Source of the DNA: Candidatus Aenigmatarchaeota archaeon
GTDB lineage: Archaea; Aenigmatarchaeota; Aenigmatarchaeia; GW2011-AR5
DNA: 37,159 nucleotides
Assembly: GCA_016198685.1 (NCBI GenBank)
Contig: JACQID010000004.1
Location: 1 to 37,159 of the forward strand
Reading direction: 5' to 3'
The notes below the pieces were generated by a model. It saw nothing but the letters and a program-made list of their open reading frames with translations. It was not told where the DNA came from and did not search any database. The number at the start of each line of letters is the position of its first letter. Position 1 is the first letter of the stretch. A program made the position numbers and the translations under genes. Positions 1 through 37,159 of the stretch are shown here, in pieces.

Positions 1-210
1 AGCGCACGTTTTCGCAAACACGGACGATCCGTCAATCAGGCGGTAATAGCGGTCGTTCCCTAAGCAGTAGTATCCTGAAGACGTGACCATACCTGTCGGG
101 TTGGCGAAATCTGAGACAGCGTCTTTTATATCGTCAAGAAATGATGCGGAAGAGAATGAAATGACGAAAAGAAATGCTATAATCGCTATTTGGCGTTTAT
201 ATACCATCAT
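1..210 (-). CDS. Secreted hypothetical protein, N-terminal part only
   Basis: The reverse strand opens with two consecutive ATG codons (210 and 207) and stays open to the window edge, giving 70 residues. The N-terminus is a Sec-type signal peptide: a short basic start (MVYKRQ), a hydrophobic run (IAIIAFLFVISF) and a small-residue cleavage region (SSAS). The visible mature part contains two Cys and several Tyr (SGYYCLGNDRYYRLID) and looks extracellular. The C-terminus lies outside the window, so no family can be assigned. The next gene upstream on the same strand ends only 26 bp away, so the two may be co-transcribed. Confidence 0.6.
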   Translation of the reverse strand, partial: MMVYKRQIAIIAFLFVISFSSASFLDDIKDAVSDFANPTGMVTSSGYYCLGNDRYYRLIDGSSVFAKTCA

Positions 211-235
211 TTCATTTGTTTAGGTGAATATATAT

Positions 236-1498
236 CTATTCAAGATGCGTATCTTCCGCTCGTGCAATTTCTACCTCTACAACTTCACCCGCTAAATGCG
301 GGCCACGCAATACTACTGGTTTATAGGCATAGTTTCTGCCGAGCCATGTGCCTTTATCCGGCTTGTATTCGTCAACAAGAACGGTGCCCTTCCAGCCTAT
401 CCATTTCTGATTGCTTTCAAGCATGAGATCTTTGACTACTCGGCTCAGAATCCGGGTTCGTTCTTTCTTTATGTCAGAAGCCACCTGCTTCATCTTAGCT
501 GCAGGGGTATTCGGTCTCCACCCGTAAGCGGAAATATTCACGAAGTCTGGCCTAGTTTCTTCTATAAACCTTACGGTTTCTGCAAATTCCTCCTCTGTCT
601 CTGCCGGATGCCCGACAATGATATCCGTCCATACGGTCATTTCCGGAAATGCCGCCTTGAATTTTTTGATGACTATTTTGTATTCATCGGTGGAATTTTT
701 CCTGTTCATTTTCTTGAGCATGGAATTGCTGCCCGATTGCTGCGGCACATGCAGGAACTTGAATACCTTTTCGTTTTTGTATGCTTCAATCAGTTCATCG
801 ATTATCGGCAGTACTGATGCCGGATGAAGCATGCCTATGCGAATGAAAAAATCACCTTGCAGTCCAGTTATCTTGTTTATCAGATCTGGAAGAAGGATTC
901 CATTGTCGTTGTAACCCGCAACTTCCTGCCCTGTTATCCAAAATTCGCGTACTCCTTCAACCAGTGAAAGTTCGATCTCCTTGACGATGTCCCTTGCGGG
1001 ATAAGGATACTGTCCGCCCTTGGCAAATTTTGTTGAGCAGAATGAGCAGAAATAACCGCAGCCTGACTGGACCTCCATTATGCGTATCGTGCCGTTTTGT
1101 ATCTTGGGCATGAGAACCTTCGGCGTCTTGCTCTTGCCTAATAATACGGTCTTTTCGCCGGCTAGTGTATTGTCGACCACGGTTTCTATTTCCGCAACCC
1201 TGTTGGTTCCTATCTGGCTCAATTCAGGATAATCCTTTCCAAGATTGACAGCCTCAGGCAGGCATCCCGCAAGCACGAGTTTCTTTCCTTTGTTCCGTAG
1301 CTGCTCTATGCGGTGCCGTTCTTTATTCTCGGTCTTCTGCTTGACCGAGCACAGATTAAGAATGACGAGGTCGGCTTTTTCATCGTTCTCTACAAGCTCA
1401 TATCCTTTCTGCTTCAATGTTCCGCCCATTATCTGGGAATCCATCTGGTTGCTGCTGCAGCCATATGTTTCTATATAGACTTTCTTTTTGTCGCTCAC
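236..1498 (-). CDS. tRNA t6A37 methylthiotransferase (MiaB/CDKAL1-like, radical SAM)
   Basis: The 420-aa protein has the full methylthiotransferase layout. The N-terminal UPF0004 domain carries three cluster Cys (C14, C50, C79). The radical-SAM domain has the CxxxCxxC triad at C147, C151 and C154. A C-terminal TRAM RNA-binding domain covers about residues 360-415. By family this enzyme uses two [4Fe-4S] clusters to add a methylthio group to t6A at position 37 of ANN-decoding tRNAs. Length and order match the archaeal/eukaryotic e-MtaB class rather than bacterial MiaB, although the exact substrate is inferred from family. The start codon is GTG at 1498. A TATA-like box at 1520-1526 lies about 25 bp upstream and is shared with the divergent aEF-1beta gene. 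Fe-S assembly genes lie 0.7 kb away. Confidence 0.92.
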   Translation of the reverse strand: MSDKKKVYIETYGCSSNQMDSQIMGGTLKQKGYELVENDEKADLVILNLCSVKQKTENKERHRIEQLRNKGKKLVLAGCLPEAVNLGKDYPELSQIGTNRVAEIETVVDNTLAGEKTVLLGKSKTPKVLMPKIQNGTIRIMEVQSGCGYFCSFCSTKFAKGGQYPYPARDIVKEIELSLVEGVREFWITGQEVAGYNDNGILLPDLINKITGLQGDFFIRIGMLHPASVLPIIDELIEAYKNEKVFKFLHVPQQSGSNSMLKKMNRKNSTDEYKIVIKKFKAAFPEMTVWTDIIVGHPAETEEEFAETVRFIEETRPDFVNISAYGWRPNTPAAKMKQVASDIKKERTRILSRVVKDLMLESNQKWIGWKGTVLVDEYKPDKGTWLGRNYAYKPVVLRGPHLAGEVVEVEIARAEDTHLE

Positions 1499-1518
1499 GT
1501 TACCAGTTTTTTGGTTAA

Positions 1519-1527
1519 CTATATATG
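1519..1527. promoter_or_regulatory. Shared bidirectional TATA box
   Basis: The run TATATAT at 1520-1526 sits almost exactly midway between the GTG start of the methylthiotransferase (1498, minus) and the ATG of aEF-1beta (1549, plus). It is about 25 bp from each. That spacing is what archaeal TBP/TFB promoters show for leaderless transcripts, so one nearly symmetric box could serve both genes. There is no Shine-Dalgarno motif on either side. Confidence 0.5.
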
Positions 1528-1548
1528 CTTTTGCTACAATGTTCGCCT

Positions 1549-1806
1549 ATGGGTATGGTTGCAGTTACGCTTAACATAATGCCCGCATCAGTAGATACTG
1601 ATCTTGCAAAAATCAAGGATGAGATAAAGAAGCTGCAGATAAACGTGAAAACCATCGAAGAGAAACCCGTGGCCTTTGGTCTTAGGAAACTTGAGGTCCT
1701 ATTCACTATGGAAGACGCCGATGGTGGCATTGACAGGATTGAAGAAGCTATCGGCAAGATTGAAGGCGTAGAAAGTGTGGAAGCCGGCGACATCAGTTTG
1801 GTCTGA
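1549..1806 (+). CDS. ef1b: Translation elongation factor aEF-1beta
   Basis: The 85-aa product MGMVAVTLNIMPASVDTDL... is a typical archaeal EF-1beta, the small guanine-nucleotide exchange factor for aEF-1A. It has the family's alternating beta-alpha pattern: an opening VAVTLNIMP strand, an I(K)DEIKKL helix, a PVAFGLRKLEVLFTMED segment, and the closing helix and strand (GKIEGVESVEAGDISLV). The frame is open from 1525, but that longer start overlaps the TATA box. ATG 1549 gives the family-typical MG(x)V start and lies about 25 bp after the box, so it is preferred. The gene is convergent with the Nudix gene and ends 6 bp from it. Confidence 0.93.
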   Translation: MGMVAVTLNIMPASVDTDLAKIKDEIKKLQINVKTIEEKPVAFGLRKLEVLFTMEDADGGIDRIEEAIGKIEGVESVEAGDISLV

Positions 1807-1812
1807 TTTTAT

Positions 1813-2193
1813 CTATAAAAAATACCCCATTACATCTTTTGGCCAAAGAGCCACTGCTTCATTGTCGCATTTATACGGAACTTCTTTTCTTGGAACCCAT
1901 AATGCCTCGATCAAGTCACTGCCGGGATGCAGATTCACATCGTCCGGAATGCATAGATACCATGCAACTGAATTTCTGTCATTAATCATAGTGCAAATAT
2001 ATCGGGCAAGGCTGACATCTATTCCTGCCTCTTCGTAGGCGCATCGTATAATGCCGTCAAGCTCGTTTTCTCTTGGCTGAAGCTTTTCGCCTGGCAGATG
2101 CCATTTATCTGCAAGAAATCCATAGGGAACTTTCTTTCCTATAAGGACATGGTCACGGTGCAGGTCATGAACAATTAGGGCTACGGCGTTCAT
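1813..2193 (-). CDS. Nudix-family hydrolase
   Basis: The 126-aa protein (ATG 2193) starts MNAVALIVHDL and contains an easily aligned Nudix box, LPGEKLQPRE...IIRCAYEEAGI. The core EExG(I) and the lead-in LPG are present. Two positions deviate from GX5EX7REUXEEXGU: the first Gly of the box is Glu, and the Glu of REU is Cys. The family cleaves nucleoside diphosphates linked to another moiety. The altered box makes substrate and activity uncertain. An upstream GTG/ATG extension to 2247 exists but overlaps the preceding gene and adds residues unlike the family. Its 3' end meets aEF-1beta head-on. Confidence 0.72.
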   Translation of the reverse strand: MNAVALIVHDLHRDHVLIGKKVPYGFLADKWHLPGEKLQPRENELDGIIRCAYEEAGIDVSLARYICTMINDRNSVAWYLCIPDDVNLHPGSDLIEALWVPRKEVPYKCDNEAVALWPKDVMGYFL

Positions 2194-2224
2194 AATAATA
2201 ACTTTTTTGTTGCTCAAGACGAAA

Positions 2225-2755
2225 TCAGACAGAGGCGCTCTTTCCACAGCCGCAGGTCGCCTTGGCGTTTGGATTGTTCACTTTAAAGCCAGAAGCCTGA
2301 AGGCTTTCAATATAGTCTATGGTAGAGCCGTCTACTTTTCCGGCTTCTTTTTTATTCATGTATATTTTTATGCCCCTGTCTTGTGCTATAACATCGTCAT
2401 TCTTGGGCATGTCAAATTCCATTGTGTAGCTATATCCTGCACAGCCGCCAGGTCTCACGCCGAACCGGAGGCCCTGGCCGGGCTTGGATTCTATTCCAAG
2501 TTCCTTCATCTTCTTCGCTGCGACGTCAGTAAGCGACACAGATGCCCTATCAGAACCATTGCCATCCTGCTTCAGATCATTTAGTTTTTTCAGAAGCAGA
2601 TTCGTCTCAACGCCCTGCATTTTCGCCGCAGTTTCTATCGTATCTGACATATCGGCGCCGCAGCCGAGCTTCATGTCAAAGGATCTTAAAACTTCAACCG
2701 CGCCAGGATAGTTCTCAAGGACTTCCCCAAGCGGCATCTGAGCCGTTATTGCCAT
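2225..2755 (-). CDS. DUF1858-HesB/IscA fusion, A-type Fe-S carrier
   Basis: The 176-aa protein has two domains. Residues 1-60 (MAITAQMPLGEVLENYPGAV..., with a GCGAD motif) resemble DUF1858, a small domain common in redox and Fe-S proteins. Residues about 75-176 are a HesB/IscA/ErpA A-type carrier with its three conserved Cys: one in GGCAGYSY and two in the C-terminal CGCGKS. Known A-type carriers deliver Fe-S clusters to client enzymes. The fusion to DUF1858 is less usual and suggests redox-linked cluster transfer. ATG 2755 is chosen; GTG 2764 is an alternative that would overlap the ferredoxin stop. The ferredoxin gene is directly upstream on the same strand, and the radical-SAM methylthiotransferase nearby is a plausible client. 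Confidence 0.85.
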   Translation of the reverse strand: MAITAQMPLGEVLENYPGAVEVLRSFDMKLGCGADMSDTIETAAKMQGVETNLLLKKLNDLKQDGNGSDRASVSLTDVAAKKMKELGIESKPGQGLRFGVRPGGCAGYSYTMEFDMPKNDDVIAQDRGIKIYMNKKEAGKVDGSTIDYIESLQASGFKVNNPNAKATCGCGKSASV

Positions 2756-2763
2756 AAAAATCA

Positions 2764-3015
2764 CTAGATTATCTTCTTGCCCGTTTCCTTGTCTATTATG
2801 TGTATTATATTCGCCGGGCAGCCTTCAGCAGCCTGCTTGTTGCATTCAAGGTCAATCTCATCTACCTCGAGAATGTGAAGATCGCCTTCCTTATGTGAGC
2901 CGACAAGGTCGGCCTTGCCATCATCCGCCATGACCCAGTGCTTGTCAGCAAGTGCCGCGCAGACACCTGCGCCTATGCATCCGGATCTCTGGTATTCTAT
3001 TCGGTATTTGCCCAT
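2764..3015 (-). CDS. Ferredoxin with three cluster Cys ([3Fe-4S] type)
   Basis: From ATG 3015 the product is an 83-aa ferredoxin: GKYRIEYQRSGCIGAGVC ... AAEGCPANIIHI. The cluster motif is CxxAxxC...CP. The position that holds Cys or Asp in [4Fe-4S] single-cluster ferredoxins of Pyrococcus is Ala here, which leaves three Cys ligands. This matches the [3Fe-4S] ferredoxins known from actinobacteria. One extra Cys (LECNK) occupies the place of a disulfide Cys of the Pyrococcus protein, while its partner is missing. The protein is cytosolic and carries electrons; its partner is not evident. It lies just upstream of the HesB fusion. A longer frame to 3099 has no homologous residues. Confidence 0.82.
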   Translation of the reverse strand: MGKYRIEYQRSGCIGAGVCAALADKHWVMADDGKADLVGSHKEGDLHILEVDEIDLECNKQAAEGCPANIIHIIDKETGKKII

Positions 3016-3091
3016 AATTATCTCATCATGATTAAATTCAAAGTTTAAAAATCTACTGTTTTCAGACAGTATATCTGCATATAGGCGGCTA

Positions 3092-3199
3092 TTAATCATC
3101 TGTATTTTTCTTGCGTATTTTCGGATAAATTTTGTCCCAGACCATCCTGAAGTCTTTTTCTAATAATTCAAACGCTTTCGTATGGGCTTCATCTCTCAT
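3092..3199 (-). CDS. Possible 35-aa peptide
   Basis: An ATG at 3199 opens a 35-codon frame reading MRDEAHTKAFELLEKDFRMVW followed by DKIYPKIRKKNTDD and a stop at 3092. It is amphipathic and charged, with a likely helix. The AT-rich box TTATTTAAA (3221-3229) is about 26 bp upstream of this ATG and also about 26 bp upstream of the FEN-1 ATG on the other strand. The same geometry occurs at other divergent pairs in this window, which is the main reason to take the frame seriously. It does not overlap the preferred ferredoxin start. I do not recognise a family. Confidence 0.35.
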   Translation of the reverse strand: MRDEAHTKAFELLEKDFRMVWDKIYPKIRKKNTDD

Positions 3200-3219
3200 G
3201 CAATAAAAATCATCTTACA

Positions 3220-3230
3220 GTTATTTAAAC
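3220..3230. promoter_or_regulatory. TATA box for FEN-1, possibly bidirectional
   Basis: TTATTTAAAC lies 25-26 bp before the FEN-1 ATG (3251), the expected archaeal TATA-to-start spacing for a leaderless mRNA. It is equally far from ATG 3199 of the small minus-strand frame. A purine-rich AAGGGGA at 3234-3240 could also act as a ribosome binding site for FEN-1. Confidence 0.45.
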
Positions 3231-3250
3231 GGCAAGGGGAAAATTACATT

Positions 3251-4246
3251 ATGGGCATACAGCTAACGCCCCTGGCAAAAGGAAGGCAGATAGAAATAAG
3301 CGAGCTTTCGGGAAGGATCATTGCAGTTGATGCCCTGAACTGGATTTATCAATTCCTGTCAATAATACGGCAAAGAGATGGACAGCCATTGATGGATTCT
3401 TCCGGCAATATTACTTCCCATCTCTCAGGGATATTTTACCGCTCCCTGAATCTTATGGAAGCCGGAGTAAAGCTTGTCTATGTTTTTGACGGCAAACCAC
3501 CTAAATTGAAGGAAAAAACCGCAGAACTGCGTCGGGAAGCAAGAAAAGAAGCTGCTGAGAAATGGCAAGCTGCAAGGGAACGCGGAGATGACGAAGAAGC
3601 AAAAAAGTACGCAATGCGTTCTTCAGTCATAACGAATCAGATGCTTGAGGAATCTCGTTTGCTGCTTGACGCTATGGGGATTCCTTGGATAATCGCTCCT
3701 TCTGAAGGCGAAGCTCTTTGTTCTGTCATGGTTGCCAAGGGTGATGCATATGCCGCGGCAACGCAGGACTATGATGCTTTCCTTTTCGGGTGCTCGCGGG
3801 TCGTAAGGAACCTCTCGATCTCAAACAATAAGCGCAACATATTTCCGGAGATGCTGACGGTCAAGGACTTGACAGAATCACTGGGCATAACGCGGGAGCA
3901 ACTTATCTTATTAGGCATCCTTGTCGGGACAGACTATAACCCAGGGGGAATTAACGGCATAGGCCCGAAGAAGGCATTGGCGCTAGTGAAAAAATATCCG
4001 ACACTCAATGAGATTCTTCCTAACATCCAATGGCCGTTTGAAGTACCTATGCAGGAAATATTTGACTTCTTCTACACGCCCATAGAAGCCGCTTACGAGA
4101 TAAAATTCAAGCCCCTTGACACTGAAAAAGTCAAAGAGATACTGTGTAACCGGCATGAGTTTTCTATTGAACGCATAGAGAGCGGTCTTGCAAGAATCCA
4201 GGAAACAAAGGCCGCCGGCCAGAAATCATTGAATAAGTGGTTTTAG
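3251..4246 (+). CDS. fen: Flap endonuclease FEN-1
   Basis: The 331-aa protein starts at MGIQLTPLAKG, the canonical archaeal FEN-1 start; the open frame extends 69 bp further upstream but without family residues. Active-site acidic residues are all present: D27, D80 (YVFDGKPP), E152/E154 (PSEGEA), D173/D175 (TQDYDA), and the Asp of GTDYNPGG, followed by the helix-hairpin-helix INGIGPKKALALV. The C-terminal QKSLNKWF is a canonical PIP box that binds the PCNA clamp. FEN-1 removes 5' flaps during Okazaki-fragment maturation and base-excision repair. Its promoter is the box at 3220-3230. The gene ends 33 bp before the corrected end of the convergent membrane-protein operon. Confidence 0.97.
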   Translation: MGIQLTPLAKGRQIEISELSGRIIAVDALNWIYQFLSIIRQRDGQPLMDSSGNITSHLSGIFYRSLNLMEAGVKLVYVFDGKPPKLKEKTAELRREARKEAAEKWQAARERGDDEEAKKYAMRSSVITNQMLEESRLLLDAMGIPWIIAPSEGEALCSVMVAKGDAYAAATQDYDAFLFGCSRVVRNLSISNNKRNIFPEMLTVKDLTESLGITREQLILLGILVGTDYNPGGINGIGPKKALALVKKYPTLNEILPNIQWPFEVPMQEIFDFFYTPIEAAYEIKFKPLDTEKVKEILCNRHEFSIERIESGLARIQETKAAGQKSLNKWF

Positions 4247-4260
4247 ATAAAATTAAAATG

Positions 4261-4275
4261 AAAAAAAGAAATCGA
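4261..4275 (-). terminator. Oligo-T terminator of the membrane-protein operon
   Basis: Read on the minus strand, the extended stop of the last operon gene (4280) is followed within a few bases by ATTTC and a run of seven T (4261-4267), then another T-rich stretch. Archaeal RNA polymerase terminates at such oligo-T tracts without a hairpin. The position, just past the frameshift-corrected stop codon, supports 4280 rather than 4341 as the true gene end. Confidence 0.45.
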
Positions 4276-4279
4276 TAAT

Positions 4280-4685
4280 TTATCGTGGCAATGCGCAGTA
4301 TGTGTTGCCAGAGGTAGCAGTTCTATTAATGGTCGTGGTATCAACCAGTGTCAGATGCACTCGGCAAACTGCATCCGCATTTTGCGACTATACATGTTTG
4401 AGTATCTGCAAATTTAGCCTCTTGGCATAATTCCGCAATATCTAAAGTGCTTGCCTCTGCATCGCCGGGTTTTCTATATTGTGCTTTTGATAAGGGCACC
4501 CTGTCTATATCGCAATTATATGCATTAACAAAAGTGGCGCATGCCGTAGATATGGCATTATTGAGTTCTATTGAATTCTGCCCCTGCCCTACATTCACGG
4601 CGAAGAAGCCGCCTATGACCATGAGAACAAGGACAGCTATCGCAACGATAACAATTGTGTTTATGGGGAGAGAAACGCCCTTCAT
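4280..4685 (-). CDS. Pilin-like membrane protein, apparent 1-nt frameshift
   Basis: The frame begins MKGVSLPINTIVIVAIAVLVL, a K-G motif followed by a long hydrophobic helix as in class III (prepilin-like) signal sequences. As read, the frame stops at 4341 after 114 aa. At 4380-4383 there is a run of four T on the plus strand. Removing one base joins the reading to a second frame ending LVDTTTINRTATSGNTYCALPR at 4280. The corrected product is 134 aa, exactly the length of the adjacent paralogue at 4719-5123, and retains regularly spaced Cys. The frameshift may be a sequencing or assembly error, a real mutation, or programmed slippage. It is the last gene of the 13-gene operon. Function is unknown; a minor pilin or pseudopilin-like subunit is inferred from the N-terminus. 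Confidence 0.6.
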
Positions 4686-4718
4686 GTTTTCATATTGGGA
4701 TCGGGATTATATAAAGAT

Positions 4719-5123
4719 TCATTCTTCAGCAGAAGGCGGGCAGAATGCAGCGCAGCATATTCGGGCGCATGAAAAATCAAGGCTCCCGCTCCCTGAGCAT
4801 TCTACAATGCCGGTCCTCTGGCAAGCGGCTTTGAGGTTTTGTGCTTTTTCTGAGAGTTGCGCCTGTGTTTCCGAAGCCTTGGTTATATCTTCTGAATCGG
4901 CTCCCGGCGGAAGCGATACGGATGTAAAATCAAGATGGCGGCTCTGTTCACATTGCGTTCTTGCGATGTATTCGCCGCACACGCTCACTATCGTCTGCCT
5001 TGCTTTTAGCTCTTCGGTCGCTGGAGTGAAAGAGCCAAAGAAAAACATCAACACCGCCCCAAGAACGATGATGGACAGTATGACTATGACAATTGTTTCT
5101 ACCGGCAGTGCCGAGCCTTTCAT
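4719..5123 (-). CDS. Pilin-like membrane protein with Cys-rich tail
   Basis: From ATG 5123 the 134-aa product starts MKGSALPVETIVIVILSIIVLGAVLMFFF. It is closely similar in layout to the next gene (MKGVSLPINTIVIV...): K-G, then a small polar stretch with an LP motif, then a hydrophobic helix of about 20 residues. The remaining 100 residues are predicted to be outside the membrane. They contain a C-x7-C pair (CQRTGIVEC) and a CARICCAAFC cluster near the C-terminus, suggesting disulfides. The K-G resembles a prepilin peptidase site and the Glu seven residues on (VETI) fits loosely. It belongs to the minus-strand operon 12215-4280, 32 bp after the preceding gene. An ATG two codons upstream is possible. 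Confidence 0.7.
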   Translation of the reverse strand: MKGSALPVETIVIVILSIIVLGAVLMFFFGSFTPATEELKARQTIVSVCGEYIARTQCEQSRHLDFTSVSLPPGADSEDITKASETQAQLSEKAQNLKAACQRTGIVECSGSGSLDFSCARICCAAFCPPSAEE

Positions 5124-5155
5124 TGTCATATATTTGCCGTTTAGTATATATTACT

Positions 5156-6298
5156 TTAGAATCCGCCTTGACATTCGTATCCTATCCGCGTGGCGGTGCA
5201 TTCAGGGTTGGCGCATATTTCAATCTCTGCCCATGTCCCGCCGAATGCATGGCAGCAAGTCTGGCTCCCTTCTTTTTCCGAGCGGTCGCAGAAATATGAG
5301 CCTGTGCATGCATAATTTCCGTAAATGCCGCCGCTTACCATGTTTTCTCCAATTGCCGCAAGCGAGGTGCCGCAGGTATATATTTGTCCCCCGGAGCATA
5401 TCGCATCCCCTATACGTTGTATATTGTATCTTCCTGCACTCGATGCGCAATTCAGCGCAATTGATGTGCCTGTGGATCTTACGGGAAGCGTGAAGCGTGC
5501 TTCCACGAATTGAATATCGTCGAAATGCCGGTTGAGAACGCCTTTATCCGTTACTACAGAATCAACGGCATAACGAAGATCGATGCCCTTCTGTCCTTCT
5601 GCGGCTTCTATTGACGTAGAGATGCTTTCTACGTTTGTATCGACGTTTCCGCCGGACAGCCTTGCGATTGCTGAAATTATCCTGTTGCGCACCTCATCTT
5701 CGTAAGCTCTTGAACTCATATCGGACGTTGAATATTGGCGTGCCGCAATCGTTTCGGTTACTGTGCGCTCAACGGTATTGCCTTTCTCTATCATGAGCGG
5801 AAGAAGCACGGCAACTGAATACTCCCTCAAGAAAGACGCGCGTGCGCTTGACTCAAAGAAATTTATTCCTATTGTGCCTTTAGCGTGCAGATTGACTCTG
5901 TCATCTAGTATCTCAAACTCGGGATTTATCCCGTTCAAGTTGAGAATAATCCTGTTTATGTCAAGGCTCCTTTCAGGAAGAAGGCTCTTGGCATTCTGTG
6001 ACAGCCGCTCTTGCACGAATTCCTTTGTCACGCCGGACTTCCAATCCCAGCTTGCGGATTCTTTGGCAAGCAAGAACACCGATTCAGGAGCGGCGATCTT
6101 CCAGAACGCGTCAAGGCTTCTGTTTGCTGCCCAATAAACATTGTTTACGGTGTAAAGCTTTGCTTCTTCCTGTGCCATGAATATCTGTCTTCCTGTGGAT
6201 GTTATTATGAACACTACAAGTATTACGGAAAATCCAACGACCATGATGGTCATGAACAGGGATTGTATTGCCCCTCCTTGCCCTTTCAGGTCAGTCAC
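5156..6298 (-). CDS. Bitopic membrane protein, KGQ-type leader, Cys module
   Basis: The 380-aa protein begins (GTG 6298) MTDLKGQGGAIQSLFMTIMVV, a K-G-Q followed by a 25-residue hydrophobic helix, the closest match in the operon to the archaeal class III signal peptide. The ectodomain (about 45-380) is alpha/beta-like up to residue 290. It ends with a Cys module C-x7-C-x21-C-x5-C-x10-CC followed by CANPEC...C. The same C-x7-C ... C-x10-CC spacing occurs twice in the neighbour 6291-7154. The gene overlaps the end of that neighbour by 8 bp, so the two are translationally coupled. I recognise no enzymatic motif; a large pilin-like or structural envelope subunit is the best guess. Confidence 0.72.
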   Translation of the reverse strand: MTDLKGQGGAIQSLFMTIMVVGFSVILVVFIITSTGRQIFMAQEEAKLYTVNNVYWAANRSLDAFWKIAAPESVFLLAKESASWDWKSGVTKEFVQERLSQNAKSLLPERSLDINRIILNLNGINPEFEILDDRVNLHAKGTIGINFFESSARASFLREYSVAVLLPLMIEKGNTVERTVTETIAARQYSTSDMSSRAYEDEVRNRIISAIARLSGGNVDTNVESISTSIEAAEGQKGIDLRYAVDSVVTDKGVLNRHFDDIQFVEARFTLPVRSTGTSIALNCASSAGRYNIQRIGDAICSGGQIYTCGTSLAAIGENMVSGGIYGNYACTGSYFCDRSEKEGSQTCCHAFGGTWAEIEICANPECTATRIGYECQGGF

Positions 6299-7154
6299 TT
6301 GTTGTCACCTTCACGTAGCCTGTTCTGTCCTTATAGAAAAGCGGTATCTTTGCTTCGGCAATCTTGCCCTGTATCTCCAGAACTTTAGGGTCGATGGAGC
6401 AGCAATAAGGCGTCTTGCCGGCATTTGCAAGTTTGCATGATTCTTCGTACTCCGGCAGTCGTATCGTGCCGCCGCATCCTCCGCCGGAACATATGCCTTT
6501 TTCCAGGGGACCGCACTTTACAACCCCGATTCTTTCCTTCTCAGGTCGGTCATATTTATGATCAAGCCACTTATTGTAATCTTCTTCGCTCGCAGCGATG
6601 CAGCATATCTTTCGTGCTTCCGTGAATGAACGGCTGCAAGAGTTTGCGCCGCCTTCTATTTCAATCTTGCCGGCATTGCAGTCTCCCATGAGAACCCCGC
6701 TGCTGAACCCGCCGGAAACTTGCTGGACACAGACGCCCTGCAGGTCGCTACCGCATTTCTGAAGGCTGCCGGACTGAAGGATCGGCATATCTTCCCCGTC
6801 GGTCTCAAGGCTTATCTCATAATAGTTCAGGTCATATTCTCCCAGGAATCTTGACATCTCTATTCCGAGCCTTTCTTTCTTTGCAGGATCCATGCCCTTT
6901 TGGATGAAAGCCTCATACATATGAGTCATTATCGATCTTCCTTCAACCGTGGCGTTCGTAAGTATGCTCGCAACTGTGTAAGGCGTGTTTATCACGTCCA
7001 GATAATTTACTGCGTATACTGCTTGACCCGGATTCAGAGGGCAGAATGGCAATTCAACGCATATGAGCATGAATAACAGAACTATGAGAGATATCACTAT
7101 AGCTATAATCAGGATTTTTGTCCCAAGAACGCTGTCTATGAATCCTTTCTGCAT
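6291..7154 (-). CDS. Bitopic membrane protein with duplicated six-Cys module
   Basis: The 287-aa product starts MQKGFIDSVLGTKILIIAIVI: K-G, then a hydrophobic helix at about 12-35. The outer domain contains two copies of a six-Cys module. Copy 1 is C134-x7-C142-x16-C159-x13-C173-x10-C184C185. Copy 2 is C214-x7-C222-x4-C227-x12-C240-x10-C251C252. The fixed x7 and x10 spacings and the terminal CC pair are seen again in the next gene. Such regular Cys imply disulfide-bonded, secreted mini-domains; I do not know a named family. It starts 1 bp after the upstream stop and overlaps the downstream start, deep inside the operon. Confidence 0.72.
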   Translation of the reverse strand: MQKGFIDSVLGTKILIIAIVISLIVLLFMLICVELPFCPLNPGQAVYAVNYLDVINTPYTVASILTNATVEGRSIMTHMYEAFIQKGMDPAKKERLGIEMSRFLGEYDLNYYEISLETDGEDMPILQSGSLQKCGSDLQGVCVQQVSGGFSSGVLMGDCNAGKIEIEGGANSCSRSFTEARKICCIAASEEDYNKWLDHKYDRPEKERIGVVKCGPLEKGICSGGGCGGTIRLPEYEESCKLANAGKTPYCCSIDPKVLEIQGKIAEAKIPLFYKDRTGYVKVTTSD

Positions 7155-7155
7155 T

Positions 7156-8079
7156 TTACGACCCCTCGTCTATGCAAAGATAAATTTGCCCGATCTCTTC
7201 GCGGGTTTCTGCGACCTTGCTCTCGTAATCACCGCACTCGGCATTGGAGGCTTCAAGCGTTTCGCCCTTCCGCAGGGGAACGGCCTTGAGCGCGAACTGC
7301 GGAGAGGTATATGTCACTATATGAGTATCTAGCGAATAGTAAAAGTCATCAGGAAGCTTGAATGACTCAAACGGTAGCATTTCGTCAATAGTGCGGCATC
7401 CGCGTGTTTCTTCCTTGCCGTCTTCAACTTTAATGTAGCAAAGCTGGCCGGATTCTTTTTTCAAATATAAATTGCAATATTCGCCTCTTATCCGTGAGCC
7501 CGCAAGTCCCGGCACGGCGGTTTCTCGGGTCTCTACGCACGCAATCGAAGTAGCCAGCGTTTGCGCCTGGCCCGTTGCATAAGCTTCTGCAAGCATGCAC
7601 GATACATCCGTGAGCCATGTTCTATAGACCTTTATAGTGAGCTTTGCAGGACCTGCATATTCATCGCGCCTGACTGCAACTACAAATTCTTTTTCGGCAT
7701 CGTTCGAGTATTCTTTGCTTACATCCGACGGTTCAAACCCAAATTCCCATATGTTTCCTCCGTCGGCATTTTTTATTTTTGGATCAAGGCTTTCTATTTT
7801 CATGTGATATGCCATGCTGCAGTGGCGGCCTATAGGCTCTTGCAGCGGACTTGCCATATATTCATCGAGTTTTTCGGCGAGGAATATCCCCCTTTGCTCG
7901 GTAGCGGGACCGGATAGCAGCGTGTTTCCTATCTCACGCGAGGCCTTCTGCGTGAAATCGAGTCCGGTAGTCGTGTACACGTTGGTCATAAACAGTACCA
8001 TAGCTACTATGAAAATGCCGAATGCTACCATACGAATGACTGCAAGAATCTCGTCGGGAACTGGAAATTCTTCTGACAA
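7156..8079 (-). CDS. Bitopic membrane protein of the pilin-like operon
   Basis: The 307-aa product has a short acidic N-terminus (MSEEFPVPDEI), one hydrophobic helix at about residues 14-36 (VIRMVAFGIFIVAMVLFMTNVY) and a large outer domain with scattered Cys, for example HCSMAYH and CGDYESK near residue 285. There is no K-G leader. It follows the 133-aa gene by 4 bp and precedes the next gene by 1 bp. No family is recognised. The conserved topology (single N-terminal anchor, large ectodomain) is the same as its neighbours, suggesting a subunit of one complex. Confidence 0.68.
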   Translation of the reverse strand: MSEEFPVPDEILAVIRMVAFGIFIVAMVLFMTNVYTTTGLDFTQKASREIGNTLLSGPATEQRGIFLAEKLDEYMASPLQEPIGRHCSMAYHMKIESLDPKIKNADGGNIWEFGFEPSDVSKEYSNDAEKEFVVAVRRDEYAGPAKLTIKVYRTWLTDVSCMLAEAYATGQAQTLATSIACVETRETAVPGLAGSRIRGEYCNLYLKKESGQLCYIKVEDGKEETRGCRTIDEMLPFESFKLPDDFYYSLDTHIVTYTSPQFALKAVPLRKGETLEASNAECGDYESKVAETREEIGQIYLCIDEGS

Positions 8080-8083
8080 ATTA

Positions 8084-8485
8084 TCAGCCTCTCACAATTA
8101 TTATGTTTTCATTTCTTTCAAATACAATTTGGTCGTGCTCGGAACAGTCAAAGCTTGCAGGCACGACGGGGGCCGCATACTGTATCGTCCCGACAGATGC
8201 CTTGGCTTCTTTTTCTCCGGGACTAAGAGTCATAGTCACGCGGTCGCCCAAGGTAAGTATGCATTCCTTGTCCGGAAGCTCATAAGAATGGCTCGTGCCT
8301 GCCGGCGATTGTTGCATTATGTTAATAATTCCGGATATTTCCGAGGCATATCTTTCCGCAGAGAGTTGTCCTGCTTGGGCCGCGCCCTGATATAGCGGGC
8401 TGTATGCCGCGATTGTGACTATGGCGGTTACCAGAAGCAGGATAGTAAAGAACATCATCATGCCTTTCATGACGATACTTGTCAT
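8084..8485 (-). CDS. Small pilin-like membrane protein
   Basis: The 133-aa frame starts at ATG 8485, but an internal ATG at 8470 gives MKGMMMFFTILLLVTAIVTIAAY. That begins with K-G directly before a hydrophobic helix, as in three other genes of the operon. The start at 8470 is therefore attractive, but both are possible. The remaining 100 residues form a small ectodomain with two Cys (DKECILTL, FDCSEHD) that could pair. It lies 16 bp after the 452-aa gene and 4 bp before the 307-aa gene. Unknown function; a minor pilin-like subunit is inferred. Confidence 0.65.
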   Translation of the reverse strand: MTSIVMKGMMMFFTILLLVTAIVTIAAYSPLYQGAAQAGQLSAERYASEISGIINIMQQSPAGTSHSYELPDKECILTLGDRVTMTLSPGEKEAKASVGTIQYAAPVVPASFDCSEHDQIVFERNENIIIVRG

Positions 8486-8501
8486 GATGCTCTAATATCC
8501 T

Positions 8502-9860
8502 TTAGCGCGGGGCACTCCACGGCCACTGCCATGTTACGCCGCCTACTTTGCCTCTGACTCTATCCCATATGGCGGCGATCTCCGAGGGTTTGACCGTCGG
8601 CACCGTATAAATGAAGATATTCTTCTCAATAGCTATTACGTTATTTTTGACGGGCGTGGGGCGGTCGTTTATCACAGGGGTTTCGGGTATGAAACCGAAG
8701 GGAGGATTGTAGGTGTAGCAGCCCCCGTTTCGTCTCTCCTGAGTTTCCACGATGACGCAGCTGGAGGGCTTTTCATTTGCCGCCTCGTCAGCCGCTTTTT
8801 CACGCTTCATGCCGTCCATGCAGATATAGCTATAATCGGAATTCTCCTGCAATCTCAAGAATTTCTCGCCATCGTATGAATAAAGCGGGTATTTCGCATA
8901 TTTGTCGCAAGTGCATTCCCCCACGCGCACGGTTATCTCGTCTATTTGGCAGGGACTGTTCAGATAAAAATTGCTCTGGTCCTTGTCATCGAGGGCATAT
9001 ATGTCCGCCGGAAGAACGGGCGTAATAATGCCTGCAGGGCGGGATGTTATGACATCTTTGACTGCGTCATAAAGGCCGATGGCTTTGGCATTCAGCTCTA
9101 TGTGCGTAGGGCTGGCAACTTCCGGATCGCCGGTTGTCGCGGCACAATTCTTGAGAGGCAGCGTGTACACGGCCGCAGGCGTCTTTACGCAAAGCGAACC
9201 TGCGCCGCATGCCATATATTTGACCAGCGTCCTGTTGAAATCCGAAGGATTGTAGCTCAGAACGAATGTTCCGTCAGGATTGCGTTTTCCTGCGCCTGCG
9301 TTCTGCCTGATGCCGCCCGTTCTTGCAGTTTCCATGCTCAAAAGGTCAGTGGATTCGGGAAGTATTATGTTATTGACGACTATTTCGTAATTTTCTATGC
9401 CGAGTTCCTGAAGCTTCGGGAGGGCTTTCGCGCGGACGTCTTCCTTGAATTGGAGAAACTGCTTGCGCGTGAAAGCCTCTCCGTAATCTATCTGGGCGAA
9501 TACGATAGCCTGCGGCAAACCGTCATGCAGATAGGTCTCCCAGCTCACCGCCTCCCCTATAGGGAATGCTTCATAATATAATAGGTATTCGGGATCTATG
9601 TTCATCTTTATCTTTGCCGCTGCCTGCAGGGCATACGTTGTGCTTCCCTGGGGCATCCCGAATTTGGTAACCTCGACTTCCTTTCCCGGTCCGATGAAGC
9701 AGGCTTCCTCTATGGCGCTTCTCAGCTTTTCTGTATTTGCAAAGGAGATCTGCTCATACGGTTTTAGATCAGCAAACAATGCTACAATGAATACTATGAC
9801 TATCATAGCCACAAGCAGGCTTGTCAGCGTGTTAAGTATGAGAATTGTGGTCTGGCTCAT
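8502..9860 (-). CDS. Largest bitopic subunit of the pilin-like operon
   Basis: The 452-aa protein has an N-terminal hydrophobic helix (about 5-30, MSQTTILILNTLTSLLVAMI...) and the operon's largest ectodomain. Cys pairs appear through the second half (NCAAT; SPCQID; GECTCDKY; SCVIVE; GGCYTYN). The C-terminus ends in an aromatic, Trp-rich segment (VTWQWPWSAPR). Its ATG overlaps the stop of the upstream 40-aa gene as ATGA, a standard translational coupling. No enzyme motif is visible. By size it could be the scaffold or tip component; that is inference. Confidence 0.7.
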   Translation of the reverse strand: MSQTTILILNTLTSLLVAMIVIVFIVALFADLKPYEQISFANTEKLRSAIEEACFIGPGKEVEVTKFGMPQGSTTYALQAAAKIKMNIDPEYLLYYEAFPIGEAVSWETYLHDGLPQAIVFAQIDYGEAFTRKQFLQFKEDVRAKALPKLQELGIENYEIVVNNIILPESTDLLSMETARTGGIRQNAGAGKRNPDGTFVLSYNPSDFNRTLVKYMACGAGSLCVKTPAAVYTLPLKNCAATTGDPEVASPTHIELNAKAIGLYDAVKDVITSRPAGIITPVLPADIYALDDKDQSNFYLNSPCQIDEITVRVGECTCDKYAKYPLYSYDGEKFLRLQENSDYSYICMDGMKREKAADEAANEKPSSCVIVETQERRNGGCYTYNPPFGFIPETPVINDRPTPVKNNVIAIEKNIFIYTVPTVKPSEIAAIWDRVRGKVGGVTWQWPWSAPR

Positions 9861-9979
9861 GAAAGATACCCCTTTATGATGCTCCAGAGGTCTATATTCG
9901 CGTTTGAAATGTAAGCCAAGAGCACTGCCAGAAGTATGAGCATTGCGGCCATTGCAACGACAACTTCAACGGGTTTCAT
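9857..9979 (-). CDS. 40-aa single-span membrane protein
   Basis: The frame from ATG 9979 reads MKPVEVVVAMAAMLILLAVL followed by LAYISNANIDLWSIIKGYLS and stops at 9857. It has one hydrophobic span (5-24) and a short amphipathic tail. It is below the usual gene-calling cutoff. Support comes from its coupling: it begins 1 bp after the stop of the upstream 50-aa gene and its stop overlaps the start of the 452-aa gene in an ATGA. No family is recognised. Possible role: small assembly or anchoring subunit. Confidence 0.6.
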   Translation of the reverse strand: MKPVEVVVAMAAMLILLAVLLAYISNANIDLWSIIKGYLS

Positions 9980-9980
9980 T

Positions 9981-10133
9981 CTATCTGCCTATAATTCTGA
10001 ATAAGCTTGTTACCTTGTCTGCAAGGAAATCTGAGTTGGGAAGGAATATACTCATAGCCAGTCCCATTACCAATAGGATTATAAGCATGGACCAGCCGGC
10101 CCTTACCAATGTTTCTATGTTCAGAGATAGCAT
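9981..10133 (-). CDS. 50-aa single-span membrane protein
   Basis: The frame from ATG 10133 reads MLSLNIETLVRAGWSMLIIL, continues LVMGLAMSIFLPNSDF, and ends in an amphipathic LADKVTSLFRIIGR with the stop at 9981. One hydrophobic span is followed by a charged helix. The next gene starts one base after its stop. A gap of 47 bp separates it from the 290-aa gene upstream. Without this and the 40-aa frame the operon would have an unexplained 325-bp hole, and both frames have the topology of all the other members. Family unknown. Confidence 0.58.
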   Translation of the reverse strand: MLSLNIETLVRAGWSMLIILLVMGLAMSIFLPNSDFLADKVTSLFRIIGR

Positions 10134-10185
10134 TCTCTCGTTGAATATTATGGCAATGACGGCATTTATGCTTTCTTTGCCGTGT

Positions 10186-11058
10186 TTATGCCAATTTGTC
10201 CCTGCATTCGTTGCCCGACCATTTGCAGTTCGCCCGTGCCCATGCGCATCCCGTGCACTTATCGCTCCCGGAGTCGTCGAACAGAGGCGTGTAGTGTGAG
10301 CATATCTCGGTCACGGGACACGCAAAGCACTGCCCCCCGGATTTAGCGCCCGCAAGGAAGGATCTTTCATAGTAACATACATCGTAAGGCGGTTCTATGC
10401 TATTGCACTGCACTTCATCCCTTGCATCCTCGCATACAACACTCCCAGCGCATGTTCCTTGCAGCATGAGGCCTATACTTGCAGAATTTAGGTAGCTCTC
10501 AGGGCATTGATCCAAAAGATAGGACGAGTCCGCGATTTTATTTGTCCCTTCTTCCACTATGATATTTTCAGTTCCTATCTTCCTCTTTATGCAGTCGCTG
10601 TTTCTCCATGCGGTCAGACGAACGAACGCGGTCCTGTCGTCTATCTCTCGCACCTCGCCCTGAAGTTCTCCGTAAAGATTTACGGAAAGAAATGTTTCCC
10701 CATCGAGTGAAAGGACGCGGTTTTTCTCTGTATTCCATTCCGGCAACTGTCCCAATACTATGAGATTTTTGCGCAATTCTGCCACGACTATGAAACTTAA
10801 CTCCGGATCCTTCTGCGTGGCAAAGCCTGTTCCAGAAAGACTGATGGCATAGTCATAACTGCCTTTTGTAAGTTTGCAAAACAGGGGAGCCTGATCGGGA
10901 AGTTTTTCTATTGTGAGAAGCCCGGGCTCGAACGTTTTTATGTATCGTTCCGCTTCAGCTTGCGAGTTTTTCTGGTATTCGTCGATAATCATCATGATGA
11001 CCATGAAAGCAGTAAAGATTACAACGACCATAAGCAAAGTGCGTTTCATATCTTCCAT
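10186..11058 (-). CDS. Bitopic membrane protein with PSI-like Cys-rich C-terminus
   Basis: The 290-aa product (MEDMKRTLLMVVVIFTAFMV...) has an N-terminal anchor at about residues 6-24, a beta-rich middle and a very Cys-rich final 100 residues. These include CTGCAWARANCKW followed by NEC, a CxxC...C-x-W...C arrangement resembling plexin/PSI-type disulfide repeats, preceded by CFACPVTEIC. It begins directly at the end of the 296-aa gene (no gap). The outer disulfide-rich domain suggests adhesion or structural binding. The resemblance to PSI repeats is by eye and low in certainty. Confidence 0.7.
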   Translation of the reverse strand: MEDMKRTLLMVVVIFTAFMVIMMIIDEYQKNSQAEAERYIKTFEPGLLTIEKLPDQAPLFCKLTKGSYDYAISLSGTGFATQKDPELSFIVVAELRKNLIVLGQLPEWNTEKNRVLSLDGETFLSVNLYGELQGEVREIDDRTAFVRLTAWRNSDCIKRKIGTENIIVEEGTNKIADSSYLLDQCPESYLNSASIGLMLQGTCAGSVVCEDARDEVQCNSIEPPYDVCYYERSFLAGAKSGGQCFACPVTEICSHYTPLFDDSGSDKCTGCAWARANCKWSGNECRDKLA

Positions 11059-11949
11059 TTATGCCACCTCAAGTAATTCTTTTTCGGTCTCGTGTTCTCC
11101 AAGAAACGCATTATAGCATTCCGGGCGCGATATCAAATCCGCGTAAGTTATCGCATTTTCAACGCATGAGCCTGGCGGGCCCTTGTTCCAAAAGCTAATG
11201 CGCATGGTTTCTAATATTTCCTTGCCGTTCCCCTCTTTTACCATTATTTTGGCCTCAGCAGTTTTACCGCATTCAATTTTCCCTATAGATATTTCGATTT
11301 CGCCGTTGCACAGCCCGACAATCCTGTTGCATTCCGAAGGCAAATCGCTTTCTTTGCATTCTCTGAGTTGCACGGTTTTTGCGTCATTTTCGCACAAAAT
11401 ATTGAAGAACGCTATGCAATCGCCGGCGATAAGGAATTTTTTTCTCAGTTCCGAAAGCTTAATTTGATAGCTTCCTGCGTCTTTCAGCACGATAGATTCT
11501 TCAGGCGATACGGCACCCTCGAATTTGTTTGACCGCAAATCACGTATAGGAGGCTCGTTGCTGACTATATGGGCAGTCACAATACCCCTGAATTCGCTGC
11601 TTTCCGGCGAAAAGGAAAAGTAATCATTGCCTGTTTCACTAATGACCATCTTAGCGCTTTTCCCTTTGAATTCTACGACAGGGACTGCATCAATTCTGGC
11701 CACACTTTCCTCGTTAATGTTGCCTGAATATTTGGCTATAATGTCCATGGAAATTGAATATTCGTAGCCGGATCCTAATTTTCTGTAGGTTATATCGGGT
11801 TCAGATGCGAATGCCACGACTATGTCGTTATCGCTATTTGCATCCGCAGCGGCCTCCTTGACGTTAGAGGGGAAAATATATAGCATTAGCATGAAGGCCA
11901 CGAAAATGAGTATTATTGATAGAATAACTTCCCTCGGGACAACAATCAT
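11059..11949 (-). CDS. Bitopic membrane protein of the pilin-like operon
   Basis: The 296-aa product starts MIVVPREVILSIILIFVAFMLMLYIF, a hydrophobic helix at about 7-26, followed by an ectodomain that looks like one or two beta-sandwich folds (alternating strands: VARIDAVPVVEFKGKSAKMVIS, EIEISIGKIECGKTAEAKIMV). Several Cys lie between residues 175 and 235 (CIAFFNILC and onward) and two near the C-terminus. It starts 12 bp after the 49-aa gene and abuts the 290-aa gene. No family is recognised. Confidence 0.68.
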   Translation of the reverse strand: MIVVPREVILSIILIFVAFMLMLYIFPSNVKEAAADANSDNDIVVAFASEPDITYRKLGSGYEYSISMDIIAKYSGNINEESVARIDAVPVVEFKGKSAKMVISETGNDYFSFSPESSEFRGIVTAHIVSNEPPIRDLRSNKFEGAVSPEESIVLKDAGSYQIKLSELRKKFLIAGDCIAFFNILCENDAKTVQLRECKESDLPSECNRIVGLCNGEIEISIGKIECGKTAEAKIMVKEGNGKEILETMRISFWNKGPPGSCVENAITYADLISRPECYNAFLGEHETEKELLEVA

Positions 11950-11961
11950 AGATCATGCACT

Positions 11962-12111
11962 TCAGAACGGAATTCCTATCGCCGCGAGAAAATTCGACTT
12001 GTCAAGTGCTCCAGAAAGCACCATGATTACTATCGCGGCCCCCACTAAAAATAAGATGAGTACTGGCATTAGCTCCATCACAAGGGAGCTTACGCCTTTT
12101 TTAGCCGTCAT
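11962..12111 (-). CDS. 49-aa pilin-like membrane protein
   Basis: From ATG 12111 the product is MTAKKGVSSLVMELMPVLIL then FLVGAAIVIMVLSGALDKSN and FLAAIGIPF. The K-K-G before a small-residue stretch, a Glu and a hydrophobic helix is a good match to class III (type IV pilin) signal peptides, although the protein has almost no ectodomain. Its ATG overlaps the stop of the upstream 35-aa gene (ATGA), and the next gene starts 12 bp after its stop. It is too short for routine ORF calling but strongly supported by coupling and N-terminal motif. Confidence 0.6.
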   Translation of the reverse strand: MTAKKGVSSLVMELMPVLILFLVGAAIVIMVLSGALDKSNFLAAIGIPF

Positions 12112-12215
12112 AAGAACCTCCCGAATATCCAAGCTGCCATGCCCACAAGTATAAGTCCCGTTATAAGAAATATGAAAATCTTAAGAAGTAAGGTCATGTC
12201 AAAGGATGCTTTCAT
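12108..12215 (-). CDS. 35-aa single-span membrane protein, first gene of operon
   Basis: ATG 12215 opens MKASFDMTLLLKIFIFLITG then LILVGMAAWIFGRFL and a TGA that overlaps the next ATG. The protein is essentially one transmembrane helix with a basic N-terminus. A weak AT-rich element (CTTTATC on the minus strand, about 12240-12246) lies near the expected promoter distance. As the first frame of the cluster it would mark the operon start, divergent from CarS. Moderate confidence, resting on overlap and topology. Confidence 0.52.
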   Translation of the reverse strand: MKASFDMTLLLKIFIFLITGLILVGMAAWIFGRFL

Positions 12216-12287
12216 GCTTATCTATTGGCGTTAGAACGGATAAAGATTCCGCTGCAACCATTAAAACTTTCCCGTTCAAAGAAAACC

Positions 12288-12800
12288 ATGGTACTGCCAC
12301 TCTTAGCACAGTCCCTGTGGTTTATACTTCCCGCGTATTCTGCAAACGCGTTTCCTGTCATAGCTAAAGGCAAGCATCCTCTGGACATGGGTCGCAATTT
12401 CATGGGAAGCCGGCTTTTAGGAGACGGAAAGACTTTGGAAGGCTCGGTTACAGGCATCGCGTTCGGCACGCTTGCCGGTACTTTACAGGTCTTCGCTCAG
12501 CCATACATGCCGGCAAATTTTGTATTCATGACAACTGAACTCGCTTTTGTTCTCAGTTTTGGTGCAATACTAGGTGACATAGTCGGCGCTTTCATCAAGA
12601 GGCGCATTGGCATACCACGCGGAGGCTCGGCACCGCTGCTTGACCAGCTGGATTTCCTTGCAATGGCCCTGCTTCTCAGCGCGCCGCTGCAAGTTCTGGA
12701 TGCCTCTATCTATGCGACACTGATCATAATGACGCCTGTAGTACATCTTTCTGCAAATAGGATTGGTCATTACTTGAAGCTCAAAGAAGTGCCTTGGTAA
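12288..12800 (+). CDS. carS: CDP-archaeol synthase
   Basis: The 170-aa membrane protein begins MVLPLLAQSLWFILPAYSANAFPVI. It carries the CarS/CdsA signature: LLGDGKTLEGSVTG followed by LGDIVGAFIKRRIG and PLLDQLDF. The enzyme joins CTP and unsaturated archaetidic acid to give CDP-archaeol, the activated precursor of all archaeal phospholipids, at the cytoplasmic membrane. Length and 4-5 hydrophobic segments fit the family. A TTG start at 12225 would add 21 basic residues, but CATTAAAACT at 12259-12268 lies 25 bp before ATG 12288 and looks like the TATA box. A CDP-alcohol phosphatidyltransferase, which uses CDP-archaeol, is 0.5 kb downstream. Confidence 0.92.
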   Translation: MVLPLLAQSLWFILPAYSANAFPVIAKGKHPLDMGRNFMGSRLLGDGKTLEGSVTGIAFGTLAGTLQVFAQPYMPANFVFMTTELAFVLSFGAILGDIVGAFIKRRIGIPRGGSAPLLDQLDFLAMALLLSAPLQVLDASIYATLIIMTPVVHLSANRIGHYLKLKEVPW

Positions 12801-12801
12801 A

Positions 12802-13287
12802 TCAATGCAAAAGGCCTGCAATAGCGTCTATGCCAAACGCCGTCGCATAAGCAAGCGTAACATAACGGATTATCTTTCCGCTGACTGTAGCGAGAAAGAA
12901 TTTTCTTGCGTCATACTTTATTGCCCCGCAAAAGAGCCCCAGTGCATCAAAAGGAAGAGGCAGAGCGGAAAATATGAATATGATGGCAAAATCGTTGTAT
13001 TTGGCGAACCATCCGTTGAGTCTTTCAAACCAAACATCAATATCTTTTTTTGCCTTGCCTGAAAGTTTTCTGCCTCCTAGCCCGACGCCATAGCTGACCA
13101 TTTCTCCGACTCCGGAACCTATGCCTGCAACGATGCCGACTAGCAGGGGGTTTAGAGTGGTAGCTGCAATAGGAATTACAAGGTATCCTGGCAGAGGCAG
13201 AAAGATCGTGGCGCTGGATATTGCCGAGACCAAAAAAAGCCCCAGATATCCGAATTCCTCAAGAAGCGTGAGCGCAAGATCCTCCAT
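12802..13287 (-). CDS. DedA/VTT-domain membrane protein
   Basis: The 161-aa protein has the VTT (SNARE-associated/DedA-like) core: LFLVSAISSATIFLPLPGYLVIP, then GSGVGEMVSYGVGLGGRK, then a second half with FIFSALPLPFDALGLFCGAIKY. The pattern is that of the short YqaA-like members with re-entrant loops and about four transmembrane helices. Relatives transport or flip lipids, including undecaprenyl phosphate and aminophospholipids. Lying between two phospholipid-synthesis genes, a role in archaeal lipid translocation is a reasonable inference. It is convergent with carS (1 bp apart) and divergent from the phosphatidyltransferase, with a shared central AT box at 13308-13315. Confidence 0.85.
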   Translation of the reverse strand: MEDLALTLLEEFGYLGLFLVSAISSATIFLPLPGYLVIPIAATTLNPLLVGIVAGIGSGVGEMVSYGVGLGGRKLSGKAKKDIDVWFERLNGWFAKYNDFAIIFIFSALPLPFDALGLFCGAIKYDARKFFLATVSGKIIRYVTLAYATAFGIDAIAGLLH

Positions 13288-13307
13288 TCGGATAATTTGC
13301 CGGCGAA

Positions 13308-13315
13308 CTTAAAAA
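13308..13315. promoter_or_regulatory. Shared bidirectional TATA-like box
   Basis: CTTAAAAA is centred at about 13312, exactly 25 bp from ATG 13287 (minus, DedA-like) and 25 bp from ATG 13337 (plus, CDP-alcohol phosphatidyltransferase). The start-to-start distance is 50 bp, as at 1498/1549 and 3199/3251, implying leaderless transcripts in both directions from one element. Confidence 0.45.
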
Positions 13316-13336
13316 GGTTCTGGGATATCTAGGTTT

Positions 13337-13918
13337 ATGCTGGCGGGCAACAGGGACAGGTTCGCGTTCCTTGAAAGGAGATTAGGGCCTCTTCTTTCGT
13401 TCCTGCCGGCAAATGCATGGACTATCATTGGAGTCATTTTTTCCATAGGAACTGCATACTTCCTTTCGGTGGACGGGTTTGTATACGCCGGAATAGCCTT
13501 GTCAATCACCGGTCTTCTTGATATAATTGATGGCGCTGTTGCAAGAGCCACGAAAAAAGCCGGGCCAAAAGGAGCCTACCTTGATACCATTGCCGATAGA
13601 TACGCAGAAGGAATAATAATATTCGGTCTTCTTCTGTCGGGTCTTCCTTCAATAGGCTTGCCTGCATATTACTGGATATTCATTTTCTTCTTTGGCGCGT
13701 CTCTGACGACTTACGCTAAAGCGGCATTCAAGGAAAAAATGGGCAAGAATTTAAACGGGGGCCTCGTTGAAAGGGCAGAAAGGCTTGTTCTCCTTGCAAT
13801 AGGGGTCTTCATGGCAGCTATTAATCCGGACTATCTCATGTATATTATCATGCTCCTTGCGGTTCTGACTAACCTGACAGCCGTTCAGAGGATAATGGCA
13901 GGGCTTAAAAATGTATAA
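13337..13918 (+). CDS. CDP-alcohol phosphatidyltransferase (archaeal phospholipid synthase)
   Basis: The 193-aa membrane enzyme carries the complete signature D62-x2-D65-G66-x2-A69-R70-x8-G79-x3-D83-x3-D87, whose Asp residues bind two metal ions and the CDP moiety. About six hydrophobic segments are visible. Family members exchange CMP of a CDP-lipid for an alcohol head group. In archaea the usual activities are archaetidylinositol-phosphate or archaetidylserine/glycerol-phosphate synthesis. The head group cannot be told from sequence by eye. CarS upstream would supply CDP-archaeol. The gene overlaps pth2 by 8 bp, so the two are coupled. Confidence 0.9.
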   Translation: MLAGNRDRFAFLERRLGPLLSFLPANAWTIIGVIFSIGTAYFLSVDGFVYAGIALSITGLLDIIDGAVARATKKAGPKGAYLDTIADRYAEGIIIFGLLLSGLPSIGLPAYYWIFIFFFGASLTTYAKAAFKEKMGKNLNGGLVERAERLVLLAIGVFMAAINPDYLMYIIMLLAVLTNLTAVQRIMAGLKNV

Positions 13919-14255
13919 ACAAGTAATTATCATACGAACAGACCTTAAAATGGGCAAAGGCAAACTAGCCGCCCAGTCTTCTCATGCATCTTATTCTTCA
14001 GCAAAAAAAGCGGCAAAGAAGATGCTGGATGCATGGGAGAATGAAGGCCAGAAAAAAATAGTTCTCAAAGTTGCAGGAGAGAAAGAACTGCTTGATCTGG
14101 AAAAGAGATGCGCTAAAGCCGGAATTCCGTGCGCGTTGATCATGGATGCCGGCAAAACCCAGCTTGAGCCGGGTACTGTAACTGCTTTGGGAATAGGGCC
14201 TGAAAGGGATGATAAAATTGACCAAATCACAGGAAACCTTGCGTTACTTGGGTGA
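13911..14255 (+). CDS. pth: Peptidyl-tRNA hydrolase, archaeal type (Pth2)
   Basis: The 114-aa protein is a standard Pth2: MYKQVIIIRTDLKMGKGKLAAQSSHAS, then KIVLKVAGEKELLDLEKRCAKAGIPCALIMDAGKTQLEPGTVTALGIGPE. The Lys/Ser/Asp-Gly-type residues of the Pth2 active region (KGKLAAQSSHA, DAGKTQ, GTVT.LGIGP) are intact. It hydrolyses peptidyl-tRNA released from stalled ribosomes. It overlaps the upstream gene by 8 bp and the downstream truD start by 47 bp, so a four-gene plus-strand operon 13337-16532 is likely. Confidence 0.96.
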   Translation: MYKQVIIIRTDLKMGKGKLAAQSSHASYSSAKKAAKKMLDAWENEGQKKIVLKVAGEKELLDLEKRCAKAGIPCALIMDAGKTQLEPGTVTALGIGPERDDKIDQITGNLALLG

Positions 14256-15180
14256 GTCGCCCGGAACAGGCGGACAGGTCAAAAGTCCTGAAGATTTTAT
14301 CGTGGAAGAGATTGTCGAGCCAAAATTCTTGCGCAAATATCGCATCTTAGGCGGCAAAGTGCAGCCGATAGATGGAAAATATACTTTAGCAATAATGAGA
14401 AAGAGGCTACTCACAACCGAGCAGGCCGTAAGAAGGCTTTCTTTCCATCTTAAGGTCAATATCGGCTATGCAGGACTGAAAGACAAGTTTGCGGTTACTT
14501 CGCAGTATGTGACATTTTCATCGAATTACGAAACGCTTCTCCAGACGTTCCGAGATGATTCCATGAGCGTGGAAAAAATTGGTCGCACAGACCGTGAGAT
14601 AGCTCCGGGTGATCTAGCAAGCAACCGGTTCACTATAACACTGCATAATGCAAAACCTACTAGGATACTTGAAGAGCTTCAGGTCTTCCCAAACTATTAC
14701 GGCCCGCAGCGATTTGGGAAGGATGGAAGCAACGCAGAATTAGGAAGGCTCATAATTCAGCGGCGTTTTGATGATGCTTTAAAAAAAATAAATGATATGT
14801 ATAAACTGAGATTTACTGATATACGGCAGATAGACAAGAAGCGCTTGAAGTTCTTTGTGCACGCGTACCAGAGCCTTCTCTTTAACGAGATGCTTGCTGC
14901 AGGCAAGGCTGCTATTATTCCAGGGTATTCATTCGTGCCGCCATCTGTAAGGAAAACCGAGGGTATTCGGGAACAGGATTTCAAGATAAGGGAGCTTTCC
15001 ATGTCTTTCCGAGGGGGACCAAGAGACATGTTTGTTCAGCCAAAGATAGAACATTCTTTTAGCAAGGGCAAGCTTGTGCTCAAGTTCACTCTGCCCAGAG
15101 GCGCATACGCGACATCAATACTACGCGAGATAACAAAGAGAGAAGATTACATATGCAGAACGAAAACAGATACCTCGTAG
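14209..15180 (+). CDS. truD: tRNA pseudouridine(13) synthase TruD
   Basis: The 323-aa protein shows the TruD signatures: SPEDFIVEEI near the N-terminus, NIGYAGLKDKFAVTSQY with the catalytic Asp at D92, NYYGPQRFG near residue 163, and a C-terminal LPRGAYATSILREI. TruD converts U13 of tRNAs to pseudouridine. At 323 aa it is on the short side for archaeal members, which usually carry a larger insertion domain, but no motif is missing. The ATG at 14209 overlaps pth by 47 bp; a later TTG or GTG start would cut into the GTGG region, so 14209 is kept. It overlaps the glycosyltransferase start by 28 bp. Confidence 0.94.
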   Translation: MIKLTKSQETLRYLGESPGTGGQVKSPEDFIVEEIVEPKFLRKYRILGGKVQPIDGKYTLAIMRKRLLTTEQAVRRLSFHLKVNIGYAGLKDKFAVTSQYVTFSSNYETLLQTFRDDSMSVEKIGRTDREIAPGDLASNRFTITLHNAKPTRILEELQVFPNYYGPQRFGKDGSNAELGRLIIQRRFDDALKKINDMYKLRFTDIRQIDKKRLKFFVHAYQSLLFNEMLAAGKAAIIPGYSFVPPSVRKTEGIREQDFKIRELSMSFRGGPRDMFVQPKIEHSFSKGKLVLKFTLPRGAYATSILREITKREDYICRTKTDTS

Positions 15181-16532
15181 GCCTCCTTATTTTTTCATTT
15201 CTTTTTTATCTACTCGCGAGCCAAGCAAGTCCGATACGTTGGTGGGATGAGACAATTTATCTCAACCTTGGCGAAACGCTAAGCAGCGATGCGTTCAATT
15301 ATCGGTTCACAGGTTATGGCGATTATAATCCCGTGGAACAATGGTATAGTGCAGGATTCAGGCCTCCCCTGCTTCCGTATTTGCTTGCAGCTATGAGTAT
15401 ACTCACCGGTACCAAGGCCCTTCTCTTTGTTGCAGTGCCACTTTTGGGAGCATGGGGGATTGTAGTGATTTATCTTCTTGCTAAAGAATTCCTGGGCAAG
15501 AATGCCTTGATAGCCGCCGCTCTTATGGGGCTTGCGCCTCTTTACGTGACATTTTCAGGCAAGGTCATGAATGATGTTCCCGCTACAATGCTTATGGTAG
15601 CGTCTATACTTGCATTCTGGAAGGGGTTCGAAAAAGGAGAAACAAAATGGAAGATAGCCGCAGGCGTCTTCTCGGCACTTGCGTTTCTCATGCGATATAC
15701 CTCAGGCATGCTAATTTTTATCTTCGGAATTTACATATTTGTGAGAAGGCGCGATTTGTTGCGCGATAAGTTCCTGTATATTTCAGCAGGCATATCTCTT
15801 TTATTACTTTCGCCTTTGTTCCTTTACAGCAATTCCGAATATGGCACTCCGCTTGGAGCCATAATGCATGGCATAGAGGCATCTACCTTCTGGGGCGGCA
15901 CGCAGCCCTGGCATTTCTTCTTGAATGTGATACCGTGGTTTTCCGCCGTGGCAATTCTTGGAGCGTTGGATATGTTGAGGCATATCAAAGACAGGAAAGC
16001 CGGAAATAAAGGATGGTTACTTTTCATCTGGGGCGCAGTTGTACTGATTAGCATAACGCTTTTGGCCCACAAGGAAGAGCGTTTTTATCTGCCCTTGCTT
16101 CCTGCATTTTCATTGCTTTCGGTTGCATCATTGCAGAGAACCGGCAAGGACTTCCGCAAATTTGCGTTAGTTTCAGTCATTCTGATGATAGCTTCTTCTT
16201 TGTTTTTCGTGTCCGCCGAGTATTGGAATGGGTACATCATCCATGGCGATGAAAACAGTTGTTTCTCGGAGTCTATGAATTTTGCGAAGGAAAATATGCG
16301 AAAGAACTTGCCGATCTACTCTGACCAAAGCCCTCAAGTTTTCTTCTACTCGGGTCATGAATCGCCATTTGTTCCGGATAATCTCAAAGTTCCGAATAAT
16401 TCTCTTATTTTATGGCATTCCGGGGATAAAACAGGAGGTTTCAAGGACATGCTTGAAGAGTCTTTTGAAAAAATTTATGCGTGTCCTGAAGGCAACGAAA
16501 TGTATGCTCTGTTTAGGACGCGAGAGACATGA
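15153..16532 (+). CDS. GT39/PMT-type integral membrane glycosyltransferase
   Basis: The 459-aa protein has about ten hydrophobic segments and the first-loop acidic pair D32-E33 in IRWWDETIYLNLGE, the hallmark of the GT-C fold PMT/ArnT/GT39 enzymes. The family uses polyprenyl-phosphate sugars outside the membrane to modify proteins or lipids. The soluble C-terminal part (from about residue 385) contains Tyr/Phe-rich strands. In this window it could glycosylate the Asn/Thr-rich surface proteins at 19-27 kb; that is inference from context. It is the last gene of the carS-side plus-strand operon and overlaps truD by 28 bp. Confidence 0.85.
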   Translation: MQNENRYLVGLLIFSFLFYLLASQASPIRWWDETIYLNLGETLSSDAFNYRFTGYGDYNPVEQWYSAGFRPPLLPYLLAAMSILTGTKALLFVAVPLLGAWGIVVIYLLAKEFLGKNALIAAALMGLAPLYVTFSGKVMNDVPATMLMVASILAFWKGFEKGETKWKIAAGVFSALAFLMRYTSGMLIFIFGIYIFVRRRDLLRDKFLYISAGISLLLLSPLFLYSNSEYGTPLGAIMHGIEASTFWGGTQPWHFFLNVIPWFSAVAILGALDMLRHIKDRKAGNKGWLLFIWGAVVLISITLLAHKEERFYLPLLPAFSLLSVASLQRTGKDFRKFALVSVILMIASSLFFVSAEYWNGYIIHGDENSCFSESMNFAKENMRKNLPIYSDQSPQVFFYSGHESPFVPDNLKVPNNSLILWHSGDKTGGFKDMLEESFEKIYACPEGNEMYALFRTRET

Positions 16533-16537
16533 TAGTA

Positions 16538-17188
16538 TTAACAATTCACCTGATTTTCAAGATTTTTTATGCCTTGCACCCCATGCATAGGCGTTTTTTC
16601 GTTGATGAGAACGGCCGGAGCTGATTCTATTTTATATTGATATTTGACTGTATCCACCGAAGTGATATTCATGTCAAGGGGGATGGGAATCAGCATGATA
16701 TTCCCGCCGCACTTTTCCTTAAGATCCTGTAGCACGTCAGATTGCACGCGCTGATCGGCTTTTTGATCGGGCGTTTCTTCATTATTGTAGAAATAAACTA
16801 CAGTATCATAATTTGCGCCGCATTTATTTCTTATCTGAACTGCATTGAGCCAGAACTGCATCTGGAGCATGGCATATCTTTTTTTCTTGAGTATGGTGTC
16901 CGGGCCGAGCTTATTGACGGCTTCAAGACGATCTAAATTCTTCCCTTCCTCATAGATGCGGGAATTGAAATCCATGTTACTTTTTATTGCCGCATCGCAA
17001 AAAGCTGAGGCATTAGACTGGGTCTTGTATAGAGAGTCTAAGAGAAGAATATCCGTCAGTTCGAGTGCAGTTTCTGCCAGCTTGCGATCGGCTTCATCGG
17101 ATCTTGTGATATCCAGCCACAATCCGGCGGCAACGCCGAGGCTGAAGACGACCAGCGTTATGACAAAAGTCTTGAGAAAAACGTTCAT
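16538..17188 (-). CDS. Membrane-anchored thioredoxin-fold protein without CxxC
   Basis: From ATG 17188 the 216-aa protein has an N-terminal anchor (about 5-25), a helical middle and a C-terminal thioredoxin-like unit: strand YDTVVYFYNN, helix, strand GNIMLIPIPL, then IESAPAVLIN with the cis-Pro of the fold. At the place of the CxxC active site it has NNEETPDQK, with no Cys. Related proteins that I recall from DPANN genomes have CPxC or CPDC here, so this copy seems to have lost redox catalysis; a binding or chaperone role is possible. Three other Cys remain. Its ATG overlaps the GT2 stop as TAATG; ATG 17194 is an alternative start. Confidence 0.65.
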   Translation of the reverse strand: MNVFLKTFVITLVVFSLGVAAGLWLDITRSDEADRKLAETALELTDILLLDSLYKTQSNASAFCDAAIKSNMDFNSRIYEEGKNLDRLEAVNKLGPDTILKKKRYAMLQMQFWLNAVQIRNKCGANYDTVVYFYNNEETPDQKADQRVQSDVLQDLKEKCGGNIMLIPIPLDMNITSVDTVKYQYKIESAPAVLINEKTPMHGVQGIKNLENQVNC

Positions 17189-18408
17189 TACCATTCCCTC
17201 TTCCCCATGAGCATCTTAATTATCGAATGAACCAGCAGCAGCGGAAATACGGATATGTAAAATGCCAGATAAATAAACATCACGAGATAATCTTTCTTTT
17301 GGGTGAATTTACGGTTATAGAACGAGAAATTCATCTTTGAATATATGAGTGAAAGAATGAAAATCCCTATGCCAAACACCGCGAAAATGTTGGGCAGGAT
17401 AACAAATTCCATGTTTCTCGTTATGTCGGCTCCAACGCCGTATGCCGTAGTCATATAGCGCATAGTGCTTAGAGCCCAATCGGCCGTAAGCAGGACCCCT
17501 ACGCTCAGGCCAGTCACGCTTATCAGCAAAGAGAAGACAAAGAATGGTATGACGAACATGGAAAAGCTTCCTGGCCTCCTAAACATATCCATCTTGTATT
17601 TGTTGAGGGTCTGAAGCCCTCCTATGTTCCATCTAGTCCTCTGCCTCCACCAGTATCTGATTTGAGTGGGCACTTGCGTATAGACTATGGCGTCATTAGC
17701 CATGCGTATCTTGTAGCCGTTCTTGAGTATGCGCCATGCTATCTCTATGTCTTCGGTGAGGTTCTTTTCATCAAACCCGCCCAGTTTATTCAATATGTTC
17801 TTCTTGTATATGCTCATTGGTCCGGGAGTAACAAATACGCCTTCAACGTGTTCAAGATTTTTTCTTGCCCATCCTATCATTATGTATTCAAACTCCTGAA
17901 GCCTCGCCAAAAGGCCTTTTCTGTTGTCGGCCAATATGGATGCCGTAACTGCTGCAACTTCTTTATCGCGGAAATATCGCATGGCTTCTCTTACGCATCC
18001 TGCGGTAAGCTTAGAATCTGCGTCAACGGAAACGACGAATTCGCCGCCCGCTTTTTTTAGGCCGAAATTGAGAGCAGCCGCCTTTCCGCGGTTGGATATG
18101 CTATAGACTTTGGCTCCTGCTTTGCGTGCGAGTGATGCAGTCTTATCCCTTGAGCCGTCATCTATGACTATGATTTCCTTTAGTTTTGCCGGATAGTCGG
18201 TTTCAAGGATGCTCCTTACCGTTGTGGTTATAGATTCTTCCTCGTTATGGGCGGGTATCAGGAAGCTTATGCTGCGAAGCATGTCCTCTTTAGGCGCGGA
18301 TTTGTCCCTTGAAAAATTCACAAGCATGAAGAATATCATGAAGTATAGCGTAATGAACGCGAAAACAAGAAATATGGTATCTGAAACGTAGAGCATATAT
18401 TTATTCAC
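17188..18408 (-). CDS. Processive family-2 glycosyltransferase
   Basis: The 406-aa membrane enzyme has an N-terminal helix (7-31), a GT-A domain with SFLIPAHNEEE, VIDDGS (D83-D84), the D129-A-D131 metal motif, TED (E219-D220, catalytic base region) and QRTRW (256-260). It ends in three or four transmembrane helices. The D,D,D,Q/RxxRW set defines processive inverting enzymes such as those making poly-N-acetylglucosamine, hyaluronan or cellulose. Its product here is unknown, probably an extracellular polysaccharide or surface glycan. It is the second gene of a minus-strand operon (lipoprotein, GT2, thioredoxin-fold protein). Confidence 0.92.
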   Translation of the reverse strand: MNKYMLYVSDTIFLVFAFITLYFMIFFMLVNFSRDKSAPKEDMLRSISFLIPAHNEEESITTTVRSILETDYPAKLKEIIVIDDGSRDKTASLARKAGAKVYSISNRGKAAALNFGLKKAGGEFVVSVDADSKLTAGCVREAMRYFRDKEVAAVTASILADNRKGLLARLQEFEYIMIGWARKNLEHVEGVFVTPGPMSIYKKNILNKLGGFDEKNLTEDIEIAWRILKNGYKIRMANDAIVYTQVPTQIRYWWRQRTRWNIGGLQTLNKYKMDMFRRPGSFSMFVIPFFVFSLLISVTGLSVGVLLTADWALSTMRYMTTAYGVGADITRNMEFVILPNIFAVFGIGIFILSLIYSKMNFSFYNRKFTQKKDYLVMFIYLAFYISVFPLLLVHSIIKMLMGKREW

Positions 18409-18430
18409 GGCGCAGCCTATTTAATCGTGG

Positions 18431-18988
18431 TTATTTCTCGGATATGGTGCTGCTGTCCACATTCATGAATATGAGGGCTAGCTTGTCTGAGGCGCGGACC
18501 ATGTTTTCATAATTGTCGCCTCTCACATATATTATGCCGTTTTCAAAGTCTACGGATGTGCGTCCGGCATTGGACTCCATCCAGATGACCGCATCGCCGA
18601 ATGATGGCTCAATTTCCCCGGATGTGGAGTTAAGCCACATATGCTTCTGGTTATCATATACGAAGACCGAATAATTATTGAGTATTTTGCCGCTATAGAG
18701 CTGGTAAGTCTTGAGTTTCTGCACTATATTCACAACAGACTTGGAGTAATACCCGGGAATCGTAGTTTCGTTCGTGGCATTTATGACAAAGCTTATGCTC
18801 TCCGCACCTAAGAGGGCATTTCTGGTATCGTGAGCGTTTTGAGAGTCTATATTCACTGTTTCGCGCACGTCATATGAAAAACGATATACATCCGCATGGC
18901 CAGGAACCCGTATCAATACAAGAGGCTCTTCGGCTTGAATGCAGCCGCTCATAGACAGAACGGCAAGTAAAATGGCGAAATATTTCAT
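18431..18988 (-). CDS. Lipoprotein of unknown function
   Basis: From ATG 18988 the 185-aa product begins MKYFAILLAVLSMSGCIQAEE, with a lipobox (L-S-M-S-G-C) directing lipid attachment at Cys16 outside the membrane. The body is beta-strand rich, has several N-glycosylation sequons (NATNET, NNYSVF, NSTSG) and ends with a GDNYENMVRASDKLALIFMN motif similar to the tails of other archaeal secreted hypotheticals. A TTG start nine bases upstream is less likely. It precedes the GT2 gene by 22 bp and may act with it at the cell surface. Confidence 0.68.
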   Translation of the reverse strand: MKYFAILLAVLSMSGCIQAEEPLVLIRVPGHADVYRFSYDVRETVNIDSQNAHDTRNALLGAESISFVINATNETTIPGYYSKSVVNIVQKLKTYQLYSGKILNNYSVFVYDNQKHMWLNSTSGEIEPSFGDAVIWMESNAGRTSVDFENGIIYVRGDNYENMVRASDKLALIFMNVDSSTISEK

Positions 18989-19043
18989 GATTATCAATTG
19001 AAAATAAACAATTAAAACTTAACCATTTATCCGGGTATTGCGC

Positions 19044-21641
19044 CTACTCCTTCTTTTTTGTGTTTTTGCCTTCAAGCTTGTGCCGGTAAGCATATACCGC
19101 GAGTGCTGCTATGAGGAATCCTGCCATGGCGAGAAGCGGGTAATTAGGCGGAAGTGGAGGTTCGTCAGGCAGAGTAGTTGTGGTTGTCGTAGTTACGACA
19201 TCCGGCATCGTAGTCGTCGTTGTGGCCGTTGTGGTCGCTCTGCTAGTGTTCCTTGCGGCTATTGCAAATGTTGAGAAGCCCGGCGATTGTGCAGTGAGCT
19301 CTACTTCAGACGAACTCTCACTTATTATTGTCGGGGTAAGCTCATCCCAAGCCGTGGTATATCTCATGAGTACAACATCTTCTTTCCTATAGACGTTGTC
19401 GGCGAGCCATGACTTGCTGACATTGAATTTTATGGTGGCGCTTTGTATATTGCTGTCATTGATATTCTCCTTTGTTATTTCAATATATTGGAACACCGAC
19501 CCGGCTATCTCTTTGGCTATACTTGAGGGCTTTGCAGCAAGCTTTTCTATGTTTATTCTTACGTTACTGACCTGATTAGCTACTTGAATATCAATTGATT
19601 TCATGCCTATTCCAGCATCGTCTATATTCAGTTTTGTCACGCCTGATGGCAGGCTTGTCCAGCTTTTGCTGGTTTTAGGATTAAGCTTGCTGCCTCCTCC
19701 GCCGGAACTGGAGCTTGAGCTGCTTGAACTGTCGGATGATGTTGAGGGTATCACATAACTCACAGAGATCGTATGCGTTCCGGAAGGCACGTTGTTAAGC
19801 ACAAGCGAACCGAACGTGTAATTGTTTGAAGTATATGGCATACCGTCTATAGTGACGCTGAGGCCGCAGTCCGCGCCTGTAGAACCGCAATTTGCGCTGT
19901 TAAGGCCGTCAAGCTTGGTTGTAAGATTTATCGGGGCGCTTGATGATAATTGCGTAGTTACATTGTAAGAATTATTTCCTTCAGCGCCTGCAGCGCCGTC
20001 CGATTCGCTCATTATCGGGAACGTTATTTGTGCAGAGAAATTTATGCGTGCCCAAGGCTGTTGAGCGCTATTGCTCGTGGGAGTCCAGTTCCTTAGCGTT
20101 GCATGGGTATTGTTGCTTGTAAGTACTACATCCCAAGTCGTTACATGGATAATTATTATCTTGTCGGTTCCGCCGAAGGCTTCTGTGAAGTTGACCACGC
20201 TTTCTCTCTTCACAATGGATACGCCCGAGTCGGTCGCGTTTCTCCATGTTGTGCCGTTCCATAATGTAATATTGGCATCCTGAGTCATGTTGAACTGCTT
20301 GAATGTGCTGTAATCCGTGTTAAGCATGGTGACATTCATCGGAACCATGAAGCTTACCGAGGCATTGTCCAAGGTATAATTCCATAGGACATTAGTCACA
20401 TTGACAACGGTTGACATGGTCTTGGTTTCGCCAAAGGCAGGAGGCTCGTTCATGCCCCAGCCTGTCTGCTCCTGGCTGAGGACATAGACAGGAGAAACCA
20501 TCCTGCTGTTGGAGGTATCCATAACCGTGAAGAATACGGTTATTTGAGTATTATTGGTGTCATTGAGGAGAGTTTGGTTGATTGTTGATAAGTTGATTGT
20601 AAGTAGCTGTATGCTCTGGTCGATGCCGCTCATTCCGGTATTGAATGTTATGTTTATTGCTTTCTGCTGCAAAAGCTGCGATGTTGTATAATTTGTTCCA
20701 TTGAAGAAGACTGTGAAGTCGCTGGGATTGGGTATTCCCATGGTGAAGTTTCTTGTGGCGTTGCTATGGAAGTCCTCTACGACTTGAGTATGGATTAAAA
20801 GCGGGTAAAGCGTTTGGTTCGTGAATGCGGAATTATTTATGGGTGATTTCAGTGTGAAAGAAGCATTCGTTACGCTTCCTGTATATACTAACGTGAAAGT
20901 TAAATTGTATGAATAAAGTCTCATGTAACTTGGGAATTCGAAGAATGACTTGTCAAAATACATTATTTCAGCGAAGGTATTGTTGGCCAATACAGGTCTT
21001 TTCAACGTATCGTTATATGTTTCAAGCGGCGCCATAAGTTGGTAGCCCTTGTCAGTCTGGTTCCACTGGAGTATTCTTAATGTAGCATTGTTTGATGCGA
21101 AAGATGTGACTGAAGGTCTTGGGTTCCTGAAATAATTGCCTGCATAGAATTCAACAATTGTGCTGTTGATTCCTGAACAATTACCGCAGTTAACAGTGTA
21201 ATTGAATATATTTGTGCCGTACATGGCGAATGCCGACATGTTTGTCGTAACATTAAGGGCGTAGAGGCGGTGGCCTATCGTGTCAGTTATGTTTTCTCTG
21301 GCCGTATGAGTATAATTTATCTCGCAAACCATATGCGTCGCGTTGTGAAGAGAAAAATTGGCAGCGCCTGTGCATGTATTAACTATATTCAATGCGCCTG
21401 TTGAGTTCAATGGAACAACGCCGTAAGGCATTATGAATTTTATTGAGATGTTGATCGCAGGCTCGACTGTCGGGGAATTGGCAGACACATTGGCATAGAG
21501 TGTGTATGTCCTGTTCAATTCGCCTACGGTGAAATTAATTCCGCTAAAAGTAGTGTTGCTAACATTGAGGCTCGCTGCGCTGGATATTGCGAAGCTTGCC
21601 ATGATCAATACTGAAATTATAAATATAGTTTTTTCATTCAT
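19044..21641 (-). CDS. Stalked surface protein with PGF-pre-PGF domain
   Basis: The 865-aa protein has a signal peptide (MNEKTIFIISVLIMASFAISSAAS) and a long Asn/Thr-rich ectodomain (about 25-640) with dozens of N-x-S/T sequons. A Ser/Gly linker (SSSSSSSSGGGGS) comes next. A PGF-pre-PGF domain at about 655-800 ends SPGFSTFAIAA. Then come a Thr-rich stalk (TTTTTTTMP twice), one transmembrane helix and a basic KKKE tail. This is the archaeal plan for a glycosylated membrane-anchored surface or adhesion protein projecting through the S-layer. Unlike classic PGF-CTERM proteins, the tail keeps a normal anchor with RHKLEGKNTKKKE. Its closest relative is the next gene upstream. TATA at 21671-21680. 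Confidence 0.85.
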   Translation of the reverse strand: MNEKTIFIISVLIMASFAISSAASLNVSNTTFSGINFTVGELNRTYTLYANVSANSPTVEPAINISIKFIMPYGVVPLNSTGALNIVNTCTGAANFSLHNATHMVCEINYTHTARENITDTIGHRLYALNVTTNMSAFAMYGTNIFNYTVNCGNCSGINSTIVEFYAGNYFRNPRPSVTSFASNNATLRILQWNQTDKGYQLMAPLETYNDTLKRPVLANNTFAEIMYFDKSFFEFPSYMRLYSYNLTFTLVYTGSVTNASFTLKSPINNSAFTNQTLYPLLIHTQVVEDFHSNATRNFTMGIPNPSDFTVFFNGTNYTTSQLLQQKAINITFNTGMSGIDQSIQLLTINLSTINQTLLNDTNNTQITVFFTVMDTSNSRMVSPVYVLSQEQTGWGMNEPPAFGETKTMSTVVNVTNVLWNYTLDNASVSFMVPMNVTMLNTDYSTFKQFNMTQDANITLWNGTTWRNATDSGVSIVKRESVVNFTEAFGGTDKIIIIHVTTWDVVLTSNNTHATLRNWTPTSNSAQQPWARINFSAQITFPIMSESDGAAGAEGNNSYNVTTQLSSSAPINLTTKLDGLNSANCGSTGADCGLSVTIDGMPYTSNNYTFGSLVLNNVPSGTHTISVSYVIPSTSSDSSSSSSSSSGGGGSKLNPKTSKSWTSLPSGVTKLNIDDAGIGMKSIDIQVANQVSNVRINIEKLAAKPSSIAKEIAGSVFQYIEITKENINDSNIQSATIKFNVSKSWLADNVYRKEDVVLMRYTTAWDELTPTIISESSSEVELTAQSPGFSTFAIAARNTSRATTTATTTTTMPDVVTTTTTTTLPDEPPLPPNYPLLAMAGFLIAALAVYAYRHKLEGKNTKKKE

Positions 21642-21670
21642 ATGCTTACTTTGATACCATGTTAAAGTTT

Positions 21671-21680
21671 GATATATAAA
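21671..21680 (-). promoter_or_regulatory. TATA box of surface protein gene 19044-21641
   Basis: On the minus strand TTTATATATC is centred about 35 bp before ATG 21641, predicting a start site with a leader of under 12 nt. The flanks are AT-rich and no ribosome binding site is evident. Confidence 0.45.
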
Positions 21681-21751
21681 CTTTTCTATATTTCACTGTC
21701 TAATTTCACGCAATTTCGTCAATATTTTTATTATTGAAAGGATATAGAAAT

Positions 21752-23665
21752 TTATTCCTTCTTTTTTGGCGCCTTGCCTTGAAAGTTGTGCCGGTAAGCA
21801 TATGATGCTAAAGCTGCTAATAGAAGCCCGGCTATTGCTATCGCAGTATAATCTGCAGGCGGCGCTGGAATTTTGGCTTCTTCGATCGTAGTCGTTGTAG
21901 TGGTATCAGCCGGCGGCATGGTTGTCGATGTCGTCGTTGTTGCAGCCGGAATTATTTCAGCTGCCGCTATTGCAAACGTGGAGAAGCCCGGCGTATCTGC
22001 GGCAAATTGTATTTGGGATGCGCTTTCGCTTACTACGGATGTAGGCAATCTTTCCCATGCTGTCGTATATCTCATGAGAACTACATTTTCCTTACTATAA
22101 TTGTTGTCTGCCAGCCAGCTCTTAGGCACTTCGAACGTTATTCTTGCGCCATTAATGTCTTCATCCTTGATCTTTTCTTTGGTGATCTCAATATATTGGT
22201 AAGCCTTCCCACTTATGGAGGAGCTGAGAATATCAGAGACACCGGACAGCTTTTCTACGGTTATCTTGGCATTGCTGACTGTATTTTTGACATCAAGTTC
22301 TATACTCTTAACATCAAGATTGCTTTTGTCTATTTCTATCTCGGATTTCCCCGGGCCGAGAACGTTCCAGCTCTGGACCGCCTTCTGGCTGATGGGCGAG
22401 CTGCCGCCTGAAGATGATGTCGAAGTTGTCGTACTGGTCGTTTCATTAACTATGTAAAGATACAGTGCTGTGGAATTGGCCGCGTTCCCGGAGGGATCCG
22501 TACCCTCTATGCGTATTAGATATGCACCTATGTCCAGCGAGCTGAAATTATAAGCTACATTGGTGTTATTGGTCGTTTCGCCCGCTGCCTTGAACGTGCT
22601 ACCAAGGTATATCCTGTAAGTAAGGTTTGTCGCATGAACGTTATCCGTTATATTAAAGTATATCTGGGGAGTGTCATCGCTTGTACTGGTTTCATTCGGC
22701 GGCGATACCGTTCTGGGAGTTGGATTCACATTATCCACTGTTATCGTCAGTAAGGTTGAGTTGAATACATTGCCTGCAGGATCGGTTATTTCAACCCTGA
22801 ATCTGTGAGTGCCATTCGTCAATGCGGTTAGATTGTAGGCTATGATAGTATTATTGTTGGTATCATTTGCGGTCTGGACAGAATCATCGACATAAACCCT
22901 GTAGCTAAGGTTAGTTGCGAATACGTTATCGCTTACATTAAATCTTATTTCAGGAGTGCTGTCCGTGCTATTTGTAGAATTTGCAGGCGATGTTATAGTA
23001 ACCGCGGGATTGATGTTATCTATCGTGATATTGAAAAGAGTTGTGTTGTATCCATTTCCTGACGGGTCATTTATTTCCACTCTAAAGTTGTGGGTTCCGT
23101 TTGTTAAGGCTGTAAAATTGTAAGCAATATTCGTGTTGTTATTGGTGTCGTTAGCTGTCACAACGGTTCCATCTACATATATTCTATATGTAAGATTCGT
23201 GGCATGGACATTGTCTGAAACATTAAATCTTATTTCAGGAGTGCTATCCGTTGTGTTAGTAGAGTTGCCTGGGGAAGTTATCGTCACGCCAGGATTCACA
23301 TTGTCAACTTTGAACGTGATGTTGGTTGAGTTCACAGACACAATGGCATCGCCTGCGGCGGAAGAGTTTCTTCCTTCTATGACGACCCAGTGTGTCCCGT
23401 TAATCAGCGCTGAAAGGTTGACGTGATGCTGGGTGTTATTGTCTATCCTTTGCGTGACGGCAGCATGGTCTATGGCACCGTCAACGATTACGCTGTAGTT
23501 GTAAGTTGTATTGTCTCCGGTTATCGTGAATGCGATTTGGGGCGTGCTATCCGATGTATTGGAAAAATTCGCCGGTGAATTTATCGTGACTGTGAAAGCT
23601 GCGTTTGAAACTGACGCGATGAAAATGAAAGATAATGCTAATAATACAGAGAATGATAATTTCAT
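21752..23665 (-). CDS. Stalked surface protein: four Ig-like repeats plus PGF-pre-PGF domain
   Basis: The 637-aa protein has a signal peptide (1-22) and four Ig/cadherin-like repeats of about 94 residues at roughly 25-120, 124-217, 218-311 and 314-408. Each has the pattern V.ITSP.NST..DSTPEI.FN.SDN and ends TDPSGN. A Thr/Ser linker, a PGF-pre-PGF domain (about 431-575, ending TPGFSTFAIAA), a second Thr-rich stalk, a transmembrane helix and a KKKE tail follow. The last 240 residues are clearly paralogous to those of the adjacent gene. The repeats are rich in N-glycosylation sequons. Likely an adhesin or S-layer-associated stalk. A TATA at 23689-23696 sits about 27 bp before the ATG, predicting a leaderless mRNA. 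Confidence 0.88.
   Translation of the reverse strand: MKLSFSVLLALSFIFIASVSNAAFTVTINSPANFSNTSDSTPQIAFTITGDNTTYNYSVIVDGAIDHAAVTQRIDNNTQHHVNLSALINGTHWVVIEGRNSSAAGDAIVSVNSTNITFKVDNVNPGVTITSPGNSTNTTDSTPEIRFNVSDNVHATNLTYRIYVDGTVVTANDTNNNTNIAYNFTALTNGTHNFRVEINDPSGNGYNTTLFNITIDNINPAVTITSPANSTNSTDSTPEIRFNVSDNVFATNLSYRVYVDDSVQTANDTNNNTIIAYNLTALTNGTHRFRVEITDPAGNVFNSTLLTITVDNVNPTPRTVSPPNETSTSDDTPQIYFNITDNVHATNLTYRIYLGSTFKAAGETTNNTNVAYNFSSLDIGAYLIRIEGTDPSGNAANSTALYLYIVNETTSTTTSTSSSGGSSPISQKAVQSWNVLGPGKSEIEIDKSNLDVKSIELDVKNTVSNAKITVEKLSGVSDILSSSISGKAYQYIEITKEKIKDEDINGARITFEVPKSWLADNNYSKENVVLMRYTTAWERLPTSVVSESASQIQFAADTPGFSTFAIAAAEIIPAATTTTSTTMPPADTTTTTTIEEAKIPAPPADYTAIAIAGLLLAALASYAYRHNFQGKAPKKKE
22733..23296 (-). 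repeat. Tandem coding repeat, 282-bp period
   Basis: Repeats 2 and 3 of the Ig-like array occupy about 23296-23015 and 23014-22733, each 94 codons, and share most residues (for example TDSTPEIRFNVSDNV and YNFTALTNGTH versus YNLTALTNGTH). Repeats 1 and 4, on either side, are more diverged. The similarity between units 2 and 3 points to recent unit duplication and a chance of copy-number change between strains. Confidence 0.7.
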
Positions 23666-23688
23666 TTTAGAGTTATGCCGAGAGATAG

Positions 23689-23696
23689 TATATATA
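23689..23696 (-). promoter_or_regulatory. TATA box of surface protein gene 21752-23665
   Basis: TATATATA is centred 27 bp before ATG 23665 on the minus strand, the distance expected for a leaderless archaeal transcript. No ribosome binding site lies between box and start. Confidence 0.5.
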
Positions 23697-23771
23697 GTTT
23701 TCTAGTATTGCGCTTCAAGAAGCGATATTCAACGGTCATTTTCCAGATATTTTACATAAAATTATAATGAT

Positions 23772-23834
23772 ACTGCTTTGAGCAGTTGAATAAAATGATA
23801 AAGGGAAAAAAGAAAAAAGAAAATAGTTTTTTTC
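23772..23834 (-). terminator. Oligo-T tracts and hairpin downstream of S-layer gene
   Basis: Directly after the S-layer stop codon the minus strand has three T-runs (ATTTTCTTTTTTCTTTTTTCCC within 23805-23830), a strong archaeal oligo-T terminator. About 45 bp further on, a perfect 6-bp hairpin ACTGCT-TTG-AGCAGT (23772-23786) follows, which could stabilise the transcript end. Such a strong signal suits a very highly expressed gene. Confidence 0.5.
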
Positions 23835-26546
23835 TTAGACTGCGTCAGCGAGCACTACGCCGTTCTTCCACGCCATCCTCATACCTGTCAATCCTGTTGG
23901 GTTGACGAGCATCTTGGACGATGCGCGGCTGTCGGCTGCGCTGTGACCTGCGACAACCAGTGCCGCCTTTCCACCGCCGAAGGCGTTGTCGACGTAGTCG
24001 AGAACGTATGTTCCTTCGCCGTTGTCAAGGTACATCTGTCTGTCCCATGTCTTGGCTGCGGATGCGAGCTCAGCAACGAGTGAGTTGACTACAGGGCCAC
24101 CGACAAGGATCAAGTTCTTTGTCGTCTTGGCTGCCTGGTCTGCCTGCACTTCGCTGTCAAGTCTTGCAACTGCGGTCGTTATCGGTACAGACTCCTGCAC
24201 TGTGCTTCCGCCTGTAGAGCCTGTTGTAGATGTCGTTGCACCTTCTGCAAGGACAAGTACTCTTGCTGTTACCTGGTCATCAGGATAGTAGACTTTTATT
24301 GTGTCCTGGCCGTTGGAGTTTCTTTCAGCAAATGTACCCCAGAGGTCTACATATTGTGTTATGTCGGAGTTGCTTCCCAGTGTAGAGCTGTCTTCGTCGG
24401 CTGTGAATGTAGGTGCGTCAGCCTTGGCTACGTTGTTTGAACCGCTTGCTTCTGTCGTGACCGGCAGGATTACGCTGTATTCGTTACCGGCATCGTCCTT
24501 CTCTTCAACGAGAAGGATTGCAGGCTGCGTAACATTCGTGCCAGCTGCAGAGTTTACGGTTATGTTCAACGCAACGGACTGGTTTGGCAGTACGTAGCCG
24601 CTTGCTTGTAATGTATATGCCAAGCCTCCGGTTGAAGTTCTGCCTAGTGTTAGTGTTGCAAGGGTTGCATTGTCGGAGATGTTGAAATTGCTTACACTTC
24701 CAGATGACGTTGTTCCGTCTTCTCTATTGGCAGCCGTCAAGTTCAGGTAGGCATGCGGACCGTCTGTCCAGATGTTTGCCTGTACTGCGCCTGTAGGTAA
24801 GCTGAGGTTCTGTCCATCTCTTAAGACAACAGACTGGTTAGGTGCTACAAGAGCCAGACGTCCACCCTTCTGTGTCTTTATTGTCGGGAATGCCGTCACA
24901 TAAGAGCCTGTATTGTTCAGTGCAGCTCCTGTACCCCACGTTACCGTGAACGTCGAAGAGCTCTGTGCCTGGAAGTAATAAGACTGTCCGTCTATTACTT
25001 TCTGGTCAGCGTTGTCTGTTCCGAGCGTTACAGTAAGCGTTGTACCTGACATGACATCTGTCAATCCGATGGATGCAGAGCTTGTTCCGTCTGCGTTGAC
25101 ACTGGTTACCTTGTATATGTGTCCGAACTGGCCGGCATCAGTCACGAAGTACTGGTCCTGTGATATAGTGGCGTTTTCCACTATGTTTATTGCCTTCGCG
25201 CTTCCGTCCTGCAGGCTGAATCCGCCAGCAGAGGATGTTGCCTTGTGGGCGAACGTGAATGTGTTCTTGCTTCCTCTGTAGTCAGTGAACGTAACCTGCA
25301 CGTCGTTGTCACCGGAGTTCTGGAGGGATAACATGTCTCTTCCAGCATCCTTGGTGTCTGAAGACAAACCAGAGAAGCTCAAACCAAAGCTTTTCCATGT
25401 CGGGTCTGTCAGCTTGCCACCTTGTTTGATGAAGTCTTCGGATGTGGACTTTGCGGACGTGTATATCGTGAACGAAGATATCTGGTCGCCGGATGTCGTC
25501 AATGAAACGGACGTTCCATCTACAGAGTCTTCATTGTCTCCAATCTTTACTTTGGCGCTGTTCTGCAGTATCAGCTTGTCTGCGCCTATGAGCAGTGTAC
25601 CGGAGTTCTGCGTCTGGTCTGTTGTGGACAGGTAGAATACATCATCCATGTATATGGACAGGTCGCCGAACTTCTGGGACGCACCCTTTGTTATACTCTT
25701 CTGTTCACCGTCAACGTTGACGATACCTACGGTTGTGCTGCTTGCACCGACAAAGTTGATGCTGTACGTCTTGCCGGCAATTGTGATCTGCTTGCTTTCG
25801 CCGCCTTTCATGACAGTCTTGTCAGAGCCACCAGCCAAAACGAGCTTAGGAGAGGTTGCGAACGTTGTGTCGCTGTGTACTGTATATTCCTTTCCGAAGA
25901 GCGTTATCTTCTGGCCTATTGCCGTGGACTTAGGCAATGACTTGTCGAAAGTTACTGTTGTTCTATAGAGATAGTTAGAGCTGCTTGGCGATGTCGTTAT
26001 GTCAGAGCCTATAGTGTATGCTGGGTCTTCAGTACCGCCTGCGCCAGGCTTGGCGAACTGCAATCTGTAGCTGCTTGTAGATGCTGTGTCGCTTGGGGTC
26101 AGATAGATGAACTGCTGGTACTTGTAAGACGTACCGTTCGTGTCAACTACTGTACCGTCTGCGAGCAGAGTGGGTAGTTCGTCTTTTGTCATCGTGTTTC
26201 TAACACCAGACTTTCCGAGCGTGTCGTCAAGGAATATCTGTGTGTTGGCTGTTGCTACTTCTTTTCCTTCTCCGTTAACGGAGACTCCTCCAGTGGATCC
26301 GCCTACTGAAGTCGGCTTGCTGGCTCTGCTTCCGAGAGACGCTGCGATGTCAACTGCACCTGCAACGTCGCTGGCCAAACCTTGTGCATCTGTGCCCTGG
26401 GAACCGACAACGATAAGGAAGTCGGCTGTGCCCTGAGCAGATACGAAAGGCTGTGGGTAGTCAGCAAGGCCGGCTGCAAATCCTAGGCTAGAACCTGCCA
26501 TGAGCGCAGATATTGCGCCTGCGGCAACGAGTTTCTTTAGCTGCAT
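23835..26546 (-). CDS. S-layer protein (methanococcal S_layer family)
   Basis: The 903-aa protein has a signal peptide (MQLKKLVAAGAISALMAGSSLGFAAG). It then has the N-terminal S-layer motif LADYPQPFVSAQGTADFLIVVG...AVDIAASLG and a long beta-rich, Asp/Ser/Thr-rich body. The C-terminal motif is LILVGGPVVNSLVAEL...VLDYVDNAFGGGKAALVVAGHSAADSR. N- and C-terminal parts together match the split S_layer_N/S_layer_C architecture known from Methanocaldococcus and many DPANN archaea. No transmembrane anchor is visible at the C-terminus, so anchoring may be through other surface proteins or the N-terminal domain. It should be the major envelope lattice protein. Features of high expression are a strong TATA, an SD motif, a long leader and multiple T terminators. 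Confidence 0.93.
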   Translation of the reverse strand: MQLKKLVAAGAISALMAGSSLGFAAGLADYPQPFVSAQGTADFLIVVGSQGTDAQGLASDVAGAVDIAASLGSRASKPTSVGGSTGGVSVNGEGKEVATANTQIFLDDTLGKSGVRNTMTKDELPTLLADGTVVDTNGTSYKYQQFIYLTPSDTASTSSYRLQFAKPGAGGTEDPAYTIGSDITTSPSSSNYLYRTTVTFDKSLPKSTAIGQKITLFGKEYTVHSDTTFATSPKLVLAGGSDKTVMKGGESKQITIAGKTYSINFVGASSTTVGIVNVDGEQKSITKGASQKFGDLSIYMDDVFYLSTTDQTQNSGTLLIGADKLILQNSAKVKIGDNEDSVDGTSVSLTTSGDQISSFTIYTSAKSTSEDFIKQGGKLTDPTWKSFGLSFSGLSSDTKDAGRDMLSLQNSGDNDVQVTFTDYRGSKNTFTFAHKATSSAGGFSLQDGSAKAINIVENATISQDQYFVTDAGQFGHIYKVTSVNADGTSSASIGLTDVMSGTTLTVTLGTDNADQKVIDGQSYYFQAQSSSTFTVTWGTGAALNNTGSYVTAFPTIKTQKGGRLALVAPNQSVVLRDGQNLSLPTGAVQANIWTDGPHAYLNLTAANREDGTTSSGSVSNFNISDNATLATLTLGRTSTGGLAYTLQASGYVLPNQSVALNITVNSAAGTNVTQPAILLVEEKDDAGNEYSVILPVTTEASGSNNVAKADAPTFTADEDSSTLGSNSDITQYVDLWGTFAERNSNGQDTIKVYYPDDQVTARVLVLAEGATTSTTGSTGGSTVQESVPITTAVARLDSEVQADQAAKTTKNLILVGGPVVNSLVAELASAAKTWDRQMYLDNGEGTYVLDYVDNAFGGGKAALVVAGHSAADSRASSKMLVNPTGLTGMRMAWKNGVVLADAV

Positions 26547-26655
26547 TTACATGCCACCTTGTTTGTTTACAAGCCCGTTAGGGCCGTTCTAAACGAGTCG
26601 ATATTGAGGTTTAGCCTCGCTTATTAAATCAATAATGGACAAGGTATATATATAA
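26547..26655 (-). promoter_or_regulatory. S-layer promoter, structured leader and RBS
   Basis: On the minus strand a long TATA box (26645-26655) is about 100 bp before the S-layer ATG, predicting a leader of 70-80 nt, unlike the leaderless neighbours. Within the leader are two small hairpins: GAGG/CCTC (26606-26609 with 26615-26618) and GCCC/GGGC (26573-26576 with 26581-26584). The Shine-Dalgarno AAGGTGG (26554-26560) sits 7 nt before the ATG. Long structured leaders are known on S-layer mRNAs elsewhere, where they aid stability and translation. Confidence 0.6.
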
Positions 26656-26779
26656 GCCTGACTTGAAACAGTTTCGGCATACGAATGAGGCATAATAAAT
26701 ATACATTTTAAACGTTTATATAGTAAATATTTATGATTTAAAAGTTCTAAAGCTTATATTTTATCTATATGCATCATTT

Positions 26780-27712
26780 TTAGTCTTTTTTAGACTCTAT
26801 TACTCCGCCAGTCTTTCGTTCGGTTTTCTTGAGCTTTAGAAGGTTATTTCGCCCCTTTCTTTCCAATTCTATGAGTCCTCTTTCTTGCAGATCATGTACA
26901 AGTCTTGAAACCTTAGGCTTAGAGTAATCTAATTCCTTTATTATTGTTCTCTGGTCAACGGATTTGCCCTCCCTAAGCAATATTTCCATGGTTTTTCTTT
27001 CAGGTTCTGTGAGAATCGGCAGGACGTGCTTGTAGTTCTTCCTTCTTATCAAGAAGGCGGCGGCACCTATAATTATAACAATGATGAGGATCATGATAAA
27101 GGCAAGAGCCTGAAGCCCGCCATCAAAGCTTTCGTAGATGACCCTAGCGTCTATGCCTTCGCCTACTTTGGCATTGTCGATGGACCAGGAGACGTATATG
27201 GTTCTCCCATCCGAGCCTCTCGAGGATGTTTTATTGTCTTCCCCTGTCCAGACAGGCTCAAAAGGTAAAAGTCCTGTGCCTTGTAATTTTTCTTCTGAAA
27301 CAAGCGCTGCGCCTACGGGAAGCTCTATTTTTGCAGTGTAGTGCTTGGCAGGCACAGGCACGTTGAACCTGTGGCTAAACAAGCTTAAGCTTCCCTGCCT
27401 TGAGATCATGTCACTGGCCTTGAATATATACGTGAAATTAGACGCCTTTACATTGCATTTTATGGACGTTCCAACACCTACAGTTTCGGTCATGCATTTT
27501 ATAGGGTTGTGATCTGCCGTAACCTGAAGATCGCTGACTGAAGAAACTATATAGTAGACATTCTCGACATTGCTGTCAAAGCTTATTTTCACGGTCCATT
27601 GGGCATTCCCGTCGTCAGCAAGGGAAACCGTGGTCTCCCAGTCATTTATAACGACTGAATAAGAAACAGGAACAAGAAGAGCAAGAATTAGGGCAAAAAG
27701 GGCCTTCATCAT
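26780..27712 (-). CDS. Membrane-bound winged-helix regulator (one-component sensor)
   Basis: The 310-aa protein has a signal peptide (1-19), an extracellular beta-rich domain (20-200) with a Cys pair (C73, C86) and a transmembrane helix at 202-222. After a basic stop-transfer (RRKNYKH) comes a cytoplasmic winged helix at about 236-296: EPERKTMEILLREG, DQRTIIKELDYSKPKVSRLVHDLQERGLIELERKGR. The order is the reverse of typical bacterial ToxR-like proteins and matches archaeal membrane HTH proteins with MarR-like C-terminal domains. It would bind DNA at the membrane in response to an envelope signal. Lying directly upstream of the S-layer gene on the same strand (230 bp apart), it is a candidate S-layer or envelope-stress regulator; that link is inference. 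TATA-like TTTTAAACC at 27731-27738. Confidence 0.82.
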   Translation of the reverse strand: MMKALFALILALLVPVSYSVVINDWETTVSLADDGNAQWTVKISFDSNVENVYYIVSSVSDLQVTADHNPIKCMTETVGVGTSIKCNVKASNFTYIFKASDMISRQGSLSLFSHRFNVPVPAKHYTAKIELPVGAALVSEEKLQGTGLLPFEPVWTGEDNKTSSRGSDGRTIYVSWSIDNAKVGEGIDARVIYESFDGGLQALAFIMILIIVIIIGAAAFLIRRKNYKHVLPILTEPERKTMEILLREGKSVDQRTIIKELDYSKPKVSRLVHDLQERGLIELERKGRNNLLKLKKTERKTGGVIESKKD

Positions 27713-27740
27713 ACTTCATATGATTCAAGGTTTAAAAGCT

Positions 27741-28163
27741 CTACTTTGTTGGCGTAATTACCATGCCGCCCACGCCTGCCGAGGCAAATTGATGCATGAC
27801 ACCTGCAATGTTGTTGGAAATATTTTGCATTTCTTCCATGCTGACGGCTTTTTTCTTTGGGCCCAGTATCTCTACTGCGGCAGGCCCGTAAAGCATGACA
27901 AGCCTGACCAAGGATTCGATGTCCTTGGTGAAAAGCTTGACTTCGCATATTCTCGAATAAGCTTCTTTTATCCTTGGGGTCGGATTCTCGACTTTAACCG
28001 GCTCCTGGACTAATTTTTCATAAATGAACGCTTCTTTGCCTAGTTTCTCGATATGCTTTTCCAGAGCTTCTGTAGCTACTTTTTCGTCAACTGCCATGAC
28101 TTCAATCATGAACCAGGATTCTATCCATTCTTCCTTGCGTTTCTTGTCTATCTCTTCTTTCAT
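27741..28163 (-). CDS. Conserved hypothetical protein, soluble
   Basis: The 140-aa protein has no signal or membrane segment. It starts with a charged helix (MKEEIDKKRKEEWIESWFMIEVMAVDEK), followed by an alpha/beta unit. The C-terminal half includes SLVRLVMLYGPAAVEILGPKK and a final helix (MEEMQNISNNIAGVMHQFA). The (M)YGPxxVEIL motif is one I associate with a small hypothetical family common in DPANN archaea; no function is known to me. ATAAAAAAG at 28184-28192 is at TATA distance upstream. It is divergent from the YIP1 gene. Confidence 0.7.
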   Translation of the reverse strand: MKEEIDKKRKEEWIESWFMIEVMAVDEKVATEALEKHIEKLGKEAFIYEKLVQEPVKVENPTPRIKEAYSRICEVKLFTKDIESLVRLVMLYGPAAVEILGPKKKAVSMEEMQNISNNIAGVMHQFASAGVGGMVITPTK

Positions 28164-28248
28164 AGCTAAATCTTGGGCAGAGCTTTTTTATCCTTATTTC
28201 TTGCTTCCTGATGGAACATATTTATATTGTCCGGCTGCAAATATAGAA

Positions 28249-28815
28249 ATGTCGCTCGAGATAATAAATGACCCCGCAGGATCCATAAAGCGCGCGGCAA
28301 AGAGAAAGGACATCAATAACACCGCAAGAATCATAGCTATAAATTCCTTCATCATTGCCTTTTCCGTGTCTTTTGCGGTCTTCATGCCGGTCGTATTTAC
28401 TGCAACGCCCCTTATGGCAGCAAGCCTAGTAGTAATAGCCTTTTTCACGGTCACGTTGATATCAGTTGTGTTCGGCTGGACCGTTCAGGTTGTCGCTAAT
28501 GCCCTTGGCGGCAAGGGCAGATATTTCCACGGACTTACCGCTGTAAGTTACGGAATGGTTGCGCCGTCTATAGGAATGTTTATCGCATCCCTTCTGACGG
28601 CTGTCAGTATGCTGCAGCCTTTCTCATTTGTCATTCTCGTGCCTTCCTTGGGACTGGGGCTTGCAACGCTCTACAGGGGCATACGCGATATGTTCGGACT
28701 GGAAATGCATACTGCCGCAATAACTGTTTTCATATGTGCGGCCAGTTTTTTCCTTGCCATATACCTTACACTCACCTTAGGAATATTGAGTTCAGGCGCC
28801 CTTCTGCGAATTTAA
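28249..28815 (+). CDS. YIP1-family membrane protein
   Basis: The 188-aa protein from ATG 28249 (MSLEIINDPAGSIKRAAKRK) has about five transmembrane helices and the YIP1 hallmark YFHGLTAVSYGMVAPSIGMFIASLL with a second polar GIRDMFGLEMHTA segment. YIP1-like proteins in prokaryotes are integral membrane proteins of unknown role. The open frame runs upstream to 28024, but that part is antisense to the neighbouring gene. TTTATATT (28221-28228) is 24 bp before the chosen ATG and supports a leaderless start there. Confidence 0.82.
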   Translation: MSLEIINDPAGSIKRAAKRKDINNTARIIAINSFIIAFSVSFAVFMPVVFTATPLMAASLVVIAFFTVTLISVVFGWTVQVVANALGGKGRYFHGLTAVSYGMVAPSIGMFIASLLTAVSMLQPFSFVILVPSLGLGLATLYRGIRDMFGLEMHTAAITVFICAASFFLAIYLTLTLGILSSGALLRI

Positions 28816-28863
28816 TTCTTTCTCCCTAAGAAATAGACTGAAAGAATGCATCTTTAAGCCAGC

Positions 28864-28936
28864 GCCTCGGTAGCTCAGCTGGTAGAGCGGCAGTTTCGTA
28901 AACTGCAGGTCGGGGGTTCGATCCCCTCCCGGGGCT
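28864..28936 (+). tRNA. tRNA-Thr (anticodon CGU)
   Basis: The cloverleaf is complete: acceptor GCCTCGG/CCGGGGC with one U-G pair, D-stem GCTC/GAGC, anticodon stem GCAGT/ACTGC enclosing loop TTCGTAA with anticodon CGT, T-stem GGGGG/CCCTC with one G-U pair and loop TTCGATC. The discriminator at 28936 is U, as usual for archaeal tRNA-Thr. CCA is not encoded and no intron is present. It decodes ACG. I could not identify a convincingly spaced TATA box. Confidence 0.96.
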
Positions 28937-29084
28937 TATGCATTAAAATACTGTTTATACCCTTCAAATGACTGCATGCGCTGGTTACCGCAGAAAAATA
29001 TTTTTTGTATTGGACTTTTTATCCACTTTTATTATCGTATACATGATGCATGGGCGTCCAGAAATTTTGATATTGCGATAAAGG

Positions 29085-29321
29085 TTAATTATATTTATTG
29101 TAAGCCCAAGCGAATGCGTAACCAAGGGCGTAAGCTCCTGCAACAGTGGTTATTAATCCTGCCGCCAGCGATGCAGGGTCGCCCCAGAAGCCGGGGTAGA
29201 TAATATTTATCAGCGAAGGCTGCTGTAGAATTCCGTGCCACACATACCCGGTCGCATCAAATATCAGCGTGATGAATACCGATGCCGCTCCGAAAGATTT
29301 CGGTTTTAATTCGTTGCGCAT
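29085..29321 (-). CDS. Small two- to three-span membrane protein (DUF5676-like)
   Basis: The 78-aa protein has two or three hydrophobic segments and ends ALGYAFAWAYNKYN. This is similar to the end of the gene just upstream (VLGYAFAWLYNMFKAK), so the two are distant paralogues. The motif GYAFAW-YN resembles DUF5676 inner-membrane proteins of unknown function. Its ATG overlaps the stop of the upstream gene as TAATG, so translation is coupled. It is third in the padR operon. Confidence 0.65.
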   Translation of the reverse strand: MRNELKPKSFGAASVFITLIFDATGYVWHGILQQPSLINIIYPGFWGDPASLAAGLITTVAGAYALGYAFAWAYNKYN

Positions 29322-29566
29322 TATTTTGCCTTGAACATGTTATAGAGCCATGCAAACGCGTATCCTAGCACGCCTCCTATTATCCCCGCTTCTATTGCCC
29401 AGAGTATTATACCGAAAGACCCTGCCGAAGGGAACATCCAGCGCATCATGCCCCACGAATACATTCCCATTCCGGCACCCATGAAAAGGGACGCAGCTGC
29501 CGATACGGCGCCTGCGGCCATCGCGAACGCTTTTTCATCCAGCTCATTGTTTGCTTGTCTTGCCAT
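29321..29566 (-). CDS. Small membrane protein (DUF5676-like)
   Basis: The 81-aa product has a charged N-terminus (MARQANNELDEKA), two hydrophobic stretches with many Gly/Ala/Met residues (AAASLFMGAGMGMYSWGMMRW) and the closing GIIGGVLGYAFAWLYNMF typical of DUF5676-like proteins. It lies 50 bp after padR and is coupled to the following small membrane gene. The PadR repressor probably controls it. The Met-rich segment might bind a soft metal, but that is speculation. Confidence 0.66.
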   Translation of the reverse strand: MARQANNELDEKAFAMAAGAVSAAASLFMGAGMGMYSWGMMRWMFPSAGSFGIILWAIEAGIIGGVLGYAFAWLYNMFKAK

Positions 29567-29616
29567 ATTCTCACCATTTATACAGAATATGTTTTTAGCG
29601 GTATTTATAGTCTAAG

Positions 29617-29916
29617 TTATTCCTCGCTTCGGATTATGTCGCCGAAAGCGCGGCAGAAATACTGAACGGCGTATTTCATTGTAGTCTTGCCTTCAGGCGT
29701 CAGCGAATAAATGACTGAAGTGCCGCTCCTTTCGCCTTTTATCAGCCCTTTATTGCGCAAATCTTTCAGCGCGGGATAAATAGTGCCTGCCTTGGGCTTC
29801 TCCCCTCTTCGTTTTTCCAATTCCGTAGCTAATTCCTCGCCATTCATGTTCTTTCTTGAGAGCAACCATAAGACGTGGAACGACAACATGCCCCGCATGT
29901 CGCATTTGCCATCCAT
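29617..29916 (-). CDS. PadR-family transcriptional regulator
   Basis: From ATG 29916 the 99-aa product (MDGKCDMRGMLSFHVLWLLS...) carries the PadR winged helix: MNGEELATELEKRRGEKPKAGTIYPALKDLRNKGLIKGERSGTSVIYSLTPEG. A short dimerisation helix follows. PadR proteins repress genes and release DNA when bound by ligands, often phenolics, drugs or metals. The box TATTTAAATA at 29938-29947 is 27 bp upstream, which selects ATG 29916 over the longer frame starting at 29931. A repeated operator-like element (29920-29936) lies between box and start, so autorepression is expected. Two small membrane genes follow. Confidence 0.88.
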   Translation of the reverse strand: MDGKCDMRGMLSFHVLWLLSRKNMNGEELATELEKRRGEKPKAGTIYPALKDLRNKGLIKGERSGTSVIYSLTPEGKTTMKYAVQYFCRAFGDIIRSEE

Positions 29917-29919
29917 GTG

Positions 29920-29990
29920 TATATAGGGCATCCTATGTATTTAAATATCTCCACGACCGTATATATGACATCCTATATAGGGCATCCAAT
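29920..29990. promoter_or_regulatory. Two-site operator and divergent promoters of padR and 30018-30281
   Basis: The 14-mer TATATAGGGCATCC occurs exactly twice, at 29920-29933 and 29974-29987, 54 bp apart. A half-site GRCATCCWAT appears three times (29927-29936, 29967-29976, 29981-29990). The first copy forms the inverted repeat ATAGG-GCAT-CCTAT (29923-29936) and the second includes the palindrome CCTATATAGG (29972-29981). The sites lie just downstream of the minus-strand box (29938-29947) and of the plus-strand box GTATATAT (29959-29966) respectively. That is where a repressor would block RNA polymerase on both promoters. Confidence 0.6.
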
Positions 29991-30017
29991 AGGAGCCCTG
30001 CGGGTGGAGGAATAAAA

Positions 30018-30281
30018 ATGAGATACGAAGTTTGCGAGGCAAATTGCGACAATTTCTACGATGCCATGGAAGGCGAGCTTATGCGAATGACTTTCCTGGC
30101 ACACAAGGCAGCGCTTTTCGAAAAAGTAAAGCAGAAGATAGAACAGGAAGAGGGCGAAAAACTTGATAAAATAGCGACGCTTCTTGTAGGAGAATCGCGC
30201 ACTCGTATGCAGGAAGACCGAGAAGCGGAAAGAGAATATGATGATTTCCGCTCTAAATTAAGGGAGGCGTTTGGGGACTAA
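30018..30281 (+). CDS. Small helical protein of unknown function
   Basis: The 87-aa product from ATG 30018 starts MRYEVCEANCDNFYDAMEGE and is then a charged, probably coiled-coil helix (KVKQKIEQEEGEKLDKIATLLV, MQEDREAEREYDDFRSKLREAF). Two Cys near the N-terminus (C5, C10) could bind a metal. A strong SD (GGTGGAGG, 30004-30011) precedes the ATG. The promoter shares the duplicated operator with padR, so it is a probable member of the PadR regulon. No family recognised. Confidence 0.65.
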   Translation: MRYEVCEANCDNFYDAMEGELMRMTFLAHKAALFEKVKQKIEQEEGEKLDKIATLLVGESRTRMQEDREAEREYDDFRSKLREAFGD

Positions 30282-30314
30282 TTTTTTATTTTTCCTCTTC
30301 TTTACGGTGATAAT

Positions 30315-30896
30315 ATGGATCTTCCATGGGGTCATGAAGCAAGAACCAAGTTCATAACAAATGTAGGCCTGATTACGACTGCCGGTCCTAACGGCCCTAA
30401 CATAATGGCGGCAGAATGGACTTATCAGCTTTCCTATTCGCCCGGCTTACTCGCCGTATCCATAGGCCACGGAAAAGCCACTGCCGAGAACATAAGGGCT
30501 ACGGGAAATTTCGGCGTTAGCATGGCGTCTGTGAAACAAACCGGGCTTGCAAGCATTGCAGGAAATTATTCTGGAAAGGAGTATGATAAGATCGGCGCGC
30601 TAAAAGAACTGGGATTCGGGTTTTACGATGGGAAAAAAATAAATGTCCTGATGGTCAAAGGCGCGTCCCTGAATGTTGAATGCAAGCTTGTTGGGGAAAT
30701 ACCTGCCGGGGATCATACATTGTTTGTCGGGGAAGTCCTGGACTTCGTTGTATCGTCTGAGCAATCTATTGGATATAGCGGCGGGCGTTATATCTTGCCC
30801 GGGCCTGACGCAGAAAAGCCTTCGGAAAAGGAGCGCAAAAGAATAAAGACCGTCATAGAACGCCACAAGAAGACTCTGGCCGTCAAATCTTCTTGA
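30315..30896 (+). CDS. Flavin reductase-like, FMN-binding split-barrel protein
   Basis: The 193-aa protein matches the flavin reductase-like/flavoredoxin fold: GLITTAGPNGPNIMAAEWTYQLSYSPGLLAVSIGHGKATAENIRATGNFGVSM, with the central SYSPxLLAVSI strand and FGV(S) motif, then LNVECKLVGEIPAGDHTLFVGEVLDF and a GGRY segment. Proteins of this kind bind FMN and transfer electrons or reduce free flavin. The physiological partner is unknown. A GGTGA ribosome binding site at 30306-30310 precedes the ATG by 5 bp. It is convergent with the lipoprotein gene, overlapping its end by 14 bp. Confidence 0.88.
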   Translation: MDLPWGHEARTKFITNVGLITTAGPNGPNIMAAEWTYQLSYSPGLLAVSIGHGKATAENIRATGNFGVSMASVKQTGLASIAGNYSGKEYDKIGALKELGFGFYDGKKINVLMVKGASLNVECKLVGEIPAGDHTLFVGEVLDFVVSSEQSIGYSGGRYILPGPDAEKPSEKERKRIKTVIERHKKTLAVKSS

Positions 30897-31818
30897 AAAT
30901 AGCAACAACCTTCCCAAGTATATTTTCTTTTTTGAGGTATATAACATCAGTCAAAGGATTATTATCGCCTTTAGTTATGTAGGCGCCGTTTTCATCTATT
31001 CTGTATATCCTGTGCATTATGTATTGGGTCTTGTCGGATTGCGGCAAATAGCCTGAACTTTCGTTTGGTTCTATTTTGAATGATATTATATCCCCGGGTT
31101 TCAGTGTCCCGTATTCTGCTTCTTCAAGAACGAGGTCACCGCATTCTACCGCAGGCTTCATGCTATTGGTCGCACAGGAGATTGACGCCGGTGCCAAATC
31201 TTTAACATAATAAAGCGGCAGGCCGTTGGGAAGCTTATCCTTATAGACGGATGATGCAAAATTATTCCATACATTCAGAAGCTGCTCCCGGCTTTCCACG
31301 ACGGGCTTGAATGGCAAGGCTTCTAAGCTCTCTGTCGTCTTAGCATCCGAAAGAATCCCTACCATTTTTTTTGTCATTCTTGATTCGTTGACAAAAACCG
31401 CATGGGTAGAGTCAAATATGTCTGCTTTCATGACATAACCTTCTGCACTTATTCTTGCGATTCTTCTCCAGATTTCACCTCCATGAGATTCAGTGAACGC
31501 CTGAGCTTCGGAATCCTTTATCGTAAAGGAAACGACATCGTCTTTCTTCAGCTCTGCAGGCGCGGATGCGATTATAATGTCCCCGCATTCTATGACAGGC
31601 GACATCTTTCGGTCGCAAGGCGCTTCGTGAATTGAGAGTTCATGGGGAAAGTATAATGTATGGCCGCTGGCATTGATGGCATGATAATTCGCTATATCGT
31701 TCCATTCGTTTAGAAGGTTTGCATATTGTGTTAATGCATCGCCCTGAAGAGCGGGTTCAGAAGGCACTGATACGCATCCGACAATAGCCAAAATTACGGC
31801 AACGAAAATAGCTTTCAT
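30883..31818 (-). CDS. Lipoprotein with duplicated signal-peptidase-like (S24/S26) domains
   Basis: From ATG 31818 the 311-aa product has a lipoprotein signal (MKAIFVAVILAIVGC, Cys15). Two homologous halves follow (about 30-155 and 178-311), each beginning LLN-W and containing (S/K)MxPxxECGD and a hydrophobic DxxSFxI strand. The C-terminal half keeps a complete S26-type set: S219 in NSMKP, H269 in MHRI and D285 in KGDNN. In the N-terminal half the Ser position is Lys (K71) and the His position is Arg (R118), so it should be inactive. An extracytoplasmic, lipid-anchored protease of this kind, instead of the usual multi-pass-anchored signal peptidase, is unusual. It could process surface proteins. 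The frame upstream of 31818 is ignored because a TATA-like box (31844-31851) lies about 30 bp before this ATG. Confidence 0.75.
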   Translation of the reverse strand: MKAIFVAVILAIVGCVSVPSEPALQGDALTQYANLLNEWNDIANYHAINASGHTLYFPHELSIHEAPCDRKMSPVIECGDIIIASAPAELKKDDVVSFTIKDSEAQAFTESHGGEIWRRIARISAEGYVMKADIFDSTHAVFVNESRMTKKMVGILSDAKTTESLEALPFKPVVESREQLLNVWNNFASSVYKDKLPNGLPLYYVKDLAPASISCATNSMKPAVECGDLVLEEAEYGTLKPGDIISFKIEPNESSGYLPQSDKTQYIMHRIYRIDENGAYITKGDNNPLTDVIYLKKENILGKVVAIFKKI

Positions 31819-31842
31819 GGCGTATATAACACTTGCTAGAGC

Positions 31843-31852
31843 ATTATAAATA
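31843..31852. promoter_or_regulatory. Central TATA-like box between divergent genes
   Basis: ATTATAAATA lies about 30 bp before ATG 31818 (minus) and about 28 bp before ATG 31876 (plus). As at three other divergent pairs here, one AT-rich box may serve both directions. A second AT stretch (GTATATAAC, 31822-31830) is too close to either start to act as the TATA box. Confidence 0.4.
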
Positions 31853-31875
31853 AATTTCTCCAACGATTATTCCTT

Positions 31876-32166
31876 ATGAAAGAGGTTTTTCTCGTCAGAT
31901 CAGAAGACAAGCTCAAGGCCGAGGATGCCTTGAAAAAGGACGATATGATAAATAGAGGCAGTATTATGCTTCGAGCCGCGGGATCCTTGGACATTAAGGA
32001 AGAAGGCTATTTCATCATAGTAGACTGCTCTGCAGAAGGAATTGCAAAGGCACGTGAAATTCTGAAGGATATGATGTTGAAGCATGATAAAAAAGAGATT
32101 GTATTGCAGAAAATCGAGGAGCAGGAGAATGCGGCTCTCCAAGGGTTCGGCAGCTTTATGGGATAA
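31876..32166 (+). CDS. Small soluble hypothetical protein
   Basis: The 96-aa product MKEVFLVRSEDKLKAEDALKKDDMINRGSI... has an alpha/beta ferredoxin-like outline: strand MKEVFLVR, helix, strand ASLDIKEEGYFIIVDCSAE, helix, and an amphipathic C-terminal helix. No catalytic motif is visible. It is followed after 2 bp by the zinc-ribbon gene and is surely co-transcribed with it. I do not know its function. Confidence 0.7.
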   Translation: MKEVFLVRSEDKLKAEDALKKDDMINRGSIMLRAAGSLDIKEEGYFIIVDCSAEGIAKAREILKDMMLKHDKKEIVLQKIEEQENAALQGFGSFMG

Positions 32167-32168
32167 AT

Positions 32169-32729
32169 ATGGAATCTACTTCTCCTATTACTGACAGAGG
32201 GGTAGGCGATTTAGACGATTTTGATGCCTTTCGCGAAAAGAAGTATAATTTTCTTTATCTATGTGAAAATTGCGCAAGAAGTTTTGATTCCATATTGCGT
32301 ATGGATATATGCAAGTTTTGCTCATCGCCTCTAAAGCAGCTTTCGGCAAAGCAAAAGCATCCTTTGATCAACGGGGGTTATTTCAGGTATTACTGTCCCA
32401 AGTGCGAGAAAAACTTTCTTTCCCCTGTCAAGCATGACGAGTGCCAGATATGCGGGTTTAGAATAATTCATTTCCACAAGTGGGATGATATGCCGCTCAA
32501 AGACAAGCTTGCTGTAAAGTTGTTCAAGTTTGTTAATACCACGAAAACAGACAATGATAAAGAATCAGCTATTAAAAAGGCCGCAGAGGCGAAGCCTGAA
32601 AACAAGAACCGTCCGATAAACCTCAAATTCCCCGATTTTTCAATGATTCTGGAAAAAGTCAAATCTATGATCCCTGAAAAAAGCCCCGAAACACGCGCGC
32701 GCTCGGAAGAAGAATTGCCTACTTTTTGA
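32169..32729 (+). CDS. Double zinc-ribbon protein
   Basis: The 186-aa protein has two CxxC-x12-CxxC zinc ribbons with identical spacing: C32/C35/C48/C51 (LCENCARSF...ICKFC) and C76/C79/C92/C95 (YCPKCEKNF...ECQICG). A linker and a charged, probably disordered C-terminus with Lys-rich and acidic patches follow. Such ribbons bind nucleic acids or proteins. No enzyme domain is present. The gene follows its partner by 2 bp and overlaps the end of the convergent membrane gene by 11 bp. The role is unknown. Confidence 0.78.
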   Translation: MESTSPITDRGVGDLDDFDAFREKKYNFLYLCENCARSFDSILRMDICKFCSSPLKQLSAKQKHPLINGGYFRYYCPKCEKNFLSPVKHDECQICGFRIIHFHKWDDMPLKDKLAVKLFKFVNTTKTDNDKESAIKKAAEAKPENKNRPINLKFPDFSMILEKVKSMIPEKSPETRARSEEELPTF

Positions 32730-33501
32730 CACGCTTCAGGGAAGCGTACATGAACGTAAGAGATGAAATTCCGAAGACTGTAGCGTATGAAAGCATGGTG
32801 CTCATGGCAAGGATGCCCAATGATATTACTGTTGCATTGGCCTGAATGGCCTGCGCGGCTGGTATGCCTCCTATCGCCGCCGCTATCGCGGGCCATGAAA
32901 ATATTGCGAGGGGAATAAGCGAGACGGCGAAAATTGCCAGTTGTATTCCGGTCAGAACCCACCAGTAGGTGAAGAGGTCAAATTTGTTTCGCATGAAGAT
33001 GCCGTAACTCTCCTTCATGGACTCTATAAGCCCCTTGCTTTCAAGCACGATTATGGGCGTATACATCAGGAACACAAGACCCACGATTATATCAACCGCT
33101 ATGCTTATGAAAGGAAGGCCTACGGCCATGCTTATGGCAGCGCTTATAGTACCCACAAGAATCGTGGCGCCCAGCATCTTGAGATATTTGCTTCTTGCAT
33201 ACTTGTATGAATGATAGATATCAAGATTCTTGCCTTTCCAGTAGTCGTTCGCGTCATGGATATATGCAGTGACAAAGAATATGGCGGCAATGGTCGTGAT
33301 TATCAGTATTATCACGAAAGTCCCTATTGCGGAAAATAACGCGCCCAAGGAGCCGCCTGCAACGCTCACAAGTATGCTCTGAGTTATCATAAGGGCCGCG
33401 AGCAGCATGGCTGCGTTTATTGCGAGCATGGGCACGATCCTGTGTGCTGAGAAGCTGTAGGCCGCCGCCCTGCCGAAAATTTTTCCGTAATCTATTTCCA
33501 T
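32719..33501 (-). CDS. Six-helix membrane protein, paralogue of upstream gene
   Basis: The 260-aa protein starts MEIDYGKIFGRAAAYSFSAHRIVPM and has about six transmembrane helices. It shares with its upstream neighbour the start (DYGKIFG), the YIHDA/YIHNA motif followed by a soluble KYARSKYLK/HYAKTKYLK segment, and the later IIVLESKGLI(E/D)S(M/L)KES(Y/F)G(I/T)F. The layout resembles the glycerophosphodiester phosphodiesterase membrane-domain/DUF7847 type of archaeal proteins; function unknown. Only one base separates it from the upstream stop, so they form a two-gene operon, perhaps a heterodimer. Confidence 0.72.
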   Translation of the reverse strand: MEIDYGKIFGRAAAYSFSAHRIVPMLAINAAMLLAALMITQSILVSVAGGSLGALFSAIGTFVIILIITTIAAIFFVTAYIHDANDYWKGKNLDIYHSYKYARSKYLKMLGATILVGTISAAISMAVGLPFISIAVDIIVGLVFLMYTPIIVLESKGLIESMKESYGIFMRNKFDLFTYWWVLTGIQLAIFAVSLIPLAIFSWPAIAAAIGGIPAAQAIQANATVISLGILAMSTMLSYATVFGISSLTFMYASLKRVKK

Positions 33502-33502
33502 A

Positions 33503-34342
33503 TTATCGCCTTGGGTGCCTCAACTGGGCATACAGATACGATACCGACGCCATATAAAATACCTGTATATATGCCATGATAGCGGCGATAACAAGCATAA
33601 GGAAGGCAAACATATGCATGGCGGCTTTTACGGTTGTAACAAGAGACTGGATATCTGTCACGCCCGGCGCGAGGGTGATTATGGCAATCAACACTATGAG
33701 CATAAGCGGAACGATTAATATCATGGCCATGACAATCCATATCAACGAGTAGATGACTATCGCTTTGATGTTTTTACGGAACGTGCCGAAGCTTTCCTTG
33801 AGCGAGTCTATCAGGCCCTTGCTCTCCAGAACTATTATGGGCAAATAGAGGAGCAGGGCCAATGAGATTGCGATGTTCACTGCATTTTCTATTATAACCC
33901 TTGCTATCAGGAGGCCGATAGAATCGTCGAATATGCTGGCGATAGAAAGAGGATAGAGGACAATACTGGCAGCAAATGTGACCACATATGTGATCACGAT
34001 GGCTCCCAACGTCTTCAGATACTTGGTTTTGGCATAATGATACGAAGCAGAGAGCTTCTCATAGCGGCCTTTCGAGTGCTGGAATGCATTATGAATGTAG
34101 GCTATGACCAGAAATGTGGAAACAAGGAGAATCGCCACGAAAACGGGGACAAACAGCACAATGCTCCCTATTAGGGAGAGTGCAAAGGTCGTTGTCGCGC
34201 CATAGGAATCCAATATTATGCTTCCCATAAACAGGATGAAAAGGAGCATCGCGGCGTATAGCGTAAACATCGGCAGAATCTTATCGACGGAAAATGCGTA
34301 TTTCAGAGCGCCGCCGAATATTTTGCCGTAATCAACACCCAT
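33503..34342 (-). CDS. Six-helix membrane protein, paralogue of downstream gene
   Basis: From ATG 34342 the 279-aa product begins MGVDYGKIFGGALKYAFSVDKILPM, aligning with the paralogue's MEIDYGKIFGR; the longer frame to 34366 is therefore not used. It has about six hydrophobic segments, a soluble motif HYAKTKYLKTLGA, and IIVLESKGLIDSLKESFGTF. Its closest visible relative is the next gene. A tandem duplication of a membrane protein with a conserved cytoplasmic loop is indicated. No transport or enzyme signature was recognised. Confidence 0.72.
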   Translation of the reverse strand: MGVDYGKIFGGALKYAFSVDKILPMFTLYAAMLLFILFMGSIILDSYGATTTFALSLIGSIVLFVPVFVAILLVSTFLVIAYIHNAFQHSKGRYEKLSASYHYAKTKYLKTLGAIVITYVVTFAASIVLYPLSIASIFDDSIGLLIARVIIENAVNIAISLALLLYLPIIVLESKGLIDSLKESFGTFRKNIKAIVIYSLIWIVMAMILIVPLMLIVLIAIITLAPGVTDIQSLVTTVKAAMHMFAFLMLVIAAIMAYIQVFYMASVSYLYAQLRHPRR

Positions 34343-34400
34343 AAGGACTATATCATCGGATAGCATATTTAAAGGTGGCTATTCGTATCAATACTTCGTC

Positions 34401-35348
34401 TTAGTAAGGCGACCAACTTATAACATAATTCTCGTAAACGTTGGCCACATCGTAATAGTTATATTCTTTGCCGAACTTTTCCTTGAAATTGTTGAGTATT
34501 TGCCTTAGCACGATTTTATTTTCCACGTGAAGTTCGATGCACAAATCATATCTTCCCAGAACTTCAAAAATGAAGATCACTTTATTCGTCTGGTAGAAAA
34601 ACTGGATTACGTTTGGTATGGAACTATGACTCTTCATATTTATCATTATTTCTATAAATTCAAGCCCAAGCTTGTCAAAATTAGGCATTGCCGAATAAGC
34701 AAATATAATTCCCGTCTGTTCCAGTTTTTTCATCCGATATTTTACTACTCCAGATTCAATCTTTATCATCTTCGCCAACTCTACAAGCTTAAGCCTTCCG
34801 TTAGTGGCCAATGCCTTCATTATAGCTGTGTCAGTTTCATCTGCCCGGTAATGACCAATATCAGTATTGTCAAAAGAACGCCGAGTGCCGGCGCCATTAT
34901 GAAGAAAATGATTGCCGAATTTATGTGTTCTTGCTATGATATGCATATCTTTGGTTGAAAAATACTTTCCGAAATTATTTTTAATGCCAAAAAGAAACTG
35001 TTTGAAGTCTTTCAGTTCCTTCACGGCGATAATAAAATCCAGATCATGCGCCCCGTCACATATCCTCAATTGTAAGCAATTTTTGCTCTCCTTTACGTAA
35101 GATATCAGTTTTTTCTCTATATCCGGCGTTGTATCTACGAAAACCATTGAAAGCTTGTAAAATTTATATGCCATTTTAGCGGCATTGAAAATTGTGTAGA
35201 ATTCTTTTATGTACTCTTGTTCCATGAGTTTGTTTATCCTGAAATTTACCGTTTCCTTGGAACTTCTCAGCTTTTTTGCGATTCGGGTTACAGGAGCTCT
35301 TGCGTTCAAGTCTAACTCATAGATGATCTTTTTGTCAAGAACATCCAT
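34401..35348 (-). CDS. Double Lrp/AsnC-like transcriptional regulator
   Basis: The 315-aa protein contains two Lrp/AsnC-type units in tandem. Each has an N-terminal HTH (about 1-50: LDKKIIYELDLNARAPVTRIAKKLRSSKETVNFRINKLMEQEYI; about 169-215: DTAIMKALATNGRLKLVELAKMIKIESGVVKYRMKKLEQTGII) followed by an alpha/beta RAM-like domain. The RAM domains are divergent, so ligand type is uncertain. Usual Lrp proteins have one unit and dimerise; here the dimer is probably covalent. A box TTATAAAAAC at 35371-35380, 27 bp before the ATG, predicts a leaderless transcript. It lies next to the tandem membrane genes but 58 bp upstream on the same strand. Confidence 0.8.
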   Translation of the reverse strand: MDVLDKKIIYELDLNARAPVTRIAKKLRSSKETVNFRINKLMEQEYIKEFYTIFNAAKMAYKFYKLSMVFVDTTPDIEKKLISYVKESKNCLQLRICDGAHDLDFIIAVKELKDFKQFLFGIKNNFGKYFSTKDMHIIARTHKFGNHFLHNGAGTRRSFDNTDIGHYRADETDTAIMKALATNGRLKLVELAKMIKIESGVVKYRMKKLEQTGIIFAYSAMPNFDKLGLEFIEIMINMKSHSSIPNVIQFFYQTNKVIFIFEVLGRYDLCIELHVENKIVLRQILNNFKEKFGKEYNYYDVANVYENYVISWSPY

Positions 35349-35602
35349 GTAATAATAACACGAAAAAAACTTATAAAAACATTTTTTTGTGCAATAATTG
35401 AAATGATATTTTTATATGAAACGAAAGGCAATTAGAAATATAAGACAAAAATTCAAATGCTATATTTGTTCATTTGATCTGCATCAAGGCTCAATTTCGC
35501 AGATTAAGAGATTTTCATACGGCCTATATGAAATTATGCGGCGGGCGCATCGGGCGTTCGCTAAGCCAGATAAAGGCCTATAATGCCGCAGGGGTGAAGA
35601 TT

Positions 35603-35680
35603 ATGGCAACAGAGGCGCAGGATGATGCGAGGAGACGCAATATAAGAAAGGCGCAGGAAGCTAGAAAGAGACAAGACTAG
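35603..35680 (+). CDS. Possible 25-aa basic peptide
   Basis: ATG 35603, preceded by an SD-like GGGGTGAAG, opens MATEAQDDARRRNIRKAQEA then RKRQD and a stop. The frame is open further upstream (ATG 35528 and a TTG at 35474), but the ribosome binding site and similarity support the short form. It resembles the first 24 residues of the 145-aa protein at 36419 (M-T-TE-Q...NI.KAQ). It may be a genuine small peptide or the remnant of a larger paralogue. Two hairpins follow. Confidence 0.35.
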   Translation: MATEAQDDARRRNIRKAQEARKRQD

Positions 35681-35739
35681 GGCGAAAGCCTTTCCCAAAG
35701 CTTACATCATTTCAGCTTCCCTTATCGGGGGCTTTGGGA
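35677..35739 (+). other. Hairpin region after the 25-aa frame
   Basis: A stem AGGGC-GAAA-GCCTT (about 35679-35692) closes on a GAAA tetraloop. It is followed by a 9-bp perfect inverted repeat TCCCAAAGC (35693-35701) / GCTTTGGGA (35731-35739) with a 29-nt loop. It could be a 3' UTR structure, a terminator-like element or a small structured RNA. It does not match RNase P or SRP RNA signatures that I know. Confidence 0.35.
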
Positions 35740-35870
35740 TTTTGCGGGCAATCAGGGACTTATTTTAGATCATAGTTCCAAATAGTATTTTTCATAAAAG
35801 TCTTTAATGCAAAATATGCATAGGTTTGAATATACAGGATTTCTCGAAGAACGAAAATTTCCTGCCTAAA

Positions 35871-36206
35871 TCACTCTGATTTTTGATGGCCTTGCCGTCT
35901 CTCTTGCTTCGCTTGCGTTCTATCTTCAGTCTCTTCATCGTCGGTCATTTCTGGATTCTCGCCCATTCCTTTTTTTGCACTACTCTGATTGGACTCTTCA
36001 GCGCTCGTTTGCTCACTTTCTTGATCTGCTGCTTGCATCTTTTCTCCGACTTCATCGTCGCGTTGATTTTTATTTATGTATTGTTCTGGGCTCTGGGCAA
36101 ACATATCCCTCGATTTCTCGTTGGAGAAATAATATGTTTTGCCATTGTGCGTTGCCGTAATGTCTTCTTTTCCTTCCATGCCGTTTACAGGATCTTTATC
36201 TACCAC
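35871..36206 (-). CDS. YHS-domain protein lacking the metal Cys, with charged tail
   Basis: The preferred start is GTG 36206, just behind an SD-like GAGGTG, giving 111 aa: MVDKDPVNGMEGKED... A TTG start at 36260 gives 129 aa. Residues 3-42 align with the YHS domain (KDPVCGM...GKTYYFCSEGCKEKF...P..Y), but the Cys of CGM is Asn (DPVNGM) and the later Cys are Ser (YYFSNEKSRDMF). The fold may persist without metal binding. The last 60 residues are an acidic, Gln/Glu/Ser-rich low-complexity tail. It is soluble; function unknown. Confidence 0.6.
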   Translation of the reverse strand: MVDKDPVNGMEGKEDITATHNGKTYYFSNEKSRDMFAQSPEQYINKNQRDDEVGEKMQAADQESEQTSAEESNQSSAKKGMGENPEMTDDEETEDRTQAKQERRQGHQKSE

Positions 36207-36418
36207 AGCCTTCACCTCGTTTTGTTTAGAATGCACGACTGAGAAATTTTTGGTGTGCAAACAAAATGTATGATGGATAGAACTCTCTTAGGAATATTAC
36301 GCTTGCAATTTATAAATAATTATTCTATTTTCTGGGTTCCCAACCTTAATCTTCTATAAAAAGTTTGAAGATAAAGTAGTTATATTCCTTTTCACCCTCT
36401 TCGAATAGAGGTAATTTA

Positions 36419-36856
36419 ATGACTACGGAATCACAAAGGCGTGCGGCTAAAGAAAATATAAAGAAGGCCCAACGCAGATGGCGTGAAATGAGCAAAAATG
36501 CTAGGTCAATGAAACAGCCAGAGGACCCTAGCCGAAAGCGGCCCGGACAAGAGGGACGCGGCGATTACTACAGGATCATCATACTGCCAAAGACGCGTTT
36601 TACGACGTTCAGAATACATGATGTTGGTCGCCCCAACCATAGTAAACGGCTTTCTGGCATGAAAAAGGACGGCACATGGGAAACGCAGGCTTGGTTGATC
36701 AATAAGCAAGACGGGCATATAGAAAGAGGTAAATTAGTTGCGCATGATCCATCGGCCAGGAGGATATTAAATCAGATAGGAGATGTAAGAAGGAAAAAAG
36801 GTGATATTTTCTATATAAAATCCAAAAGAAAGGATCGCCGCAAATCTTCGCGTTAG
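36419..36856 (+). CDS. Basic protein of unknown function
   Basis: The 145-aa protein has a basic helical N-terminus (MTTESQRRAAKENIKKAQRR) and a compact domain from about residue 48: DYYRIIILPKTRFTTFRIHDVGRPNHSKRLSGMKKDGTWETQAWLINKQDGHIERGKLV, then a basic KSKRKDRRKSSR tail. The high pI suggests nucleic-acid binding. The central block resembles small archaeal hypotheticals I recall (a YYxIxIxP..xFxTFRxxDVG...HxxRxxGxxxxGxWxTxxWLI pattern) but cannot name. An SD-like GAGGTAA lies 8 nt before the ATG and a TATA (TATAAAAA, 36355-36362) about 60 bp upstream. Its N-terminus is similar to the 25-aa frame at 35603. Confidence 0.72.
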   Translation: MTTESQRRAAKENIKKAQRRWREMSKNARSMKQPEDPSRKRPGQEGRGDYYRIIILPKTRFTTFRIHDVGRPNHSKRLSGMKKDGTWETQAWLINKQDGHIERGKLVAHDPSARRILNQIGDVRRKKGDIFYIKSKRKDRRKSSR

Positions 36857-36927
36857 TGAAAATAAACAATACATACCGTTCATTCTGTATTTTTGACTGC
36901 TTTGCTGCCTTGCATCTCTAAATTATA

Positions 36928-37159
36928 ATGAATTTGCTACTGCTGATACCGTTGAGTCTGGTTATTGGCATCTTTATTTACTTCTTGATCGGCGGCTATA
37001 TTCTTGCCATTGTATTTTTCCTGATATGGCTTGATAATCTTGTTCTTAGGTTTCTGATTCCCGGCATGACAGGGATAGAATTCATAACACTCGGCACCGT
37101 ATTAGCGGGCATTGTAGCGGGTCCTACTGTCGGTGCTATTCTGATGTTCATTACAATCC
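36928..37159 (+). CDS. Integral membrane protein, N-terminal part only
   Basis: ATG 36928 opens a frame that continues to the window edge, giving 77 residues: MNLLLLIPLSLVIGIFIYFL, then more hydrophobic helices (IGGYILAIVFFLIWLDNLVL, EFITLGTVLAGIVAGPTVGA). At least three membrane spans are visible with Gly-rich turns. No family can be given from this fragment. It starts 71 bp after the basic protein and may share its transcript. Confidence 0.6.
   Translation, partial: MNLLLLIPLSLVIGIFIYFLIGGYILAIVFFLIWLDNLVLRFLIPGMTGIEFITLGTVLAGIVAGPTVGAILMFITI

Follow-up and report, generated by a model that had tools for sequence, protein, structure and literature searches.

A conserved thirteen-gene operon of DPANN archaea, probably encoding the subunits of a type IV filament machine with a variable, in some relatives hydrolase-bearing, component

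The window analyzed here, a stretch of 37,159 nucleotides, comes from an Aenigmatarchaeote (DPANN), a tiny and probably host-dependent archaeon. It includes thirteen consecutive genes, A to M, which we consider, with a probability of about 0.8, to encode subunits, located in the membrane and outside the cell, of a type IV filament machine (T4P superfamily), namely the 'Locus 2' machine of cluster-2 DPANN, working by the mechanism proposed below. A to M are regarded as the subunit operon of such a machine because, in most contiguous loci of relatives, the set directly follows the genes of a VirB11/FlaI/CpaF-type ATPase (about 740 aa) and a T2SSF platform (about 650 aa). Our best reading is a filament on the cell surface with a variable subunit, K, that would contact, and in some lineages digest, a bacterial wall.

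An ORF check of the window recovered all thirteen genes as minus-strand frames running from 12215 to 4341, with intergenic spacings of -8 to +52 bp. Each of the proteins has a single N-terminal hydrophobic helix; A, B, E, and F consist of this helix only, and the other nine carry ectodomains. The original prediction had described this tight packing and topology, and both are confirmed. The coding score is positive for 13/13 genes, and a same-genus genome retains the complete set, at identities of 45-97%. Cys makes up 3.1% of the operon proteins versus 0.7% of the remaining window proteins. The ten members scanned (all except A, B, and E) gave no match above cut-off in Pfam or NCBIfam, in agreement with the earlier view that the subunits belong to no recognized family, and no subunit profile in these collections matched the known archaeal pilin or archaellin families.

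The operon begins with A (12108..12215, 35 aa; all features given here are on the minus strand), a single-helix ORF that is 94% identical in the same genus and keeps its position in relatives. It shares an ATGA overlap with B (11962..12111, 49 aa), another single helix, which carries a KG (class III) motif (KKG/VSSLVMEL...). C (11059..11949, 296 aa) has an N-terminal helix, an ectodomain, and 8 Cys, and is similar in its N-terminal part to D (10186..11058, 290 aa), which is Cys-rich, with 14 Cys; the match between the two profiles has a probability of 81%. Two more single helices, E (9981..10133, 50 aa) and F (9857..9979, 40 aa), are followed by G (8502..9860, 452 aa), which has a conserved ectodomain, and by H (8084..8485, 133 aa), which has a KG motif and an N-terminal domain akin to G. 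I (7156..8079, 307 aa) lacks the KG motif and has conserved Cys residues, with C87 and C161 invariant, and J (6291..7154, 287 aa) has a KG motif and an ectodomain whose 10 invariant Cys are arranged as two CG..GxC..C..GR..C..CC repeats. K (5156..6298, 380 aa), also with a KG motif, is modular. The last two genes, L (4719..5129, 136 aa) and M (4341..4685, 114 aa), both with a KG motif, encode paralogous, Cys-rich candidate pilins, and M, which has class-wide homologues, is the putative major pilin. TATA-like elements, presumed to be functional from their sequence, lie upstream of L (5144..5153) and of M (CTTTATATAA, 4707..4716), and such an element is found 5' of 12/38 L/M genes versus 7/156 other subunit genes. 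The labels C, D, and M that iterative profiles gave to some small genes were rejected, as they reflect a shared N-terminal helix and not orthology.

Both modelled subunits have an N-terminal α1 helix of about 50 residues, the length seen in pilins. In the AlphaFold2 model of M (pLDDT 88.5), a 49-residue helix (8-56) is followed by a small Cys-rich domain, and in that of G (pLDDT 77, pTM 0.79) a kinked helix at 2-56 (2-30 plus 34-56) leads into an α/β domain. A fold search of the two models against the PDB found neither ectodomain to be like a solved pilin or another fold, and profile comparison of M/L and G with the PDB gave E-values of 0.17 or above.

The A-M set is collinear, with no inversion, in 23 of the 24 loci of the order, a conservation of gene order that places the operon far beyond chance and had been proposed as a test of it. 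The ATPase is present in 87/97 relatives and in all 37 high-quality ones, and Nanohaloarchaea show the same layout with diverged subunits, so that the machine is probably central to DPANN life. Genes downstream of the platform, Nanohaloarchaea included, encode N-terminal single-span proteins in 277/328 cases versus 104/897 elsewhere. The prediction of one multi-subunit, pilus-like envelope system is borne out as a syntenic unit of DPANN archaea coupled to an ATPase and a platform.

The absence of an ATPase and a platform protein, also claimed originally, stands for the interval from 12215 to 4341 but not for the system, since genes for both are found in other parts of this genome. The ATPase (T2SSE, PF00437, E 5.5e-17) is on contig C8 and the platform (T2SSF/TadC, PF00482, E 1e-5, above cut-off) on contig C3, neither adjoining the operon. 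The nucleotide-binding residues of the ATPase are invariant, and among PDB structures its profile hits archaeal GspE, CpaF, and FlaI (best E 5e-41). Contig C3 overlaps the window contig and C8 by 90 bp each, and gene order within the genus favours its joining to C8 rather than to the window contig. The location of both genes away from the operon in this genus was counted against the filament explanation.

KG motifs, class III signals with K/R-G ahead of the N-terminal helix, are found in 6/13 operon genes (B, H, J, K, L, and M) versus 2/19 other genes with an N-terminal helix. Across relatives, they are frequent in L/M (34/39), K (17/22), J (15/22), and H (11/21), and infrequent in G (6/25), C (3/21), D (3/13), and I (2/24). 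The remaining 7/13 window subunits have no recognizable motif, which was likewise counted against a type IV filament. A prepilin peptidase of the A24 family (PF01478) is encoded at G000:C2:81604 in the source genome, one of 36 among 40 genomes to possess one.

The unexpected feature of the operon is K, whose core is conserved and which, in 9/24 genomes of the order, contains bacterial peptidoglycan-hydrolase domains of the M23, amidase, lytic transglycosylase, or glucosaminidase type. The original prediction, made from the window alone, had no means of noticing these. Several of these domains retain their catalytic motifs, and M23 matches cluster at the locus (13/58). The K of the window shares the common core of the hydrolase-bearing orthologues but has no hydrolase domain (no Pfam or NCBIfam match), and a search of the source genome gave no M23 or SLT match anywhere, so that cutting of bacterial walls cannot be claimed for this organism. 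At the class level, the proteins labelled K in G037, G085, and G090 were not accepted as K, nor was an SLT neighbour in G049: these M23/SLT proteins, multi-spanning where the N-terminus was read, are convergent neighbours, and the three false labels arose because the K profile had caught the M23 domain. The fusions within true K orthologues hint that some archaea of this group touch or attack bacteria.

The fused hydrolases also bear on what else the machine could be. A short pseudopilus, acting as a T2SS-like piston that exports, for instance, giant Cys-rich surface proteins and forms no long filament, would account for the numerous distinct single-copy subunits, the helix-only proteins, and the gene for a giant secreted protein that sits between the ATPase and platform genes in this genus. 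We nevertheless regard it as rather unlikely, since the K cassette is covalently joined to a subunit and hence is no free substrate, M/L is duplicated, Cys-rich, and often preceded by a promoter-like element of its own, all of which would suit an abundant shaft subunit, and archaea, to our knowledge, have no outer membrane for a piston to cross. The same wall hydrolases are left unexplained by a machine taking up DNA to supply nucleotide-poor DPANN cells, which we consider improbable even though an Alba gene frequently lies ahead of M and this nucleic-acid-binding protein is encoded within the operon at many loci, including in Nanohaloarchaea. Alba and FEN1 may be mere housekeeping neighbours, and the uptake reading, a role proposed for DPANN pili (PMC9563170), was rejected given that the ComEC channel was found in 0/40 relatives.

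Coiled-coil genes diverge from the ATPase gene (L096:2626-3683 in the source genome), also in Nanohaloarchaea, and might be taken as an ArlC/D/E-like scaffold of a divergent archaellum-like rotary motor. In NCBIfam the ATPase comes closest to archaellum FlaI, and the best Pfam match of one coiled-coil protein is FlaC_arch, both below cut-off. However, the similarity to FlaC does not exceed the noise given by coiled coils, so this link was dropped, none of the scanned operon members matches an archaellum family, and no FlaH or FlaF/G with archaellin was recognized among the operon genes. We regard such a motor as very improbable.

Returning to the type IV filament, we propose that the A24 peptidase (contig C2) cleaves the prepilin-like subunits at the KG site, after which the CpaF/FlaI-like ATPase and the platform would pull them out of the membrane. 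M and L, small, Cys-rich, paralogous, and often with their own TATA element, would form the shaft, the remaining KG subunits B, H, J, and K would be minor or initiating pilins, and the non-KG subunits C, D, G, and I with the helix-only A, E, and F may be anchored base or priming components. K, with both ends conserved around an exchangeable cassette that is a hydrolase in many relatives, would be the variable, partner-facing subunit, and on this view the likeliest role of the machine is contact with a partner cell. For some lineages this partner may be bacterial, its wall being locally opened. More tentatively, a filament with interchangeable peptidoglycan hydrolases on an exposed subunit might be a contact-dependent wall-opening pilus that lets some Aenigmatarchaeota adhere to bacteria, penetrate them, or use them as food, and relatives such as the present organism would be unarmed and have other partners. 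The K cassette offers a clue, readable from genomes, to the partners of uncultivated Aenigmatarchaeota, and bears on whether some DPANN archaea take bacteria as hosts or prey.

The original prediction knew of no described system of this composition. This does not wholly hold for the machine, since DPANN pilin islands and 'Locus 2' have been described, but it does for the subunits themselves, which remain without family. The present machine is very probably 'Locus 2' of Hamm et al. 2024 (PMC11291902), matched by description rather than by accession: they share a CpaF-kind ATPase, TadC, and two coiled-coil genes beside the ATPase, as well as the lineages Nanohaloarchaeota, Woesearchaeota, Nanoarchaeota, and Aenigmarchaeota. 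The main text of that study names no filament genes, whereas we provide a 13-gene set, its order, and the wall-hydrolase cassettes; the extracellular half of the machine was thus previously unnamed, and its thirteen named subunits make it testable in a cultivated Nanohaloarchaeon-host system. The dark-matter islands that Makarova et al. 2019 predicted to encode diverse pilins (PMC6393860, Fig. 2A) similarly contain, by their description, unrecognizable signal-peptide proteins next to an ATPase and TadC, but the prediction in the main text is based on examples and gives neither orthologous families nor their order or distribution, nor a K cassette. Archaeal T4P systems (Makarova et al. 2016, PMC4858521) also combine an ATPase, TadC, major and minor pilins, and variable large subunits, and some of those in Thermoproteales are Cys-rich like A-M; they differ from the present system, whose subunits have no Pfam or NCBIfam family, whose ATPase and platform are long and lineage-specific, and whose 13 distinct single-span subunits are unusually many. 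Finally, the secreted archaeal M23 and other murein hydrolases of Strock et al. 2025 (PMC12352652), for which bacteria are the inferred or shown target, are separate modular enzymes that carry domains for wall binding, whereas the hydrolases borne by K are built into a single-span subunit with a prepilin signal, within a pilus locus.

The thirteen minus-strand genes, named A to M in order of transcription, run from 12215 to 4341 in our ORF calls on the window, adjacent frames being spaced -8 to +52 bp apart. As originally predicted, all 13 frames encode a protein with one N-terminal hydrophobic helix, and the coding score is positive for each; nine (C, D, and G to M) carry an ectodomain and four (A, B, E, and F) consist of the helix alone. 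Cys makes up 3.1% of the operon proteins, versus 0.7% of the remaining window proteins. In line with the predicted absence of a recognized enzyme, ATPase, or platform protein, a Pfam and NCBIfam profile scan of ten operon proteins gave no match over the cut-off. Neighboring genes encode FEN1, CDP-archaeol synthase, and a VTT protein. Elsewhere in the window (19044-26546), three large minus-strand frames of 865, 637, and 903 aa, at least two of which have a hydrophobic signal-like start, probably encode surface proteins.

Of 97 genomes, 28 contain a homolog of gene G, and nearly all of these belong to the order of the window organism. Their loci were fetched, genes were called, and families were assigned by profiles. 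Four or more of families C, D, G, H, I, J, and K are present in 24 order-level loci, and 23 of these show no order inversion, which bears out the synteny sought as support for the original prediction. Most of the contiguous loci read ATPase - platform - A...L - (Alba) - M - FEN1. In many loci (e.g. L039:4087-4359), Nanohaloarchaea included, an Alba chromatin gene is embedded in the operon directly ahead of M, which is not the case in the window.

In these loci, profile matches identify a protein of ~740 aa as a T2SSE ATPase, with invariant nucleotide-binding residues and archaeal GspE, CpaF, and FlaI as best structure matches, and one of ~650 aa as a T2SSF platform. The ATPase was found in 87/97 genomes, and in 37/37 high-quality ones. 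The original prediction that no ATPase or platform protein is present holds within the 13-gene interval but not for the system, since the genome encodes both elsewhere. The ATPase occupies C8:235-2466 and shares 95% identity with its counterpart in Ca. Aenigmatarchaeota archaeon RIFCSPHIGHO2_02_FULL_49_46, which assigns the window to an Aenigmatarchaeote, a DPANN lineage; the platform is near the end of contig C3, and contig C2 encodes an A24 prepilin peptidase (C2:81604). In a same-genus genome, the ATPase and the operon share one contig, with ~23 kb between the ATPase and gene M. We conclude that a complete T4P-superfamily machine is encoded, with its components split up in this genus. The window start and the C8 start each share a 90-bp overlap with C3, indicating that a repeat interrupts the assembly there. 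In this genus, a gene for a giant secreted protein separates the ATPase from the platform (L097:363-5960 in G001; the C3 end in L058). A number of relatives have an intein-like insertion near the ATPase nucleotide-binding region (L049:1537-5280, L047:2-3199, and other genomes), giving open frames of ~1100-2000 aa with split matches.

Divergently oriented from the ATPase are two coiled-coil genes (L096:2626-3683), which are kept as far as Nanohaloarchaea, their FlaC_arch similarity being weak and below cut-off. In many loci, the far side of these genes is adjoined by 2-4 paralogs of 150-190 aa with about five transmembrane helices (L096:3715-5291, also L098, L171, and L176), which gave no match in a Pfam search and are possibly an additional machine component.

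The ATPase family of this system spans the named loci of Aenigmatarchaeota, Nanohaloarchaeota, and Woesearchaeota. Nanohaloarchaea keep the layout with diverged sequences (ATPase - platform - single-span genes - Alba - M-like genes), and most Woesearchaeota loci read have ATPase and platform without the subunit run. Across class-level and named loci, 277/328 genes that follow the platform encode an N-terminal single-span protein, versus 104/897 other genes; some genomes enter twice, so the comparison rests on the counts and not on a p-value.

Six of the thirteen proteins (B, H, J, K, L, and M) have a K/R-G prepilin motif ahead of the helix, compared with 2/19 other N-terminal-helix genes in the stretches read of the window's genome, both in another T4P locus. 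The A-M machine would be expected to form a filament. L and M are clear paralogs, G and H have an N-terminal domain in common, and C and D are distant relatives. M has six conserved Cys, and in its model (pLDDT 88.5) a helix of 49 residues leads into a small Cys-rich domain; the model of G opens with a kinked helix (2-56) ahead of an alpha/beta domain. Neither model had a match in a fold search against the PDB. J has 12 invariant columns, ten of them Cys, arranged as two Cys-rich repeats, and in one J ortholog (L062:4142-5479) a lytic transglycosylase-like domain is inserted (SLT_2, E 1.8e-8). A TATA-like element lies upstream of 12/38 L/M genes versus 7/156 other subunit genes, an enrichment in line with M and L being the abundant shaft subunits, although any assignment of subunits to shaft or tip is provisional.

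Subunit K ranges from about 230 to 1614 aa among orthologs. The window K shares with most others an N-terminus (KG, helix, NRSLxxTWxxS) and a C-terminus (LPAxDC...CxGxLYTC), between which many orthologs carry murein hydrolases: Amidase_3 and M23 (L040), M23, Amidase_3, and Glucosaminidase (L041), Amidase_2 and SLT (L062), M23 and SLT (L050), M23 alone (L048, L039, L043), M23 (G016), or SLT (G025). Hydrolase-bearing K occurs in 9/24 order-level genomes with readable K, spread over three families, with G030 as a weak tenth case. Another family in the class has single-span subunits with M23 (G032, G056) or SLT (G045). Several have apparently intact catalytic motifs (M23 HxH; amidase DPGH and SIHxN), and L050 and L041 have one substituted M23 position each. 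M23 matches are enriched near the locus (13/58; binomial p 1.5e-4, with the background set generously at 7%), as are SLT matches (8/40, p 0.006), both counts taking in convergent neighbors that are not K. In one class family, the locus ends with a convergent multi-spanning protein that bears M23 or SLT (L112:3183-5192, L251:2091-4190, L253:12290-14464). The window K has no hydrolase domain, and a search of the window's genome for M23 and SLT gave no match. The partner cell may sometimes be a bacterium.

Free archaeal peptidoglycan hydrolases that kill bacteria were described by Strock et al. 2025 (PMC12352652), whose text does not contain the word pili; the domains found here are instead borne by K in relatives. 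Like this K cassette in relatives, the operon's composition, gene order, and ATPase/platform coupling are observed. Makarova et al. 2019 (PMC6393860) predicted that DPANN islands of this type encode diverse pilins. Hamm et al. 2024 (PMC11291902) reported that cluster-2 DPANN have two conserved type IV pilus loci, and named filament proteins for Locus 1 only. In the window's genome, one cluster resembles Locus 1 and includes a thermosome-like gene (L057), and the coiled-coil genes adjoining the ATPase match the description of Locus 2 (CpaF, TadC, and coiled-coil proteins). A-M is a conserved subunit operon of a known machine class: of the pilus-like envelope system of undescribed composition originally predicted, the class was already represented by Locus 2 and the predicted pilin islands, whereas the operon itself is a new and largely unnamed variant.
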